Below, in pieces: positions 1 through 64,000 of a stretch of 64,000 nt of DNA. This DNA is from Variovorax paradoxus. GTDB lineage: Bacteria; Pseudomonadota; Gammaproteobacteria; Burkholderiales; Burkholderiaceae_C. Below the pieces are notes generated by a model, which searched no databases, was not told the origin of the DNA, and was given only the letters and a program-made list of their open reading frames with translations. Made by a program: the position numbers and the translations under genes. The stretch covers positions 124,001-188,000 of the forward strand of contig NZ_CP091716.1 in the NCBI RefSeq assembly GCF_022009635.1. Reading direction: 5' to 3'. The stretch's first letter is position 1, and each line of letters opens with the position of its first letter.

Positions 1-514
1 CGAGCGCGATGGCGCGCAGCACGAACTGGTGGATCTCGGCCACGATCGGCCCGTGCAGCTCCACGGCGTAGTCCTGCTTGGCCTTGGGCCCGAAGTCGAG
101 CAGGTGGTCCGCCGAGTAATTGATGCCGCCGACGAAGGCGCGCTCGCCGTCGATCACCACGATCTTGCGGTGCATGCGGCGGAACACGTTGAGCCGCTTG
201 CCCAGAAAGCGCTGGCCGGGGTCGAACACGCGCACCTTCACGCCGGCCGACGTGAGGCCTTCGATGAACTCGCGCGACAGGTCGGGCGAACCGAAGCCGT
301 CGATCATCAGGTCGACCTTCACGCCGCGCAGCGCTGCTTCGCGCATGGCGGCGTGCAGCTGCAGGCCGACCTTGTCCTCGAACAGGATGAAGGTCTCGAC
401 GATGGCTTCGCGCTTCGCCTGCCGGATGGCTTCGAACACGCGCGGAAAGAAGGCCTCGCCGTTCTCGAGCAGCTCCACGCGATTGCCGCCGGTCCAGTGG
501 TTGTTGTTGTTCAT
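1..514 (-). CDS. clsB: Cardiolipin synthase B-like phospholipase D protein, C-terminus off the window
   Basis: This is the N-terminal 171 residues of a phospholipase D superfamily enzyme; the rest lies beyond the left edge. The HKD motif is visible as MHRKIVVIDGERAFVGG (HxKxxxxD followed by GG), about residue 115, and is the first of the two catalytic motifs expected in bacterial cardiolipin synthases. The start (MNNNNHW) is 11 nt downstream of the endonuclease/exonuclease/phosphatase gene on the same strand. E. coli has the same order in ybhP-clsB(ybhO), which supports the ClsB assignment, a phosphatidyl transfer step in cardiolipin synthesis at the inner membrane. The second HKD motif cannot be checked here. 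Confidence 0.85.
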   Translation of the reverse strand, partial: MNNNNHWTGGNRVELLENGEAFFPRVFEAIRQAKREAIVETFILFEDKVGLQLHAAMREAALRGVKVDLMIDGFGSPDLSREFIEGLTSAGVKVRVFDPGQRFLGKRLNVFRRMHRKIVVIDGERAFVGGINYSADHLLDFGPKAKQDYAVELHGPIVAEIHQFVLRAIAL

Positions 515-525
515 GGCAATGGAGC

Positions 526-1299
526 TCAAAGATCGATGTCCGCCACCAGCGGAGCGTGGTCCGAAAGGTGCGACCACGGCCTGCGCGGCAGCACCACGGG
601 CGCGTGCACGCCGGCGTTGCGCACGTAGATGCGGTCCAGCGGCAACATCGGAAAACGTGCCGGGAAAGTCCGGGCCGCGCGGCCGTGCGCATGCACGAAC
701 ACCTCGCGCAGCGATGCGCCTTTTTCGAGCACGTCATGCGCGCGGCTGCGCCAGTCGTTGAAGTCGCCGGCCACGATCAGCGGCGCATCGGAAGGCACCT
801 CGTCGCGCACGATGTGGCACAGCAGCTCGAGCTGCTGCTGGCGGTGCGCCTCGGCCAGGCCGAGGTGCGCGCAGATCACGTGCACGTCGACCACGCGGGC
901 CGGCAAGCGCAACACGCAATGCAGCAGGCCGCGCTTTTCGGGGCCGCTCACCGACACGTCGTGGTTGCGGAAATGCACGATGGGGAATTTCGAGAGCACC
1001 GCGTTGCCGTGGTGCCCCTTCGGATACACCGCGTTGCGCCCGTAGGCGAACTGCGGCCACATGGTGTCGGCCAGGAATTCGTAGTGCGGCGCCTCGGGCC
1101 AGTTGCTCACCCGGCGCGAGTGGCGCGAATGCGTGCCCAGCACCTCCTGCAGGAACACCACGTCGGCGCCCACGGTGCGCACCGCGTCGCGCAGCTCGGG
1201 CAGGATGAACTTGCGATTGAGCGCCGTGAAGCCCTTGTGGGTGTTCACGGTCATGACCTTCAGCGAGGCGTGCGCGGAGTCGGGGGGAGAAGAAGACAT
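526..1299 (-). CDS. Endonuclease/exonuclease/phosphatase family protein (YbhP-like)
   Basis: A 257-residue protein of the EEP (DNase I/sphingomyelinase-like) fold. Family landmarks are visible: MTVNTHKG near the N-terminus, VVFLQEV (metal-binding Glu), AGDFNDW (catalytic Asp/Asn) and [10 protein letters not shown] (catalytic His near the C-terminus). The ATG giving [10 protein letters not shown] was chosen because the family fold begins about 15 residues later. A longer reading frame reaches 1539 but only by running through the intergenic region. It precedes the clsB-like gene with an 11-nt gap, the same pairing as E. coli ybhP-clsB, so a role linked to phospholipid or phosphoester hydrolysis is plausible. 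The substrate is unknown. Confidence 0.85.
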
Positions 1300-1335
1300 C
1301 GTTGAACGGGTTGTACGTTGCCCCGCGCGCGCCGA

Positions 1336-1394
1336 CTGTAGGAACGCGCCACCTTCTTCCGACCCCTTCGCGCGCGGGCGGCCGGCTCCTACAG
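1336..1394. repeat. REP-like inverted repeat (CTGTAGGA ... TCCTACAG)
   Basis: CTGTAGGA at 1336-1343 and TCCTACAG at 1387-1394 are exact inverted repeats flanking GC-rich tracts rich in CGCGCG. A third related TCCTACGG lies about 45 nt further on. This resembles REP elements of other Proteobacteria that carry GTAG-type heads, but the assignment is by eye only. It sits in the gap upstream of the YbhP-like gene. Confidence 0.4.
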
Positions 1395-1522
1395 CCAGGC
1401 CTGCCGCACCCCCACAACGCACCAATCTGGTGGCTCCTACGGTGGGTTTCAGGGCTTGGAGACAACGGCCCTTCGTTTCATCCACCGATACAGAGACAGA
1501 CAAGCCACAAGGAGTACTCACC

Positions 1523-1954
1523 ATGAAGAAGCAAGCCATCTTTCACGCCGCCGTTCTCGCCGCGCTGCTGGGCGCCGCCGGCATGGCGCAGGCGCAGGCC
1601 ACGTCCATTCCCGCGCAGCCGGACCCGTCGGTCGGCGGCCAGGCCAGCACCATGACGCCGGCGGGCGTCGCCAATCCGCCGCAGCGGCCGGACAACTCGA
1701 TGCCGGCTTCGCGTGAGTCGGTGAAGGCCGAAGCCCGCGTGCAGAACCGCAACAACGCCAACAGCATGGTGCCCAAGGGCGAGGCGACCACCACGGTCAA
1801 CCACCAGCCCAACGCCATGCCGCAGCCGACCGGCGAGATGTCGCGCGCCGAGGTCAGCCAGACCGGCCGCAAGGTCAAGCCGCAGTTCGGCCAGAAGGGC
1901 GAGCGCCCGGACGTCGTGACCAACCCGACGGACAAGACCGGCACGCCGAAGTAA
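1523..1954 (+). CDS. Small exported hypothetical protein
   Basis: A 143-residue protein with a clear Sec signal peptide: MKK, a hydrophobic core, then AQAQA around residues 21-26. The mature part is low-complexity, rich in Pro, Asn, Gln and Thr, with no cysteine and no recognisable catalytic motif. The start follows GGAG with about 8 nt spacing. A bidirectional terminator follows at 1991. I do not recognise a family; likely a periplasmic protein. Confidence 0.75.
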
Positions 1955-1990
1955 TTTCCGCCTTCCCGCGGCCTCGTGGCTTCGGGAATG

Positions 1991-2026
1991 AAAAAAGCCC
2001 GCAGCGCTTGCACGCTGCGGGCTTTT
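1991..2026. terminator. Bidirectional rho-independent terminator
   Basis: A 10-bp perfect stem GCCCGCAGCG / CGCTGCGGGC (1997-2006 / 2012-2021) with a 5-nt loop is flanked by A6 on the left and T5 on the right. It can therefore terminate both the rightward exported-protein gene and the leftward Spy-like gene. Confidence 0.9.
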
Positions 2027-2038
2027 TGTCGATGGCGA

Positions 2039-2593
2039 TCAGCTCTTGGCGGGAGCCTGGCCGCGATGGCCGTCGGGGCCGCCACGGTGCCAGCGATGGC
2101 CGCCGAAGTGGGCGGTCTCGATGTCGAAGGTCTTCTGCTGGTCAGGCGAGAGCGTGGCATAGAAGGTCTTCGTGGCGTCGGCGCGCTTGGCGAACATGGC
2201 GCTGCGTTCGGCCTGGCGGGCCTGCATGCGCTCCAGACGCTGCGGCGTGGTCAGCTTGGCGAACTCGGCGCGGTCCATGTGCGGACGCGGACCGGCGGGC
2301 GGCTGCGTCGCGGTGGTGAACGCGCTCCATGCGCTTTCCTGGCCTGCGTTCAGCTTGAGCTTTTCCTTCAGAGCGGTCAGGCGCTTGGCACGGCGTTCCT
2401 GCATGCGCTCCATGCGCTGTGCGGGGTCCATGCGCTTGTGCTGCGCCTTGGGCGCTGCTGCGGTGTCGGCCTGGGCCACCGCGGCGCTGGGTGCAGGAGT
2501 GGCGGCCGGCGCTTGAGCGAAGGCGCCCGAAGAGGCGAGGGCTGCCGAACCCAGCAGGCTGGCCCAGACGATGCGTTGGCGAAGAGAAATCAT
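2039..2593 (-). CDS. Spy/CpxP family (LTXXQ motif) periplasmic protein
   Basis: A 184-residue exported protein with signal peptide (MISLRQRIVWASLLGS...GAFAQA, cleavage near residue 27). It has the helical, Arg/Met/Gln-rich composition of Spy/CpxP proteins, with LTTPQRLERM (residue ~114) and LSPDQQKTF (residue ~148) matching the LTXXQ motif. Family members are periplasmic chaperones or modulators of envelope-stress signalling. The C-terminus is rich in His/Gly (HFGGHRWHRGG), which could bind metal. It is monocistronic between a terminator and the reductase gene. Confidence 0.8.
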   Translation of the reverse strand: MISLRQRIVWASLLGSAALASSGAFAQAPAATPAPSAAVAQADTAAAPKAQHKRMDPAQRMERMQERRAKRLTALKEKLKLNAGQESAWSAFTTATQPPAGPRPHMDRAEFAKLTTPQRLERMQARQAERSAMFAKRADATKTFYATLSPDQQKTFDIETAHFGGHRWHRGGPDGHRGQAPAKS

Positions 2594-2732
2594 GAGAAGT
2601 GCTTCCTTTCGAAGAAGCCCGCCACCGATGGGCAGCAGGTGAGACGAAGTGTGGAAGACCTCTGTATCGCGCCGGTTAGCCCAGCGTGAGCTTGCGTAAA
2701 GAATGGTGAACCCGGCCCGGGGCCGGCGTGAT

Positions 2733-3818
2733 TCATTTGGGCCGGGGATGCTTCAGCCCCCGGTCCGGCGCCTGCAGCTTGCCCGCGCGCAACTCGCCCA
2801 CCGCGCGCGCCACGGCGCGTGCCACGTTGCGCACTTCTTCCTGCACGTCGGCGTCTGCATCCAGGGTGTCGTGGCTGGTGGCGTAGGGCTCGTAGTAGCC
2901 GATGTAGCGGTCCAGCCGCGCCTGCATGCCGGCGTCGATCAGCCCCATCCAGTCGAGCCAGTCGCAGAGGTTGCGGCGCAGGCTTTCGATGCCGGCCACG
3001 TCGCCATGCACCACTACGCCGTAGACGCGGCCGTCCAGGTGCTTGGGATAGCCCCAGCCCTCGAGCTCGAGCGCCTTGGCTTCCTCTGGCTTCTTGCCGT
3101 GGGTGCTGGTGGGGTCGGGGTTGCCGCCGTCGGCACATACAAGGCGGTCGATCATGAGCTTGAGCGGGCTGGTGGCCTGGTACCAGTGCGCGGGCGTGAG
3201 CAGCACCACGCCGTGCGCGGCCACCCAGCGTTCGTAGATCTCGTTCATCCAGTCGCCGGTCTGGCGCAGCGAATGGTTGGGATAGCAGCTGCATGGCCAG
3301 TGGCACAGCGGCATGGCGGTGGACACGCAGCCCTTGCACGGGTGGATCTGCCGGCCGTACTCGGAGGTGAGCAGGCTCAGGTCGAGCAGGTCGGTCTCGA
3401 TGCCGCTGCCTTCGAGCACCTCGCGTGCAAGCTCCGCGAGGCGCCACGTCTTCGACACCTCGCCGGGACAGGTGCCGTCGTTGCGCGGCGAACCGTTCAC
3501 CAGCAGCACGCGCGAGCGCGTCTGCGGATTGCCCCATGCGGCCTGCGCCGCGTCGATGCGCGCCTTGGCCTCCAACCAGTCGACGGACAGGTCGTAGTCG
3601 GGGTCCGCATAGCCGGGCCCGGCCTTGCGCGTCACCGGCGCCTTGCGGCCTTGCTCGTAGGCTTCCCACGCGATCAGCTCGATGCGCTGCAGCGACGCGG
3701 TTTCGGCCTGGAAGGCCGGGTCCTGGAACGGCTGCATGAAGCGGTCGTGGAACTGGGCGCGCTGCAGCGTGTCGGGCGCCTGTCCCTTCCTGATCGTGGG
3801 GGTCTTGGAGGAGGGCAT
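2733..3818 (-). CDS. Flavodoxin-fold NAD(P)H-dependent oxidoreductase with N-terminal extension
   Basis: A 361-residue protein. An N-terminal region of about 100 residues precedes a flavodoxin-like FMN-binding domain starting at RVLLVNGSPRNDGTC (phosphate-binding loop). Later motifs are TPAHWYQATSPLKLMIDRL and a cysteine-rich patch (PCKGC...CHWPCSCYPN), where NAD(P)H:FMN reductases of the iron-sulfur-flavoprotein type often carry cysteines. It probably reduces flavin or a quinone-like substrate. The N-terminal extension has no family I recognise. It is a stand-alone leftward gene. Confidence 0.75.
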   Translation of the reverse strand: MPSSKTPTIRKGQAPDTLQRAQFHDRFMQPFQDPAFQAETASLQRIELIAWEAYEQGRKAPVTRKAGPGYADPDYDLSVDWLEAKARIDAAQAAWGNPQTRSRVLLVNGSPRNDGTCPGEVSKTWRLAELAREVLEGSGIETDLLDLSLLTSEYGRQIHPCKGCVSTAMPLCHWPCSCYPNHSLRQTGDWMNEIYERWVAAHGVVLLTPAHWYQATSPLKLMIDRLVCADGGNPDPTSTHGKKPEEAKALELEGWGYPKHLDGRVYGVVVHGDVAGIESLRRNLCDWLDWMGLIDAGMQARLDRYIGYYEPYATSHDTLDADADVQEEVRNVARAVARAVGELRAGKLQAPDRGLKHPRPK

Positions 3819-3905
3819 GGGCGCAATCTAGGCGGCGCCCGCAGTGGGCCGCATCCGCGCGGCATGCCGTCTTTCGGTAGGTGGGCGACTACAGCCCCGG
3901 CGCCC

Positions 3906-4802
3906 TCAGCCGAGCTTGCCGTTCTGGAAGTCGTGCACCGCCTGCTTGACCTGCTCCTGCGTGTTCATCACGAAGGGGCCGTACTGCGCGATGGGCTCGT
4001 GCAGCGGCTTGCCCGCGATGAGCAGCGCACGCGCCGGGCTGTGATTGGTCGCGCCCGCGCGCAGCACCACGCCGTCGCTGCCGGCGTCGTTCGCCAGGAT
4101 GGCCATGCGGCGCGTCGGTATCTCGCTGCCCGCGATCCACAGCGATTCGCGGAACACGTAGACCAGCGCGTTGTGGTCTTCGGGCAGCGGCTGCGCGAAT
4201 TCGGCGCCCGGCGGCAGCGTGATGTCGAGGTACAGCGGCTCGGTGTGCTCGCGACGCACCGCGCCCTCGATGCCGTGGCTCGCACCGGCGATCACGCGCA
4301 CGTGCACGCCGCCGGTGGTGGTGAATTCGGGGATCTCCTCGTTCTGGATGTCGCGATACCAGGGCTCGCGCATCTTGTCCTTGGCGGGCAGGTTGAGCCA
4401 CAGCTGGAAGCCTTCCATGAGGCCTTCTTCCTGCTCGGGCAATTCGCTGTGCACGAGGCCGCGGCCAGCGGTCATCCATTGCACGCCGCCGTTCTCCAGC
4501 AGGCCTTCGTGGCCGGCGCTGTCGCGGTGGCGCATGCGGCCCGCGATCATGTACGTCACGGTCTCGAAGCCGCGGTGCGGATGGTTGGGAAAGCCGCCGA
4601 TGTAGTCGCCCGGGTTGTCGCTGCCGAAGGCGTCGAGCATGAGATAGGGGTCGAGCCGCTTCTGCAGGGGCTGCTGCAGCACGCGGGTGAGTTTGACGCC
4701 GTCGCCATCGCTGGTGGAAACACCGGCCACGATGTGGTCGATGCCGCGCGGCGTGGCGACGGGATCGGTGGGGTGGTTGGCGTGGTGGTTGGCGTTCGTC
4801 AT
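3906..4802 (-). CDS. Pirin family protein
   Basis: A 298-residue bicupin. The N-terminal cupin metal site is intact: NHPHRGFETVTY (residues ~73-84, two His) and GLVHSELP (His and Glu). The second cupin domain follows (EHTEPLYLDITLPPGAEFAQPLP) without the metal ligands, which is usual for pirins. Pirins bind Fe(II) and some have quercetin 2,3-dioxygenase activity. It lies 46 nt downstream of the membrane-protein gene and may be the last gene of the carotenoid-oxygenase transcript. Confidence 0.9.
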   Translation of the reverse strand: MTNANHHANHPTDPVATPRGIDHIVAGVSTSDGDGVKLTRVLQQPLQKRLDPYLMLDAFGSDNPGDYIGGFPNHPHRGFETVTYMIAGRMRHRDSAGHEGLLENGGVQWMTAGRGLVHSELPEQEEGLMEGFQLWLNLPAKDKMREPWYRDIQNEEIPEFTTTGGVHVRVIAGASHGIEGAVRREHTEPLYLDITLPPGAEFAQPLPEDHNALVYVFRESLWIAGSEIPTRRMAILANDAGSDGVVLRAGATNHSPARALLIAGKPLHEPIAQYGPFVMNTQEQVKQAVHDFQNGKLG

Positions 4803-4848
4803 GCGTCCATGGTGGCACTAACGCGCGCCCGGCGCCACCCGTGCGCTG

Positions 4849-5406
4849 TCAGCCGGCGGCTTGAAATCTGGCGCGCATGTGCGCGGGATACCACTGGGTG
4901 AAGCGGATCGCGCCGGCGATGGCCGCCACCGTCACCGCGATGCCCACCCACAGCGGCAGCGCGGGCATGTAGATCATCGCCACGTCGGCCAGCACCATGA
5001 GCGCGAAGGCCGCGGCCCAGGCTGCCGTGATGACGTTGTTGACCAGCCGGAAGCCGGGCTGCTCCCAGATCTCGGGTGGTGTCTGCTCCTTGGCGTACTG
5101 CAGCGTGAAGGGCTGGCGGATGGCCATGCTGGCGAGCACCACGATCAGCAGGCCCGCATCGACGCGCAGCCGCACGCCCAGCAGCGACCAGGTGGTGTGC
5201 GTGGCCACCGCATACAGCGCGAGGCCGCCGAACAGCAGCAGGGTGCCGATCTCCAGCACCTTGACCGTGCGGCCGGGCGCGAGCCAGTCGCGCACCAGAA
5301 AGAGGGCCGACACCAGCGCGGCGGCCGACAGCGCCGGCACCACGCCCAGCAGCCGGTCGAACAGCGCGAAGACGATGAATGGCGCGAAGGCCAGCAGCAT
5401 GTTCAT
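4849..5406 (-). CDS. Integral membrane protein of unknown function
   Basis: A 185-residue protein with about five to six hydrophobic segments (MNMLLAFAPFIVFALFDRLLG; ALSAAALVSALFLV; EIGTLLLFGGLALYAVA; AGLLIVVLASMAI; AAWAAAFALMVLADVAMIYM; LWVGIAVTVAAIAG). No family recognised with certainty. Its ATG overlaps the TGA of the carotenoid oxygenase gene (ATGA), so the two are translationally coupled. That suggests a membrane partner for the oxygenase or its apolar product. Confidence 0.75.
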   Translation of the reverse strand: MNMLLAFAPFIVFALFDRLLGVVPALSAAALVSALFLVRDWLAPGRTVKVLEIGTLLLFGGLALYAVATHTTWSLLGVRLRVDAGLLIVVLASMAIRQPFTLQYAKEQTPPEIWEQPGFRLVNNVITAAWAAAFALMVLADVAMIYMPALPLWVGIAVTVAAIAGAIRFTQWYPAHMRARFQAAG

Positions 5407-6830
5407 GACGTCGCTCCTCGCTCTGCTTGTTGCCCGAACCAGTTGCCGTGAAAGCCCACCGGCACGCGGTGCGGCAACGAGGCCACGCACACGGGGCCCG
5501 CGGCGAGGGCGCGCGCATCGAACACCACCAGGTCGCTGGTGTTGGTGGCGCCGCGCCACACGGTGGCGAGCAGCCAGCCGTCGCCTTCTTCCGCGTCGGC
5601 CGAGCGCGGCACGAACACGCCTTCGGACACCACGTCGGGCGCGGGAAACAGGTACATGTCGCGGTGCGGCGTGGTGTGGTCGATGTGCACCAGCCCCGCG
5701 TACAGGCGCGGCGGCTCGCCGGGCTGCGACACGCCCCGGCACACGTACCAGCCGTGGCGGTAGGGCAGGCCGGCCACGCGCTCGTCGATGCGCGGGAACT
5801 CGCCCGGGATTTCTTCCAGCGGCGTCTGCGTGAACTCGTGCGCCGGGTTCGACAGGTCGAACTGCCAGCGCACGAGGCGGCTCACCGGCGGCTTGTCGCC
5901 GACGGGCGAGCCGTCGGGCCTGGGGAACAGCGGCGGCGTAGGGAACTGGACCACGTCGGCGAACAGGCTGCCGCCGGCCTCCCAGGCGTTCATGACATGG
6001 AACACATAGCAGGCCGGGCCCTTCCACCAGACGATGTCGGCGGTGCTGCCGTCGCGCGGCATCAGGCCGACGCGGGTGCCGTATTCGGGCTCCCAGGCGT
6101 AGGGCGGGCGGCCGCTCTGCGCGCGCTCCATGCTGGCGGTGAGCGGCATGATGGGGAACATCACGTGGCGGTCGGTCACCATGAAGTCGTGGACCATGCT
6201 GGCGTAGGGCGCCTCGAAGCGTTCGAAGCGCGTGACGCGGCCCTCGGGCGACATCACGCCGAAGCTCATGCCGTTCGACAGTGGAGCCGGCGTGCCGTAG
6301 CCGAAGAACAGCAGCTCGCCTGTCTTGGGATCGGTCTTGGGATGGGCGGTGAAGCTGCCTTGCAGGCCGCCGCCGAAGTCGGTGGCGCCCAGCGTGTCGA
6401 GCGCGGGCAGCGCCATTTCCACCGGCAGATGCGCCTCTTCCAGCGCGAGCATGCGGCCGGCATGGCCGATGACGTTGGTGTTGGCGGAGCCGTCGTCCTT
6501 CAGGTGCTCCAGTTCCTCACTCGAGAACGCGGTCTGGAAGCCGCCCGAGAGATCGCGCCCCTCGGCGCCTGCCCGCCAGCGCTGGGTGCGCACCCAGCGG
6601 TTGCGATAGTGCACCTCGCCGTTGGCCAGGTGGAAGGCGTGCAGCATGCCGTCGCCCGAGAACCAGTGCGCCTTCGGATCGGGCACCACCGGATTCGGGC
6701 CGTTGCGCACCAGCGTGCCGCGCAGACCGGCGGGCAGCGTGCCTTTCAGCGGCAGCGGGCCGAGCTCGGTTTCGAAATCGATCGGGTCCATATTGGGAGG
6801 CGGGGCGCTGCGGGGAATGGCGTCGTTCAT
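5403..6830 (-). CDS. Carotenoid oxygenase family protein
   Basis: A 475-residue member of the carotenoid cleavage/stilbene dioxygenase family, a seven-bladed propeller with Fe(II) held by four histidines. All four are visible in order: TAHPKTDPKTGELLFFGY, SMVHDFMVTDRHVMF, CYVFHVMNAWEAG and a C-terminal VPVGFHGNWF. The N-terminal RNGPNPVVP and the W-F-GDGMLH motif are also typical. The start MNDAIPRSAP was chosen because AGGAGCC lies about 5 nt upstream; the frame extends further but crosses the regulatory region. The substrate (carotenoid, apocarotenoid or stilbene) cannot be told from sequence. It is divergent from a TetR gene with shared operators. Confidence 0.92.
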   Translation of the reverse strand: MNDAIPRSAPPPNMDPIDFETELGPLPLKGTLPAGLRGTLVRNGPNPVVPDPKAHWFSGDGMLHAFHLANGEVHYRNRWVRTQRWRAGAEGRDLSGGFQTAFSSEELEHLKDDGSANTNVIGHAGRMLALEEAHLPVEMALPALDTLGATDFGGGLQGSFTAHPKTDPKTGELLFFGYGTPAPLSNGMSFGVMSPEGRVTRFERFEAPYASMVHDFMVTDRHVMFPIMPLTASMERAQSGRPPYAWEPEYGTRVGLMPRDGSTADIVWWKGPACYVFHVMNAWEAGGSLFADVVQFPTPPLFPRPDGSPVGDKPPVSRLVRWQFDLSNPAHEFTQTPLEEIPGEFPRIDERVAGLPYRHGWYVCRGVSQPGEPPRLYAGLVHIDHTTPHRDMYLFPAPDVVSEGVFVPRSADAEEGDGWLLATVWRGATNTSDLVVFDARALAAGPVCVASLPHRVPVGFHGNWFGQQAERGATS

Positions 6831-6872
6831 CGGGGCTCCTTGGGGTTCGTCGAAAAGGTGTCGTGGGATATC

Positions 6873-6931
6873 TTTCCAGTGGAAATATCTGCGACCTCGC
6901 ATGCGAAGTCAAGAAATTTTTCCAGTGGTAA
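6873..6931. promoter_or_regulatory. Twin operator candidates for the divergent TetR regulator
   Basis: A 13-bp perfect palindrome TTTCCAGTGGAAA (6873-6885) is repeated with one change as TTTCCAGTGGTAA (6919-6931), centre-to-centre 46 bp. Flanking bases are also similar (ATC before and ATAT/GAT after). Both copies lie in the 129-bp gap between the carotenoid oxygenase gene and the TetR gene, where they could control both promoters. Confidence 0.65.
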
Positions 6932-6959
6932 GATTTTTAGGCCTCACGAACTCCCGACG

Positions 6960-7601
6960 ATGACCGACGAAACCCTGCTGCCCAAGCGCTACCACCACGG
7001 CTCACTGCCCGAAGCCCTGCTGGCCGCGGCCGAAGCCGTGCTGCTGCGCGATGGCATTTCGGGGCTGGGCCTGCGGGCGATCGCGCGCGAGGCGGGTGTG
7101 TCGCACACCGCGCCCAAGCACCATTTCGACGACACGACCGGGCTGGTGAGCGAACTCGCGGCGGTCGGCTATCGGCGCCTGGGCGACGCGATGCGCGATG
7201 CGGCCGCCGGCAGCACCGAGACGCGCGAGCGGCGCAATGCCATCGCCCGCGCGTATGTGCACTTCGCCCACGACAACCCGGCCATGTTCGGCCTGATGTT
7301 CCGCAACGAAAAGATCGACATGGAGCGCCCGGCCCTGTCGGAAGCCTCGCACGAGGCGATGCGGGTGATGGCCGCCGTCATCGGCGCGAGGAACGAGCCG
7401 CCGGGCGGCGCGCCGGTCTCATTGAGCAGCGGCGAGGCAATGCGCATCACCGCGGCCTGGGGCTATGTGCACGGGCTGGCGATCCTGCTGGTCGACCAGC
7501 GGCTGCGCGGCATCGTCAAGGTGGCGCCCGATTTCGAGAGCCCGATCGACCTGGTCGACAAGGCGCTGAGCGACGTGCGTTTCGGCTTCGAGGCGGGCTA
7601 G
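6960..7601 (+). CDS. TetR/AcrR family transcriptional regulator
   Basis: A 213-residue regulator. The N-terminal helix-turn-helix is clear: YHHGSLPEALLAAAEAVL...ISGLGLRAIAREAGVSHTAPKHHFDD (residues ~10-58). The C-terminal ligand domain resembles the WHG-type TetR C-terminal domain (HFAHDNPAMFGLMF, then WGYVHGLAILLVDQRL). It is divergent from the carotenoid oxygenase operon and flanked by twin palindromes, so it most likely represses that operon and itself in response to an unknown ligand. Confidence 0.9.
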   Translation: MTDETLLPKRYHHGSLPEALLAAAEAVLLRDGISGLGLRAIAREAGVSHTAPKHHFDDTTGLVSELAAVGYRRLGDAMRDAAAGSTETRERRNAIARAYVHFAHDNPAMFGLMFRNEKIDMERPALSEASHEAMRVMAAVIGARNEPPGGAPVSLSSGEAMRITAAWGYVHGLAILLVDQRLRGIVKVAPDFESPIDLVDKALSDVRFGFEAG

Positions 7602-8362
7602 GCGCGCTTCCAGTAGCGGTACTGCCAGCAGGTTTCGAAACCCGCGCGCTTGTACAACGCCAGTGCCGGCGGATTCGCCGCGTCGACCTGCAGGAACACC
7701 CGCTCGAAGCCGCGCGACATGGCCGCCTGCGCCAGGCCGGCCAGCACGCGCCCCGCCAGCCCCCGGCCGCGCTGCGCCTGGTCGGTGCGCATGCCGTGCA
7801 CGCTGCACCAGCCGTGGCCGAACGCCATTGCGCCGGCCGCCAGGGTACGGCCGTCTTCGCGCACGCTGGCGAACAGCGTGCCCTTGGCGCGCGACAGGGT
7901 ACGCACGCGGTGCGCGCCGTCCACCGGGTCGAAGCCTTCGCCGAGGAACAGCGCCGCCCAGGCGTCGTCGGGGGTGGTGTCGACATCGGCCGGCGCACCG
8001 CGCCCCTCGGCCACCTGCAGCATTCGCGGCGTCGAGCCGAGCTGCACCAGCGTCGGGTTGTCGCGGGCGTAGTGGCGTCGCTCCAGTTCGGCGCGCAGGC
8101 CGTCGAAACAATCGGCGTCGGCCAACCGCAGCAAAGGCACGGACTGGCGGCTGTCGTAGCGGTCTTCGATGCGGTCGAGGGTGGCCGCGTCGACCGCGCC
8201 GCGATGCAGCGGCACGGCGGATTTGGCGCGATTGACCGTGCCCTCGGCAAAGGGCAGCAGCCAGCCGTCGAGTTCTTCGGTGAGGTCGGGCGCCACCGCC
8301 GCGACGGTGGCGCGTTCGATGGCTTCGATGTCGGTTTCTGGGATCGGATTCATGAGCTTCAT
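7598..8362 (-). CDS. GNAT family N-acetyltransferase
   Basis: A 254-residue protein whose C-terminal half is a GNAT domain: GMRTDQAQRGRGLAGRVLAGL is the Q/RxxGxG/A acetyl-CoA motif, and ANPPALALYKRAGFE closes the fold. The N-terminal half (PDLTEELDGWLLPFAEGTVNRAKSAVP) matches the degenerate N-terminal GNAT-like domain of two-domain members. The ATG overlaps the stop codon of the upstream transglycosylase gene (ATGA), so this is the last gene of the exosortase operon. Its 3' end overlaps the tail of the convergent TetR gene by 4 nt. Confidence 0.85.
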   Translation of the reverse strand: MKLMNPIPETDIEAIERATVAAVAPDLTEELDGWLLPFAEGTVNRAKSAVPLHRGAVDAATLDRIEDRYDSRQSVPLLRLADADCFDGLRAELERRHYARDNPTLVQLGSTPRMLQVAEGRGAPADVDTTPDDAWAALFLGEGFDPVDGAHRVRTLSRAKGTLFASVREDGRTLAAGAMAFGHGWCSVHGMRTDQAQRGRGLAGRVLAGLAQAAMSRGFERVFLQVDAANPPALALYKRAGFETCWQYRYWKRA

Positions 8363-9627
8363 TGCGTGACGGCCTCGGGCGCCGTGAACTTCGCCGCGGC
8401 CACGCTCTTGAGCAGCGCCTCGCGCTGGTTCCTGTTGATGCCGCGGATGCTTTCGGCGACCCACTTGGTGCGGTCGGCGTCGATGTGGCCGTCGCGCCGC
8501 CATTGCTCGAGCACGGCCTGCGGCTTGTGCAGCATGGCCGCGAGCCACACGGCCTGCGCCGGCTCCAGCGTGCGCGCGCTGCGCTTGAAGTAGCGCCGCG
8601 CCGCCGCCTCGGCGCCGCAGATGCTGCCGCCCCACGGTGCGTTGTCGAGGTACAGCTGCAGGATGCGGGCCTTGCCCAGCGTCTGCTCCATCTCGACCGC
8701 GTAGAGCATCTCGCGCAGCTTGCGTTCGGCGGTGCGGTCGCTGCCCGTCACCAGCAGCTTGGCCAACTGCTGCGTGAGCGTGCTGCCGCCGCGCTTGGTC
8801 TGGCCCGGCTTCTGGTTGTTGTCGATCGACGCGAGGATCTCGGTCAGGTCGTAGCCGGCATGGGTGAAGAAGCGCTGGTCCTCGGCCGCGACCACCGCGC
8901 GCGCCAGCCAGCTGTCGTTGGTCAGCCTGGCCGACGGGCCGCAGCTGGTGCGGGCATTGAGCATGGCCTCGGTGCCCAGCCCCTCGACCGTGAACTGGCT
9001 GATGGTCGGCTGCACCGAGAAGGTGGCGTCGGGCAGCAGCAGCTGGCCGTGCAGCGCCAGGGTGCCGCCGATGCGCGCGCTGCGCAGCTCGGGCAGGGTG
9101 GGCACCAGCACCGCGTACCAGCGGGCGATGGGCGCATCTTCCACGTTGGCGCTGAGCTGCAGGCTCTTGGGCGTGAGCTTGCCCTCCCAGTGGCCGTGGA
9201 GCCGGGTCGTGTCGGTGCTCTCGGGCGTGGCCTCGAAGGTGCCGTTGAGCGTGTTGCCATCGCGCTTGACGGTGGCCACCAGCCGCTCGACCTTGATCGG
9301 CTGCGTGCCGAGCGCCGGCACCTCGGCACTGCAGGGGGCGCATTGCATTTCGAGCAGTTCGCCGGTCGGCTTCCAGGCGAAGCGCACGGCGCCGGCGCGG
9401 GTGTCGAACGAGCGCCCGTCCAGGTACGGTGCGAACCACGGCGAGGTGGCCACGCGCAATGCGGTGGGCACGCCGATCTCGAAATTCAGCGGGCCCGCCT
9501 TCACCGTGGTGCTCCATTCGCCGGCAGCCGGCGCGAGCGCCAGCTTGACTATCAAAAAGATAGCAATACACGCCGTGATGACAAGGGCCATCAGGCTGAA
9601 AAGCACAATACGCAGGGTCTTCTTCAC
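8359..9627 (-). CDS. MtgA-like monofunctional GT51 transglycosylase with extra N-terminal domain
   Basis: A 422-residue protein with one N-terminal transmembrane helix (residues ~5-30), about 180 residues of unassigned extracytoplasmic sequence, then a GT51 peptidoglycan glycosyltransferase domain. Signature motifs are VVAAEDQRFFTHAGYD (catalytic Glu), RGGSTLTQQLAKLL and the second catalytic region LREMLYAVEMEQTL...LQLYLDNAPWG. It lacks a transpeptidase domain. At 422 residues it is much longer than typical MtgA (about 240), because of the N-terminal domain. The GTG start at VKKTLRIVLF begins 11 nt after the EpsI-like stop. It belongs to the exosortase operon, so it may couple glycan polymerisation to surface-protein processing. 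Confidence 0.85.
   Translation of the reverse strand: MKKTLRIVLFSLMALVITACIAIFLIVKLALAPAAGEWSTTVKAGPLNFEIGVPTALRVATSPWFAPYLDGRSFDTRAGAVRFAWKPTGELLEMQCAPCSAEVPALGTQPIKVERLVATVKRDGNTLNGTFEATPESTDTTRLHGHWEGKLTPKSLQLSANVEDAPIARWYAVLVPTLPELRSARIGGTLALHGQLLLPDATFSVQPTISQFTVEGLGTEAMLNARTSCGPSARLTNDSWLARAVVAAEDQRFFTHAGYDLTEILASIDNNQKPGQTKRGGSTLTQQLAKLLVTGSDRTAERKLREMLYAVEMEQTLGKARILQLYLDNAPWGGSICGAEAAARRYFKRSARTLEPAQAVWLAAMLHKPQAVLEQWRRDGHIDADRTKWVAESIRGINRNQREALLKSVAAAKFTAPEAVTQ
9549..9563. repeat. Short palindrome CTATC-AAAAA-GATAG
   Basis: A 5-bp inverted repeat around an A5 spacer, lying inside the transmembrane-helix codons of the MtgA-like gene. A near-identical palindrome occurs at 40419-40435 in an intergenic gap, suggesting a dispersed short element. 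Confidence 0.45.
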
Positions 9628-9638
9628 AGGCTCGTTTC

Positions 9639-10208
9639 TCAGATCGGTCTCGCCACGGTGACAGCTTGCCACGGTCCATGCGATTGGCCGCTGGCAGCTG
9701 CCCAGTACCAGCTTGAAGTGTCTGTGAAAGCCGTGCCCCGGGCGTCGACGATGCGCTCGCAAACACGGATTTTTTGCGCGCCGTGCCGTTGCGCAACAAA
9801 ACAGCGCCACAAACGTTCCTGCGCGTCGCGTTCCAGCCGGGCCTGCTCGATGCGATAGCCCAGCGCGCGGTAGCAGTCGGCCGCCGGGTGCAGCATGCGG
9901 GTGGGCTGCTTCACCTCGCGCATCACCAGGGTCTGCGTGCCGTCGGTCATGCGGCCGATGGCACCCGGAAAGTTGTCGGCAAAGCGCTGCTCCACGTCGC
10001 TCAGTGCCAGTGGCCGCAGCGGCAGGCCGTCCCACTGGCTGGGCCATTCGTGCGACACGGCCACGGCCGGCGGCTCGGTGGGCGCACGCAGCGCCACGCC
10101 GGCCGACCACAGCATGCACAGCAGCATCGCCAGCGCGAAGGCCGACTTGTGGCCGATGCGGTTGATGAAATGGTTGGCGAGCCAGCGCTCAAAGAACGGT
10201 GTCGACAC
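9639..10208 (-). CDS. Exosortase-associated EpsI-like protein
   Basis: A 189-residue protein with an N-terminal hydrophobic anchor (HKSAFALAMLLCMLWSAGVAL, residues ~19-40) and a periplasmic domain with EpsI/DUF3485-like features: LHPAADCYRALGYRI (H-P-x-x-C motif) and a terminal TSSWYWAAASGQ. The GTG start was chosen because AAGGAGG lies 6 nt upstream. The gene overlaps the 3' end of the exosortase gene by 20 nt. EpsI-type proteins are usual companions of exosortases and are thought to assist sorting. Remote similarity only, so the family call is moderately sure. Confidence 0.7.
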   Translation of the reverse strand: MSTPFFERWLANHFINRIGHKSAFALAMLLCMLWSAGVALRAPTEPPAVAVSHEWPSQWDGLPLRPLALSDVEQRFADNFPGAIGRMTDGTQTLVMREVKQPTRMLHPAADCYRALGYRIEQARLERDAQERLWRCFVAQRHGAQKIRVCERIVDARGTAFTDTSSWYWAAASGQSHGPWQAVTVARPI

Positions 10209-11118
10209 GGCGGCCTCCTTGGGCGGTGATCAGGCCCGGAATGGGTTGTTCGGCGAGTCCGGGCACATGGCGCTCCGGCACCATGAGACGGGCGATGGCG
10301 CCGCACACGACGGCAAGCACCACCAGGCCCAGCGTGTTGTGCGCCCAGGGTGCCAGCGGATGGCCGGCGCCTTCGAAGGCAATCAGCAGGCTGTTGCGCA
10401 CGATGTTCCCGGCCAGCACCAGCAGGCCGACCATCGGCAGGCGGCGCAGGAAAGTCTGGTCGCCGCGGCGTGCCCACAGCGCCACCGCGCAGGCCGTGAA
10501 ATAGCCGAGCCAGACCATCTGCACGCCGGAGCAGGGCGCATCGACGATCACGAGGCGGCCGTCGACCATCAGGCTGGCGCCTTCACGCATCACCTCGAAG
10601 CCTGGCGCGAGCAGCCACCGGCTGGCCTCCGCCGTGACCACGCGCAGCGGATAGCCCGCATAGAACTGGAGCGACGACAGCAGCGGCAACGCCAGCACCG
10701 CGAGCCCCGCCAGCGGCAGCCTGCCCACGTTGCGCGGCAGGAAAGCCAGCAGTCCGCAGGCCAGCGCCAGCACGGCCACCAGCCCGGCCGCCAGCGGCGG
10801 CAGCGCGGGCAGGCCGCCGAGCCCTGTGCGCAGCAAGGTCGCGAGCACCGTGCCCGCGCCCGCCAGCGCGAGCCAGCCCAGCCGCGGCGAGGCGCGCAGT
10901 TCACGCCGGCGGTTCCAGGTCAACGCGGCCAGCGCGACCAGTGCCAGCAAGCCCAGCGGATCGTCGGAGCCGTCGCGCATGCGCTGGACCATCCAGGCCC
11001 AGGTCGGCATCAGCGCCAGGAATTGCAGGCCGAGCCAGCCTGCGGCCGGCGCGCGGTCGATGAAGATGCCCCAGTCGACGATGCGCGGGTGACGATGGGC
11101 AAGTGCTGCCAGAGACAT
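10189..11118 (-). CDS. Exosortase (PEP-CTERM sorting transpeptidase)
   Basis: A 309-residue polytopic membrane protein with about eight to nine hydrophobic helices. The exosortase/archaeosortase triad is complete: Cys196 in VDAPCSGVQMVWLGYF, Arg241 in GNIVRNSLLIAFEG, and His260 in WAHNTLGLVVL. Exosortases cleave C-terminal PEP-CTERM tails in the inner membrane. The gene lies 19 nt after a gene whose product ends in such a tail, and 20 nt overlap links it to the EpsI-like gene. No exopolysaccharide genes or PEP-CTERM regulators are nearby, so it looks dedicated to one substrate rather than being the EPS-linked XrtA type. The subclass needs a profile search. Confidence 0.9.
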   Translation of the reverse strand: MSLAALAHRHPRIVDWGIFIDRAPAAGWLGLQFLALMPTWAWMVQRMRDGSDDPLGLLALVALAALTWNRRRELRASPRLGWLALAGAGTVLATLLRTGLGGLPALPPLAAGLVAVLALACGLLAFLPRNVGRLPLAGLAVLALPLLSSLQFYAGYPLRVVTAEASRWLLAPGFEVMREGASLMVDGRLVIVDAPCSGVQMVWLGYFTACAVALWARRGDQTFLRRLPMVGLLVLAGNIVRNSLLIAFEGAGHPLAPWAHNTLGLVVLAVVCGAIARLMVPERHVPGLAEQPIPGLITAQGGRRVDTVL

Positions 11119-11137
11119 TCTTTTCTTTCTCGGTGGT

Positions 11138-13198
11138 TCAGGCAGTGAAGCGGCGCGCGTCGTTGCGGCGGGCCCGGCGGCGCAGCATGGCGAGCATCGA
11201 CAGCACGACGGCGATGGCGCCCAGCGTTTCGGGTTCGGGCGTGCTCGGCACTTCGGCGCCGAGCGCCAGCTCGCTCACGCCTTGCGGAAGAGGCAAGGGC
11301 TGGTTCACGTCCACGCTGTTCTGCGGCGCCAGGTTGCGCACCACCTTGTCGACGGCGATGAAGCTCGTGTACTGGGTGAGCAGGCTGTATTTCAGGCCCA
11401 GTTCGGTGATGCGTTCCTTGAAGGCGGTGCCGCCTTCCAGCGTTTCCTGGTCGCTCAGGCTCTGGATGCGGTGACGCGCCCAGAGCGTGCGCAGTGCCGC
11501 CGTGTCCTGGCGGGTGCGGTCGTCGATGCGCACTTCCTGGCGATAGGGGCCGTTGGCGCCCAGGCCTTCGATGATCACGCGGCCTTTTGCTTCACCGCGC
11601 CACTTGCCGAACACGATCACCGGGCGTTCGCCGAGCACGTCGGGCAGGGCCTGCGGCTCCACGTCGTACACGTCGAGCCCGCCGAAAGTGGCCTTCACGT
11701 TCGTGAGCACCGGCGACTCGACCATGCGGCGAAAACGCGCGGCCTGCTCAGGCGCCTGGATCGGGTCGGTGATGATGAAGGGCTCGCCCATGCCGGCGCG
11801 CGCAATGCCTTCCATCAGGCTGCGGTTCACCGACGAGCCGATACCGAAGGCGAACACGTTGGCCTTCGACAGGTTCTTGCGCACCAGCTCGAAGGCTTCG
11901 CGCTCGACCGTCACGTAGCCGTCGGTGACGACCACCACGGTGCGCGACACCTTGTCCTCCTTCGGCTCGGCATACACGCGCTTGAGCGCGGGAATCAGCT
12001 CGGTGCTGCCGCTGCCGCTGTAGTTCTGGATGGTGGCCAGCGCCTGTTCGATGTTGGCGCGCGTGGCCGGCACCGACTTGGGCGAGAGCATCTTGTTGCT
12101 GCCCGAGAACAGCAGCACGTTGAAGGTGTCGCTCGGACGCAGGCCGCCGATCAGGCGCTCGAGCACCGTCTTCGCGGTGTCGAGCGGAAAGCCGTGCATC
12201 GAGCCCGAGATGTCGACCACGAAGATGTAGTCGCGCGGCGAGATGGCGCTGGCGGCCACGGCCTTGGGCGGCTCGACCATCGCGAGGAAGAAGTTCTCCG
12301 CGTTCTCGCCCTGGCCCTTGTAGAGCATCAGGCCCGATTCGATCTTTTCGCCGGCCAAGCGGTAATCGAGCACGAAGTCGCGGTTGTCCGCGGGGCGGCC
12401 GTCAGCCGTGAGCACGATGTCGGCGTGCTGGTCTTCGTCGCTCTTCTTCACGTCGATAGCGTGCGTGGTCGAACGGATTTCCTTCAGGCCCATCGGCGTG
12501 TCGATGCTGGCCCTGAGCTTGAAGCTGGTGCCGCTCGCCGCGCCTTCCGCGAGCGTGGGCTGCGCCACCCACTTGGCCTGCGCGTTGGACGACTGCGGGC
12601 TGTTGTAGCGCGGGCCCACCACCGTGGGGAACACGAACTCGTAGTTGCCCGACTGCGGCACCAGCAGCTCGGTGTAGCGCAGCTCCACCTTCACGTCATC
12701 GCCCGGCAGGATATTGGCGACGTTCATCTGGAACACGTTGGGCAGGTGCTGCTCGAGCAGCGCGGCGGTCTTGCCTTCTTTCTTGGCCGTGTCGTATTCG
12801 ATCTGCGCCTGTTGCTTCTCCCGGATCTGCGCGGTGATGAGCCGGTCGGCCAGCCGCACGTTGAGGCCGCTCACGGCCGCCTTGGTCGAGCCCGGGAAAA
12901 CATACTTGGCCTCGATGGCGCGCCGGCCTTCGTTGCGATAGGTCTGCGTGACCGTCACGTCGGCGATCACGCCCGAGATCTTCACGGCCACCTCGGTGCC
13001 CTTCAGGGGCAGGCGGTCGACCGAGGGGTCGTCGCTCTTGACGAAGAAATACGGGCTTTCCGTCTTCAGGCGCGGGCCGGCGGGCGCTTCCTGCGCATGC
13101 AGCGGGCGCACGCCCAATGCGACGAAGCCCGCGGTCGCCAGGCTCACGGTGGCGAGCCAGAGCCAGCGGCCGGGGCGTGGAGTGGAGGGGGCATTCAT
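11138..13198 (-). CDS. VIT-VWA surface protein with C-terminal PEP-CTERM sorting signal
   Basis: A 686-residue exported protein. Residues 1-36 are a signal peptide (RWLWLATVSLATAGFVALG...LHAQ). A VIT (vault protein/inter-alpha-trypsin) domain spans about 55-185 (ISGVIADVTVTQTYRNEG; YVFPGSTKAAVSGL). A VWA domain begins near 322 with an intact MIDAS, VVDISGSMHG (DxSxS, Asp329). The tail is a PEP-CTERM: PEP at 654-656, a short hydrophobic helix, then RRRARR. The gene is first in an operon with exosortase, EpsI-like and transglycosylase genes, and its upstream region has a perfect CreB box. VIT-VWA proteins with sortase signals occur in dedicated sortase systems of marine gammaproteobacteria; this would be the exosortase counterpart. 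The ligand is unknown. Confidence 0.9.
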   Translation of the reverse strand: MNAPSTPRPGRWLWLATVSLATAGFVALGVRPLHAQEAPAGPRLKTESPYFFVKSDDPSVDRLPLKGTEVAVKISGVIADVTVTQTYRNEGRRAIEAKYVFPGSTKAAVSGLNVRLADRLITAQIREKQQAQIEYDTAKKEGKTAALLEQHLPNVFQMNVANILPGDDVKVELRYTELLVPQSGNYEFVFPTVVGPRYNSPQSSNAQAKWVAQPTLAEGAASGTSFKLRASIDTPMGLKEIRSTTHAIDVKKSDEDQHADIVLTADGRPADNRDFVLDYRLAGEKIESGLMLYKGQGENAENFFLAMVEPPKAVAASAISPRDYIFVVDISGSMHGFPLDTAKTVLERLIGGLRPSDTFNVLLFSGSNKMLSPKSVPATRANIEQALATIQNYSGSGSTELIPALKRVYAEPKEDKVSRTVVVVTDGYVTVEREAFELVRKNLSKANVFAFGIGSSVNRSLMEGIARAGMGEPFIITDPIQAPEQAARFRRMVESPVLTNVKATFGGLDVYDVEPQALPDVLGERPVIVFGKWRGEAKGRVIIEGLGANGPYRQEVRIDDRTRQDTAALRTLWARHRIQSLSDQETLEGGTAFKERITELGLKYSLLTQYTSFIAVDKVVRNLAPQNSVDVNQPLPLPQGVSELALGAEVPSTPEPETLGAIAVVLSMLAMLRRRARRNDARRFTA

Positions 13199-13303
13199 GG
13201 CGGTGTCCTTGTCCGTGCGAACTTGCACGGACATGAATGTCGGCACCGCGCGAGAAGCCAGTTGGAAGGCTCCTTGAAGTCGAACGAGGCGCTTTCCCGC
13301 TGT

Positions 13304-13319
13304 GTGAAGTCTGTGTGAA
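13304..13319 (-). promoter_or_regulatory. CreB-binding site (cre tag), perfect match
   Basis: GTGAAGTCTGTGTGAA on the top strand reads TTCAC-acagac-TTCAC on the bottom strand. That is an exact match to the E. coli CreB consensus TTCAC-N6-TTCAC. It lies 106 nt upstream of the VIT-VWA start codon, in the orientation of that operon, and 92 nt upstream of creD. Confidence 0.75.
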
Positions 13320-13337
13320 GTGAGGCGCGCAGGGTGC

Positions 13338-13353
13338 TTCACACAAGCTTCGG
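13338..13353 (+). promoter_or_regulatory. Degenerate CreB-binding site facing creD
   Basis: TTCACACAAGCTTCGG matches TTCAC-N6-TTCAC at eight of ten fixed positions. It is on the creD strand, 58 nt upstream of the creD start, 19 nt from the perfect box on the other strand. It could be a second, weaker CreB site. Confidence 0.4.
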
Positions 13354-13410
13354 GTCGCGCGAAGAGCATCGCCGCTTCACCGATACCGATGCAGACGAGG
13401 AGAGAAAAAC

Positions 13411-14874
13411 ATGCTTCAGTTGTTGAAGGCCTTGCAGAGTTCGATGCTGGTCAAGGTGGCCGGCCTGTTCTTCCTGCTGTTGCTGCTGTGCATTCCGCTG
13501 GCGGAAATCGATTCGATCAACCGCGAGCGCGGCGAGAGCCAGCGCGAAGCGGCCCGCGAACTCGCCGCCACCTATGCCGGCCGCCAGACAGTGGTCGGCC
13601 CGCTGCTGCTGGTGCCGTATGTCGAGCGATGGATGGAACCGCTGCGCAACGCGCAGGGCAAGGTGATCGGCCAGGAGCCGCGCAGCAAGGAAATGGCTCA
13701 TGTGGTGTTTCCGGACAAGCTGCACATCGAAGGCACGATGGCGCCGCAGGAGCGCTACCGCGGCATCTTCAGGATTCCGTTCTACACACTGAACGCCACG
13801 CTCGGCGGCGGCTTCGCCGCTTTCGACCCGAAGGCCGTGTCGCACAGCGAGACCGATTCGAAGATCGAGTTCAAGGCGCCCTTCATCGCTTTCAACGTGA
13901 GCGACCTGCGCGGCCTCGACGGCTCGCCCGCGATGGTGATGGGCGGCGAGGCGCTTCGCTTCAGGCAGCGCGTGCCCGGCCTGGCCGACGACGCATGGTT
14001 CGCCGACGGCATCCACGCGCCCGTCACCGGCGCCGCGCTCGCCGCATGGCAGGCCGGCACGCCGGTCGCCTTCGAAATGAAGATCGGCCTCGTCGGGCAG
14101 GACACGCTGGCCATCGCTCCCATTGCCGAGGAAACCACCGCGCACCTCACTTCGCCCTGGGCGCATCCGAGCTTCGGCGGCCGCTTCCTCGCGGCGGAGC
14201 GCAGCGTGACGCCGCAAGGCTTCGATGCGCACTGGCGCGTGTCGTCGCTCGTCACGTCGGCGCGCGAGCAGGTGCGTTCCGGTCTTTCGGGCCGTGGCGG
14301 CCCCGCCGACGGCGACACGGCCGATGTGGTCAGCGCGAACGCCACGACCGCCAACGCGCCGCGCCGCAACATGGGTCCGCTGCAGACCTTCGACGTGTCG
14401 CTCGCGCAGCCGATCAACGTCTATTCGATGAGCACGCGCGCGGGCAAGTACGGCGCGCTCTTCATCGGCCTGGTGCTGATGGCCGCCTTCATGTTCGAGC
14501 TGTTCCGAAAGCTGCGGCTGCATCCGATCCAGTACGGGCTGGTGGGCCTGTCGATCGCGCTGTTCTTCCTGCTGCTGCTCGCGCTGTCCGAGAAGTTCGC
14601 GTTCTGGATGGCCTACGCCGGTGCCGCGACGGCCAGCGTGGTGCTGCTGGCCGTGTATTTCAGCGCGGTGCTGGAAGGCTGGCGGCGCGGGCTGTCGTTC
14701 GGTGCCTTCGTGGCGCTGCTGTATGGCGCGCTCTATGGTCTGCTCGCATCGGAAAGCAATGCGCTGCTGCTGGGCGCGTTGCTGATCTTCGGCATGCTGG
14801 CCGTGCTGATGCTCGTCACGCGCAAGGTCGACTGGTATGCGCTTTCGCGCCGTACGGACAACGCGCCGGCATGA
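13411..14874 (+). CDS. creD: Inner membrane protein CreD
   Basis: A 487-residue protein of the CreD family. One N-terminal membrane helix (LFFLLLLLCIPLAEIDSINRERGESQREA) is followed by a large extracytoplasmic domain containing GGRFLAAERSV and NVYSMSTRAGKYGALFIGLVLMAAFMFELFRKL, then five further helices (VGLSIALFFLLLLALSE onward). CreD is the hallmark target of the CreBC two-component system and is linked in Pseudomonas to beta-lactam and envelope stress. GGAG sits 12 nt before the ATG, and CreB-box-like sequences lie upstream. The stop codon overlaps the start of the GH3 gene (ATGA). creBC lies 6 kb away on the other strand. Confidence 0.93.
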   Translation: MLQLLKALQSSMLVKVAGLFFLLLLLCIPLAEIDSINRERGESQREAARELAATYAGRQTVVGPLLLVPYVERWMEPLRNAQGKVIGQEPRSKEMAHVVFPDKLHIEGTMAPQERYRGIFRIPFYTLNATLGGGFAAFDPKAVSHSETDSKIEFKAPFIAFNVSDLRGLDGSPAMVMGGEALRFRQRVPGLADDAWFADGIHAPVTGAALAAWQAGTPVAFEMKIGLVGQDTLAIAPIAEETTAHLTSPWAHPSFGGRFLAAERSVTPQGFDAHWRVSSLVTSAREQVRSGLSGRGGPADGDTADVVSANATTANAPRRNMGPLQTFDVSLAQPINVYSMSTRAGKYGALFIGLVLMAAFMFELFRKLRLHPIQYGLVGLSIALFFLLLLALSEKFAFWMAYAGAATASVVLLAVYFSAVLEGWRRGLSFGAFVALLYGALYGLLASESNALLLGALLIFGMLAVLMLVTRKVDWYALSRRTDNAPA

Positions 14875-16163
14875 AAGCCTTGCGGGTCGTCGCCGGAGCA
14901 CTGGGCTGGCTTGCCCTGGCCGCGCTGTGGTTCTGGGCGTGGCACCTGAAAGACCCGCATCTGCGTTTCATGCGCGAGTGGGAACTGAGCTTGCTGCTGG
15001 GAGTGCTCACAGCCGGCATCGCCGTCGCATGGCGATTCGCGCGCGGCAGGCTGCGTCCCGTGGCGCTGGGCCTGGCCTTCGCGGCCTTGCTCACGGCCCT
15101 GGGCAACGAAGCTGCGTCGCGCCAGCACCGGGCCGAAGTCGAAGCCGCGTCGGGCCCCGTGGCGCAGGCGCTCGGCGCGCGCTTCATCGTCGGTTATGAC
15201 GATGCGGCGCAGCTGCGCGACCGCGTCCGCAAGGGGCTGATCGGCGGCATTTTCGTGACCGGCCGTAATGTGAAAGGCCGCACCGCCGCCGAACTGCGCG
15301 ATGAAATCGCCGGCCTGCAGGCGCTGCGCCGCGAAGCCGGGCTGCCGCCGCTGGTGGTCGCGACCGACCAGGAGGGCGGCGCCGTCTCGCGGCTGTCACC
15401 ACTGGTCGAGCCGCAACCCGCATTGGCCACGCTGCTCGATGCGGACGTGTCCGACGAAGAACTCGCGCAACGCGCCCACGCCTACGGCGCACGACAAGGC
15501 AGGGCGCTCGCCGCTTTAGGCATCACGCTCAATTTCAGCCCGGTGGTCGACCTGCGCCCCGGCCGTGCGCCGGGCCGCTGGGACTTTCACACCCGCATCG
15601 ACGAACGCGCCATTTCGGCCGACCCGGCAGTCACCGCACAGGTAGCGCTCGCTTACGAGCTGGGCCTTGAATCGGCTGGCGTTCGCGGCACGCTCAAGCA
15701 CTTTCCGGGACTGGCCGGCGTGACCGAGGACACCCATCATTTCGCCGCCGTGCTGCACACGCCGGCGGCCCGGCTTGCAACACATGACTGGAAACCATTT
15801 CAAGAAGTGTCGAAACAATCTGACGCAGCGATCATGCTGGGCCATGTGATCCTTCCGGAACTCGACGCGGAACATCCGGTCTCTTTCTCGCGCAGAATCG
15901 TGCGGCAGGTGATTCGGGGCGAGTGGGGCTACCAGGGCCTGCTCGTCACAGACGACCTCACGATGGGCGCGGCCTACAACCGCGGTCTTTGCGACGCCAC
16001 CGTCCGCGCCCTCGGCGCCGGGGTGGATCTGCTGCTGATCGCCTACGACCACGACAAGTACTTCGACGCCATGCACTGCGCGCTGCAGGCCGCGCAGCGC
16101 GGCGCACCCGATCTCCTGTTGCCGGAACGCGACGACGCGCGGCGGCTCCAATCTTCTCGCTAG
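14871..16163 (+). CDS. Membrane-anchored glycoside hydrolase family 3 (NagZ-like) protein
   Basis: A 430-residue protein. Three N-terminal transmembrane helices (about 5-24, 39-56 and 62-80) precede a GH3 catalytic domain. Visible motifs are FIVGYD, ATDQEGGAVSRL, NFSPVVDL, the KHFPGLAGVTEDTHH catalytic loop with its Asp-His dyad, and the nucleophile region LLVTDDLTMGA. This is the beta-N-acetylglucosaminidase (NagZ) type. Usual NagZ is cytosolic and about 340 residues; here positive charges (RFARGRLRP) between helices two and three favour a periplasmic catalytic domain. It is translationally coupled to creD, so I infer a role in peptidoglycan-fragment processing during CreBC-sensed stress. 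Confidence 0.87.
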   Translation: MKALRVVAGALGWLALAALWFWAWHLKDPHLRFMREWELSLLLGVLTAGIAVAWRFARGRLRPVALGLAFAALLTALGNEAASRQHRAEVEAASGPVAQALGARFIVGYDDAAQLRDRVRKGLIGGIFVTGRNVKGRTAAELRDEIAGLQALRREAGLPPLVVATDQEGGAVSRLSPLVEPQPALATLLDADVSDEELAQRAHAYGARQGRALAALGITLNFSPVVDLRPGRAPGRWDFHTRIDERAISADPAVTAQVALAYELGLESAGVRGTLKHFPGLAGVTEDTHHFAAVLHTPAARLATHDWKPFQEVSKQSDAAIMLGHVILPELDAEHPVSFSRRIVRQVIRGEWGYQGLLVTDDLTMGAAYNRGLCDATVRALGAGVDLLLIAYDHDKYFDAMHCALQAAQRGAPDLLLPERDDARRLQSSR

Positions 16164-16183
16164 CTAGCCAGTAATTCCTTTCT

Positions 16184-18586
16184 ATGTCCAAACGCTCAAG
16201 CTCCACCCCTCCCGACGACGACGGTTCCGCGCCCGCCGATCCGAACCGCCGCTGGAAACGCATTGCCGGATGGGGTGCCGTGGTGGTGGGTTCCGGCGCG
16301 CTGGTGGTGCTGGTCGCCGCCATCGTGGCCGTGGTCGCCATCTATCCGAAGCTGCCGGATGTTTCGGCGCTGTCCGACTACCGCCCCAAGCTGCCGCTGC
16401 GCGTGTATTCGGCCGAGGGCCAGATGATCGGCGAGTTCGGCGAAGAGCGCCGCAACCTCACGCCGTTCGCGAACATCCCGAAGGTCATGAAAGACGCGGT
16501 GCTGGCCGTGGAAGACGCGCGCTTCTACGACCACGGCGGCGTCGACTACAAGGGCTTCCTGCGCGCGGCCGTCGCCAGCCTGAAGGGCGGACGCAAGCAG
16601 GGCGCCTCGACCATCACGATGCAGGTCGCGCGCAACGTGTACCTGAGCTCGGAGCGGACCATGAGCCGCAAGACCTACGAGATATTGCTCGCGCTGCGGC
16701 TCGAGCAGCAGCTCACCAAGGACCAGATCCTGGAGATCTACCTGAACCAGATCTACCTGGGCAACCGCGCCTACGGTTTCGCCGCCGCCGCCGAAACCTA
16801 CTTCGGCAAGCCGCTGCAGGACGTGACCATCGCCGAGGCCGCCATGCTGGCCGGTCTGCCGAAGGCACCGGGCGCGAACAACCCCGTGGCCAACCCGCGC
16901 CGCGCGCGGGCGCGCCAGCTCTACGTAATCGACCGCATGCAGGAAACCGGCTTCATCACCGCCGAGCAGGCGGCAGCGGCGAAGAAGGAAGAACTTCACC
17001 TGCGCGATGCCGCCGACCCGAACCGGCTGCATGCCGAATACGTGGCCGAAACCGTGCGCCAGATGATGTACGCGCAGTACGGCGACAGCATCTACACCAG
17101 CGGCCTGAAGGTCTACACCTCGCTGGTCGCGGCCGACCAGGCCGCCGCCTACAAGTCGCTGCGCAAGGGCATCATGGACTACGAGCGCCGCCAGGCCTAC
17201 CGCGGCCCCGAGAAGTTCGTCGACCTGCCGACCGAGCAGAAGGAAGTCGACGAGGCCGTCGACGACGCGCTGGCCGAACACCCCGACAACGGCGACGTGA
17301 TCGCGGCCGTGGTGCTCGATGCCAATCCGAAGGAAATCAGCGCCGTGCGCGCCAACGGCGAAACCATCCAGATCACCGGCGATGGTCTGAAGCCCGCCCA
17401 GTCGGGCCTTGCCGCCAAGGCACCGCCCAACATCAAGATCCGCCGCGGCGCGGTGATCCGCGTCGCGAAGACGCCGAAGAACACCTGGGAGATCACGCAG
17501 CTGCCCGAGGTCGAGGCCGCCTTCATCGGCATGGACCCGCGCTCCGGCGCCATCAAGGCGCTGGTCGGCGGCTTCGATTTCGGCAAGAACAAGTTCAACC
17601 ACGTGACCCAGGCCTGGCGGCAGCCGGGTTCGAGCTTCAAGCCCTTCATCTATTCGGCCGCGCTCGAAAAAGGCTTCACGCCCGCCACCGTGGTGAACGA
17701 CGCGCCGCTGTACTTCGACCCCAGCGCCAACGGCGGCCAGCCGTGGGAGCCGAAGAACTTCGAAGGCACCTACGAAGGCCCGATGCCGCTGCGCACCGCG
17801 CTCATGAAGTCGAAGAACCTGGTGACGCTGCGCGTGCTGCAGTCCATCGGCGCGCCCTATGCGCAGGACTGGGTCACGAAGTTCGGCTTCGACAAGGACA
17901 AGCAGCCCGCCAACCTGCCGATGGGCCTGGGCGCCGGCTCGGTCACGCCGATGCAGATGGCCGTGGGCTATTCGGTGTTCGCCAACGGCGGCTACCGCGT
18001 CAACCCGTACCTCGTGACGAAGGTGACCGACATGAAGGGCAAGGTCCTCATGGAAACCGAGCCGCCGGTGCTCGACGAATCGCGCCGCGCCATTCCACAG
18101 CGCAACGCCTTCATCATGAGTTCGCTGCTGCAGAGCGTGGTGCGCAACGGCACCGGCTTCAAGGCCTACCAGGCGCTCAAGCGCGACGACCTCTACGGCA
18201 AGACCGGCACCACCAACGATTCCTTCGACACCTGGTTCGCGGGCTTCCAGCCGACCATGGTCGGCGTGGCCTGGGTCGGCTACGACACGCCGCGTCAACT
18301 GGGCGTGCGAGGCGAAACCGGCGGCAGCCTGAGCCTGCCGATCTGGACCGGCTACATGCAGACCGCGCTGCAGGGCGTGCCCATGACGCAGCCGGCCGAA
18401 CCGCCGGGCGTGGTGCGCATCGACGGCGAGCTGTACTTCGACGACTTCACGCCGGGCCACAACGTGGCCAGCCTGGGACTGGACAGCACCGAGGCGCCGC
18501 AGCCGGTCGAGGAACTCACGAGCGCGCCGATCGGCGCGCCCCCGCCGCCCGAGGAACGCAACAAGATCCTCGATTTCTTCCGCTAG
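16184..18586 (+). CDS. mrcA: Penicillin-binding protein 1A, bifunctional glycosyltransferase/transpeptidase
   Basis: An 800-residue class A PBP. A single N-terminal transmembrane helix (about 29-53) is followed by GT51 motifs VLAVEDARFYDHGGVD (Glu110) and QGASTITMQVARNVYL. The OB-like linker is followed by the transpeptidase domain, with SSFK (Ser483), SKN (in LMKSKNLVTLR) and KTG (Lys673 in GKTGTTN). It polymerises and crosslinks peptidoglycan at the inner membrane. It starts 20 nt after the GH3 gene, so it may be read through from creD, which would put three cell-wall genes in one stress-responsive transcript. Confidence 0.96.
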   Translation: MSKRSSSTPPDDDGSAPADPNRRWKRIAGWGAVVVGSGALVVLVAAIVAVVAIYPKLPDVSALSDYRPKLPLRVYSAEGQMIGEFGEERRNLTPFANIPKVMKDAVLAVEDARFYDHGGVDYKGFLRAAVASLKGGRKQGASTITMQVARNVYLSSERTMSRKTYEILLALRLEQQLTKDQILEIYLNQIYLGNRAYGFAAAAETYFGKPLQDVTIAEAAMLAGLPKAPGANNPVANPRRARARQLYVIDRMQETGFITAEQAAAAKKEELHLRDAADPNRLHAEYVAETVRQMMYAQYGDSIYTSGLKVYTSLVAADQAAAYKSLRKGIMDYERRQAYRGPEKFVDLPTEQKEVDEAVDDALAEHPDNGDVIAAVVLDANPKEISAVRANGETIQITGDGLKPAQSGLAAKAPPNIKIRRGAVIRVAKTPKNTWEITQLPEVEAAFIGMDPRSGAIKALVGGFDFGKNKFNHVTQAWRQPGSSFKPFIYSAALEKGFTPATVVNDAPLYFDPSANGGQPWEPKNFEGTYEGPMPLRTALMKSKNLVTLRVLQSIGAPYAQDWVTKFGFDKDKQPANLPMGLGAGSVTPMQMAVGYSVFANGGYRVNPYLVTKVTDMKGKVLMETEPPVLDESRRAIPQRNAFIMSSLLQSVVRNGTGFKAYQALKRDDLYGKTGTTNDSFDTWFAGFQPTMVGVAWVGYDTPRQLGVRGETGGSLSLPIWTGYMQTALQGVPMTQPAEPPGVVRIDGELYFDDFTPGHNVASLGLDSTEAPQPVEELTSAPIGAPPPPEERNKILDFFR

Positions 18587-18604
18587 CGCAGCTCTGCGAA
18601 AAAC

Positions 18605-18653
18605 AAGGCGGGATGGCGGTGCCTACACTCGGTGCTGCTTCCCGCCTTTTTTC
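18605..18653 (+). terminator. Rho-independent terminator after PBP1A
   Basis: AAGGCGGGA (18605-18613) pairs with TCCCGCCTT (18640-18648), followed by a T-run to 18652. The loop is long (26 nt) but can pair internally (CGGTGC...). It ends the creD-GH3-PBP1A transcript. Confidence 0.7.
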
Positions 18654-18671
18654 TTTCATTCCCCCGCATCC

Positions 18672-19277
18672 ATGGAAATTCTTACTCTGGTGGCGCTCAT
18701 CGCCGCCGGCTTCTACATCCTCAAGTCCAGAGACCAGCGACAGCGCATCGCACTGCTGGGCAGCCACCTCGGCCGCTACCAGATCGAGAAGCTGATGGAG
18801 AGCCTCACTTCGGGCTACCTGCGCTGCCTCGGCGAGGACGATGCCGAACGCCGCCAGCAGATCTGGAGCCTGCTCGACTCCACCGAAGAAAAGCTCGCGG
18901 GCCAGTTCGACAGCTTCGCCGCCGAGTTCTCGCGCCTGCCCGAACCGCTCACGCGCGTGAGCAAGCTGCCGGTGGGAATCCCGATGGCCACCACCATCTT
19001 CCCGGCCGCGAGCTTCGACTTCCGCCAAGCCCTGCTGATCCATGCGCGCGGCATTGCCGGCGTGATGCGCAACGAATCGAACCGCACACCCAAGTCCAAG
19101 GCCTTCACCATGTCGGCCGAGCTCTTCTTGATGCAGCACACCTGCCACTGGTACTGCAAGTCGAAGACCGTGGCGTCGGCGCGCATGCTCGCGCGGCACC
19201 AGACCTCTTACGAGCAACTGCTCGATGCGGTGAGCCCGGAAACGCGCAGCGCCTACGCTGCGCTCACCGGCCAATAA
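18672..19277 (+). CDS. Hypothetical protein with N-terminal membrane anchor
   Basis: A 201-residue protein. Residues 3-17 are hydrophobic (ILTLVALIAAGFYIL), followed by a charged helical region (RDQRQRIALLGSHLGRYQIEKLMESL). The remainder looks all-alpha and soluble, with two Cys-containing stretches (YLRCLGED; HTCHWYCKSKTV). I do not recognise the family. It lies just after the PBP1A terminator and converges with creC, 4 nt apart, so its place in the Cre module is uncertain. Confidence 0.7.
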   Translation: MEILTLVALIAAGFYILKSRDQRQRIALLGSHLGRYQIEKLMESLTSGYLRCLGEDDAERRQQIWSLLDSTEEKLAGQFDSFAAEFSRLPEPLTRVSKLPVGIPMATTIFPAASFDFRQALLIHARGIAGVMRNESNRTPKSKAFTMSAELFLMQHTCHWYCKSKTVASARMLARHQTSYEQLLDAVSPETRSAYAALTGQ

Positions 19278-19281
19278 GCGC

Positions 19282-20733
19282 TCAGTGACTCCGCCCCGGA
19301 TGTGACAACAACGGCAACGTGAGCGTCGCCACCGCACCGCCGCGCGACGCGTTGCCCAGCTCGATGCGCCCGCGGTGCAAGGCCGCGATTTCCTTCACGA
19401 ACGCCAGCCCGAGCCCGGTGCTTTTCTTCTTGCTGTCCGGCCTGGCCAGCGAATAGAACTTCTGGAAAACCTTTTCCTGCGCGTACTCCGGAATGCCCGG
19501 TCCGTGGTCGCGCACGCTCACGCGCGCCAGCCTCGAAGTGGTTTCCAGCGTGAGCAGCACCTCGCTGTCGCGCGGTGAAAAATCGATCGCGTTGTCCAGC
19601 AGGTTGCTGATCGCGCGGCGCAGCAAGAAGGGGTCGCCTTCCGTGCTGGCTTCGCTGCGGATGTTCACCAGCAGCCTGATGTTGCGCTTGGCCGCCGCGG
19701 GCTGGGCGCTGATGGCGATGTCGTCGATCAGCGAAGCCAGCGCCACGGGCTCGGTGCGGTCGAGCGCGCGCCGCGTCTCGAGCGCGGTGAGTTCCATCAT
19801 GCGGTCGACGATTTCCTGGATGCGCTGCGTCTCCCGCTCGATGTTCTTCAGAAAGCGTTCGCGCTCGGGGTGCGGCATCGACGGTTCCTGCAGCAGCTCG
19901 GCCGCGCCGCGGATGGCGGAGAGCGGGCTCTTCACTTCGTGGGTGAAGGTCTGCACGTAGTCGGCCACGTAGTTGCGTCCCGTCAGTGCATCGCGCATTT
20001 CGCTGAAGCCGCTGCGCACGCCGTCGATGGCGCGGCGCACCATGCGCGACAGGCTCAGGGTGCGCTGCGCGCGCACCCAGGTCCAGTAGTCGCGGATCAG
20101 CCCGAAGGGCCGCACCAGCCACACCGACACGATCACCGCCAGCAGCAGCAGCGCCAGCCCCGAGCCCACGCCGACCCACAGCGTGCGCGCCCGCGCGTCT
20201 TCCACGAACTGGCCGAAGCTCTGCACCGGCTTGCCGACGCTGACCATGCCGACGATCTCGTTGTTCCAGCGTATCGGCGCGCCGACGTACATGACCGAGG
20301 TGCGCGGATCGCCGTCGACGTCGCGCGAAGTGCGCGCGCCATAAAGGCCGGCGAGCGTGCGGCTCACGTCCATCCACTGCGAATAGTCGGCGCCCAGGTG
20401 CCTGCCGAGCGAATCGAACATCACGCGGCCGTTGCGGTCGGTCACGTACACGCGCAGTTCGACCTGGCTCTTGTGCAGGTTGTAGATCTGCGCCGAGAAC
20501 TCGCGCGCATAGGCGGTGCGAAACAGCGGCTCGAGCCGCGCGGTGTTGATGGCGCCGGCGATCACGTCCTGCTCGACCAGGCTGGCCAGCAGCTGCGAGG
20601 TCTCGACCAGCGATTCTTCCGCCGACTCGCGGTAGCGCGGGTCGATGTCCGAGACCACGCGGTACAGCAGGAAAGCGATGCCCGCCGTGTAGATCAGCAG
20701 GATGCCGATGAATATGCGCGTGCGCCTGGTCAC
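19282..20733 (-). CDS. creC: Two-component sensor histidine kinase CreC
   Basis: A 483-residue membrane kinase. Two transmembrane helices (about 6-25 and 187-208) bound a periplasmic sensor region of about 160 residues with the CreC-type MYVGAPIRWNNEIVGMVSVGKP. The dimerisation box is FTHEVKSPLSAIRG (His265), then N-box NLLDNAIDF, DHGPGIP and GLGLAFVKEI ATP-binding motifs. The GTG start overlaps the creB stop (GTGA). CreC responds to envelope perturbation or carbon status in other bacteria. With creD and a perfect CreB box at 13.3 kb, orthology is well supported. Confidence 0.93.
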   Translation of the reverse strand: MTRRTRIFIGILLIYTAGIAFLLYRVVSDIDPRYRESAEESLVETSQLLASLVEQDVIAGAINTARLEPLFRTAYAREFSAQIYNLHKSQVELRVYVTDRNGRVMFDSLGRHLGADYSQWMDVSRTLAGLYGARTSRDVDGDPRTSVMYVGAPIRWNNEIVGMVSVGKPVQSFGQFVEDARARTLWVGVGSGLALLLLAVIVSVWLVRPFGLIRDYWTWVRAQRTLSLSRMVRRAIDGVRSGFSEMRDALTGRNYVADYVQTFTHEVKSPLSAIRGAAELLQEPSMPHPERERFLKNIERETQRIQEIVDRMMELTALETRRALDRTEPVALASLIDDIAISAQPAAAKRNIRLLVNIRSEASTEGDPFLLRRAISNLLDNAIDFSPRDSEVLLTLETTSRLARVSVRDHGPGIPEYAQEKVFQKFYSLARPDSKKKSTGLGLAFVKEIAALHRGRIELGNASRGGAVATLTLPLLSHPGRSH

Positions 20734-21524
20734 GGCGCCTTGGCTGGCAATTCTTCGTTCAGTGCATAGCCGGTGCCGCGCAGGGTGCGGATCGGCTCGA
20801 CATCCGGCGCAACCGCCTTGAGCTTGGCGCGCAGGGTCTTGATGTGCGCGTCGACCGTGCGGTCGAAGCTGTCGCTGGCGTCGTCCCAGACCAGTTCGAG
20901 CAGTTCGTCGCGGGTGAACACGCGCCCTGGACGCTGCACCAGCAGTTTCAGCAGGCCGTATTCGTAGCGCGAGAGTTCGAGCAGGCGCCCGTAATAGCGG
21001 ATCTGCATCCGCTCGCTGTCCAGCGAAAACGGCATTGCAGGGGGTTGGGGGGTCGCTGGAGACGCGTGAGTGCCGATTTGATGGGGTACCCCATGGTTCG
21101 GTGCTGAAGCCATTCCCGGGCTTCCTGACGCGTTTCTGGCACTGCGCCGCAGGATGGTCCGTACGCGGGCGACCAGCTCGCGTGGAGAAAACGGCTTGGC
21201 AATGTAGTCGTCTGCGCCCAGTTCCAGGCCCACCACGCGGTCTATTTCGTCGCTGCGGGCGGTCAAAAAGACCATCGGCACCTCCGGCCCGCCCATCGAC
21301 TGATTCAGCGCCTGGAGGCGTTTGAAGAGTTCGAAGCCGTTGAGATCGGGCAATCCGATGTCCAGGATGGCCAGCGCGGGCGGTTCCTGGGCGAACTGCG
21401 CGATCGCCTCCTCGGCCGTGGCGCACCAGATGGGCGTGAAACCGTCGCTTTTCAGGACGTACTGCAGCGTGTCGGCGATGCCCGATTCGTCTTCGGCGAT
21501 CAGGATCCGGGGTTTGAAGCTCAT
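20730..21524 (-). CDS. creB: Two-component response regulator CreB
   Basis: A 264-residue OmpR-family regulator. The receiver domain has IAEDES, the phospho-acceptor Asp55 (AILDIGLPDLNG) and KPFSPRELVAR. The C-terminal winged helix (RVFTRDELLELVWDD...RTVDAHIKTLRAKLK...IRTLRGTGYALNE) binds DNA. The interdomain linker is unusually long: residues ~129-165 are low-complexity (Ala/Pro/Gly/His) and make the protein about 30 residues longer than typical CreB. The linker DNA contains a perfect 14-bp palindrome. The gene is followed by overlapping creC. The candidate replication origin lies directly upstream. Confidence 0.93.
   Translation of the reverse strand: MSFKPRILIAEDESGIADTLQYVLKSDGFTPIWCATAEEAIAQFAQEPPALAILDIGLPDLNGFELFKRLQALNQSMGGPEVPMVFLTARSDEIDRVVGLELGADDYIAKPFSPRELVARVRTILRRSARNASGSPGMASAPNHGVPHQIGTHASPATPQPPAMPFSLDSERMQIRYYGRLLELSRYEYGLLKLLVQRPGRVFTRDELLELVWDDASDSFDRTVDAHIKTLRAKLKAVAPDVEPIRTLRGTGYALNEELPAKAP
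21081..21094. repeat. Perfect 14-bp palindrome ATGGGGTACCCCAT in the creB linker
   Basis: The palindrome sits in the middle of the extra linker codons of creB (residues ~143-147). Its location in the only non-conserved part of the gene suggests a small inserted repeat that kept the reading frame. Confidence 0.5.
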
Positions 21525-22101
21525 CCCGCGGATGTTACCGACGGGGGACCGCGCCGGGAGGACCGGTTTTCGACCAAGGCGCCGGGGCCGGCGCGGCCTT
21601 TCGCGGCTTTTTTTTCGGGCGAGGCTTGTCCCTTTCCCATCTTCTTATTCTTCTTATTCAAATTAGTAGTAGTAGATAAGGGTCGGCCTCCTCTGTGGAC
21701 ATGCCGCTTTTTTCGTTATGTGACAACGACTTGTCATGCACGCGTCACTGTGCGTAGCCGCGCTTTCGCGATGTACCCGGCAAATGAACAACTTTGGGTA
21801 ACCCGACCGCGCTGTGGATAACCGATGGCTTGTGCCACAACTGTCCCCAGAGTTGTCCTTTGACACCCCCTTGGAAATCTGCGAAAGACGTTTTTCGGGC
21901 AGGGAAATACATTGCGCAAAAATGAGGCAGTCTGTAGATTTCCCTTGTAAATCAACAGCTTGCAACGGCCCTACATAAAAGCTCCAACGTTATCCACAGA
22001 GTTGCTCAAGTTTTGTGGGGAGAACGTGCCCGAATGAGGCCGCGCCGTCGCAGGCAAGAAAACCCAGCCCTTCTTCACCTCCGAATTGCGAAATATCGAA
22101 A
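21525..22101. other. Candidate chromosomal replication origin (AT-rich, DnaA boxes, DnaA-trio-like run)
   Basis: This 577-bp gap is strikingly AT-richer than its surroundings and has no convincing gene. It holds two perfect DnaA boxes, TGTGGATAA at 21813-21821 and TTATCCACA at 21990-21998, in opposite orientations. A two-mismatch box, TGTGGACAT, lies at 21694-21702. Left of that box come a GC-rich spacer (21681-21691), then TAGTAGTAGTAG (21664-21675) with an AT-rich TTCTTATTC tandem (21642-21659). This box/GC-rich/TAG-repeat/AT-rich order is the DnaA-trio unwinding arrangement described for bacterial origins. parS sites and parAB 18-24 kb away fit. dnaA is not present, so the call rests on motifs alone. 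Confidence 0.6.
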
Positions 22102-23061
22102 ATGACACCTTCTGAAACACAGGCCATCGTGACCCTCAGCCTGCTGGCGGCCTTCGTCGACGGCGAAAAGCACGAACGCGAGCGCGCCGAGATCAAGCGG
22201 ATCGCGGAAGGTCTGTCCCAGGCCGACGGCCTGAACCTGCCCACGCTCTACCAGGACGTGCTGATGAAGCGCGTGTCGCTGGCGTCGGTGGCGGGAGAAC
22301 TGAAGAGCACCGAGTCGCGGCAGCTCGCCTATGAAATGGCGGTGTGCGTGTGCGACGCCGACGGCACGCAGTCGGATTCGGAGCGCATGTTCCTGGCGGA
22401 CGTGCGCACCTCGCTGGGGCTGGATGCCTCGGCGGCCGTTTTTTCTCAGCGGGCGGAGGAAATCGCGGCGGTGCCGGTGGCGGCGACGGCGGCAACCGCC
22501 GCGGCGGCCGGCACGGCGGTGGCCACCGCTGCTGCGAATTCACCCGACAGCGCCGAGCTCGACAAATCGATCCTCAACGCCGCCATCCTCAACGGCGCGC
22601 TCGAGCTGCTGCCCGAGACGCTGTCGACGATGGCGATCATTCCGCTGCAGATGAAGCTGGTCTACCGCATCGGCCAGGCTTACGGCTACCAGCTGGACAG
22701 CGGCCACATCAAGGATTTCCTGGCCACGGTCGGCGTGGGCCTGACCTCGCAGTACCTGGAACAGGCAGGGCGCAAGCTGCTCGGCGGCTTGCTGGGCAAG
22801 GTGGGCGGCGGCCTGTTGCGCGGGCTGGGCAACCAGGCCGTGAGTTCGGGAATGAGCTTCGCCTCGACCTATGCGCTGGGCCACGTGGCCAAGCGCTATT
22901 ACGCCGGCGGCCGCACGCTTTCGACGCAGATGCTGAAAGATGCGTTCTCCGGCGTGGTGAAGGAAGGGCAAAGCCTGCAGACGCAGTACCTGCCGGCGAT
23001 CCAGGAAAAGGCCCGCACGCTGGATGCGGGCAAGGTGCTGTCATTGGTGCGGGGCGCCTGA
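22102..23061 (+). CDS. TerB-like / DUF697-like membrane-associated protein
   Basis: A 319-residue protein. Residues 1-125 resemble the helical TerB (tellurite-resistance B) fold (IVTLSLLAAFVDGEKHERERAEIKRIAEGL; CDADGTQSDSERMFL). An Ala-rich linker (about 133-160) is followed by a Gly-rich amphipathic C-terminal region (RIGQAYGYQL...GLLGKVGGGLLRGLGNQAVSSGMSFASTYALGHVAKRYYAGG) of the YcjF/DUF697 type. The start MTPSETQ is taken because TerB-like sequence begins immediately after; an in-frame GTG at 22015 would add residues encoded by the origin region. Function unknown, likely an envelope or stress protein. Confidence 0.8.
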   Translation: MTPSETQAIVTLSLLAAFVDGEKHERERAEIKRIAEGLSQADGLNLPTLYQDVLMKRVSLASVAGELKSTESRQLAYEMAVCVCDADGTQSDSERMFLADVRTSLGLDASAAVFSQRAEEIAAVPVAATAATAAAAGTAVATAAANSPDSAELDKSILNAAILNGALELLPETLSTMAIIPLQMKLVYRIGQAYGYQLDSGHIKDFLATVGVGLTSQYLEQAGRKLLGGLLGKVGGGLLRGLGNQAVSSGMSFASTYALGHVAKRYYAGGRTLSTQMLKDAFSGVVKEGQSLQTQYLPAIQEKARTLDAGKVLSLVRGA

Positions 23062-23072
23062 ACGGTTTTTTC

Positions 23073-23166
23073 CAGGAACACCGTGGAACCGGCTTTGCCG
23101 GGCCACCGGTGTTGCCCCCGGCGAGGGGGTTGGCGCAGCGACACGAAGTGCGCGAAGCCTGGGGGC
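23073..23166. repeat. Dispersed ~94-bp repeat, copy 1
   Basis: An element running from CCAGGAACACCGTGGAACC to GCGCGAAGCCTGGGGGC recurs at 50517-50610 with close to 90% identity by eye. It has internal inverted repeats (AACACCGTGG with CCACCGGTGTT; CCGGC with GCCGG), so it can fold as a hairpin. This copy separates the convergent TerB-like and cueR genes. Confidence 0.8.
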
Positions 23167-23170
23167 GTAC

Positions 23171-23569
23171 CTAGTTCGCCAGGTCGTCGAGGATCGGGCA
23201 ATCCGGCCTGGCGTCCCCGTGGCAGCAGTGAACCAGGTGAGCCAGCGTGTTGCGCATCGACTGCATGTCGGCAATGCGCTGTTCCAGTTCGCCGAGGTGC
23301 TTTTCGGCGATGCGCTTCACGCTCGAGCTGGCGCGCCGGCGGTTGTGCCACAGCCCCACCAGCTCCGCGATTTCCTCCATCGAGAAACCGAGGTCGCGCG
23401 AGCGCTTGATGAAACGCAGCGTATGGATGTCGGCGTCGTCGTACTGGCGGTAGCCGCTCTCGGTGCGCGCCACTTCCGGCAGCAGGCCCAGCCCTTCATA
23501 GTGCCGGACCATGCGGGCCGACACGCCGGAGCGCTGCGCCGCCTCGCCGATGGTGACGCGGCCTGTCAT
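23171..23569 (-). CDS. cueR: Cu(I)-responsive MerR-family regulator CueR
   Basis: A 132-residue MerR protein. The winged HTH is VTIGEAAQRSGVSARMVRHYEGLGLLPEVARTESGYRQY in abbreviated form (residues 5-43), followed by a dimerisation helix. The metal loop HCCHGDARPDCPI (Cys116 and Cys124, with an extra Cys115) matches the C-x7-C Cu(I) site of CueR. It is translationally coupled to copZ (ATGA overlap) and divergent from copA, so it is the activator of copper export here. Confidence 0.92.
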   Translation of the reverse strand: MTGRVTIGEAAQRSGVSARMVRHYEGLGLLPEVARTESGYRQYDDADIHTLRFIKRSRDLGFSMEEIAELVGLWHNRRRASSSVKRIAEKHLGELEQRIADMQSMRNTLAHLVHCCHGDARPDCPILDDLAN

Positions 23570-23763
23570 TGCTGGACGGTGTAGCCCGCGTTCTCGATCG
23601 CGGCCACGATGTCCTTGCGCGGCTGCTCGCTCAGCACGTCGACATGGCCGGTGGGCAGGTCCACCGTCACCTGCGCTTCGGGGTCGACCGTCTGCACGGC
23701 GTTCTGCACCGCGTTCACGCAGTGGCCGCAGCTCATGCCCGAGACCTGGAATTTCTGGCTCAT
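23566..23763 (-). CDS. copZ: Copper chaperone, HMA domain (CopZ-like)
   Basis: A 65-residue single heavy-metal-associated domain with the GMSCGHC metal site (Cys12 and Cys15) and the KDIVAAIENAGYTV C-terminal helix. It would carry Cu(I) in the cytoplasm and hand it to CopA. It is first in a two-gene operon with cueR, with overlapping stop and start codons. Confidence 0.92.
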   Translation of the reverse strand: MSQKFQVSGMSCGHCVNAVQNAVQTVDPEAQVTVDLPTGHVDVLSEQPRKDIVAAIENAGYTVQQ

Positions 23764-23825
23764 CGTCTTTGCTCCTGTTGAAGAAGTGATTGGGGAGAAG
23801 GCCTTAGTTTGAACCCTCTCACGAT

Positions 23826-23892
23826 GTCAATGTCCAGGAAAGGGGTTCTGGAAATTTCCGCTTGACCTTGCCATGGTGTGAGGCTTTAGCCT
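23826..23892. promoter_or_regulatory. CueR-type divergent promoters between copZ-cueR and copA
   Basis: For copA, TTGACC (23862-23867) is followed after 19 bp by TAGCCT (23887-23892); the long spacer is typical of MerR-activated promoters. The predicted transcript would start close to the copA ATG at 23899. On the other strand, TTGACATCGTGAGAGG followed by GTTCAA (23813-23834 region) has the form of a CueR site for copZ-cueR. Assigned by eye. Confidence 0.5.
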
Positions 23893-23898
23893 TGGCGC

Positions 23899-26136
<2,238 letters not shown>

Positions 26137-26146
26137 CCCGGTTTTT

Positions 26147-26629
26147 TCAGTCGACCAGCAGCGCCATCATGTGGTCGTCGATGGCTTCCGCGTCGCTGGC
26201 GCGCTTGTAGAACTTGCGCAGCGTGCCTTCGCGTTCGAAGCCGAGCTTCTGGTAGAAGCGCAGCGCCGGCGCGTTGTCGCTTTCGACGATGAGTTCGATG
26301 CGCTTGACGCCGTCCGACTTGAGCCGCTCGATGGCGTCGGTCACCATGGCCAACGCAATGCCCTGGCCGTGCAACGCGGGATCGACAGCGAGCGTGCCAA
26401 GGCTGGCCACGTGCCGCACCCGGCCCGGGTAGCGCGCGGCGCGGTAGAAGCCCGCGATGCGGCCATCACGCTCGTAGACGAAGAAGTCACGGCCGTCGAG
26501 CAGCTGCCGGTAGATCGGGCGGAAGTCTTCGAGCGGCATCGGGTCGTAGCCCAGGTAGGGCACGACCTTCTCGTGCATGTAGAGGGCGAAGACGGTGTCG
26601 ATGTCTTCCGGGGTGGCGAGCCTGCGCAT
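26147..26629 (-). CDS. GNAT family N-acetyltransferase
   Basis: A 160-residue complete GNAT domain: LGTLAVDPALHGQGIALAMV carries the acetyl-CoA loop (Q/R-x-x-G-x-G/A variant HGQGIA), and ESDNAPALRFYQKLGFEREG closes the fold. It is the last gene of the leftward lipid-type operon, 60 nt after the sterol desaturase family gene. The substrate is unknown. Confidence 0.88.
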   Translation of the reverse strand: MRRLATPEDIDTVFALYMHEKVVPYLGYDPMPLEDFRPIYRQLLDGRDFFVYERDGRIAGFYRAARYPGRVRHVASLGTLAVDPALHGQGIALAMVTDAIERLKSDGVKRIELIVESDNAPALRFYQKLGFEREGTLRKFYKRASDAEAIDDHMMALLVD

Positions 26630-26689
26630 GGGGGAGTGCCTCGGGGCGATGGAAAGCGCCGAGCATAGCGAGCAGGCGCCGTGCGCCGC

Positions 26690-27820
26690 TCAGCTGGAAA
26701 GCAGTACCGCCGAAACCGCCAGCAGCGCCGCTTGCGCGACCCAGGCCCAGCGCAGCCGCAGCTTCGAGTCGAGCACCGCGCCGATGGACCAGAAGCCCCC
26801 GACCGCCAGCGCGAGCAGCGCCAGCCCGATCTGGAAGGCCAGGTCGTCGGCGCGCCACAGGAAGGCCAGCGTCACGCCGACCCAGCATGCGAAATGAAGT
26901 GCGGCCGAAGCGACCTGCGGGCGTGTCAGTTGGGGATCGTGGATGCGCATGGCTTCTTCCAGCGAAAAAGGTGCTTCCGGAAAGCGTGCCGCCACGTCGG
27001 CCGGCCGCCAGCCCGGCGGCTTGAACCACACGGCGATCTTGTCCTGCCAGCGACGCGTGTGCCAAGCGTCGCGCAGCAGCGGCGCATAGGGTCCGAGGAT
27101 GGCGCGCAGCGGATCGAAGCTCGCGAGCGCCTTGCGCGTGCCGTACACGCAGCGTTCGGTTTCCTCGGCGAAGGTACCGAACATGCGGTCCCATATGACC
27201 AGCATGCCGCCGTAGTTGCGGTCGACGTAGCCGTCGTTCACCGCGTGATGCACGCGGTGGTTCGACGGCGACGAAAACACCCGGTCGAACCAGCCGAGCT
27301 TGCCGATGTGCTCGGTGTGGATCCAGAACTGGTAGACCAGCACGATCAGCCCCGCCAGGCCGAACTGCTCGGGCGGCACGCCGACCACCGCCATCGGCAG
27401 GTAGAAGGCCCAGCCCAGGAAGGCGACGGTGCTTTCCTGCCGCAGCGCGGTGGAGAAGTTGAACTGCTGGCTCTGGTGGTGCACCGAGTGCGCGGCCCAG
27501 AACACCGCCGACTCATGGCCCGCGCGATGCAGCCAGTAGTCGAAGAAGTCGAACAGCACCACGGCCAGGATCCAGCCGAGGGCGCTGTCCCAGAAGCTGG
27601 GCCGGGTCCAGATGGCGACGGCCGGGTAGACCATCGCGTACAGGCCGATCTGGAACAACTGGGTGCAGACCGCGAGGGCCTGGCTCAGCAGGCCCTGGCT
27701 CAGGCTGCCGAGCGTGTCGCTGAAACGGTAGGTGTTGCGCCGCTTGAGCCAGCCCCAGGCGAACTCGCACGCCATGAGCAGCGCGAACACGGGCACGACG
27801 AAGACAACCAGCCGATGCAC
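26690..27820 (-). CDS. Sterol desaturase family (fatty acid hydroxylase superfamily) membrane protein
   Basis: A 376-residue polytopic membrane protein with the di-iron histidine motifs of the superfamily: YWLHRAGHE, HSVHHQSQQFNFSTALRQ and, after TEHIGKLGW, HRVHHAVNDGYVDRNYGG. C-terminal helices (ALHFACWVGVTLAFLW; IGLALLALAVGGFWS) extend it beyond the minimal domain. Members hydroxylate or desaturate lipids. Position 35 nt after a ketosynthase gene in an ACP-containing operon suggests it modifies an acyl product made by the neighbours. Confidence 0.9.
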   Translation of the reverse strand: MHRLVVFVVPVFALLMACEFAWGWLKRRNTYRFSDTLGSLSQGLLSQALAVCTQLFQIGLYAMVYPAVAIWTRPSFWDSALGWILAVVLFDFFDYWLHRAGHESAVFWAAHSVHHQSQQFNFSTALRQESTVAFLGWAFYLPMAVVGVPPEQFGLAGLIVLVYQFWIHTEHIGKLGWFDRVFSSPSNHRVHHAVNDGYVDRNYGGMLVIWDRMFGTFAEETERCVYGTRKALASFDPLRAILGPYAPLLRDAWHTRRWQDKIAVWFKPPGWRPADVAARFPEAPFSLEEAMRIHDPQLTRPQVASAALHFACWVGVTLAFLWRADDLAFQIGLALLALAVGGFWSIGAVLDSKLRLRWAWVAQAALLAVSAVLLSS

Positions 27821-27855
27821 CGCGTTCGATTTTTCAGGAAGTGTTCAGCGAATCT

Positions 27856-29139
27856 TCAGCGTTCGGCCGCGCGACCGGCCACGATGACCGCATTCGTGCC
27901 GCCAAAAGCGAAGGAATTGGACAGCGCGTAACGGATTCCCTTGGCCTCGCGCGCCTCTCCCTGGACGAAATCCAGGTCGAATGCGGCGTCCGGGGTCTGC
28001 AGGTTGGCGATGGGCGGCAGCGCTTCCCGGGCCAGCGCGCGCAGCGCCGCGATGAGCTCGATGGCGCCGCCGCCGCCGAGCACGTGGCCGTGGATGGCCT
28101 TGGTCGCGCTCACCGGCGTGGCGTTGCCGAACACCTCGCGGATCGAGGCCGCTTCGGCCGCGTCGCCGGCCGAGGTGGCCGTGCCGTGGGCGTTGATGTG
28201 GCCCACGTCCGAGGCTTCGATGCCGGCGTCGCGCAGCGCGGCGCGCATGGCGCGCACCTGGCCGGCGGTGTCGGGGTTGGTGATGTGCGTGCCGTCGCAG
28301 TTGGTGGCGTAGCCGGCCAGCACGAAGGGCGCGGCGCCGGCGCCGCGGGCGGCGGCGTGCGCTTCGGATTCGAGCACCAGCGCGGCCGCGCCTTCGCCGA
28401 TGGCAAAGCCCGCGCGGTCGCCCGAGAACGGGCGGCAGGCGGAGGAGGGCGCGTCGGCCGGCGGCGGCGCCATCACGCGCATGGCGTGCCAGCTGGCCAT
28501 CACGCCGGGCGTGAGCATGGCGTCATGGCCGCCGACGATGGCGACGTCGATCCAGCCGCCGCGAATGGCGCGCATGGCCTCGCCGATGGCCACGGCCGAC
28601 GAGGCGCAGGCACAGGCGTAGGCAATGGCCGAGCCGCGGGCGCCGAAGTGCAGCGCCAGTTCGGCCACCGCGGCGTTGGGCATCACGGTGAGCACGGTCG
28701 TCGGGCGCATGCGGCGCTGTTCGCCGTAGAGCACGCTGGTGGTGTTGTCGAAGGTGCCGGCGCCGGCCAGGCCGCTGCCCCAGAAGATGCCCAGGCGGTC
28801 GCGGTCGATGGTCTCCAGGTCGAGCCTGGCTTCGGCGGCGGCGTCCTGCGCGGCGGCCAGGGCCATGGCCGTGCCGCGGTCCAGCGGCAGGCGGGAGGTG
28901 CTGCGCACGCCGTTCGATTCGAAATCGCAGGCGGCGACGGCAAGCTCCATCGTGTCCATGCCCTTGATCTCGAGCGTCTGCGCGCGAACCGCCGAGCGGC
29001 CGGCGAACAGGGCGTCGTCGAACTCCTCGACGGTGCGGCCGATGGGCGTGATGAAACCGAGGCCGCTCACGCGCACCGGAGCGGATGCGGCGCTCGCGGC
29101 GGAAGCGGCGAGCACGGCGTGGGCGGCTCCGCTGCTCAT
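27856..29139 (-). CDS. Beta-ketoacyl-ACP synthase (FabF-like)
   Basis: A 427-residue thiolase-fold ketosynthase with the Cys-His-His triad: YACACASSAVAIGEAMR (active-site Cys), INAHGTATSAGD and TKAIHGHVLGGGGAIE. The C-terminal NSFAFGGTNAVIV is typical of KAS I/II. It is not next to fabD/fabG, and its own ACP gene overlaps it by 4 nt, so this looks like a secondary, specialised acyl-chain system rather than housekeeping FabF. The start MSSGAAHAV is set by the overlap with the ACP stop codon. Confidence 0.92.
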   Translation of the reverse strand: MSSGAAHAVLAASAASAASAPVRVSGLGFITPIGRTVEEFDDALFAGRSAVRAQTLEIKGMDTMELAVAACDFESNGVRSTSRLPLDRGTAMALAAAQDAAAEARLDLETIDRDRLGIFWGSGLAGAGTFDNTTSVLYGEQRRMRPTTVLTVMPNAAVAELALHFGARGSAIAYACACASSAVAIGEAMRAIRGGWIDVAIVGGHDAMLTPGVMASWHAMRVMAPPPADAPSSACRPFSGDRAGFAIGEGAAALVLESEAHAAARGAGAAPFVLAGYATNCDGTHITNPDTAGQVRAMRAALRDAGIEASDVGHINAHGTATSAGDAAEAASIREVFGNATPVSATKAIHGHVLGGGGAIELIAALRALAREALPPIANLQTPDAAFDLDFVQGEAREAKGIRYALSNSFAFGGTNAVIVAGRAAER

Positions 29140-29441
29140 GCCGTAGCTTCGGCCGGTTGAGCGGGCTTGGCGGCGGCGCCGTTGCTGCTTTCGGCGTCGA
29201 TCACTTCGCACAGGCGCTGCAGCGTGATGCCGGCTTCGCGCGGATCGAGGCGGTCTTCGGGAATGCGCAGGTGGAATGCGTCTTCGACGGCGAAGACGAA
29301 TTCCATCAGCGCGAGCGAATCGAGGCCGAGGTCGGACAGCGCGGTGGCGGGCGAGATGGCCGAGCGCTCGACGCGGAAGTCGGTCTCGAGGATCGTCGCG
29401 ATGCTGTTGAAGGTGGGCGAAGAGGAGTCGGAAGAAGACAT
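29136..29441 (-). CDS. Acyl carrier protein
   Basis: A 101-residue ACP with the phosphopantetheine attachment motif LGLDSLALMEFVF (Ser ~42) and acidic helices typical of the fold. A C-terminal tail rich in Ala/Pro/Lys (about 84-101) extends beyond the usual 78-80 residues. It is translationally coupled to the ketosynthase gene and would carry its acyl substrate. Confidence 0.92.
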   Translation of the reverse strand: MSSSDSSSPTFNSIATILETDFRVERSAISPATALSDLGLDSLALMEFVFAVEDAFHLRIPEDRLDPREAGITLQRLCEVIDAESSNGAAAKPAQPAEATA

Positions 29442-29475
29442 GGGAATGCTTTCCTTTCAGGCGTGGGCGGTCGGG

Positions 29476-30336
29476 TCAGGCGTACAGGGGATGTTCGGGC
29501 ATCGTGCCATGCGCCACCGCGTCTGCAAAAGACACTGTTTCACGCACCACCTGTTGACGGTCGTTGTCGATTGTGATCATGTGGTAGCTGTTCGCGACCA
29601 CCACCGTGCGGAAAGCGCGGCAACGCAGGCCGCGCGCCAGGATGTCGAGGTTGGCCACGCTGGCCACCTCGTCCTGCTGGGCATGCAGCGCGAGCACGTT
29701 GTCGCATTGCACGCTGTTGAGGTTGCGGCGCACGTGGCGGATGAGCCGGTCGTGCTCGCGCAGATGGCCCACGCCGATGACCGAGCTGCCCGCGCGCGAC
29801 ACCTTGCGGTGGCGCAACTCGCGCTCGATCCAGGCGCGCACGCGCTCGTTCTTCACGCCGTAGGGCGGGCGTTCGCGGTATTGCCAGAGCCGGCCCAGTG
29901 GCGTGTAGAAGGCCAGCGGCAGCAGGAACTGGGTGCGCGGGATGGCCCAGCCATCGAAGCGCAGCGTGGTCGACATGAGCACCAGCGCGTCGACGTCGGT
30001 GCCGCAGCGGATGGCCGCGCCCAGCGCGAGCGAGGAGCCGGCCGAGATGCCGATGAGCATCACGCGGTCGTGCTGCGCGCGCAGCGCCTTGACCTCGGCC
30101 TGGATGGCATCGATCCAGCGTTCGAACGGCGCGGCGTGCTGCAGCGGCACGTCGGCATCGAACGAGTAACCCTCGATCGACAGCGGGTGCACCGAGTAGC
30201 CGCGGCTGCGCAGTGCCGATTGCACCGTCAGCAACTCGTCAGGCGTGCTGCACAGACCATGCAGCAGGACCACGGCGGTGCGTTGCACCTCGGGGGGCAC
30301 CATGCTCAACAGATCGGAGGGTTCGCGTGCGCTCAT
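29476..30336 (-). CDS. Alpha/beta hydrolase (carboxylesterase/thioesterase type)
   Basis: A 286-residue alpha/beta hydrolase. Oxyanion region VVLLHGLCSTPDEL, nucleophile GISAGSS (Ser ~98), acid in LHAQQDEVAS and His in NSYHMITIDND. No signal peptide, so probably cytoplasmic. First gene of the operon ahead of ACP (34-nt gap) and ketosynthase, where an acyl-ACP or acyl-CoA thioesterase would be expected. It is divergent from a two-component system. Confidence 0.87.
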   Translation of the reverse strand: MSAREPSDLLSMVPPEVQRTAVVLLHGLCSTPDELLTVQSALRSRGYSVHPLSIEGYSFDADVPLQHAAPFERWIDAIQAEVKALRAQHDRVMLIGISAGSSLALGAAIRCGTDVDALVLMSTTLRFDGWAIPRTQFLLPLAFYTPLGRLWQYRERPPYGVKNERVRAWIERELRHRKVSRAGSSVIGVGHLREHDRLIRHVRRNLNSVQCDNVLALHAQQDEVASVANLDILARGLRCRAFRTVVVANSYHMITIDNDRQQVVRETVSFADAVAHGTMPEHPLYA

Positions 30337-30472
30337 CGTGTTGCGCCGGCCATGAAAATGGCCCGTGGTTCATATTGCTGTCGTATGCTCATGTTGCGTT
30401 TATCGCTGGAGCGACTGACCGGCTGCTGACCCGTCATTCGTGAGGGCAGATTACCCCAACCAATCAAACACC

Positions 30473-31162
30473 ATGCGAATTCTGCTTGTCGAAGATGACG
30501 CCGTTCTGCGCGATGTCATGGTCCGCAGCCTTGCGGACGCGGGCCACCGGGTCGACGTTTCGACCAATGTCGAAGATGCCGACCACCTCTGGCGCGTGCA
30601 GCCCTTCGATGCGGTGCTGCTCGACCTCAACCTGCCCGCCACCGCCAGCCCCACCAGCGGCCTGGCCAGCGGCCTCACCGCGCTGCGCCAGGCGCGTGCC
30701 CGCGGCGACCGCACACCGGTGCTGGTGCTCACCGCGCGCGGCCGCACCGAGGAACGCATTGCAGGCCTCGACGCCGGCGCCGACGACTACCTGGGCAAGC
30801 CCTTCGACCTGGCCGAGGTCGAAGCCCGCCTGCGCGCATTGGTGCGCCGCGCCAAGGGCACCGAAGACATTGTGCTGCTGGGCCAGCTCAAGCTGGACCG
30901 CAAGGCACGCCGCTTCTCCACCACCAGCGGTCCGCTCGACCTGCCCGCGCGCGAATTCGAAGTGCTGTGGGAACTCATGAGCCCGCCGGGCCGCACCGTG
31001 AGCAAGCGAGCGCTCTCCGACAAACTCTCCAGCTTCGACGAATCGCTCGGCGACAACGCGCTCGAGGCCTTCATCTCCCGCCTGCGCAAGAAGCTGCAGG
31101 GCACCGGCGCCAGCATTCGCACACTGCGCGGCATCGGCTACCTGCTCGAAGCCGAGGCGTGA
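30473..31162 (+). CDS. OmpR-family response regulator (QseB/TctD-like)
   Basis: A 229-residue regulator. Receiver domain: LLVEDDAVLRD, phospho-acceptor in AVLLDLNLP (Asp ~51), KPFDLAEVEARL. A short Ala/Ser/Thr/Gly insertion (ATASPTSGLASG) follows the acceptor Asp. The winged-helix domain (ALSDKLSSFDESLGDNALEAFISRLRKKLQ...IRTLRGIGYLLEA) is QseB-like. The upstream ATG-proximal context is the divergent gap to the lipid operon, so that operon is a candidate target. The kinase gene follows after 7 nt. Confidence 0.92.
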   Translation: MRILLVEDDAVLRDVMVRSLADAGHRVDVSTNVEDADHLWRVQPFDAVLLDLNLPATASPTSGLASGLTALRQARARGDRTPVLVLTARGRTEERIAGLDAGADDYLGKPFDLAEVEARLRALVRRAKGTEDIVLLGQLKLDRKARRFSTTSGPLDLPAREFEVLWELMSPPGRTVSKRALSDKLSSFDESLGDNALEAFISRLRKKLQGTGASIRTLRGIGYLLEAEA

Positions 31163-31169
31163 TCCGCGC

Positions 31170-32564
31170 GTGACCGGCGAGCCCACAGACCCGCAACAGG
31201 CCGTGCAACGCGCGCCGTCGCTCACGCGGCGGGTGCTGCGCAATGTGCTGGTGCCGCTGGCGCTCACGTGGATGGTGGGTGCGGTCATCGCGCTGGTCAT
31301 CGCCAACTATTTTTCGGAGCAGGCCTTCGACCGCGGCATGCTCGACGACGCCTACGCGCTTTCTGCCAACGTGCAAGCCGGTGAACGCGGCATCGAGCTG
31401 CTGCTGACGCCGCGCGAAGTGGCCACGGTGCTGTTCGACCAGGTCGACAAGGTGTACTTCGCGGTGCAGCGGCTCGACGGCACGTTGATCTCGGGCCAGT
31501 CGGGCCTGAATGCGCCGCTGCCGGTGGACGGCTCGCGCTACCGCTTCTCCGACATCACCTACGAAGGCAGCGCGTTGCGCGCCGTGGTGCTCGAGCACGA
31601 CGCCGAGCCCGACATCAGCATGCCCTACCGCGTGATCATTGCGCAGACCACGCTGAGCCGGACCGCGCTGGTGCGGCAGCTGCTCGGCTATGCGTTGGCG
31701 CCGCAGATCCTGCTGCTGGTGCTGCTCGCGATCTGGCTCTGGTACGGCATTCGCAGCGACCTGCGGCCGCTGGCCGACCTGCAGCGCGCGCTCGACCGGC
31801 GCGACGTGCACGACCTGTCGCCGGTGCAGGTGGCGCAGACATCGCGTGAGCTGCAGCGCTTGGGCAATGCGGTCAATTCGCTGTTCGAGCGCCTGGGCCA
31901 GAGCGTGCAGGCGCAGCGCGAGTTCGTGGGCAACGTGGCGCACGAGCTGCGCACGCCGCTCGCGGGCATTCGCGCGCTGGCCGAATACGGCCTCGCGCAG
32001 CACGACACCAACGTATGGCGCGAGCAGCTCGAACGCGTGTCCGAACGGCAGGGGCGTGCGAGCCACCTGATCGACCAGCTGCTGGCACTGGCGTTGGCCG
32101 AAGAGGCACGCACCGAACTCAAGCGCGTGCCGGTGCGGCTCGACGTGCTGGCCGAGCAGACGGTGCTGCGCCACCTGGCACGCGCCGATGCGCGCGGTGT
32201 CGACCTGGGCGCGCGCGGCCTCGACGACGGCGTGGTGGTGTATGCCAACGAAGCGCTGGTGGAAGGCATCCTCGACAACCTGATCGACAACGCGCTGCGC
32301 TACGGCGGGCGCACTATCACGGTCGAACTGGCGGGCCGCACGCTGAGCGTGATCGATGACGGCCCCGGCATTCCGATCGAGGCGCGGCGCGACCTGATGC
32401 AGCGCTGGGCGCAGGGCCCGGCCGGCGAAAAGCTGGGGCAGGGCTCGGGGCTCGGCCTGTCGATCGTGTCGCGCTATGCGGAGTTGCTGGGCGCCGAGCT
32501 GCGCCTGGAGGCCGCCGAGCCGACCGGCCTGCGCGTGAGCGTGGCGTTCGGCGAAGTGGCCTGA
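31170..32564 (+). CDS. Sensor histidine kinase (QseC/TctE-like)
   Basis: A 464-residue kinase with two membrane helices (about 27-46 and 169-189) flanking a periplasmic sensor of the two-component sensor N-terminal type (YFAVQRLDGTLISGQSGL). H-box: VGNVAHELRTPLAGIR (His ~256); N-box: NLIDNALRYGG; then DDGPGIP and GLGLSIVSRY. GTG start, 7 nt after the regulator gene. The signal is unknown; TctE-type kinases often sense carboxylates. Confidence 0.92.
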   Translation: MTGEPTDPQQAVQRAPSLTRRVLRNVLVPLALTWMVGAVIALVIANYFSEQAFDRGMLDDAYALSANVQAGERGIELLLTPREVATVLFDQVDKVYFAVQRLDGTLISGQSGLNAPLPVDGSRYRFSDITYEGSALRAVVLEHDAEPDISMPYRVIIAQTTLSRTALVRQLLGYALAPQILLLVLLAIWLWYGIRSDLRPLADLQRALDRRDVHDLSPVQVAQTSRELQRLGNAVNSLFERLGQSVQAQREFVGNVAHELRTPLAGIRALAEYGLAQHDTNVWREQLERVSERQGRASHLIDQLLALALAEEARTELKRVPVRLDVLAEQTVLRHLARADARGVDLGARGLDDGVVVYANEALVEGILDNLIDNALRYGGRTITVELAGRTLSVIDDGPGIPIEARRDLMQRWAQGPAGEKLGQGSGLGLSIVSRYAELLGAELRLEAAEPTGLRVSVAFGEVA

Positions 32565-32581
32565 AGCCTTCGCGCTTTCAT

Positions 32582-33337
32582 TCAGCGCGAGAGCGGCGTG
32601 CCCTGGTGGAACGCCATGCGCCAGCGGCCATGCCGCCGTCGCCACAGCGAGCTGCGCAATGAGTCCGCCGCGGGCCGTTCGGGAATGGCCTCGCGGTGCA
32701 CGCGGTAGGTGACCAGCGCCACGTCGGGCGCCATCCGCATCACGCGAAAGTCCGCCATCGTGCGCTGCGAAAAAGTCTCGTCGCGCAGCGCTTCGATGAT
32801 CGCGGGGCGCGTCCATATTTCGCCCGAAACGCCGAGTTCGTGAAAGCCGTCGTCGAGCAGTTCTTCGAGCTGTGCAGCATCGGCGCGCACCTCGCGCAAG
32901 TGCAGTGCGCCTTCGAGTTTGAGCAACAGCGCATCGAGGTCTTCGTGCGGCGCGGCTTCGTACAGCTCGAGCGGCAAGCCGTCAGGGTCGGCGAAGAAGG
33001 TGAAGCGCCGGCCGGTGTATTCGTCGGTGCGCAGCGGTTCCACGGCAATGCCTTGCGCCGCGAGTTCATCGGCGGCGGCCTGCACGTCGTGCACTTCGAA
33101 GGACAGATGCCGCAGGCCCTGTGCCTCGGGCCGCGTGAGTCGCGCGGGCGCGGCGGGGAACGAGAAGAGCTCGATCTGCGAGCCGTCCGGCAGGGCCAGG
33201 TCGAGCTTGTACGAATCGCGCGCGGCGCGGTGGTTCTCGGCGACCACGCGCAGGCCCAGCACCTCGGTGTAGAAGCGTCTGGACACCGCGTAATCGGCGC
33301 AGATGATGGCGGCGTGATGGATGCGTTCGAGCTGCAT
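32582..33337 (-). CDS. VOC (glyoxalase-like) domain fused to SnoaL/DUF4440-like domain
   Basis: A 251-residue two-domain protein. Residues 1-127 are a VOC domain of the lactoylglutathione-lyase-related type (QLERIHHAAIICADYAVSRRFYTEVLGL; HLSFEVHDV; TFFADPDGLPLELYE), with metal-ligand positions His7, Glu, His and Glu in place. Residues ~135-251 resemble the SnoaL/NTF2-like DUF4440 fold (REVRADAAQLEELLDDGFHELGVSGEIW; VALVTYRVHRE). The fusion is unusual and suggests a detoxification or ring-cleavage enzyme. Start MQLERIHH chosen because the domain begins there. Converges with the kinase gene. Confidence 0.85.
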   Translation of the reverse strand: MQLERIHHAAIICADYAVSRRFYTEVLGLRVVAENHRAARDSYKLDLALPDGSQIELFSFPAAPARLTRPEAQGLRHLSFEVHDVQAAADELAAQGIAVEPLRTDEYTGRRFTFFADPDGLPLELYEAAPHEDLDALLLKLEGALHLREVRADAAQLEELLDDGFHELGVSGEIWTRPAIIEALRDETFSQRTMADFRVMRMAPDVALVTYRVHREAIPERPAADSLRSSLWRRRHGRWRMAFHQGTPLSR

Positions 33338-33345
33338 CGCAAGGC

Positions 33346-33807
33346 TCACTTCAATGGCTTGCGCAGGAACACGCGGGTGCGTTGCTCGAGCACGTGGCGC
33401 TTGTATTCGACGTAGCCGATGCGCTCGTAGAGCGAGCGGTTCTCGGTCATCTTTTCGTTGGTGAAGAGGTAGATCGAATCGTGGCCTTGCCGCAATGCCT
33501 CGCGCTCCGCCAGCTCCAGCAGCGCGCGGCCGACGCCTGTGCCCTGGTGCTGCGGACGCACCGCGATCACGTCGATGAGAAAGCCTTCGTCCGTGACGTC
33601 GAGCACCAGCGCGGCGACGGTCTGCGCCTGTTGTGTCGCGACCCAGACTTGCGCATTCGCGATGGCGATTCCGTAGTCCTTCGTCATCGGCAATGGCGTG
33701 AGGCCGAGGCGCGGAATGTAGTGGCGAAAGGCTTCCACAGCGCATTCGGTGATGGAGGATGCATCGGCCGCATCGGCGCGGCGCAGGGTCCAGCTCGTGT
33801 CGTTCAT
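33346..33807 (-). CDS. GNAT family N-acetyltransferase
   Basis: A 153-residue GNAT domain: VIAVRPQHQGTGVGRALLELAE is the acetyl-CoA signature and NRSLYERIGYVEYKRH the C-terminal element. It overlaps the RidA-like gene by 4 nt (ATGA) and precedes the VOC-SnoaL gene by 8 nt, forming a compact leftward operon. Confidence 0.9.
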   Translation of the reverse strand: MNDTSWTLRRADAADASSITECAVEAFRHYIPRLGLTPLPMTKDYGIAIANAQVWVATQQAQTVAALVLDVTDEGFLIDVIAVRPQHQGTGVGRALLELAEREALRQGHDSIYLFTNEKMTENRSLYERIGYVEYKRHVLEQRTRVFLRKPLK

Positions 33808-34289
33808 GCCTCGAATTCCACCTCGCCCTCGATCTCGACCGGAATGTTGAACGGCAGCTCCGCCATGCCCACGGCGCTGCGCGCATGCATGCCGATCGCC
33901 GGGCCGAAGAGTTCGAGGATCAGGTCGGAAAAGCCGTTGATCACGGCCGGCTGCTTATCGAAGCCCGGCGCCGAGGCCACCATGCCGAACACGCGGGTCC
34001 ATGCGGTGATGCGGTCGAGATCACCGAGCGCACGCTGCAGGCTCCCGAGCATCGCGAGCGCGGTGAGCCGTGCGGCCGCATACCCTTGTTCCACCGTGAG
34101 CTCACGGCCCAGCTTGCCGAGCGGCGTGGCGATGTTGCCGTCTGCATGGAGCGGGCCGTGACCCGAGACGAAGGCACGGCGACCGAGCAAGCGCACGAAG
34201 GCGAAAGGCAGCACCACGCCGGGTGGCGGCGTGATGGTGGGCGGCAGCACGAGGCCGAGGGCGGCGAGCTTGTGTTCGATGTGGGCCAT
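33804..34289 (-). CDS. RidA/YjgF family protein
   Basis: A 161-residue protein of the RidA superfamily, longer than classical RidA (about 128), as in the YjgF-like subgroup of 150-160 residues (LAALGLVLPPTITPPPGVVLPFAFVRLLGRRAFVSGHGP; NGFSDLILELFGPAIGMHARSAVGMAELPFNIPVEIEGEVEF). The conserved Arg of MHARSAVGMAELP is the imine-deaminase Arg position. Members hydrolyse reactive enamine/imine intermediates. Confidence 0.9.
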   Translation of the reverse strand: MAHIEHKLAALGLVLPPTITPPPGVVLPFAFVRLLGRRAFVSGHGPLHADGNIATPLGKLGRELTVEQGYAAARLTALAMLGSLQRALGDLDRITAWTRVFGMVASAPGFDKQPAVINGFSDLILELFGPAIGMHARSAVGMAELPFNIPVEIEGEVEFEA

Positions 34290-34383
34290 GGATGAGCGCG
34301 CGGCGGGGAGCGAGGAAAGAACAGAGACAAAGGCCCGCGGCGCGAGTGCCGAGCGTACGGGCTGGCGGGCGCGCACGCAAATC

Positions 34384-34414
34384 GGCCCGTGCACGCCAAC
34401 GGAGTGCACGGGCC
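34384..34414 (-). terminator. Hairpin downstream of the old yellow enzyme gene
   Basis: An 11-bp perfect stem GGCCCGTGCAC / GTGCACGGGCC with a 9-nt loop. The following bases on the minus strand (GATTTGCG) give only a weak U-run. It lies between the OYE gene end and the RidA-like gene start. Confidence 0.5.
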
Positions 34415-34444
34415 GTGGAAGAAAGAACCAGGAACCGACCGAGA

Positions 34445-35548
34445 TCAGGCCAGTGCCGGATAGTCCGTGTAGCCCTTGGCGCCGCCGCCGTACATGGTGG
34501 CCTTGTCGAGCTCGTTCAGCGGTGCGTTCTCGCGCAGGCGGCGAACCAGGTCGGGGTTCGAGATGAAGGGCTTGCCGAAGGCCACGAGGTCGTCGCCTTC
34601 CTTCAGCGCTTCTTCGGCCAGCGGGCGGTCGTAGCCGTTGTTGACCATCCATGCGCCCTTGCCGCCGGCTTCGCGGTAGGCGGCCTTGAGGGCTTCGTAG
34701 TCGAAGGGGCGGTCTTCGATTTCGCGCGGGCCGCCGGTGGCGCCTTCGATGATGTGGATGTAGGCCAGGTTGAGCTGCGCGAGCTGTTTCACCACGTAGG
34801 TGAACAGGGGCTGCGGGTCGCTGTCGTGCGCGTCGTTGGCGGGCGTGACGGGCGACAGGCGGATGCCGGTCTTGCCGCCGCCGACCGCGTCGACCACGGC
34901 GCGGGTGGTCTCCAGCAGCAGGCGGGCGCGGTTCTCGATGCTGCCGCCGTAGTCGTCGGTGCGCTTGTTGCTGCCGTCCTTCAGGAACTGGTCGAGCAGG
35001 TAGCCGTTGGCGCCGTGCACTTCCACGCCGTCGAAGCCGGCGGTCTCGACCGCGCTGCGTGCGGCCACCGCGTAGGCGTGCACGATGCCGGGCAGTTCGC
35101 CGGCGTCGAGCGCGCGCGGCTCGGAGGTCTCGACGAAGGTCGGCACACCGTCCTTGATGAGCACGGTCTTGGTCTTGGCGGTGATGGCCGAAGGTGCCAC
35201 GGGCTTGCCGCCACCGGGTTGCAGTTCGGTGTGCGAGACGCGGCCCACGTGCCACAGCTGCACGACGATCTTGCCGCCCTTGGCGTGCACGGCGTCGGTC
35301 ACGCGCTTCCAGGCGTCGAGCTGTTCGGTGCCGTAGAGGCCGGGCACGTCGGAGTAGCCCTGGCCCTGGTGGCTGATGGCGGTGGCCTCGGTGATCAGCA
35401 GGCCGGCACTGGCGCGCTGGGCGTAGTAGGTGGCCGCGATGTCGGGCGGAATGGCATTGGGCGAGCGATTGCGCGTCAGCGGCGCCATCACGATGCGGTT
35501 GGCGAGCTTCAGGTCGCCGGCCTGGACGGGGTCGAAGAGGGTGGACAT
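34445..35548 (-). CDS. nemA: Old yellow enzyme family alkene reductase (NemA-like)
   Basis: A 367-residue TIM-barrel flavoenzyme. FMN contact motif NRIVMAPLTRNRS, substrate His/Asn pair VEVHGANGYLLDQFL, and the family signature SNKRTDDYGGSIENRARLLLE. QLWHVGRVSH is also typical. It reduces activated C=C bonds of enones, maleimides or nitro compounds with NAD(P)H in the cytoplasm. It lies 85 nt downstream of the atuA-like gene, and could take part in the same unsaturated-substrate pathway, or be a general electrophile-detoxifying enzyme. Confidence 0.93.
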   Translation of the reverse strand: MSTLFDPVQAGDLKLANRIVMAPLTRNRSPNAIPPDIAATYYAQRASAGLLITEATAISHQGQGYSDVPGLYGTEQLDAWKRVTDAVHAKGGKIVVQLWHVGRVSHTELQPGGGKPVAPSAITAKTKTVLIKDGVPTFVETSEPRALDAGELPGIVHAYAVAARSAVETAGFDGVEVHGANGYLLDQFLKDGSNKRTDDYGGSIENRARLLLETTRAVVDAVGGGKTGIRLSPVTPANDAHDSDPQPLFTYVVKQLAQLNLAYIHIIEGATGGPREIEDRPFDYEALKAAYREAGGKGAWMVNNGYDRPLAEEALKEGDDLVAFGKPFISNPDLVRRLRENAPLNELDKATMYGGGAKGYTDYPALA

Positions 35549-35633
35549 CGTGCGATCAAAGGCAAAGTTGAAACAGGCGCAAGGCTAAGCGCCCGGACTC
35601 AACCCTGCTGCCGTACGGTTGTCCGGATTGATG

Positions 35634-37442
35634 CTATGCAAGCAGCGCCAGCAACGCCGGGCTCGCGCGCAGCGGCATGGCGAGCAGGATCTGCCCCATG
35701 CCCTTGCCCAGCGGGTCGTTGCGCAGCGAAGCCATGCCGCCGCCGCCCAGCGCTTGCTCGCAGACGAAGTTGAAGGCGCCGATGCCCGGCACCTCGTATC
35801 GAGTGACGCGGCCCTTGACGAGATGCGCCAGCCAGTCGGCCACGCGTGCCTCGGTGAGCTGCTCGCGCAGCAGCGGGAGCAGGGCGGGGTGGCGCGCGAT
35901 GACGCCGATGTTCGAGGTGTCGCCCTTGTCGCCGCTGCGGGCCCAGGCCAGGCGCAGCAGGGGTACTTCGACCGTGTCCTGCGATGGCGTCGTCGTCGTT
36001 TGTTCGGCTCTGGCAGCCTGTGGGATGGGTACGAAGGGTGACGAGGGAGTTTCCGTGCGAGGCACGTCGATGCGCTCGCCATTGATGGTCACGCTCGCCT
36101 CGACCAGCGACTTGTCGAGCAGGAACGCGTACTGCCGTATCGACGGCGACACCGATGCGCGTCCGCCGCCCGCGCCCGTGGTGCCCGGAGCCCACGAGGT
36201 GCCGGCTGGCGCCACTTCGCGCGCGAACAGCTCCAGCGCGTCCTTGCGCGAATGCGTCACCGCGAGCCGCAGCACCGCCTCGCGCGTCTGCAGGGCCTGC
36301 GCATGCGGGCCGTAGCACGACTCCGCGCCCAGCACCTCGAGATGCGTCGCGCTGTAGGGACCGAAGCCGTTCCGCGCGAACAGCGTGCCGGTGCGCGAGA
36401 GGATCGCCTCGCCGGTGCGCCGGGCCTTGGCCACCGCGTCGAAGCCCACGATGGTGAGCTGCGCCGCCGTCTTGAAGCCATCGACGTAGGTGGCGCTGAC
36501 CTTGTAGCTGGCGGTCGGCGCATGGCCGCGCGCGCCGTGCACGCGCACCCGGTGCTCGCCGGCCTGTTCGATGCGCACCTGTGTGAAGTCGGCCACCACG
36601 TCGGGCAGCAGGTAGGCGGCGGGGTCGCCGATTTCGTAGAGCATCTGCTCGCCGACGACGGCGGGCGTGAGCTTGCCGCCGGTGCCCGCGGGCTTGGTCA
36701 CGACGAAGCTGCCGTCGGCGCCGCATTCGACGATGGGGTAGCCGATGTTCGGCCAGTCGGGCACCGTGTCCCAGTCGGTGTGCAGGCCGCCGGTGGCCTG
36801 GCAGCCGCATTCGATGATGTGACCGGCGAGGCTGCCGGCCGCGAGCAGATCGAAGTCGTCCGGCTGCCATTTGAATTCGTGCATCAGCACGCCGAGCGTG
36901 ACGGCCGAATCGACGCAGCGGCCGGTGATGACCACCTGCGCGCCCGCGTCGAGCGCGGCCTGTATCGGCCCTGCGCCGAGGTAGGCGTTGGCTGTGAGCA
37001 CGCGTTCGGGCAGCGCGGCGCCGCTCTGCAGTTCGCGCACGGGCGGCTGCGACTGGCGCAGCTGGGGCAGCAGGGGCGACACGTCGTCGCCGCTCACCAC
37101 GGCGATCTTCAGCGACACGCCTTGCTCCGCCGCGAGCGCGGCCAGTGCGTCGGCGCAGCCTTGCGGGTTCACGCCGCCCGCGTTGCTCACCACGCGGATG
37201 CCCTGTTTCACGACATCCTTCAGCACCGCCTTCATCGCCACCGAGACGAAGTCGGTCGCATAGCCCAGCTCGGGCTTCTTGAGCCTCGCTCCCGCAAGGA
37301 TGGACATGGTGAGTTCGGCGAGGTAGTCGAACACGAGGTAGTCGATCTGTCCGCTCTTCACGAGCTGCGGCGCGCCGACGCTGCTGTCGCCCCAGAAGCC
37401 GGATGCGCCGCCGATGCGGACGGTGCGTTGGTTGTCGTTCAT
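35634..37442 (-). CDS. Acyclic terpene utilization AtuA family protein (DUF1446)
   Basis: A 602-residue protein. Residues 1-450 are the AtuA/DUF1446 domain (RIGGASGFWGDSSVGAPQLV; VSNAGGVNPQGCADAL; ITGRCVDSAVTLG; GHIIECGCQATGG). A C-terminal AtuA-like domain (about 495-602; VPLLRLAWARSGDKGDTSNIGVIARHP) is fused, as in Pseudomonas AtuA. AtuA is essential for citronellol/geraniol catabolism but its reaction is uncertain. It is translationally coupled (ATGA) to the upstream enoyl-CoA hydratase gene. The acyl-CoA carboxylase genes of a full atu cluster are not in this window. Confidence 0.9.
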   Translation of the reverse strand: MNDNQRTVRIGGASGFWGDSSVGAPQLVKSGQIDYLVFDYLAELTMSILAGARLKKPELGYATDFVSVAMKAVLKDVVKQGIRVVSNAGGVNPQGCADALAALAAEQGVSLKIAVVSGDDVSPLLPQLRQSQPPVRELQSGAALPERVLTANAYLGAGPIQAALDAGAQVVITGRCVDSAVTLGVLMHEFKWQPDDFDLLAAGSLAGHIIECGCQATGGLHTDWDTVPDWPNIGYPIVECGADGSFVVTKPAGTGGKLTPAVVGEQMLYEIGDPAAYLLPDVVADFTQVRIEQAGEHRVRVHGARGHAPTASYKVSATYVDGFKTAAQLTIVGFDAVAKARRTGEAILSRTGTLFARNGFGPYSATHLEVLGAESCYGPHAQALQTREAVLRLAVTHSRKDALELFAREVAPAGTSWAPGTTGAGGGRASVSPSIRQYAFLLDKSLVEASVTINGERIDVPRTETPSSPFVPIPQAARAEQTTTTPSQDTVEVPLLRLAWARSGDKGDTSNIGVIARHPALLPLLREQLTEARVADWLAHLVKGRVTRYEVPGIGAFNFVCEQALGGGGMASLRNDPLGKGMGQILLAMPLRASPALLALLA

Positions 37443-38221
37443 CGGCCGCTCCACTGTGGCTTGCGTTTCTCGCGGAAGGCGAGCTGTCCTTCGGCGGCGT
37501 CCTCGGTCAGTGCGAAGAGGCCGATCTGGCTTTCGGTGAAGGCCATCGATTCCTCGAAGGCCATCGCCTCGATCTTCTTCATGGTGTACAGGCCGCGCCG
37601 GATGGCGGCGGGCGACTTGTCGAGCATGCGGCCGAGCAGCCAGTCGAGGCTTTCGTCGACGTCGTCGCTCACGCGGTTGACGAGCCCGAGTTCGAGCGCC
37701 TGCGCGGCAGTGACGGGCTCGCCGGTGATGCACATCTCGGCCAGCACGCGGCGCGGCAACAGGCCGCCGAGCACGCTGAGCACCTGAGCGGGGAAGAGGC
37801 CGACCTTCACCTCGGGCAGGCCGAACACGGCCTGGCTGCTGGCCACGGCCATGTCGCACATCGCCATGATCCCCATGCCGCCGGCCATGCAGGCGCCGTT
37901 GACGCGTGCGATCAGCGGCACGGTGGATTGGCGGGCCTGGCGGAACAGGTTGGCGAAGCCTTGGTAGGGCGCGGCGTAGTCGAACTTGAAGGAGGTGCCG
38001 CTCTGCAGGTCGGCGCCGGCGCAGAAGGCGCGCGTGCCGGCACCGGTGATGACCACGGCGCGAACCGCGCCGTCGTCGTTGGCGCGGCGAAGGGCATCGC
38101 CCAGGCCGGCGAGCACGGCGGCGCTGATGGCGTTGCGGCGCTCTTCGCGGTCGATGGTGAGCCACATGACGGGCCCGCGCATCTCTTCGCGCAGTTCGGT
38201 GGGGGGAGGGGTTTCGGACAT
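37439..38221 (-). CDS. Enoyl-CoA hydratase/isomerase family protein
   Basis: A 260-residue crotonase. Oxyanion-hole motifs are AFCAGADLQSG and NGACMAGGMGIMAMCD, and the substrate-binding region FGLPEVKVGLFP carries the expected Glu. It hydrates or isomerises enoyl-CoA. It precedes and overlaps the atuA-like gene, so a role corresponding to AtuE (isohexenylglutaconyl-CoA hydratase) is likely but not proven. Confidence 0.9.
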   Translation of the reverse strand: MSETPPPTELREEMRGPVMWLTIDREERRNAISAAVLAGLGDALRRANDDGAVRAVVITGAGTRAFCAGADLQSGTSFKFDYAAPYQGFANLFRQARQSTVPLIARVNGACMAGGMGIMAMCDMAVASSQAVFGLPEVKVGLFPAQVLSVLGGLLPRRVLAEMCITGEPVTAAQALELGLVNRVSDDVDESLDWLLGRMLDKSPAAIRRGLYTMKKIEAMAFEESMAFTESQIGLFALTEDAAEGQLAFREKRKPQWSGR

Positions 38222-38286
38222 GGCGCGATGGGTTCCTTCGTCGGTGCTTCGGTCTTCTTGCGAAGCGGTCCCCCGAGCGTGACCCG

Positions 38287-38311
38287 AAAAAAAAGCCGCG
38301 ACATGCGGCTT
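38287..38311 (-). terminator. Rho-independent terminator after the GST gene
   Basis: On the minus strand, AAGCCGC-ATGTC-GCGGCTT is followed by a T8 run (top strand: A8 at 38287-38294, stem arms 38293-38299 / 38305-38311). It separates GST from the enoyl-CoA hydratase/atuA transcript. Confidence 0.85.
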
Positions 38312-38379
38312 GTGGCTGAAGCGGGCCGGGTTTTCCCTGAGGGTCGCCCGGCCGTCTTGCTGCTTCTGCTGGCTTCGGC

Positions 38380-38988
38380 TTACTTCAGCAGGCCTTCAGC
38401 CTTCATTGCTTCCTGCACCGCGGGGCGGGCGCCGACGCGTGCGTGCCAGGCCAGCAGGTTGGGGTAGCCGGAGATGTCCACGCCGGTGGGCTTGCTCCAG
38501 TTGGTGACGGTGAACAGGTAGCCGTCGGCCACGCTGAAGGTGTCGCCCATCAGGTATTGCTTGCTGGCGAGTTCGCTGTCGAGCCACTTGAAGCGCGAAG
38601 CCAGCTTGTCCTTGGCGATGGTCTTGGCTTCTTCCGGCATGGCCGGGTTGAACAGCGGGCTGAAGCCCTTGTGGATTTCCGTGCCGATGAAGGTCAGCCA
38701 CTCTTGCAGGCGATAGCGCTGCATGGTGCCGGAGGCCGGTGCGAGGTTCTTGGTGGGCGCCAGGTCGGCGATGTACTGCAGGATGGCTGGGCCTTCGCGC
38801 AGGCGGGTGCCGTCGTCGAGTTCGAGCATCGGCACGTAGCCCAGCGGGTTGATGCCGTAGTAGTCGGTGCCGTCTTGCAGCTTGTGGCTCTTGGTGCTGG
38901 CCAGCACGGGTTCGAAGGCGAGGCCGGCTTCGTGCATCGCGATGTGGGGAGACAGCGAGCAGGCGCCCGGCGAGTAGTACAGCTTCAT
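38380..38988 (-). CDS. Glutathione S-transferase (bacterial GstA/beta type)
   Basis: A 202-residue GST. N-terminal thioredoxin-fold domain: MKLYYSPGACSLSPHIAMHEAGL, with the beta-class Cys10 and the GINPLGYVPMLELDDG cis-Pro loop, then EGPAILQYIADL. C-terminal helical domain with FSVADGYLFTVTNW. It conjugates glutathione to electrophiles in the cytoplasm. Single-gene unit with its own terminator. Confidence 0.93.
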   Translation of the reverse strand: MKLYYSPGACSLSPHIAMHEAGLAFEPVLASTKSHKLQDGTDYYGINPLGYVPMLELDDGTRLREGPAILQYIADLAPTKNLAPASGTMQRYRLQEWLTFIGTEIHKGFSPLFNPAMPEEAKTIAKDKLASRFKWLDSELASKQYLMGDTFSVADGYLFTVTNWSKPTGVDISGYPNLLAWHARVGARPAVQEAMKAEGLLK

Positions 38989-39172
38989 TCGAAATAACTC
39001 CAATGGTTTGGCGAGGTGTGATTCTTCTGGGAGACCACGGCGGATGCTAGCGGGTTTGGCGGCATCGCGTTTTTGTCCTACGGCGGCTCGCGCGAGGCGA
39101 CTATCGGGCACCGCGGCGGCCGTTTCTAAGCTCCCTGACGCGGTGGGCAAGGCCCTGCCGAAGGAGTCTTGA

Positions 39173-39358
39173 ATGTTGAAGTACGCGATCATTTTTGCCG
39201 TCATCTCGCTGGTGGCGGGTCTGCTGGGCTTCGGCGGCGTGGCTGCCGGCGCGGCCGGCATTGCCAAGCTGCTGTTCGGCCTGTTCCTGGTGCTGGCCGT
39301 GCTGTTCGTGGTGCTGGCCGCCCTGGGGGTGGGCGCCGTGAAGAAAGCGCTGGACTGA
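39173..39358 (+). CDS. DUF1328 (YtjA-like) small membrane protein
   Basis: A 61-residue protein with two hydrophobic helices ([21 protein letters not shown] and [25 protein letters not shown]), matching the DUF1328 family. Strong RBS AAGGAG before the ATG. Function unknown; often stress-induced. Confidence 0.88.
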
Positions 39359-39361
39359 CCG

Positions 39362-39508
39362 ATGCTGCGCAACAAACCCCGGTGGCCGCAGGCGCGGTCG
39401 CTGGGCTGGCTTCTGCAGAGTCCGGCGCATCGCGTGCTGCGAGTGCTGCTCGTGACGCAGGCCCACTGGCAATTGCCTGAACACCGTTCGCGTCGACGAC
39501 GCACCTGA
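39362..39508 (+). CDS. Possible short Arg-rich ORF
   Basis: A 48-codon frame starting 3 nt after the DUF1328 stop and ending just before the transglutaminase-like gene (MLRNKPRWPQ...EHRSRRRRT). It has no RBS clearly its own beyond coupling and no family. It could equally be a non-coding leader. Confidence 0.2.
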   Translation: MLRNKPRWPQARSLGWLLQSPAHRVLRVLLVTQAHWQLPEHRSRRRRT

Positions 39509-39518
39509 AGAGAAGCTC

Positions 39519-40406
39519 ATGCACATCTCCCACATCGACGCGCAGCTCGACTACGAGGTCGCCGCGCCGGCGCACATGCTGCTCAACATCGAGGCGGCGC
39601 GCTCGGGCGGGCAGGCTGTTGTCAGCGAGGCGCTGAGCATCGAGCCGCCGACCGAGATGCAGGTGTTCTGCGACGAGTCGAGCGGCAATCGCTTCATCCG
39701 CTTCGACGCCAGGCCGGGGTCGCTGAAGATCAGCTACAAGGCCACGGTGCAGCGTGCCCATGTGCAGGTGCCGACCGATCTGCGCGAGGTGCCGGTGAGC
39801 GAGGTGCCCGACGAAGTGCTGCACTACATGATGCCGACGCGCTACTGCGAGTCGGACCTGATGTCGCGTTGCGCGCAGCAGCTCTTCGGCGATCTGCCGC
39901 CGGGCATCGGCCGCGTGCAGGCGATCGTCGACTGGATCCACGAAAGCATTGCCTACGAGCCGGGCAGCAGCGACTCGACCACCACCGCGCGCGAGGTGTT
40001 CGTGGAACGTGCCGGCGTGTGCCGCGACTTCGCGCACCTGGGCATCACCTTCTGCCGCGCGCTCAACATTCCGGCGCGGCTGGTGGTGGGCTATGTGTGG
40101 TTCGACGAACCGCCGCAGGATTTTCATGCCGTGTTCGAAGCCTGGCTCGGCGGGCAGTGGGTGCTGTTCGACGCCACGCGCATGGCGCCTGTCGACCGTC
40201 TGGTGCGCGTGGGCACCGGGCGCGATGCGAAGGACGTGGCTTTCTGCACGATCTTCGGCAACGTGCGCATGACCGACAAGAAGCTGGTGATCCGCGAACT
40301 GCAGGACGAAAGCCTCGCGCCGTCGAAGGCGCCGCCGCCCACGGGCACGCTGGTGGGCATCGAGAAGCCCGTGCCGGTGGTGCAGGTGGCTGAAGTGACG
40401 GGCTGA
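39519..40406 (+). CDS. Transglutaminase-like family protein
   Basis: A 295-residue protein. The N-terminal beta-rich domain (residues 1-95) is the usual bacterial transglutaminase N-terminal region. The transglutaminase-like core holds the catalytic triad: GVCRDFAHLGI (Cys), DFHAVFEAWLGGQWVLFDAT (His and Asp). These cysteine peptidase-like proteins may act as amidases or proteases. No signal peptide is evident. RBS AAGAG precedes ATG. Confidence 0.9.
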   Translation: MHISHIDAQLDYEVAAPAHMLLNIEAARSGGQAVVSEALSIEPPTEMQVFCDESSGNRFIRFDARPGSLKISYKATVQRAHVQVPTDLREVPVSEVPDEVLHYMMPTRYCESDLMSRCAQQLFGDLPPGIGRVQAIVDWIHESIAYEPGSSDSTTTAREVFVERAGVCRDFAHLGITFCRALNIPARLVVGYVWFDEPPQDFHAVFEAWLGGQWVLFDATRMAPVDRLVRVGTGRDAKDVAFCTIFGNVRMTDKKLVIRELQDESLAPSKAPPPTGTLVGIEKPVPVVQVAEVTG

Positions 40407-40418
40407 CGCGGCTTGTTT

Positions 40419-40435
40419 GCTATCAAATAGATAGC
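40419..40435. repeat. Short palindrome GCTATC-AAATA-GATAGC
   Basis: A 6-bp perfect inverted repeat in the gap before mnmG, related to the palindrome at 9549-9563. Probably a dispersed short repeat. Confidence 0.5.
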
Positions 40436-40581
40436 GAACTTGTCAATTGCCGTGGGCCTTCGAGACTGATTTGGCATGGCCCTCTAGCTTGTCCACACAA
40501 CGGGCGCGAGGCGGCACCGGCGATTAAAATTGGTGCCCCCTTTTGCGCCGCGCACGCGTCAGTTGTGCGCCCCCATTTCAA

Positions 40582-42531
40582 ATGCTGTACCCCGAAGAAT
40601 TCGACGTGATCGTCGTCGGCGGTGGCCATGCCGGCACCGAAGCCGCGCTCGCCGCCGCGCGCATGGGCGCCAAGACGCTGCTGCTCTCCCACAACATCGA
40701 AACGCTGGGCCAGATGAGCTGCAACCCCTCGATCGGCGGCATCGGCAAGGGCCACCTGGTGAAGGAAGTCGATGCGCTCGGCGGCGCGATGGCGATTGCC
40801 ACCGATGAAGCCGGCATCCAGTTTCGCATCCTCAATTCGAGCAAGGGCCCAGCCGTGCGTGCGACGCGTGCGCAAGCCGACCGCGTGCTCTACAAGGCGG
40901 CTATTCGCCATCGCCTGGAGAACCAGCCGAACCTGAGCCTGTTCCAGCAGGCGGTCGACGACCTGATGGTGGAGGGCGACCGCGTGGTCGGCGCCGTCAC
41001 GCAGGTGGGCATTGCTTTCCGCGCGCGCACCGTGGTGCTGACGGCGGGGACTTTCCTCGACGGCCGCATCCATGTCGGGCTGGACAACTACCAGGCCGGG
41101 CGAGCGGGCGATCCGCCGGCGGTGAGCCTGTCGGCGCGGCTCAAGGAACTGAAGCTGCCGCAGGGCCGCCTCAAGACCGGCACGCCGCCGCGTCTCGACG
41201 GCCGCAGCATCGATTTTTCGAAATGCACCGAGCAGCCGGGCGACGGCATGCCGGGCGGGGCAGGGCCGATGCCAGTGTTCAGCTTCATGGGCCGCACGGA
41301 CATGCATCCGCGGCAGATGCCCTGCTGGATCACCCATACGAATGCGCGCACGCACGAGATCATCCGTTCGGGCTTCGACCGCAGCCCGATGTTCACCGGC
41401 AAGATCGACGGCGTGGGTCCGCGCTACTGCCCGAGCGTGGAAGACAAGATCAACCGCTTCGCCGACAAGGAGAGCCACCAGATCTTCCTGGAGCCCGAAG
41501 GCCTGACGACGAACGAGTACTACCCGAACGGGATCTCGACCAGCCTGCCGTTCGACATCCAGTACCAACTGGTGCGCTCGATGCCTGGCCTGGAGAACGC
41601 GCACATCCTGCGTCCGGGCTACGCCATCGAGTACGACTACTTCGATCCGCGCGAACTCAAGAGCAGCTTCGAGACCCGTTCGGTCAAGGGCCTGTTCTTT
41701 GCGGGACAGATCAACGGCACGACCGGCTATGAAGAGGCGGCGGCTCAGGGTCTGTTTGCCGGCATCAATGCCGCGCTGCAATGCCGGGGCGAAGAAGCCT
41801 GGCTGCCGCGCCGGGACGAAGCCTATCTGGGCGTGCTCGTCGATGATCTGATCACCAAGGGCGTGACCGAGCCTTACCGCATGTTCACCAGCCGCGCGGA
41901 GTTCCGCCTGCAGCTGCGTGAAGACAACGCCGACATGCGCCTGACCGAAGCCGGCCGCAAGCTGGGCCTGGTGGACGATGCACGCTGGGATGCATTCAGC
42001 CGCAAGCGCGATGCTGTTTCACGTGAAACAGAGCGGCTCAAGTCGATCTGGGTAAACCCACGAAACCTGCCGGCTTCCGAGTCCGAGCGGGTGCTGGGCA
42101 AGGTCATCGACCATGAGTACAACCTGGCCGATCTGCTGCGCCGGCCCGATGTGAACTACGAAACGCTGATGTCGCTCGACGGCAGCAAGTACGCCGCTCC
42201 GGTGGCCTTGAGCGAAACCGAGATCGAGCAGATCGAGATTTCGGCCAAGTACTCCGGTTACATCGAACGCCAGCACGACGAGGTAGAGCGTGCCGCGCAC
42301 TTTGAGAACCTGAAGCTGCCGGCCGATTTTGACTACGGGCAGGTCAAGGCGCTGAGTTTCGAAGTAAGGCAGAAGCTGGACAAACACCGCCCAGAGACGC
42401 TGGGCCTGGCCTCGCGCATCTCCGGGGTGACGCCCGCCGCCATTTCGCTCCTGATGATCCATCTGCGCAAGGGTGGTCACAAGGCCTTTTCTCGCGATGC
42501 GGCCACCACCACGGAAGCGGCCGTGGAATGA
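40582..42531 (+). CDS. mnmG: tRNA uridine-5-carboxymethylaminomethyl modification enzyme MnmG (GidA)
   Basis: A 649-residue FAD enzyme. Rossmann motif [23 protein letters not shown], GidA signatures [10 protein letters not shown] (with [10 protein letters not shown]) and [17 protein letters not shown], and a C-terminal helical domain. With MnmE it installs cmnm5 at U34 of tRNAs. Start MLYPEEFDV chosen because the Rossmann strand follows at once. It carries an internal parS site at 42015. The stop overlaps the rsmG start (ATGA). Confidence 0.97.
42015..42030. promoter_or_regulatory. parS centromere site 1 (within mnmG)
   Basis: TGTTTCACGTGAAACA is the perfect 16-bp palindromic parS consensus bound by ParB. 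It is embedded in mnmG codons (DAVSRETE), 3.4 kb from parB. Confidence 0.95.
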
Positions 42532-43169
42532 CGGCACCTATCGATACGCTGCGCGCTGGCGCAGCAGCCATGGGCGTGGCCTTGTCCGACCAGCAGGGCG
42601 AGCAGCTGTTGGCCTATGGCACCTTGATGCTCAAGTGGAACAAGGTCTACAACCTGACCGCGTTGCGCGATCCGGCGAGCGTGCTCACGCACCATTTGCT
42701 CGACAGCCTGGCCGCGATCGCGCCGCTGCAGCGTGAGTGGGCAGGGAAGGGCAAGCTGCTGGATGTGGGCTCGGGCGGCGGATTGCCCGGTGTTGTGATC
42801 GCCATCATGCGGCCCGACATCGACGTGAGCTGCCTCGATGCCGTGGCCAAGAAGGCCGCGTTCGTCCAACAAGTGGCGGCTGAACTGGAGTTGCCGAACC
42901 TGCGCGGGCTGCATGCCCGGGTCGAGTCGCTCACAGGCAGCTATGACGTCATCAGCTCCCGCGCTTTCGCTTCGCTGCCCGATTTCTTCAATGGCTCAGT
43001 GCATCTGCTGGCGCCCGGCGCCGTCTGGCTTGCGATGAAGGGTAAAGTGCCGGCCGACGAACTCGCGGCTTTGCCGAAGGGCGTCGCAGTGTTTCACGTG
43101 GAACAACTGACGGTTCCCGGCCTGGGTGCAGAGCGTTGCATCGTCTGGGCCCGCAACGAATCCGCCTGA
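42528..43169 (+). CDS. rsmG: 16S rRNA (guanine-527 N7) methyltransferase RsmG (GidB)
   Basis: A 213-residue methyltransferase: [16 protein letters not shown]-binding [17 protein letters not shown], and [11 protein letters not shown] are RsmG hallmarks. It methylates G527 of 16S rRNA. Overlaps mnmG by 4 nt. It contains a second parS-like site at 43090. Confidence 0.97.
43090..43105. promoter_or_regulatory. parS centromere site 2 (within rsmG)
   Basis: TGTTTCACGTGGAACA; on the other strand it reads TGTTCCACGTGAAACA, fitting the TGTTNCACGTGAAACA form of parS. It lies 1.06 kb from site 1, inside rsmG codons (VFHVEQ). Confidence 0.85.
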
Positions 43170-43198
43170 CCAGGCGTCTCGATTCACGAAAAGAAGCA

Positions 43199-43224
43199 CC
43201 GGTGCCGGCAAAAGCCGGCGCCGG
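43199..43224. terminator. GC-rich hairpin after rsmG
   Basis: CCGGTGCCGGC / GCCGGCGCCGG around an AAAA loop, one mismatch in 11 bp. No T-run follows, so it may be an attenuating hairpin or a repeat rather than a classical terminator. Confidence 0.45.
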
Positions 43225-43308
43225 AACGGCCTTCACGGCGTCGTGCTCGCTTAGACTCGATGCCTCCCCTCTGGTCTCTCTCCGGCTCGCTTTTTCGAGG
43301 CAAAACCC

Positions 43309-43923
43309 ATGTTCGGCATCGCTGACTACGGCGCATTCGTCGCCGCCATCGTCCTCTTCCTCCTGATTCCCGGCCCGGGCAACCTGGCGCTGATCACCTC
43401 GACCAGCAAAGGCGGAATCCGTGGCGGACTGGCAGCGACCACCGGCGTGATCCTGGGCGACCAATGCCTGATGTGGGCTGCGGTGGCCGGCGTGTCGGCC
43501 GTGCTGGCTGCTTACCCGGCCGCGTTCAAGGCTGTGCAGTGGCTGGGCGCTGTGTACCTGGGCTGGCTGGGCCTCAAGATGCTGCTCGCCAAGCCCGGCT
43601 CGGCACCCATCCTGAACATCAAGCCCAGCCACTTCATGCGCCAGGCCTTCACCATCACCTTGCTGAACCCCAAGGCGATCGTGTTCTACATGGCCTTCTT
43701 TCCGCTGTTCGTGGACCCGGCCCGTCACCAAGGCCTGATCACTTTCGGCGCAATGGCCGTCACCATTGCCGCACTGACCTTCCTGTACGGCCTGACCTCG
43801 ACGTTGCTCACGCACTTCCTGGCCGAGCGCATCCGTGCCAATCCCCGGATTTCGGGCACGCTCGAGAAGCTCGCCGGCACCTTCCTGATCGCCTTCGGCG
43901 TCAAGCTCGCAATTTCCCGCTGA
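43309..43923 (+). CDS. LysE/RhtB family amino acid exporter
   Basis: A 204-residue membrane protein with six hydrophobic helices. The N-terminal LysE signature is present: FLLIPGPGNLALITSTSKGGIRGGLAATTGVILGD (residues ~14-48 in abbreviated form), as is LLNPKAIVFYMAFFPLFVDP. It exports amino acids or homoserine-lactone-like compounds. It lies between rsmG and parA, 15 nt before parA. Confidence 0.92.
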   Translation: MFGIADYGAFVAAIVLFLLIPGPGNLALITSTSKGGIRGGLAATTGVILGDQCLMWAAVAGVSAVLAAYPAAFKAVQWLGAVYLGWLGLKMLLAKPGSAPILNIKPSHFMRQAFTITLLNPKAIVFYMAFFPLFVDPARHQGLITFGAMAVTIAALTFLYGLTSTLLTHFLAERIRANPRISGTLEKLAGTFLIAFGVKLAISR

Positions 43924-43938
43924 TCCTCCCGCACAGAC

Positions 43939-44859
43939 ATGGCCAAGATTTTCTGCATTGCCAACCAAAAGGGCGGCGTCGGCAAGACCACCACCACCGT
44001 CAATCTCGCCGCCGGCCTGGCCAAGGTCGGCCAACGGGTGCTGATGATCGACCTCGACCCCCAGGGCAATGCCACCATGGGTTCGGGCATCGACAAGCGC
44101 CAGCTGGAGCTGACGGTGTACGACGTGCTGCTCGAATCGGCCTCGGTGGCCGAGGCGCGGGTCAAGGCCGACAAGCTGGAGGAGGGCGGCTGCGGCTACG
44201 ACGTGCTGGGCGCCAACCGCGAGCTGGCGGGTGCCGAAGTCGAGATGGTTGCGCTCGACCGCCGCGAAAAGCGCCTGCGCACCGCTCTTGCCGCGGTCGG
44301 TGCGGAGTACGACTTCGTGCTGATCGACTGCCCGCCCAGCCTGAGCCTGCTGACGCTGAATGGCTTGTGCGCGGCCCACGGCGTGATCGTGCCGATGCAA
44401 TGCGAGTACTTCGCGCTCGAAGGGCTGACCGACCTGGTCAACACCATCAAACAGGTGCACGCCAACCTCAACAAGAACCTGCAGATCATCGGCCTGCTGC
44501 GCGTGATGTTCGATCCGCGCATCACGCTGCAGCAGCAGGTGAGCGAGCAGCTCAAGTCCCACTTCGGCGACAAGGTGTTCGATACCGTAATCCCACGCAA
44601 CGTGCGGCTGGCCGAGGCGCCGAGCTACGGCCTGCCGGGCGTGGTGTTCGACCCGGCCGCGCGAGGCAGCCAGGCTTTCATCGCGTTCGCCCAGGAGCTG
44701 GTCGAGAAGATGCCACCCGCCAGCGCGTTCGCCTCGGGCGCGGTGGCGCCGCCGATCGCGCCGGTCGAGCGCATCGCGCCGGACCTGCCGATCCCGGCCG
44801 ACGTGATGGCGCCGGCTACGGCGCCGGAGTCCGATTCGACCAGCGAAAACAACGCCTGA
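43939..44859 (+). CDS. parA: Chromosome-partitioning ATPase ParA
   Basis: A 306-residue ParA/Soj ATPase with the deviant Walker A NQKGGVGKTTTTVNLAAGL at the N-terminus, LMIDLDPQGNATMGSG and FVLIDCPPSLSLLT. The C-terminal tail (about 255-306) is Ala/Pro-rich and longer than usual. It drives segregation of ParB-parS complexes. An unrelated hydrolase gene separates it from parB. Confidence 0.97.
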   Translation: MAKIFCIANQKGGVGKTTTTVNLAAGLAKVGQRVLMIDLDPQGNATMGSGIDKRQLELTVYDVLLESASVAEARVKADKLEEGGCGYDVLGANRELAGAEVEMVALDRREKRLRTALAAVGAEYDFVLIDCPPSLSLLTLNGLCAAHGVIVPMQCEYFALEGLTDLVNTIKQVHANLNKNLQIIGLLRVMFDPRITLQQQVSEQLKSHFGDKVFDTVIPRNVRLAEAPSYGLPGVVFDPAARGSQAFIAFAQELVEKMPPASAFASGAVAPPIAPVERIAPDLPIPADVMAPATAPESDSTSENNA

Positions 44860-44875
44860 CGCGGGGCCACGGCAC

Positions 44876-45421
44876 ATGACTGCACCCCGCATCCTGCTGC
44901 TGCCCGGATGGCAGAACAGCGGCCCCGGCCATTGGCAGACCCGCTGGGAATCGGTGTACGGCGACCATCGCGTCGAGCAGCACGAGTGGATGCGTCCGCT
45001 GCGCGGCGACTGGTCGATCCAGCTCGAGGAAGAAGTGCTGGCTTCGCCCGGCCCCGTGGTCCTTGCCGCGCACAGTCTCGGCTGCATCCTCGTCGCAGCC
45101 TGGGCCTCGCACTCGCGCAACACCCACAAGGTGCGCGGCGCGCTGCTGGTGGCGCCCGGCGACCTGGAGCGCGACGACCTGCGCCAACAGATTCCCGGCT
45201 GGGCGCCGATCGTGCGGCAGCCGCTGCCGTTTCCGGCGGTGCTGATCGCCGCCAACGACGACCCGTACTGCGAAGCCTCGCGCTCGCGCCAGCTGGCCAG
45301 CGACTGGGGCGCACGCTTCGTCGATGCCGGCGCGCGCGGCCACCTGAACGCCGAATCCGGCCTGGGCGACTGGCCCGAAGGCCGGGCCCTCCTGAACGAA
45401 ATCTCGAAAGAAAAGAACTGA
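44876..45421 (+). CDS. RBBP9/YdeN-family alpha/beta hydrolase
   Basis: A 181-residue serine hydrolase: ILLLPGWQNSGPGHWQTRWE at the N-terminus (family signature), nucleophile AAHSLGCILVAAW, Asp in ANDDPYC and His in GHLNAESGLGDWPEG. It sits between parA (16-nt gap) and parB (1-nt overlap), so all three are probably co-transcribed. A link to partitioning is not known. Confidence 0.9.
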   Translation: MTAPRILLLPGWQNSGPGHWQTRWESVYGDHRVEQHEWMRPLRGDWSIQLEEEVLASPGPVVLAAHSLGCILVAAWASHSRNTHKVRGALLVAPGDLERDDLRQQIPGWAPIVRQPLPFPAVLIAANDDPYCEASRSRQLASDWGARFVDAGARGHLNAESGLGDWPEGRALLNEISKEKN

Positions 45422-46389
45422 TGGCGACCAAGAAACCCAAGGGCCTCGGCCGCGGCCTCGAAGCGCTGCTCGGCCCGACGGCCGCGCCTTCCGCCGACAA
45501 CGGCATCGGTGGCGGCGGCAGCAATGGCCAGGAAGAGGGGCGCGCGCCGCAGAACCCGAACACGCTGATGCTCGACCAGATGGTCGCCGGCGTCTACCAG
45601 CCGCGCACGCGCATGGACGAAGGCGCGCTGTACGAACTCGCCGAGAGCATCAAGGCGCAGGGCATCATGCAGCCGATCCTGGTGCGCCGGCTCGATGCCG
45701 AATCGGCCGCCGCCAAGAACGCCGAATACGAAATCATCGCGGGCGAGCGCCGCTTCCGCGCCGCCAAGCTGGCGGGCCTCGACAGCGTGCCGGTGCTGGT
45801 GCGCGACGTGCCCAACGAGGCCGCGGCGGCGATGTCGCTCATCGAGAACATCCAGCGCGAAGACCTGAATCCGCTGGAAGAAGCCCAAGGTTTGCAACGT
45901 CTTGTTACAGAATTTGGCCTCACGCACGAGCAGGCTGCGCAGGCCGTGGGCCGTTCGCGCAGCGCCGCCAGCAACCTGCTACGCCTGCTGAACCTGGCGG
46001 AGCCCGCGCAGCAGATGCTGATGGCCGGCGACATCGACATGGGCCATGCTCGTGCGCTGCTGTCGCTCGACCGCGGCACGCAGATCACGGCGGCCAACCA
46101 GATCGCCGCCAAGAAGATGTCGGTGCGCGAAGCCGAGGCGCTGGTGAAGAAGCTCGCCGCCGAGTTCACGCTCACGCCTTCGCGCCGCAGCAACGACGGC
46201 GAGAAGTCGCGCGACCTGCAGCGCGTGGAAGAAGAACTGGCCGACCTGCTCACGGCCGAGGTCGAGGTGCGCATCAAGAAACGCAGCAAGCGCGGCGGCC
46301 GGATCGAGGAGAGCGGCGAGCTCGCCATCCACTTCGGCTCCATCGAGGCACTCAACGGATTGATCGAGCGCATCCGCCGGACAGCCTAG
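45421..46389 (+). CDS. parB: Chromosome-partitioning protein ParB
   Basis: A 322-residue ParB/Spo0J. N-terminal KKPKGLGRGLEALLG, CTPase/ParB domain with YQPRTRMDEGALYELAESIKAQGIMQP and IAGERRFRAAKLAGL, then the parS-binding helix-turn-helix LTHEQAAQAVGRSRSAASNLLRLLNL, and a C-terminal dimerisation region. It loads on the parS sites at 42.0 and 43.1 kb. ATG overlaps the hydrolase stop by 1 nt. Confidence 0.97.
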   Translation: MATKKPKGLGRGLEALLGPTAAPSADNGIGGGGSNGQEEGRAPQNPNTLMLDQMVAGVYQPRTRMDEGALYELAESIKAQGIMQPILVRRLDAESAAAKNAEYEIIAGERRFRAAKLAGLDSVPVLVRDVPNEAAAAMSLIENIQREDLNPLEEAQGLQRLVTEFGLTHEQAAQAVGRSRSAASNLLRLLNLAEPAQQMLMAGDIDMGHARALLSLDRGTQITAANQIAAKKMSVREAEALVKKLAAEFTLTPSRRSNDGEKSRDLQRVEEELADLLTAEVEVRIKKRSKRGGRIEESGELAIHFGSIEALNGLIERIRRTA

Positions 46390-46503
46390 TTTTGCGAAGC
46401 GGATGTCGGTCATTCGTTTGATTGATTCCTGCAATCCTTTGCGCGTATCCTCGACCGCTGGTTTTTTCACCCCCAAATTTCTGACAACAGAGGGAGCTCC
46501 TTC

Positions 46504-47415
46504 ATGCAGTTCACCAGGTTCTCGCTCGCGGCCGTGGCCGTCGGCGCATTTCTTCTTACCGGTTGCGCCGCCACCGACATGCAGATGGGCAGCCAGTCGG
46601 CCAAGACCATGGCCACCGGCAGCGCCGCCGGCGGAGCGACCGACAACGCCAGCAGCCAGCTCGAGCGCTGCGAGTCGCCGCTTGGCACGGTCTCGCTGAT
46701 CGAGAACCAGAGCGCCGGCTGGTACACGATCCTCACGGGCGAATACCGCCTGCCGCCCACCGCCAACCTGCTGCGCCTGCTGGTGCAACAGTCGAACTGC
46801 TTCATCGTGGTCGAGCGCGGCGCGGCCGGCATGAACGCCATGACGCGTGAACGCGCGCTGCAGCAGTCGGGCGAAATGCGCGGCGGCAGCAACTTCGGCC
46901 GTGGCCAGATGGTGGCTTCCGACTACGGCCTGTCGCCCGAGATCGTGTTCAGCAACAGCGATGCCGGCGGCATCGGCGGCGCGCTCGGCGGCCTGGTGGG
47001 TGGCGGCCGTGGCCGTGCGCTCGCGCAGCTCGGCGGCAGCATGCAGACCAAGGAAGCCAGCGCGCTGCTGACCCTGATCGACAACCGCTCCGGCGTGCAG
47101 GTCGCGGCCTCGGAAGGCAGCGCCTCCAAGACCGATTTCGGCGCCTTCGGCGCGCTCGCCGGCCGCAGCGCGGGCGGCAACATCGGCGGCTACACCAACA
47201 CGGCGCAGGGCAAGGTGATTGCCGCCGCCTTCATGGACGCCTTCAACCAGATGGTCCGTTCGCTGCGCAACTACAAGGCGCAGACGGTGCGCGGCCAGGG
47301 CCTCGGCGGCGGTGGCCGCCTGGGTGTGGACGGCGGCGCCGCGCCGTCGCAGACCTACGTGCCGGCCGAGAAGCCGGCTGCGCCCACGCGTCGCCGCAGC
47401 AACAGCAGCAACTGA
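46504..47415 (+). CDS. CsgG/HfaB family lipoprotein
   Basis: A 303-residue outer-membrane-directed lipoprotein. Signal peptide with lipobox FLLTGCAATD (Cys ~21). The CsgG-like region follows: CESPLGTVSLIENQSAGWYT, LLRLLVQQSNCFIVVERG, GMNAMTRERALQQSGEMRGG, VASDYGLSPEIVFS, and a Gly-rich segment. CsgG forms the curli secretion pore. No csgA/csgB/csgE/csgF genes are nearby, so this is a stand-alone relative. A bidirectional terminator follows. Confidence 0.85.
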   Translation: MQFTRFSLAAVAVGAFLLTGCAATDMQMGSQSAKTMATGSAAGGATDNASSQLERCESPLGTVSLIENQSAGWYTILTGEYRLPPTANLLRLLVQQSNCFIVVERGAAGMNAMTRERALQQSGEMRGGSNFGRGQMVASDYGLSPEIVFSNSDAGGIGGALGGLVGGGRGRALAQLGGSMQTKEASALLTLIDNRSGVQVAASEGSASKTDFGAFGALAGRSAGGNIGGYTNTAQGKVIAAAFMDAFNQMVRSLRNYKAQTVRGQGLGGGGRLGVDGGAAPSQTYVPAEKPAAPTRRRSNSSN

Positions 47416-47441
47416 TCGATCGGGTCGCCTTGCGCGACTCG

Positions 47442-47480
47442 AAAAAAAGCCCGGGGCTCTCGCGAGCCGCCGGGCTTTTT
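47442..47480. terminator. Bidirectional rho-independent terminator
   Basis: A7 - AGCCCGG...GGCTC-tc-GCGAGCC...CCGGGCT - T5. Perfectly placed between the convergent CsgG-like gene and the D-lactate dehydrogenase-type gene, so it can serve both. Confidence 0.9.
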
Positions 47481-47511
47481 CATGGAACGCCTGGGAAAGG
47501 CGAGCGGCCTG

Positions 47512-48936
47512 TCAGAGGCTGAAGATCTTCCCGGGGTTCATGATGTTCTTCGGGTCGAGCGCGCGCTTGATGGTGCGCATCATGTCGATGGCGCCCGCGC
47601 CCGCTTCGGTGACCAGGAAGTCCATCTTGTGCAGGCCCACGCCGTGCTCGCCGGTGCAGGTGCCTTCGAGCGCCAGCGCGCGGCTCACCAGCGCATGGTT
47701 CAGCTCCTCTGCCTTCACGCGCTCTTCGGGGATGTTCGGGTCGAGCAGGTAGCCGAAGTGGAAGTTGCCGTCGCCCACGTGGCCGACCAGGAAGTAGGGG
47801 ATGCCGCTGGCATCGGCCTCGGCCACCGAGTCGAGCAGGCAGTCGGCAAGCCGCGAGATCGGCACGCAGGTGTCGGTCGAGATCACGCGGCAGCCCGGAC
47901 GCGACTGCACCGCCGCGAAGTAGCTGTTGTGCCGCGCGGTCCACAGCCGCGTGCGCTCTTCCGGCGTGCTGGCCCATTCGAAGGCATTGCCGCCGTGGCC
48001 GCTGGCGAGTTCCTGCACCGTCTCGGCCTGCTCCTTCACGCCGGCGGGCGAGCCGTGGAACTCCATCAACAGCATCGGCTCTTCGCGCAGGTTCAGCTTG
48101 GCATACGCGTTCACCATGCGCACCGTGTTGACGTCGATCAGCTCCACGCGCGCGATCGGCACGCCCAGCTGGATGGTCTCGATGGTCGTGCGTACCGCGG
48201 CCTCGATGCTCGGGAACGAGCAGATCGCGGCCGACACCGCCTCGGGCAGCGGGTAGATGCGCAGCGTGATCTCCGTGACCACGCCCAGCGTGCCTTCGCT
48301 GCCCACCATGAGGCGCGTGAGGTCGTAGCCGGCGGAAGACTTCTTCGCGCGCGTGCCGGTGCGGATGACTTCGCCGGCGGCAGTGACCACTTCGAGCGCC
48401 AGCACGTTCTCGCGCATGGTGCCGTAGCGCACCGCGTTCGTGCCGCTGGCGCGCGTGGCGGTCATGCCGCCGATGGAGGCGTCGGCGCCGGGGTCGATGG
48501 GGAAGAACAGGCCCGTGCTCTTGATCTCTTCGTTGAGCTGCTTGCGCGTGACGCCGGGCTGCACCGTCACCGTGAGGTCGTCGGCGTTGATCGACAGCAC
48601 CTTGTTCATGCGCGACACGTCGATGCTGATGCCGCCTTGCACCGCCAGCAGGTGGCCTTCGAGCGAGGAGCCCACGCCGAAGGGAATGACCGGCACGCTG
48701 TGCTCGCTGGCCAGCTTCACCGCATCGGCCACGTCCTGCGTGCTTTCGGCGAACACCACGGCCGAGGGCGGCGGCGCGTCGAAAGAAGATTCGTCGCGCC
48801 CGTGCTGCGTGCGTACCGCCAGCGCCGTGGAACAGTTGGCGCCGAAGCGGGTCTTCAGCCCGTCGATCAGGCTGGCGGGAACGTCGCGCAGATGAAGCTC
48901 CGGCATCAGGTGCGAGGTTTGGGTCGGGGCGTTCAT
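47512..48936 (-). CDS. FAD-linked oxidase, D-lactate dehydrogenase (cytochrome)/GlcD type
   Basis: A 474-residue VAO-type flavoprotein. FAD domain: PVIPFGVGSSLEGHLLAVQGG, FPIDPGADASIGGMTATRASGTNAVRYG in sequence (residues ~150-180), GSEGTLGVVTEITL. C-terminal substrate domain has FLVGHVGDGNFHFG (metal-binding His) and GTCTGEHGVGLHK, then ALDPKNIMNPGKIF. It oxidises D-lactate or a related 2-hydroxy acid. Glycolate oxidase GlcE/GlcF partners are absent, favouring the single-subunit D-lactate type. Confidence 0.92.
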   Translation of the reverse strand: MNAPTQTSHLMPELHLRDVPASLIDGLKTRFGANCSTALAVRTQHGRDESSFDAPPPSAVVFAESTQDVADAVKLASEHSVPVIPFGVGSSLEGHLLAVQGGISIDVSRMNKVLSINADDLTVTVQPGVTRKQLNEEIKSTGLFFPIDPGADASIGGMTATRASGTNAVRYGTMRENVLALEVVTAAGEVIRTGTRAKKSSAGYDLTRLMVGSEGTLGVVTEITLRIYPLPEAVSAAICSFPSIEAAVRTTIETIQLGVPIARVELIDVNTVRMVNAYAKLNLREEPMLLMEFHGSPAGVKEQAETVQELASGHGGNAFEWASTPEERTRLWTARHNSYFAAVQSRPGCRVISTDTCVPISRLADCLLDSVAEADASGIPYFLVGHVGDGNFHFGYLLDPNIPEERVKAEELNHALVSRALALEGTCTGEHGVGLHKMDFLVTEAGAGAIDMMRTIKRALDPKNIMNPGKIFSL

Positions 48937-49012
48937 CGGGGCGTCTCCTGCTGGGGGTGAGGGGGATCGGCCATTTTACGGAGCGAGCACCATAATGCGC
49001 TTCGGAAAAAAC

Positions 49013-49513
49013 ATGAACCCCACCACCCTCAGCGCCCTCGCGGCCTTCCCGTCGCAACTGGAGGCCCACTACGCGGCCATTCCCCCGGCCTTCAGGCACT
49101 GGACGCCCCCATCGTGGGAGGGCGTGCCCAGCGAGGCATTCACCGCCATCGAACAGCTCTGCCATGTGCGCGACATCGAGATCGAGGGCTACCACGTGCG
49201 CTTTCGCCGCACGCTGCAGGAGTCGCACCCGACCCTGGCCTCGATCGACAGCGAGCCGCTGGCCGCCGAGCGCAACTACGGCGCGGCCGACGCCGCGAAG
49301 GTGCTGGCCGACTTTCGCCTGGCGCGCGTGCAGACCATGGAGATCATCTCCAGCCTGAGCGACGCGCAACTGCGGCGCACGGCCGTGTTCGAGGGCTATG
49401 GCCCGCTGACCATGCGCAGCCTCATTCACTACCTCTGTAGCCACGACCAGCAACATCTTGCAGGCCTGCAGTGGCTGGCCGGCAAGATCGACGCATCGAC
49501 CGTCGCGCAATAG
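49013..49513 (+). CDS. DinB-like family protein
   Basis: A 166-residue four-helix-bundle protein of the DinB/YfiT type with the metal-ligand histidines: EQLCHVRDIEIEGYHVR and HYLCSHDQQHLAGLQWL (H-x3-H like). These are thiol-dependent or metal-dependent transferase folds of unknown substrate. Start set at MNPTTLSAL; an in-frame ATG at 48995 is possible and has GGAG 11 nt upstream. Confidence 0.82.
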   Translation: MNPTTLSALAAFPSQLEAHYAAIPPAFRHWTPPSWEGVPSEAFTAIEQLCHVRDIEIEGYHVRFRRTLQESHPTLASIDSEPLAAERNYGAADAAKVLADFRLARVQTMEIISSLSDAQLRRTAVFEGYGPLTMRSLIHYLCSHDQQHLAGLQWLAGKIDASTVAQ

Positions 49514-49539
49514 CAATAGATAAGCAAGCAGGAGCGCCC

Positions 49540-50139
49540 ATGGGCAACCGACTTTCCCAGATCGCCACCCGCACCGGCGACGACGGCACCACCGGCCTCG
49601 GCGACAACACCCGCGTGCCCAAGGACCACCTGCGGGTGCATGCGATGGGCGACGTGGACGAACTCAACTCGCACATCGGCGTGCTGCTGTGCGAGCCCAT
49701 GCCGGAGCCCGTGCGCGAGCTTTTGGTCGACGTGCAGCACCAGCTCTTCAACCTCGGCGGCGAACTCTCGATGCCGGGCTTCACCTTGCTGAAGGCCGAT
49801 GCGCTGCTGCAGCTGGACAACGCCCTGGCCGAGCACAACGCCGCGCTGCCTCGCCTGGCCGAATTCATCCTGCCGGCCGGCACCCGCGCGGCCTCGCTCG
49901 CGCATGTGTGCCGCACGGTGGCGCGCAGGGCCGAACGCGCGGTGGTCGCGCTCGGCGCCACGGCAGAACTCAACGATGCGCTGCGCCAGTACCTGAACCG
50001 GCTCAGCGACCTGCTCTTCGTGCTGGCGCGCGTGCTCAACCGCATGAACGGCGGCGACGACGTCTACTGGAAGAGCGAACGGATGGCGCGTGCTGCTGCG
50101 GCGGCAGCGCAAGACGAGGACAACAAGGAGTCTCCATGA
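49540..50139 (+). CDS. Cob(I)yrinic acid a,c-diamide adenosyltransferase, PduO type
   Basis: A 199-residue PduO-type ATP:cobalamin adenosyltransferase. ATP-binding N-terminus SQIATRTGDDGTTGLGDNTRVPKDHLRV, then MGDVDELNSHIG, and the LPAGTRAASLAHVCRTVARRAERA and RYLNRLSDLLFVLAR signatures (as QYLNRLSDLLFVLARVLNR). It makes adenosylcobalamin in the cytoplasm. GGAG RBS 6 nt before ATG. Confidence 0.95.
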   Translation: MGNRLSQIATRTGDDGTTGLGDNTRVPKDHLRVHAMGDVDELNSHIGVLLCEPMPEPVRELLVDVQHQLFNLGGELSMPGFTLLKADALLQLDNALAEHNAALPRLAEFILPAGTRAASLAHVCRTVARRAERAVVALGATAELNDALRQYLNRLSDLLFVLARVLNRMNGGDDVYWKSERMARAAAAAAQDEDNKESP

Positions 50140-50498
50140 AATTTCCGAACACGATCTGCAGCGCATCGCTCGCCGCGGCGATGGCCGCCGCGCTCCTGCT
50201 GCCCGCGGCTGCGCAGGCCCAGAGCGCCGACAACCCGCCCAAGGCACAGCGCGCCCACACGCTCAAGCAGCCGTCGCGCAGCGGCAAGGTGGTGGGCAGC
50301 GTGCAGCGCGGCGCCAACGCGGCGGGCCGAGGCATCGACCGCGCCGACGCGGCCACCCGGCGCGGCGTCAACAACGTGTCGGAAAAAGCCAGCAGGCCCG
50401 TGCGCAACGTGGGCGAGGCCTTTGGACGCAAGCTCTCGCCGGGCTCGAGCGGTCGCGCCGCGCCGCCGCCCGTGGGGCCGCAAGGCAACGCCCCTTAG
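50136..50498 (+). CDS. Small exported hypothetical protein
   Basis: A 120-residue protein with a clear signal peptide (MKFPNTICSASLAAAMAAALLLPAAAQAQ, cleavage ~29) and an Arg/Gly/Ala-rich basic mature region (RSGKVVGSVQRGANAAGRGIDRADAATRRGV). Overlaps the adenosyltransferase stop (ATGA). Family unknown. Confidence 0.75.
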   Translation: MKFPNTICSASLAAAMAAALLLPAAAQAQSADNPPKAQRAHTLKQPSRSGKVVGSVQRGANAAGRGIDRADAATRRGVNNVSEKASRPVRNVGEAFGRKLSPGSSGRAAPPPVGPQGNAP

Positions 50499-50516
50499 GA
50501 AAGCAATACCGTCAAT

Positions 50517-50610
50517 CCAGAAACACCGTGGAACCGGCTCCGCCGGGCCACTGGTGTTACCCCCGGAAGGGGGTTGGCGAAGCGACACGAAGTGCGCGAG
50601 GCCTGGGGGA
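50517..50610. repeat. Dispersed ~94-bp repeat, copy 2
   Basis: Second copy of the element at 23073-23166. Here it fills the whole gap between two rightward genes and ends only about 10 nt before the CYTH gene start. Confidence 0.8.
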
Positions 50611-50619
50611 GAACCAAAA

Positions 50620-51141
50620 ATGGCAAGAAACATCGAGATCAAGGCCCGCATCGACAGCGTGGACCGCGTAGCAGCCATCGCCGCAACGCTGGCCGACAAA
50701 GGCCCCATAGAGATCGCACAGGACGACACCTTCTTCCGCTGCAACGACAGCGCCGATCGCCTCAAGCTGCGCACCTTCGCGCCCGACCGCGCGGAGCTGA
50801 TCTTCTACCGCCGCGCGAACAGCGCAGGCCCGAAGGAATCGTTCTACCTGATCACGCCCTGCAGCACGCCCGACGTGCTGCGCGAATCGCTCACGCTCGC
50901 ATGGGGACAGGCGGGGCGCGTACGCAAGCAGCGCCGTTTGTTCATCGTGGGCCGCACGCGGGTGCACCTGGATCGCGTCGAAGGCCTCGGCGAATTCCTC
51001 GAGCTTGAAGTTGTGCTGGAAGAGGGCGAGTCCGCCGACGCCGGCATCGCACAGGCGCATGCGCTCATGGCGCAACTGGGCGTGGGCACCGACCAGTTGG
51101 TGCAGGGCGCCTATGTCGACCTCCTGAACGACGCCGCCTGA
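50620..51141 (+). CDS. CYTH domain protein (class IV adenylate cyclase/thiamine triphosphatase-like)
   Basis: A 173-residue CYTH-fold protein. N-terminal NIEIKARID (ExExK-type motif), then RLKLRTF, LIFYRRAN, RKQRRLFIVGRTRVHLDRVEGLGEFLELEVVLEEGE. It binds triphosphates with divalent metal and may be a phosphatase or nucleotide cyclase. Start immediately follows the repeat; no strong RBS (GAGAACC). Confidence 0.85.
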   Translation: MARNIEIKARIDSVDRVAAIAATLADKGPIEIAQDDTFFRCNDSADRLKLRTFAPDRAELIFYRRANSAGPKESFYLITPCSTPDVLRESLTLAWGQAGRVRKQRRLFIVGRTRVHLDRVEGLGEFLELEVVLEEGESADAGIAQAHALMAQLGVGTDQLVQGAYVDLLNDAA

Positions 51142-51145
51142 TCGA

Positions 51146-51787
51146 TCAGCGCCAGCCCGCGGCCTTGAGCTTGTCCGCGAGCTGCTGCGCGATCTTCGCG
51201 TAGCCCTGTGCGTTCGCATGGATGCGGTCGGAGCGCAGCGACGCATCCGACAGCACGCTCGAATACACATCGGCGAGCAACAACGCCTGCCCCGCCTTCG
51301 ACACCTCTTCATAGAACGGCGCATCGCTGAGCGAGCCGACGAATGCGCGCATCGCGTCGGGCGCCGGCGTGGCCAGCACCGCGACATGCGGCGTGTGCGC
51401 GCGTGCCTGTTCGATCAGCGCCGCGATGTTGTCGCGCGTGGCCGTGGCCGGCACGCCGCGCAGCATGTCGTTGCCGCCGATGGCGATCAGGATCGCGTCG
51501 TAGCTCGCGCCGTTCAGCAGCGTCGGCAGGCGCTGCAGCGCGCCCGCCGAGGTGTCGCCGTTGACGCCCTCGTTGTCGACCTGCCAGCCGGTGAGTTCGC
51601 CCAGCTTCACGGGCCATGACGCATCGGGCGGCGCGCCGTAGCCGAAGGTCAGGCTGTCGCCGAGCGCCAGCACGCGGGCGCCGGGCTTCAATGCGTTGTT
51701 TGAAGAAGCCTTGCGCTTGCCGCAGGCTGCCAGCGCGGCAGCGGCGGGCACGCCGGCCAGCAGTTGGAGGAGGTGTCTTCGCTTCAT
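51146..51787 (-). CDS. SGNH/GDSL-family arylesterase (TesA-like)
   Basis: A 213-residue exported esterase. Block I LALGDSLTFGYGA (nucleophile Ser), block III IAIGGNDMLRG (oxyanion Gly/Asn) and block V SDRIHANAQGYAKIA (Asp, His). The signal region MKRRHLLQLLAGVPAAAALAAC has a lipobox-like LAAC, so it may be a lipoprotein. It hydrolyses acyl esters or thioesters in the periplasm. Confidence 0.92.
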   Translation of the reverse strand: MKRRHLLQLLAGVPAAAALAACGKRKASSNNALKPGARVLALGDSLTFGYGAPPDASWPVKLGELTGWQVDNEGVNGDTSAGALQRLPTLLNGASYDAILIAIGGNDMLRGVPATATRDNIAALIEQARAHTPHVAVLATPAPDAMRAFVGSLSDAPFYEEVSKAGQALLLADVYSSVLSDASLRSDRIHANAQGYAKIAQQLADKLKAAGWR

Positions 51788-51947
51788 GCTGCGCGCAGCT
51801 TAATCGCGGGCCGAAGCCGTTCAGGCGCTTGCCCCTTTTCTCGGAAAGCGCATAAGCCTCCCCGTTTTTGTTCGTTCCCCGGCGAAGAGCGCAGGCGAAG
51901 AATCGCGGCCCTGCACCTTCATTCATCACCGACCGGGGTCCGACACC

Positions 51948-53129
51948 ATGCCGCTGCTTTCACGCCACCGCTTCCTGCGCCATGTGGCCGTTCTATCCGC
52001 TGCCTTGCTGGCTACGCCGCTCGCGGCCCTGGCGGCAGCTGCCACGGGCGAGCCCGTGTGGTTCGGCGTGAGCGGTCCGCTCACCGGGCAGAACGCGCAG
52101 TACGGCGCGCAGTGGAAGGCCGGGTTCGATCTCGCGCTGGAACACATCAACGCGCAGGGCGGCATCCAGGGCCGGCCGCTGGCCTACAACTTCGAGGACA
52201 GCCAGAGCGACCCGCGCCAGTCGGTGGCCATCGCGCAGAAGCTGGTGAACGACAAGCGCGTGCTCATCGAGCTCGGCGACTTCTCCAGTCCGGCCTCGAT
52301 GGCTGCTTCGCCCATCTACCAGCGCGCGGGGCTCGTGCAACTGGGCTTTACCAATTCGCACCCTGACTTCACCAAGGGCGGCGATTACATCTGGAGCCCG
52401 TCGATCAGCCAGGCCGACGCGCAGCCGCTGCTGGCCGAGCTGGCGGTGAAGACGCTGGGCTTCAAGCGCATCGCTGTGCTCTACCTCAACACCGACTGGG
52501 GCCGCACCAGCAAGGACGTGCTCGTGAAGGCAGCGCAGGAACGCGGCGCGCAGGTCGCGATTGCCGAGGGCTACCAGCCCGACGAGAAAGACTTCCGCTC
52601 GACGCTGGTGCGCGTGCGCGACGCCAACCCCGACGGGCTGGTGCTCATCTCCTACTACCCCGACGGCGCGCTCATCGCGGGCCAGGTGCGCAGCGTGGGG
52701 CTCAGGCAGCCCATCGCCGCGGTGGGGTCGGTGTATTCGCCGAAGTTCATCGAGCTGGGCGGCGCTTCGGTGAACGGCATCTTCACCAACACCGCCTTCT
52801 ATCCGGACGAGCCGCGTGCCGAGGTGCAGGACTTCGTGAAGAGCTTCCGCGCGAAGTACAACAAGGAGCCGGACGCGTTCAACGCCTACGCCTACGACGC
52901 CGTGGTGTACGCCGCCGCCGCGCTGCGCCAGGCCGGCGCGAACGCCGACCGCAAGGCCGTGCGCGATGCGTTCTACAAGATCAAGGACGTGCCGAGCGTG
53001 ATCTTCGGCAAGGCCAGCTTCGACGCGCAGACGCGGCGGATCATCGGCGTGAAGAGCGTGAACCTCGTCGTGAAGGACGGCAAGTGGGCGCAGCTGGACG
53101 AGAAGGCGGCCGTGGCTGCCGCCAGGTAG
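51948..53129 (+). CDS. ABC transporter substrate-binding protein, branched-chain amino acid (LivJ) type
   Basis: A 393-residue periplasmic binding protein with signal peptide (MPLLSRHRFLRHVAVLSAALLATPLAALAAAA). Mature motifs VWFGVSGPLTGQNAQYGAQWKAGFDLALEHINAQGGIQGRPL in order match periplasmic-binding family 6. Ligand not predictable: these systems also import amides, urea or aromatics. First gene of the rightward transporter operon. Confidence 0.92.
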   Translation: MPLLSRHRFLRHVAVLSAALLATPLAALAAAATGEPVWFGVSGPLTGQNAQYGAQWKAGFDLALEHINAQGGIQGRPLAYNFEDSQSDPRQSVAIAQKLVNDKRVLIELGDFSSPASMAASPIYQRAGLVQLGFTNSHPDFTKGGDYIWSPSISQADAQPLLAELAVKTLGFKRIAVLYLNTDWGRTSKDVLVKAAQERGAQVAIAEGYQPDEKDFRSTLVRVRDANPDGLVLISYYPDGALIAGQVRSVGLRQPIAAVGSVYSPKFIELGGASVNGIFTNTAFYPDEPRAEVQDFVKSFRAKYNKEPDAFNAYAYDAVVYAAAALRQAGANADRKAVRDAFYKIKDVPSVIFGKASFDAQTRRIIGVKSVNLVVKDGKWAQLDEKAAVAAAR

Positions 53130-53132
53130 CCA

Positions 53133-54962
53133 ATGAGCTTCACCTCCTTCTTCGACTACACCGTCAACGGCCTGATCATCGGCAACATCTACGCGTTGCT
53201 GGCGGTCGGGCTCGCGTTGATCTTCGGTGTCTCGCATCTCATCAACTTCGCGCACGGCTCGGTGTACACGGTGGGCGCGTACATCGGCTGGGCGTCGATC
53301 ACCTACCTGCACACACCCTTGCCCGTCACCATCGCGCTGGTGGTGCTGGGCTCCGGTGCGCTCGGCATGCTGATCGAGCGCGTGGGCCTGCGTCCGCTGC
53401 AGGGCGCCGCACGCATCGCGCCGCTGCTGGCGACCATCGGCATCAGCTTCGTGCTCGACATCCTCGTGCAGCTGGTGTTCAGCCCCGACCCGCGCTCCCT
53501 GCCCACGCAGCTGCCCGACTGGCGCCTGCGGATCGGCACCGGCACCATCGGCGCGCTCGACATCCTCATCGCGGGCATCGGCATCGCGAGCGCGGCGGTG
53601 CTGTTCGGCTTCCTGCGTTTCACCAAGCTGGGCTGGGCCGTGCGCGCGACCGCGCAAGACCGCGACGCGGCGCAGCAGATGGGCGTGGACGTCGACCGCG
53701 TGAACCAGACCGTGTTCGCCATTGCCGCCGCGCTGGGCGGGCTCTCGGGCCTGCTGGTGGGCATGTACTACAACAACATCAGCCCGGCGATGAGCTTCCA
53801 GGCCACGCTCAAGGGCGTGGTGGCCACGGTGGTCGGCGGCGTGGGCAATGTGCCGGGCGCCATCGTCGGCAGCCTGCTGCTGGGGCTGATCGAAAGCTAC
53901 GGCGTGGCCATTCTCGGCACGCCGTACCGCAACCTCTTCGCCTTCGCGCTGCTGCTGGTCATATTGGTGTGGAAGCCCAACGGCCTCTTCGGCCGCAAGC
54001 GCGCGCTGCCGCCCGAGCCGCTCACCGGCACCTTCATCGCGCCGAGCAAGCCGTGGCGCGTGCCGCCGCGCCTGCTGCTGGCATTGTTCGCCGCGGCGGC
54101 GGCATTGCCGCTCTTCGATCCGTCGCCGTACCTGCTGCAGACGCTCACCAACGCGTGGCTCTACGGCGCGCTCGCGTTGAGCCTCACGCTGGTGGCGGGC
54201 ACCATCGGCCAGATCTCTCTGGGCCATGCGGGCTTGCTTGCCATCGGCGCGTATGCCTCGTCGCTGCTGGTGCTCGACCTGCACCTGCCGGTCGGCACGG
54301 GCATCGTGCTCGCGGGCATCCTCACTTCGCTGATCGGCACCGCGCTCATCTTTCCGGCGTTCAGGCTGCGCGGGCACTACGTGTCGATCGCCACGCTGGG
54401 CATCGGCGAGATCGTGGCGCTCACCATCCTCAACTGGGAAAGCCTCACGCACGGGCCCATCGGCGTGTCGGGCATTCCGCCGCTGTCGCTGTTCGGGCGT
54501 GATGCTTCGTCGAACGAGGCCATCTACTGGGCTTCCTTCGGTGCGATGGTGCTTCTTGCGCTGCTGCAGTGGCGCCTGCTGCGTTCGCACCTGGGCCGCA
54601 CCTTCCGCGCGGTGCGCGAAGACGAAGTGGCGGCGCGCGCCTACGGCGTGAGCCCCGACCGCTACAAGGCGCTGGCCTTCGGCTTCGGCGGCTTCGCGGC
54701 CGGCGTGAGCGGGGCCTTCACCGCGCACATGTATTCGTACATCAACCACGAGACCTTCGGCTCGCAGATCTCGATCCTCGCGCTGACGATGGTGATCCTC
54801 GGCGGGCTCGGGAACATCAGCGGCGCGCTGCTGGGCGCGGTCGCGCTCGTGAGCCTGCCGGAGCTGTTCCGCGTGACGGCCGAGTACCGCATGTTGATCT
54901 ACGGCGTTGCTTTGCTTTTACTCATTCGCTTCCGCCCGCAAGGCCTGCTGGGCACTGTCTGA
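53133..54962 (+). CDS. Fused LivH-LivM permease of a branched-chain amino acid-type ABC transporter
   Basis: A 609-residue protein joining two permeases. Residues 1-290 are LivH-like ([48 protein letters not shown]). Residues 320-609 are LivM-like ([72 protein letters not shown]). About 16-17 membrane helices. Separate livH and livM genes are usual, so the fusion is notable. It starts 3 nt after the binding-protein gene. Confidence 0.93.
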
Positions 54963-54976
54963 AAGAACACCACACC

Positions 54977-55534
54977 ATGAGCCACCTGAACGATTACCTC
55001 GCCGAGAAACGCGCCGCCGTGCTGGCGCGCAATGCCGCCGTCGAGGCCGGCACCGCGCAGCCGGTGCAACTCAAGGCCAGCGTGAAGGCCGAAGGCCGCA
55101 GCGGCGTGCGCCGCCTGCGCATTCGCGACCACCAGGTCATCAGCGACAGCCCGCCGGATTTCGCGGGCTACAACCTCGGCCCCAGCTCGCCCGAGTTGCA
55201 GCTGGGCGTGCTCGGCACCTGCGTCACGCACATCTTCCTGATCCATGCGGCCGAACGCCAGGTGCCGCTCGAGAGCCTCGAGGTGGAAGTGACCGGCATC
55301 ATCGATCCGCGCGGCGGCAAGCCGGGCCATGAAAAGACGCCCATCTGGCCGCACGAGATCGGCTACACGGTGCACATCGATTCGTCCGCGAGCCGCGAAG
55401 ACATCGACGCGCTGTTCGAGGCGGTGGAGCGCAACTGCCCGATCCTGAACCTGCTGCGCAATCCGCAGGCCATTCGCGCCGAGGTGAAGCTCGTCAACTC
55501 CAAGGCGAAAGTCGCCGATGCCGTCGCTGCTTGA
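54977..55534 (+). CDS. OsmC family protein embedded in the transporter operon
   Basis: A 185-residue OsmC/Ohr-fold protein: VRRLRIRDHQVISDSPPDFAGYNLGPSSPELQLGVLGTCVTHIFLIHAA carries the family Glu and one redox Cys, and ERNCPILNLLRNP carries the second Cys. OsmC proteins reduce organic peroxides with their two cysteines. It lies between permease and ATP-binding genes, 14 nt after the permease and overlapping livG by 17 nt. That position is odd for this family. Confidence 0.87.
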   Translation: MSHLNDYLAEKRAAVLARNAAVEAGTAQPVQLKASVKAEGRSGVRRLRIRDHQVISDSPPDFAGYNLGPSSPELQLGVLGTCVTHIFLIHAAERQVPLESLEVEVTGIIDPRGGKPGHEKTPIWPHEIGYTVHIDSSASREDIDALFEAVERNCPILNLLRNPQAIRAEVKLVNSKAKVADAVAA

Positions 55535-56356
55535 GATACGCGGCCTGGTGCGCCGCTTCGGCGGCCTCACCGCCGTCGATGCCGTCGACCTGCATGTGGG
55601 CGAGGGCGAGCTGCTGAGCGTGATCGGCCCGAACGGCGCGGGCAAGACCACGCTGTTCAACCTGGTCACCGGGCTCGACAGGCCCGATGAAGGCCAAGTG
55701 CTGTTCGGCGGCGAAGACATCACCGGGCTGCCCGCGCAGCAGCTCGCGCAACGCGGCCTGGCGCGCACCTTCCAGCACGGGCGTGTGTTCGCGAACCTCT
55801 CGGTGCTCGACAACGTGCTGGTCGGCGCGCACACACGGCTGCGCGCCGTGAAACCACGCGCGGGCGGCGTGCCGGGCCTGGGCGCGCTGTCGGAACTCGC
55901 GCTGGCGCTGTTGCAGCCTGCCGCCGTGCGCCGCGAGGAAGAAGCGCTGCGCGAAGAGGCGCGCGAGATCATCGCGCTCTTCGGCGAACGGCTGGCGCCG
56001 CGCATCGACCACCCGGCCTACAGCCTCTCGTACGCCAACCGCCGCCGCGTCGAGATCGCACGCGCGCTCGCGCTGCGGCCGCGCCTGCTGCTGCTGGACG
56101 AACCCACGGCCGGCATGAACGAAAGCGAGACCGCCGAGATGCTGGAGATCATTCGCGGACTCAAGGCGCGTGGGCAGACCATCCTGCTGATCGAGCACAA
56201 GCTCGACCTCGTGATGCAGTTGTCCGACCGCGTGGCCGTGCTCGACGACGGACGCAAGATCGCGCAAGGGCTTCCCGACGAAGTGCGCAACGACCCGGCG
56301 GTGATCGAGGCGTACCTCGGCCATCGCCACGTGGGCGCGGCAGAGGCGGTGCCCGC

Positions 56357-56360
<4 letters not shown>
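55518..56360 (+). CDS. ABC transporter ATP-binding protein, LivG type
   Basis: A 280-residue ATPase. Walker A GPNGAGKTTL, Q-loop region LARTFQHGRVF, signature LSYANRRRVEIARALA (LSYGQ variant), Walker B LLLLDEPTAGMNE and H-loop IEHKL. It energises the fused permease. It overlaps the OsmC-like gene by 17 nt and livF by 4 nt. Confidence 0.93.
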
Positions 56361-57202
<842 letters not shown>

Positions 57203-57233
57203 TCCAGCGAAAGCTCACAGAGAGAACCCACAC

Positions 57234-58130
57234 ATGCCATTGAAACTCGACCACATCGTCATCGCGGTGCACGACCTGGAACGCACCATCGCCGACTACG
57301 GCGCGCTCGGCTTCCACGTGCTGCGCGGCGGAGATCATCCGGGCCGCGCTACGCACAACGCGCTGGTGGTGTTCGAAGACGGCAGCTACTTCGAGCTGAT
57401 CGCGTGGCGCGAACCGTCACCGTCCGAACGCTGGTGGCAGCTGCTGCAGAAGCACGGCGAGGGCATCGTCGACTTCGCGCTGCTGCCGCGCGACACCGCC
57501 GCCACGGTCGCCGACGCGAAGGAGCGCGGCCTGGTGCTGGAGGGCCCGCTCGACGGCGGCCGCGTGCGGCCCGACGGCGAGCGCCTGCGCTGGCAGATCG
57601 CGCGCGCGCCCTCGGCCGACTTGCCCTTCCTGTGCGGCGACCTCACGCCGCGCGCGCTGCGCGTGCCCGAAGGCGAGGTGCGCGTGCATGCCAATGGCGC
57701 GCTCGGCGTGGCGAGCCTGGCCATTGCGGTGCGCGATCTCGATGCGACGCTGGCGCGCTACCGCGCATTGCTGGGCACGGTGCCTGACGACGCCGGCACC
57801 CACATCGGCGATCCCGTGGCGGTGCCGGGCAGCCATCTGCGCGTGGCGGTCGTCACGTTGGGGAGCAGCGTGCTCGTGCTCTCGTCCCCGCGCGAGAACG
57901 CGACCAATGCGGGGGAGGGCAGCGACACGCTCACGCAGCGCATCGCCGCGCGTGGAGAAGGGCCCTATGCGCTGGTGCTGCACACGGACCGTCCGCAATC
58001 GACCGGCACCTTCGACCTTGCCCGCACGCACGGCGCATTGATCGAGCTCGACCTGCCGCCGCTGGACCGGCATGCGAAGCAGGAGGCGGCCTCGCGAGGG
58101 TATCGGGCCGACAGCGTGGTGGGCGGATAG
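57234..58130 (+). CDS. VOC family protein (glyoxalase-like domain)
   Basis: A 298-residue protein with two VOC modules: residues 1-130 (KLDHIVIAVHDLERTIADYGALGFHV; FEDGSYFELIAWRE) and residues ~160-280 (GVASLAIAVRDLDATLARYRALLG). The first has the glyoxalase-like domain signature, the second is shorter. It is 31 nt downstream of livF, so probably in the transporter operon. It may process the imported substrate. Confidence 0.85.
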   Translation: MPLKLDHIVIAVHDLERTIADYGALGFHVLRGGDHPGRATHNALVVFEDGSYFELIAWREPSPSERWWQLLQKHGEGIVDFALLPRDTAATVADAKERGLVLEGPLDGGRVRPDGERLRWQIARAPSADLPFLCGDLTPRALRVPEGEVRVHANGALGVASLAIAVRDLDATLARYRALLGTVPDDAGTHIGDPVAVPGSHLRVAVVTLGSSVLVLSSPRENATNAGEGSDTLTQRIAARGEGPYALVLHTDRPQSTGTFDLARTHGALIELDLPPLDRHAKQEAASRGYRADSVVGG

Positions 58131-58149
58131 GCAGGCGGAGGCCGGCCGC

Positions 58150-58542
58150 TCAGGCGGCGCGTTCGCGCAACTGGAACACGTTGCCTTCGGGGTCATGGCC
58201 GTCGCAATGCCGGTGGCCGTTGAACGCCCATTCGGCTTGCGCCGGTTTCAATGCGCCGCCGCTCTCGGTCGCCAGCTGGCGCGCGTCGGCGAGGCTCGTC
58301 ACCGGGAAGATGAACTTCAAAGCGGTGTTCTCGCGCAGCGCCGGCGGTTGCGTGATCTCGACCTTGGCGGCGATGGCCGGATTCATCGCGACGATGAAGA
58401 GCTGCAGCGCGGCGGATTCGAGGCTCGCGTGGTCGGCCTCCGTGTGCGTGACCGTCAGGCCCGCAACGCGCGCGTAGAACGCGCTGAGGCGCGCGACGTC
58501 CTTGGCATAGATGACTGCCGCTGCAGGGGCCTGTCTGGTCAT
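58150..58542 (-). CDS. VOC family protein (single-domain glyoxalase/bleomycin-resistance type)
   Basis: A 130-residue single VOC module: AVIYAKDVARLSAFYARVAGLTVTH, ALKFIFPVTSL and DGHDPEGNVFQLRE. Metal-ligand positions include His and Glu at the ends. It converges with the transporter operon VOC gene, 19 nt apart. Substrate unknown. Confidence 0.85.
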   Translation of the reverse strand: MTRQAPAAAVIYAKDVARLSAFYARVAGLTVTHTEADHASLESAALQLFIVAMNPAIAAKVEITQPPALRENTALKFIFPVTSLADARQLATESGGALKPAQAEWAFNGHRHCDGHDPEGNVFQLRERAA

Positions 58543-58746
58543 TCGTTCTCTCTCTCCTCGTCGATCTTGTTTCGATTCTGCCAGCGGGGTCCTGCATGCC
58601 GTGTCGTGGTTCGCCGTTTGCAGGACAAGGCCTCGCGCGGATACCAGCGCTTACCTGATTTCACCTGACTGCGACCTGAAACGGTCGTTACGGACACATG
58701 CGAGGCACACAATGGATTCGTCTCATCAACGCATGGAGGATTCCAG

Positions 58747-59172
58747 ATGAACATCAAATCCAAGAGCATGGCTGTTGCAGCCGCGGCACTCGCGATGTGC
58801 ATGGCCGCCGGCAGCGCCCTTGCGCAAGATCGCCGTTTCGACGGCCGTCCCGGTCCCGGCGACGGACGCTTCGAACAGCGTGGTCCCAATTTCGATCACC
58901 GTGGCGGCCCTCCGGGCTACTACCGCGGCAACCAGGACTTCCGTGACGGCCGCCAGTTCGATCGCCGCGGCTTCCCGCAGCCGCATGCCGAATGGCGCCG
59001 TGGTGGCCGCGTGCCGCCGGAGTACCGTGGCCGCAACTACGTGGTGCAGGACTGGCGCGCCTACCGGCTGCAGCAGCCGCCCCGCGGGTATCAGTGGGTG
59101 GGCGTGGGCGGCGACTTCGTGCTCGCGGCCATCGCTACCGGCGTGATCGCGAACATCATCGCAGGCCAGTAA
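58747..59172 (+). CDS. RcnB-like periplasmic protein
   Basis: A 141-residue exported protein. Signal peptide MNIKSKSMAVAAAALAMCMAAGSALAQ (cleavage ~27). The Arg/Asp/Gly-rich middle is followed by an RcnB domain (VPPEYRGRNYVVQDWRAYRLQQPPRGYQWVGVGGDFVLAAIATGVIANII in order). RcnB of E. coli is a periplasmic Ni/Co-homeostasis protein, but this subgroup's role is unknown. Good RBS GGAGG 8 nt before ATG. Confidence 0.87.
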   Translation: MNIKSKSMAVAAAALAMCMAAGSALAQDRRFDGRPGPGDGRFEQRGPNFDHRGGPPGYYRGNQDFRDGRQFDRRGFPQPHAEWRRGGRVPPEYRGRNYVVQDWRAYRLQQPPRGYQWVGVGGDFVLAAIATGVIANIIAGQ

Positions 59173-59178
59173 ACAGAC

Positions 59179-59205
59179 GCTGTTTCGGCTATTGCGCGAA
59201 ACAGC
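59179..59205 (+). repeat. Perfect hairpin GCTGTTTC ... GAAACAGC after the RcnB-like gene
   Basis: Arms at 59179-59186 and 59198-59205 with an 11-nt loop, 7 nt after the stop codon. It has no T-run and may protect the mRNA 3' end upstream of the true terminator. Confidence 0.5.
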
Positions 59206-59216
59206 CCTACCGAAAG

Positions 59217-59251
59217 AACGCCGCAGGCCGCAAGGCTTGCGGCGTTTTTTT
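59217..59251. terminator. Rho-independent terminator
   Basis: AACGCCGCA (59217-59225) pairs with TGCGGCGTT (59238-59246), followed by a T7 run to 59251. It ends the RcnB-like transcript; its right end touches the stop of the convergent small gene. Confidence 0.85.
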
Positions 59252-59505
59252 CAGACCATTGCGGTGGGTGCCGACTGGGCGCAGACGTTGCGGCCGGTGA
59301 TGGTCAGGCGAAGGCCGCCGCCGTGCCATTCGAGCCAGTTCAGGCTCACGTAGGCGTCGATGTCTGCATCGTCGATGCGGTCGGCCTGGCGGCTCTGCAG
59401 CAGTTCGACCGTGGCGGGGAGGCTTCGTCTGAGCCGTTCGCGACGCTCTGCGGCCTTGAGGGCGGCCCTTGATTGCTGTTGCTGCTGCTGCGGGGTCGAT
59501 GCCAT
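59251..59505 (-). CDS. Small hypothetical protein with poly-Gln N-terminus
   Basis: An 84-residue protein: MASTPQQQQQQS, a basic helical stretch (RAALKAAERRERLRRSLPATVELLQSR), then DDADIDAYVSLNWLEWHGGGLRLTITGRNV, which looks like a small conserved C-terminal motif. The start at 59505 is chosen over an upstream one because the longer version reads into non-coding sequence. Family unknown; probably cytoplasmic. Confidence 0.6.
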   Translation of the reverse strand: MASTPQQQQQQSRAALKAAERRERLRRSLPATVELLQSRQADRIDDADIDAYVSLNWLEWHGGGLRLTITGRNVCAQSAPTAMV

Positions 59506-59632
59506 TGCTGATCCGTTTCCAGGAAGCCAGGGAATTAACCCGAATGTACGCCGCCTGTGTGAACCTGCATTCTTCTTTTTTAACCTTTCTGTCGTCCGTA
59601 GTACACACCCCCCAAACGGCACTGGACAGGCT

Positions 59633-60577
59633 CTAGATTTCGTAGTGCGAGGCTTTGGCCTCGTCGCCCAGGGCCTTTTCGACCACCGCCCGCGTCAGCG
59701 TGGGCGCGAACGATTCGATGAAGGCATAGACGTACTTGCGCAGGTAGGTGCCCCGCCGCACGGCCAGCTTGGTGAGGTTGATGCCGAAGAGCCGCCCCGC
59801 GTCGAGCGCGCGCAGCTGCGTGTCGCGTTCGGCCTCGTAGGCCACGCCGGCCACGATGCCCACGCCAAGGCCCAACTGCACGTAGGTCTTGATGACGTCG
59901 GCATCCATCGCGGCCAGCACGATGTTGGGCTGCAGCCCGCGTTGCTCGAAGGCCTCGTCGATGCGCGAGCGGCCGGTGAAGCCGGTGTCGTAGGTGATGA
60001 GCGGGTAGCGCGTGAGCGCATCGAGCGTCAGCGGCGCGTCCAGCAGCGGATGGCCCGGCGGCACGATCACCGAATGCGTCCAGCGATAGCAGGGCAGGGC
60101 CACCAGCTGCGGATAGTCGCCCAGCGCCTCGGTGGCGATGCCCACGTCGGCCTCGCCGTCGAGCAGCATCTGCGCGATCTGCTTGGGCGAGCCCTGGTGC
60201 AGGTGCAGTTTCACGTTCGGGAACTGCGCGCGGAATTCCTGCACCGCCACCGGCATCGCATAGCGCGCCTGCGAGTGCGTGGCCGCCACCGACAGAAGGC
60301 CGCTTTGCTGCGCGACGAACTCCTGGCCCGCGTGCTTGAGGTTGCTGCTCTCCATCAGCATGCGCTCGATGATCGGCAGCACATGGCCGCCGGGCTCGGT
60401 CAGGCCCGTGAGCCGCTTGCCGGCGCGCACGAACAGCTCGATGCCGAGTTCTTCCTCGAGCTCGCGGATCTGCCGGCTCACGCCGGGTTGGGAGGTGTGA
60501 AGGGTATGGGCGACTTCGGTCAGGTTGAAGCCGCAACGAACGGCCTCGCGTACCGAGCGCAGTTGTTGGAAGTTCAT
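59633..60577 (-). CDS. cysB: CysB-like LysR family transcriptional regulator
   Basis: A 314-residue LTTR. HTH: MNFQQLRSVREAVRCGFNLTEVAHTLHTSQPGVSRQIRELEEELG, the CysB/Cbl form of the LysR domain. Effector domain includes VAATHSQARYAMP (acetylserine/sulfate contact region), TYDTGFTGRSRID and GLGVGIVAGVAYE. CysB-type proteins regulate sulfur assimilation. No cys genes are adjacent here. Confidence 0.92.
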   Translation of the reverse strand: MNFQQLRSVREAVRCGFNLTEVAHTLHTSQPGVSRQIRELEEELGIELFVRAGKRLTGLTEPGGHVLPIIERMLMESSNLKHAGQEFVAQQSGLLSVAATHSQARYAMPVAVQEFRAQFPNVKLHLHQGSPKQIAQMLLDGEADVGIATEALGDYPQLVALPCYRWTHSVIVPPGHPLLDAPLTLDALTRYPLITYDTGFTGRSRIDEAFEQRGLQPNIVLAAMDADVIKTYVQLGLGVGIVAGVAYEAERDTQLRALDAGRLFGINLTKLAVRRGTYLRKYVYAFIESFAPTLTRAVVEKALGDEAKASHYEI

Positions 60578-60726
60578 CTGGCGCGCAAGAGAGTCGGGGC
60601 CCCGGTTGAGGCCGACTGGAGATTCTCGGCAGAACTGCTTATTCGGGGAACGATGCGTTTGTTGGTTTCACATGAGCAAAACATCTTTAAGGCTCTGGAT
60701 GCCGCTTCTGAAGGCTTGGATTGATA

Positions 60727-60746
60727 TTTCGCACGACTGTGCTAAA
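60727..60746. promoter_or_regulatory. TetR operator candidate 1 (upstream of its own gene)
   Basis: TTTCGCACGACTGTGCTAAA, a dyad GCAC-N4-GTGC with flanking T/A tracts, 8 nt before the TetR start codon. The same motif recurs at 61404 upstream of the next unit. Confidence 0.65.
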
Positions 60747-60754
60747 GTTGGCGC

Positions 60755-61357
60755 ATGGACGCCAAGACCCAGAAAAGCGAACTCACCCGCGCCGCCATCG
60801 TCGGCGCGGCGATGAACCTTGCGCTGGCCGAAGGCCTGGAAGCGATCACGCTGCAGGCCGTGGCCAGCCGGCTGGGCCTGTCCAAGAGCGGCGTGTTCTC
60901 GCGCGTGGGTTCGCGCGAGGCGCTGCAGAAGGCCGTCATCGAGGAATACGGCCGCGGCTTCCTGGCCGACGTGTTCGTGCCCGCCATGCAGAAGCCCAAG
61001 GGCCTGCCCCGGCTCGACGAGATCGTCGCGCGCTGGATCGCCCGCACCCGCGACGTCGAAATGCACACCGGATGCCTCTACATGGCCGGCGCTTTCGAAT
61101 TCGACGACCGCGAAGGGGAGTTGCGCGACGTGCTGTTCGACGAGGTCACGCGCTGGCGTGCCGCGCTGCGCCGCACCGTGCTGCAGGCCGTCGAGACCGG
61201 CGAACTCAAGGCCGACACCGACCCCGCGCAGCTCGTGAGCGAGCTCAACGGCGTGATGATGACCCAGCTGCACGACGCGCGCTTCCTGCGCGATGCGCAA
61301 GCCGCCGACCGCGCCACGCAGTCCTGGCGGCGCATTCTTTCCAGTTACCGGGCCTGA
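60755..61357 (+). CDS. TetR/AcrR family transcriptional regulator
   Basis: A 200-residue regulator. HTH: KSELTRAAIVGAAMNLALAEGLEAITLQAVASRLGLSKSGVFSRVGSREAL (residues 7-57, in abbreviated form). C-terminal ligand domain of the YfiR-like type (TGCLYMAGAFEFDDREGELRDVLFDEVTRW). Two matching palindromes, one in front of this gene and one in front of the small-peptide/hydrolase operon, indicate autoregulation and control of that operon. Confidence 0.9.
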   Translation: MDAKTQKSELTRAAIVGAAMNLALAEGLEAITLQAVASRLGLSKSGVFSRVGSREALQKAVIEEYGRGFLADVFVPAMQKPKGLPRLDEIVARWIARTRDVEMHTGCLYMAGAFEFDDREGELRDVLFDEVTRWRAALRRTVLQAVETGELKADTDPAQLVSELNGVMMTQLHDARFLRDAQAADRATQSWRRILSSYRA

Positions 61358-61403
61358 GTCGTTCACGACGCAGGCGGACCTCTCACGTCTTCATTTGCCA
61401 GAA

Positions 61404-61425
61404 TTTCGCACACCTGTGCGATAAA
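61404..61425. promoter_or_regulatory. TetR operator candidate 2 (upstream of peptide-hydrolase operon)
   Basis: TTTCGCACACCTGTGCGA followed by TAAA: an extended dyad (GCACA-CC-TGTGC) that shares the TTTCGCAC-N2-CTGTGC pattern with the site at 60727. It lies 14 nt upstream of the small-peptide start codon. Confidence 0.7.
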
Positions 61426-61438
61426 TAGGAGAAGCACC

Positions 61439-61552
61439 ATGCTGATCATTGCCCTCTTTCTTGCCGCCTACGCGCTCGTCGTAGGCGCCCGGTGCCTTCG
61501 CGACACCCTGCGCAGCCTGCCTCGCAGCAACCGCGACTGGGTCTGGTACTGA
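61439..61552 (+). CDS. Small membrane peptide (37 residues)
   Basis: Frame MLIIALFLAAYALVVGARCL followed by RDTLRSLPRSNRDWVWY: one transmembrane helix (about 2-16) and a basic C-terminal tail. Good RBS TAGGAG 8 nt before the ATG. It is directly downstream of the TetR operator and 22 nt before the hydrolase gene, so it is very likely expressed. No family known to me. Confidence 0.7.
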   Translation: MLIIALFLAAYALVVGARCLRDTLRSLPRSNRDWVWY

Positions 61553-61574
61553 ACCCCAGAAGGAATCGCACGCC

Positions 61575-62501
61575 ATGACGAGCACTTCCAGCACCACCTC
61601 CACCGCCGGCCACGCCGCGCAGTCGAACTACTACCGGCCCGGCCGGGTGATGCGCGCGCTGCGCTTCGCCCTGACCACATCGCAGCGCCTGTGGCCCGCG
61701 CTGGGCGTGCGGGCCGCCTACCGCCTCTTCGGCACGCCGCTGCCGCCCAAGTGGCTCTACCGTGCGCAAGGCCCCGGCGCCGAGTGGCGGCGCGAGGGCT
61801 GGGCCTTCGAGGACGCGGGCGTCGGCATCTACCACCTGGCCGCGCAGGACTCGGGGGCCGAATCGGCGCCCGTGGTGCTGCTGGTGCACGGCTGGGGCGG
61901 CCATGCCGGGCAGATGCTGCCGCTGGCCCAGGCGGTGGCCGATGCGGGCCTTAGGCCCGTGCTGCTCGAATTGCCCGCGCATGGCCGCAGCGCCGGCACG
62001 ATGAGCAACTCGCCGCAGTTCGCACGGGCCATCGCGTATGTCGCGGCGCGGCTCGCGGCCGATGGGCATGCACTGCGCGCGGCCGTCGCGCATTCGCTGG
62101 GCGCCAACGGCCTGGCGCTCGCGGCGGCGCGCGGCTTGCCGGCGCAGCGGCTCGTGCTGCTGGCGCCGCCGGCATCGCCGCGCGAATACACGCGCTACTT
62201 CGCGCACACCTTCGGCCTCAGCGAGACCACGCGCCTTGCGATGCAGCGGCTGTTCGAATCACGCGAGGGCGTTCTGATGCCCCAGCTGGAGCCCGCCGCC
62301 GTGGGGCCGCGCATCGGGCAGCGCACGCTGATCGTGCACGACAGGGACGACCGCGTGAACCGTTTTGCCGATGCAGAGGCGTACCGCGATGCGATCCGCG
62401 GCGCGCAGTTGATGGAAACGCAGGGCTGGGGCCACCGCCGCATCCTCAAGGAGACCGAGGTGCTGGCGCGTGTCGTGCGCTTCGTGACGGCGCCCGACTG
62501 A
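61575..62501 (+). CDS. Alpha/beta hydrolase
   Basis: A 308-residue hydrolase. Oxyanion loop LLVHGWGGHAGQM, nucleophile AVAHSLGANG (Ser ~171), acid IVHDRDDRVN and catalytic His in GWGHRRIL. Residues 1-70 are an N-terminal extension with LRFALTTSQRLWPALGVRAAYRLF, which may associate with membranes. Under the TetR operator together with the small peptide, suggesting an inducible ester/lipid-processing function. Confidence 0.88.
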   Translation: MTSTSSTTSTAGHAAQSNYYRPGRVMRALRFALTTSQRLWPALGVRAAYRLFGTPLPPKWLYRAQGPGAEWRREGWAFEDAGVGIYHLAAQDSGAESAPVVLLVHGWGGHAGQMLPLAQAVADAGLRPVLLELPAHGRSAGTMSNSPQFARAIAYVAARLAADGHALRAAVAHSLGANGLALAAARGLPAQRLVLLAPPASPREYTRYFAHTFGLSETTRLAMQRLFESREGVLMPQLEPAAVGPRIGQRTLIVHDRDDRVNRFADAEAYRDAIRGAQLMETQGWGHRRILKETEVLARVVRFVTAPD

Positions 62502-62510
62502 AGGCTCGCG

Positions 62511-63452
62511 CTACCAGGTCGGGTGGACGGGCGTGAACACCGGCCTGAACAGGTGCTTCCGCACGATCTCCGCGTAGCCCCGGTAGTAGAAATTGCCGTT
62601 CGCTTCCAGCACCGCCGCGCGGTGCCTGCGGAAGTACACCGGGATCTCGTACCAAGGCATGGTCGGCGCGCGGTGGTGCACATGGTGCAGGTTGTTGAAG
62701 AGGTACAGCAGCCCGAACACCCAGTTCGATTCGACGATGGCCACGCGCTCGTGCGGCGTGTCGGCCCAGCGGTGTTCGGTGAAGGTGCGCAGCGAGCCCA
62801 GCATCATGCCGGGGTACACGAAGTACAAAAGGTACTCGCCCAGGCCCATGCCGCAGACCGAGACCACGTAATACAGCACCGGCGCCACGCTCAGCGCATG
62901 CCAACCCCACGTCGGCAGCCTCGAGAAATTGCCCGACAGCACTTGCCCCGTTTCGAAGCGGACCAGCTTCCACAGCCGAAGAAACGGGCCCAGCACCACG
63001 CGGAACGCGATCGTCTGGTTCGCGATGTAGATCCATCGCCACACCGGCCCGTAGCCGGCCCATGCGGGCGCCGAGTGGTAGGCGCTCTCGGTGTCGCGCT
63101 CCGGGTGCGTGAGGTGGTAGTTGACGTGGTGCGAACTGTGGCCGCGGTTGTAGAACGGGTAGGGCAGCCACAGGTTCAGCGGCGGCCACACCACCGCATG
63201 GCGCAGCCACCTGGGCAGGTGGCGCATCGCGTGAATGCTCTCGTGCTGCAGCGAAAAATGCAGCTGCGCGAGAAAGCCGCCGACAACGAACAAGGCCCAG
63301 CCCGGCAGCGCCGCATGCCACCACACCAGCGCGGCCCACGCGGCATAGAGCGCGGCGGCCAGCAGCAGCGTGGGCACTTCGTAGTGCCACCACCAGTGGC
63401 GGCGCACGGGTGTCGTTCTTGCGGTGTTCGGTGCGGCGGCGGTCGAAGTCAT
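62511..63452 (-). CDS. Fatty acid desaturase family membrane protein
   Basis: A 313-residue integral membrane di-iron protein. Histidine boxes: QHESIHAMRH (HxxxH), RGHSSHHVNYHL (HxxHH) and LHHVHHRAP (HxxHH), with four to five hydrophobic helices. Members desaturate or hydroxylate acyl lipids. Start MTSTAAAPN chosen; longer frame exists. It converges with the hydrolase gene, 9 nt apart. Confidence 0.92.
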   Translation of the reverse strand: MTSTAAAPNTARTTPVRRHWWWHYEVPTLLLAAALYAAWAALVWWHAALPGWALFVVGGFLAQLHFSLQHESIHAMRHLPRWLRHAVVWPPLNLWLPYPFYNRGHSSHHVNYHLTHPERDTESAYHSAPAWAGYGPVWRWIYIANQTIAFRVVLGPFLRLWKLVRFETGQVLSGNFSRLPTWGWHALSVAPVLYYVVSVCGMGLGEYLLYFVYPGMMLGSLRTFTEHRWADTPHERVAIVESNWVFGLLYLFNNLHHVHHRAPTMPWYEIPVYFRRHRAAVLEANGNFYYRGYAEIVRKHLFRPVFTPVHPTW

Positions 63453-63603
63453 GGTGCGAAGGACTGCGATGCTAGGTAGCAAGCGGCGTCCTGCATGCGC
63501 GCTTTTCGCATAAGCATGGTCGCGAAACTTCGTTCCCCGCCGCCGGGGGCGGACCTACGCTCGACCGCTTTTTCCGCGCTCCCGCGTGCCTTCGCGCCTC
63601 CTC

Positions 63604-64000
63604 ATGAAACTCTCTTTTCCCCGCTTGGCCTTCGTGCTGTCTTCCGCGCTCTTCGGCCTTGCCCAAGCCCATGCCGCCGCCGTGGACGACTACCCCAGCA
63701 AGACCATCCGCGTGGTCGTGCCGTACCCGGCCGGCGGCATCGCCGACAAGATCGCGCGTGAAGTCTCGGAGCAGCTGCAGCAGCGCCTCAAGCAGCCGGT
63801 GGTGGTCGAGAACCGCAGCGGCGCGGCGGGCAACATCGGCTTCGACTACGTGGCGCGCCAGCCGGCCGACGGCTACACGCTGCTGCTCGCGCCGGCATCC
63901 AACCTCACGGTGCAGCCCGCGCTCTTCAAGCAGCTGACCTATGACCTTGCGCGCGACTTCACGCCCGTGTCGCTGCTGGTGCAGACGCCGCAGGTGCTGC
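63604..64000 (+). CDS. Bug-family tripartite tricarboxylate transporter substrate-binding protein, partial
   Basis: The first 132 residues of a Bug/TctC-type periplasmic binding protein; it continues past the right edge. Signal peptide MKLSFPRLAFVLSSALFGLAQAHAAA, then the family motifs YPSKTIRVVVPYPAGGIADKIAREVSEQL and VVENRSGAAGNIGFDYVARQPADGYTLLLAP in order. This family is greatly expanded in Burkholderiales. Ligand unknown. Confidence 0.93.
   Translation, partial: MKLSFPRLAFVLSSALFGLAQAHAAAVDDYPSKTIRVVVPYPAGGIADKIAREVSEQLQQRLKQPVVVENRSGAAGNIGFDYVARQPADGYTLLLAPASNLTVQPALFKQLTYDLARDFTPVSLLVQTPQVL

Follow-up and report, generated by a model that had tools for sequence, protein, structure and literature searches.

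What does the exosortase of the soil bacterium Variovorax paradoxus act on, and which signal calls for it? The question is raised by a five-gene minus-strand operon (7598–13198) lying in a 64-kb window, the whole stretch of DNA analysed here (Table 1). An earlier note, made from the letters alone, had described it as a leftward, tightly spaced run encoding a VIT-VWA protein, an exosortase, an EpsI-like partner, a GT51 glycosyltransferase and a GNAT acetyltransferase. The genes are closely spaced and all five are present, the VIT-VWA protein, exosortase, GT51 and GNAT with matching family profiles. Exopolysaccharide families are absent from the ten neighbouring proteins scanned (one of which gave no match at all) and from the other genes profiled here.

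Table 1 Features of the exosortase operon and its surroundings (window positions)
Feature	Position	Strand	Evidence and remarks
VIT-VWA protein, 686 aa	11138..13198	-	ATG start; signal peptide, VIT, VWA with MIDAS motif, PEP-CTERM tail
VIT domain, residues 65–175	12674..13006	-	PF08487, 117 bits
VWA domain, residues 325–475	11774..12226	-	PF13768, 68.6 bits; PF00092, 57.4 bits
PEP-CTERM sorting tail: TPEP, hydrophobic helix, basic cluster	11171..11242	-	TIGR02595 above cut-off; kept in relatives
Exosortase XrtQ, 309 aa, Cys196/Arg241/His260	10189..11118	-	ATG start; NF012182, 401.2 bits (cut-off 270)
EpsI-like exosortase partner, 189 aa	9639..10208	-	GTG start; matches C-terminal half of XrtT
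GT51 monofunctional peptidoglycan glycosyltransferase, 422 aa	8359..9627	-	GTG start; Pfam Transgly
GNAT acetyltransferase, final gene of run	7598..8362	-	ATG start; ATGA overlap
cre-tag (predicted CreB box), TTCACACAGACTTCAC	13304..13319	-	105 bp upstream of VIT-VWA start codon
Repeat block CTTC-N7-CTTC-N7-CTTC, 11-bp period	13254..13279	-	Downstream of cre-tag
CreD, divergent, sharing its intergenic region with VIT-VWA	13411..14874	+	NF008712, 466 bits (cut-off 275)
GH3 family glycosidase (β-N-acetylhexosaminidase-like)	14871..16163	+	PF00933, 161.9 bits; overlaps creD stop; context only
PBP1A-family penicillin-binding protein	16184..18586	+	TIGR02074, 607 bits (cut-off 508.75); context only
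CreC sensor kinase	19282..20733	-	GTG start; NF008312, 578.7 bits (cut-off 356)
CreB response regulator	20730..21524	-	NF008296, 306.5 bits (cut-off 273)

The enzyme is a clear member of exosortase class Q (NCBIfam NF012182), with no difference at the enzyme level. The note was right to call it an exosortase, but it is not one without a name: the XrtQ class already exists. A literature search for exosortase Q or XrtQ returned, judged by title, no paper on exosortases. The catalytic residues, previously read as intact, do not vary across an alignment of 42 XrtQ proteins and reach 97% conservation or more in a set of 111, and the predicted structure has a mean pLDDT of 88.3. The target carries the signal peptide and tail attributed to it, the latter scoring 17.7 bits against PEP_CTERM (TIGR02595, cut-off 16) on the protein and 22.1 bits in a scan of the whole genome. 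That scan yields one match above the cut-off, the other six of its seven matches at E ≤ 10 scoring 12.3–13.7 bits, and XrtQ is the only exosortase in the genome; the earlier suggestion of an exosortase dedicated to a single neighbour is borne out by both counts. On these counts the pair fits a dedicated system in the sense of PMC3237569, one enzyme with one adjoining target in the genome, and the VIT-VWA protein is presumed to be the sole XrtQ substrate. Across 110 sequences, conservation is 97% or higher at residues D329, S331, S333, T399 and D426 of the target, which we take to be the MIDAS metal site of its VWA domain.

The pairing recurs across relatives. Of 80 named loci, 78 have VIT-VWA beside XrtQ, and L028 and L059, the two that do not, start at a contig end; conservation on this scale excludes chance. 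Among 200 genomes of the same family, a close VIT-VWA homologue (at least 580 bits) occurs in 33, each with an XrtQ match; the genomes of this set lacking an XrtQ match contain no VIT match above 151 bits. A run of creB-creC, cre-tag, VIT-VWA and XrtQ is also present in a genome of another family in the same class (G882). A search for tail-less VIT-VWA proteins beside the exosortase found P-E-P kept in 106 of 109 readable tails (the remaining three being TPEA, TPEA and TPEQ), with one departure in G148. There VIT-VWA is reduced to an 84-residue remnant, made up of a signal peptide fused to the final residues of the tail with P-E-P absent, and the cre-tag, creBC and XrtQ are kept (XrtQ at 269.2 bits, split across two contigs); the assembly comprises 470 contigs, with adapter-like sequence at the relevant contig end. 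Elsewhere, G027 has lost VIT-VWA together with most of XrtQ, and G343 has VIT-VWA and an XrtQ-EpsI fusion with no tag nearby and CreB on a different contig.

Gene order around the pair is conserved in part. The EpsI-like protein gave no match in a Pfam search; its counterpart is the C-terminal half of the exosortase T model (38.4 bits, below that model's cut-off). Cys112, Cys136 and Cys150 are conserved in it, and XrtQ and EpsI are fused in a single frame in 11 of 110 loci. The GT51 protein (PF00912, 153.7 bits) has a transmembrane helix and an N-terminal β-rich domain, and its motif residues, including E249 and D250, are invariant in 49 sequences. It adjoins XrtQ/EpsI in 76 of the 80 named loci and was not found in L074, L079 and L083, where sequence is present, nor in G343 and G882: common in the module, yet dispensable. 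GNAT, present in 31 of the 80 named loci, lies outside the conserved module. We take the conserved core to be VIT-VWA, XrtQ and EpsI.

A second line of evidence lies upstream of the operon. The exact pattern TTCAC-N6-TTCAC, the cre-tag, occurs once in the window (0.05 expected), with creB and creC, both above their NCBIfam cut-offs, 6–8 kb from the tag and VIT-VWA. Its core is identical to that of the published cre/blr tag in the part of PMC4689548 available to us, and as a control the pattern recovers the tag upstream of Escherichia coli cbrA. The genome as a whole holds eight cre-tags against three for the reversed pattern, so the tag alone is weak evidence. Of 83 exact tags in the 80 named loci (1.27 Mb), 82 precede the estimated VIT-VWA start by 60–300 bp, all on the VIT-VWA strand and none on the opposite one. 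The exact tag is found in 76 of the 77 named loci that cover the upstream region, the 77th (L087) showing one mismatch, and in 29 of 31 assessable XrtQ genomes of the same family, where the remaining two (L182, L183) also show one mismatch. A further repeat, CTTC-N7-CTTC, lies downstream of the cre-tag in 98 of 107 regions and upstream in none of them. CreB exceeds its cut-off in 31 of 33 XrtQ genomes versus 36 of 164 genomes without XrtQ (counts uncorrected for kinship); a 32nd XrtQ genome, G146, has a CreB homologue inside its locus. In other bacteria CreBC responds to cell-wall damage, according to the accessible parts of PMC2654508 and PMC3599342.

Gene content, catalytic motifs, one-to-one pairing, the conserved cre-tag and creBC linkage are observed, and on them we read the operon as a likely single-substrate exosortase module of the CreBC envelope/wall-stress response. 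Going by work in other species, CreC would sense an envelope disturbance. Phosphorylated CreB would then, as the conserved site suggests, bind the cre-tag and probably also the second CTTC repeat, turning on VIT-VWA, xrtQ, epsI and gt51 as a single transcript. The signal peptide would direct VIT-VWA to export, and the C-terminal helix would hold it in the inner membrane. By analogy with the exosortase/archaeosortase family, XrtQ, aided by the EpsI-like protein, would cut beside P-E-P through Cys196 with Arg241 and His260 and then hand the protein to an acceptor that retains it in the envelope. The VWA domain could then bind a ligand through a metal ion, and GT51, where present, would polymerize glycan strands within the same CreBC response.

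The step to an acceptor invites the strongest competing account, in which XrtQ only cleaves: having lost its tail, VIT-VWA would go free into the periplasm or to the outer surface, with no covalent anchor. We know of no acceptor established for an exosortase, and none is named in the titles and abstract openings of the literature matches listed; a conserved active site, moreover, would serve proteolysis no less than transpeptidation. Against cleavage alone stand the tail architecture and the family, since in the LPXTG and PGF-CTERM families such an architecture points to transfer to an anchor. We consider release without anchoring rather unlikely.

If transfer does occur, VIT-VWA might end up in the wall itself: the acceptor would be a precursor of peptidoglycan or a nascent glycan, with XrtQ linking the protein to an intermediate resembling lipid II and GT51 polymerizing that intermediate. 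The frequent adjacency of GT51 and its conserved motif residues fit such a route, as does the reaction of CreBC to wall damage. A paralogous VIT-VWA protein in G015 bears a C-terminal OmpA domain, of a family that commonly binds peptidoglycan. The link to peptidoglycan drawn earlier from the operon's glycosyltransferase survives in altered form, resting more on CreBC, which that reading had missed, than on GT51. Loci that have VIT-VWA, XrtQ and EpsI but in which GT51 was not found argue against a wall acceptor, and we know of no exosortase that uses a wall precursor in this role. The related archaeosortase A uses a lipid anchor, as stated in the accessible part of PMC7157517. A wall acceptor is, in our judgement, improbable.

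Equally improbable is a wider set of XrtQ targets, with tails that go undetected by the PEP_CTERM model. Divergent targets could escape it, because the model gave no match in G047 and G188 despite the VIT tails there, and in G148 XrtQ persists beside a mere VIT-VWA remnant. The genome studied here nevertheless has one target above the cut-off. Tails were counted in 31 of the family's 33 XrtQ genomes: 18 have no exosortase besides XrtQ and give 0–4 PEP-CTERM tail matches at E ≤ 1, against 2–42 in the 13 that have a further exosortase. The segment preceding P-E-P is long and conserved, which suggests a specialized substrate.

Two further accounts concern control rather than chemistry. OmpR/PhoB-type regulators commonly bind 11-bp direct repeats, and a regulator of this type other than CreB might read those found here: the second block is without a full TTCAC, and three tags carry a mismatch. 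The identity of the core with the published tag, the match to the tag upstream of E. coli cbrA and the position of creB within 15 kb in 25 of 33 XrtQ genomes leave this very doubtful. That the cre-tag acts for creD alone, the exosortase operon being a mere neighbour, is the least credible account: in the window creD is read away from the operon across the shared intergenic region, it was detected in 51 of the 80 named loci, and it is a classical CreB target (accessible part of PMC4689548), but the tag is kept, still on the VIT-VWA strand, where creD is not adjacent or is absent.

How, then, does the CreBC-linked module compare with known systems? One close parallel is the Gram-negative dedicated sortase system (target TIGR03788, sortase TIGR03784, two-component system TIGR03785/TIGR03787), which likewise has a single substrate, an adjoining processing enzyme and a two-component system nearby. 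The VIT-VWA protein is related to its target (422.8 bits, below the cut-off of 551.65), but a PEP-CTERM tail (TPEP) stands in for LPXTG, an exosortase for the class GN sortase and CreBC equivalogs for pdsR/pdsS. PMC3237569, in the part available to us, defines the dedicated system, describes one VIT/vWA family carrying GlyGly-CTERM, LPXTG or PEP-CTERM tails and notes a PEP-CTERM tail on such a protein in Verrucomicrobium spinosum; XrtQ and CreBC do not appear in that part. The XrtN/VIT system (TIGR04476, TIGR04477) also couples an exosortase to a VIT-domain target, yet our exosortase scores 36.6 against an XrtN cut-off of 200. In L176, L178, L226 and L227, XrtQ-like exosortases below the cut-off occur with TIGR04477-related proteins (101–136 bits, cut-off 250). 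An exosortase T locus (L179, in G455) resembles the operon in that VIT-VWA (TIGR03788, 434.9 bits) adjoins an exosortase with an EpsI-like half, and in having a kinase with CreC as its best family; the exosortase is of another class (NF033770, 687.6 bits) and the cre-tag is absent from the 18 kb examined. The PEP-CTERM/EpsH exopolysaccharide systems of PMC1569441, as far as the available text goes, share the tail architecture, an exosortase of eight transmembrane segments and EpsI downstream or fused. Most of them act on more than one target and are found next to exopolysaccharide genes, and many of the targets have sigma-54 type sites upstream, whereas here there is one target above the cut-off, plus a cre-tag. 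The enzyme, its target family and the dedicated pairing all belong to known kinds; the proposed CreBC control is the new element, and we did not find the combination of a dedicated exosortase/VIT-VWA pair with CreBC in print.

In a genome with a single exosortase, a single presumed substrate and a signal predicted to induce them, the question of the exosortase acceptor narrows to one protein band. CreBC has so far been known mainly through creD and β-lactam responses, and the conserved cre-tag would add a surface-anchoring output in Comamonadaceae-type bacteria. The link would also offer a testable reason for the recurring association of a VIT protein, a dedicated sorting enzyme and a two-component system. 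A wall acceptor, if real, would be the first for an exosortase. The most far-reaching version, to which we give slightly lower odds than to a wall acceptor as such, is that on CreBC induction VIT-VWA is transferred to a wall precursor carried on a lipid, or to a nascent strand, and that the co-transcribed GT51 polymerizes this acceptor. More widely, the XrtQ, XrtT and XrtN-like loci, each combining a VIT protein with its own sorting enzyme and a CreC-like kinase, would be variants of a single wall-stress anchoring module in which the enzyme is exchanged.

The finding of an exosortase dedicated to a VIT-VWA target, the core claim of an earlier note on this DNA, is real, supported by one exosortase and one PEP-CTERM tail over cut-off in the whole of the strain's own genome (7.95 Mb, two contigs; the window is bases 124001–188000 of contig 1) and by co-occurrence elsewhere. 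The operon is laid out as that note described, leftward and tightly spaced, with genes overlapping or at most 20 bp apart. At its end the GNAT gene and an opposite-strand TetR-family gene lie tail-to-tail, their ends overlapping at 7598–7601.

Genes of the exosortase operon (window positions)
Gene	Predicted start	Strand
VIT-VWA	13198	-
Exosortase XrtQ	11118	-
EpsI-like	10208	-
GT51	9627	-
GNAT	8362	-

Profile searches against the Xrt subclasses (NCBIfam) assign the exosortase to XrtQ at 401 bits, far above cut-off, with the XrtT, XrtO and XrtN models each scoring below 50 bits. Its closest named relatives are from Variovorax (at most 89% identity, best segment). Cys196, Arg241 and His260 are intact and invariant across 42 aligned proteins picked for diversity. 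The predicted structure has a mean pLDDT of 88.3, and a search for a solved structural counterpart found none. The EpsI-like protein matches the C-terminal half of XrtT and is fused in one frame with XrtQ at 11 of 110 loci, which argues that the two act together. Across 110 VIT-VWA sequences the metal-site residues are retained in 97% or more, and the pre-PEP segment PLPxGV...VPxTPEP is likewise well conserved. The 109 readable tails (duplicates included, as two locus sets overlap) read TPEP in 105, TPEA in two, and APEP and TPEQ in one each; glutamate is thus present in all and the full P-E-P in 106.

Enzyme and target travel together. XrtQ exceeds cut-off in 33 of 200 same-family genomes, and G148, G118 and G027 each have a partial match. 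VIT-VWA at 580 bits or more also occurs in 33—32 of the XrtQ genomes plus G118—and the remaining XrtQ genome has an assembly gap before the VIT C-terminus (G017). No VIT match above 151 bits was found in same-family genomes lacking an XrtQ match. Outside the family XrtQ is rare: counting the strain's own genome, 5 of 398 genomes in the phylum sample (four from the family) and 2 of 369 in the class sample exceed cut-off.

We compared tail counts (matches at E≤1, some below cut-off) in 31 of the 33 XrtQ genomes, leaving out G040 and G104 and keeping G163 (70% complete). Where XrtQ is the only exosortase match (18 genomes) there are 0 to 4 PEP-CTERM matches, versus 2 to 42 in the 13 genomes with a further exosortase match, one of them partial at 35 bits (G146; Mann–Whitney p 3e-5, kinship ignored). 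An extra exosortase therefore tends to bring targets of its own, and XrtQ alone does not.

The pairing proposed in the earlier note is supported; XrtQ beside a VIT-VWA remnant in G148 speaks against a strict one-to-one rule. There, an 84-residue remnant without P-E-P lies between the CreB box described below and XrtQ (locus L211:1-760), its signal peptide joined to the last (basic) tail residues; the XrtQ start follows at the contig end, and the remainder is on a different contig (269.2 bits). If this assembly is correct, XrtQ can outlast its target for a while, or have another. In G027 VIT-VWA is lost and XrtQ reduced to about residues 11–132, with creB, creC and the CreB box still present. 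Poly-C and adapter-like stretches mark the contig end in L211.

The class of enzyme and the kind of tail were known before; the new and most testable part is a conserved predicted CreB box and its linkage to creBC. TTCAC-N6-TTCAC, the cre/blr tag on which binding by activated CreB/BlrA ahead of creD critically depends (PMC4689548), occurs exactly once in the 64-kb window (13304–13319, operon strand; 0.05 expected). Eighty XrtQ loci from named relatives (1.27 Mb) hold 83 exact tags and none on the opposite strand; 82 of the 83 lie 60–300 bp upstream of the VIT-VWA start, an estimate made by counting 686 residues back from the stop codon. The exact tag is present in 76 of the 77 loci holding the region, and the last (L087) has a single mismatch. 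Among the 31 assessable XrtQ genomes of the family (of 33), 29 carry the exact tag and two (G188 and G079) a one-mismatch tag in place. The strain's own genome has eight tags in total versus three for the reversed pattern. As a control, this pattern matched once in 18 kb of E. coli sequence, at a tag starting 62 bp ahead of cbrA; cbrA is under CreBC control (PMC3599342).

A second repeat, CTTC-N7-CTTC, lies within 60 bp downstream of the tag in 98 of 107 regions (duplicates included) and never upstream; shuffling the letters of these regions gives about 0.1. The window has a triple CTTC repeat of 11-bp period at 13254–13279, and in relatives the block mostly starts 13–17 or 23–27 bp past the tag. 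Another tag in the strain's genome, its core nearly identical (G000:C1:4512771-4512786, locus L122), lies upstream of a gene for a geranylgeranyl-reductase-like FAD protein with remote likeness to E. coli CbrA; an identical 16-base stretch is present once in a relative, G122.

CreB and CreC are themselves encoded in the window, both over family cut-offs, with PBP1A, a GH3 enzyme and CreD nearby. Adjoining creBC is a 348-aa TerB-domain protein (22015–23061) with no NCBIfam match (E 0.001). Among the matches listed (70 of 71 CreB matches, three partial-XrtQ genomes set aside), CreB exceeds cut-off in 31 of 33 XrtQ genomes versus 36 of 164 without XrtQ (Fisher p 3e-15, kinship ignored); in 25 of the 33 it is no more than 15 kb from XrtQ. 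Of the two XrtQ genomes with no CreB over cut-off, G146, whose candidates that search scored only in part, does carry a CreB homologue at its locus, and G104 offers a 3.3 kb contig from a genome 76% complete. Outside the family, G882 holds creB, creC, tag, VIT-VWA, XrtQ and EpsI in a single run; G343 is an exception, with VIT-VWA and an XrtQ–EpsI fusion, no tag, and CreB elsewhere.

Related arrangements recur. Four loci (L176, L178, L226 and L227) encode XrtQ-like exosortases under cut-off beside EpsI and large PEP-tailed VIT-type membrane proteins akin to TIGR04477, the VIT protein of the XrtN system; CreB/CreC-like genes lie near the exosortase in all of these except L176. A fifth, L179 (G455), has XrtT beside VIT-VWA and a two-component system; CreC is the best family for its kinase (155 bits, nearly full length). 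Neither this kinase nor the kinase and regulator of L226, those scanned, reaches the CreB or CreC cut-off, and the stretches fetched of the five loci hold no tag. Recurrence across these five loci suggests a general module. Paralogues of the target also occur. One in G015 (L158:4465-7143; 690 bits to the window protein) has a C-terminal OmpA domain and no PEP-CTERM tail, placing the same VIT-VWA head on another envelope anchor. Another, in G126 (L157:3826-7921), has a different C-terminal membrane helix, then another VWA protein; a sigma-factor-like gene, read by eye, is nearby, and the 12 kb fetched holds no exosortase match.

CreBC is reported to be activated by PBP4 loss in Pseudomonas aeruginosa (PMC2654508), and in E. 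coli expression of creD and cbrA-C rises strongly on exposure to the lipid II-hydrolysing colicin M (PMC3599342). In Stenotrophomonas creD is repressed by CreBC (PMC4689548), a warning that the sign of control may differ. Since CreBC responds in this way in P. aeruginosa and E. coli, we infer by analogy that the operon would have a role in wall stress.
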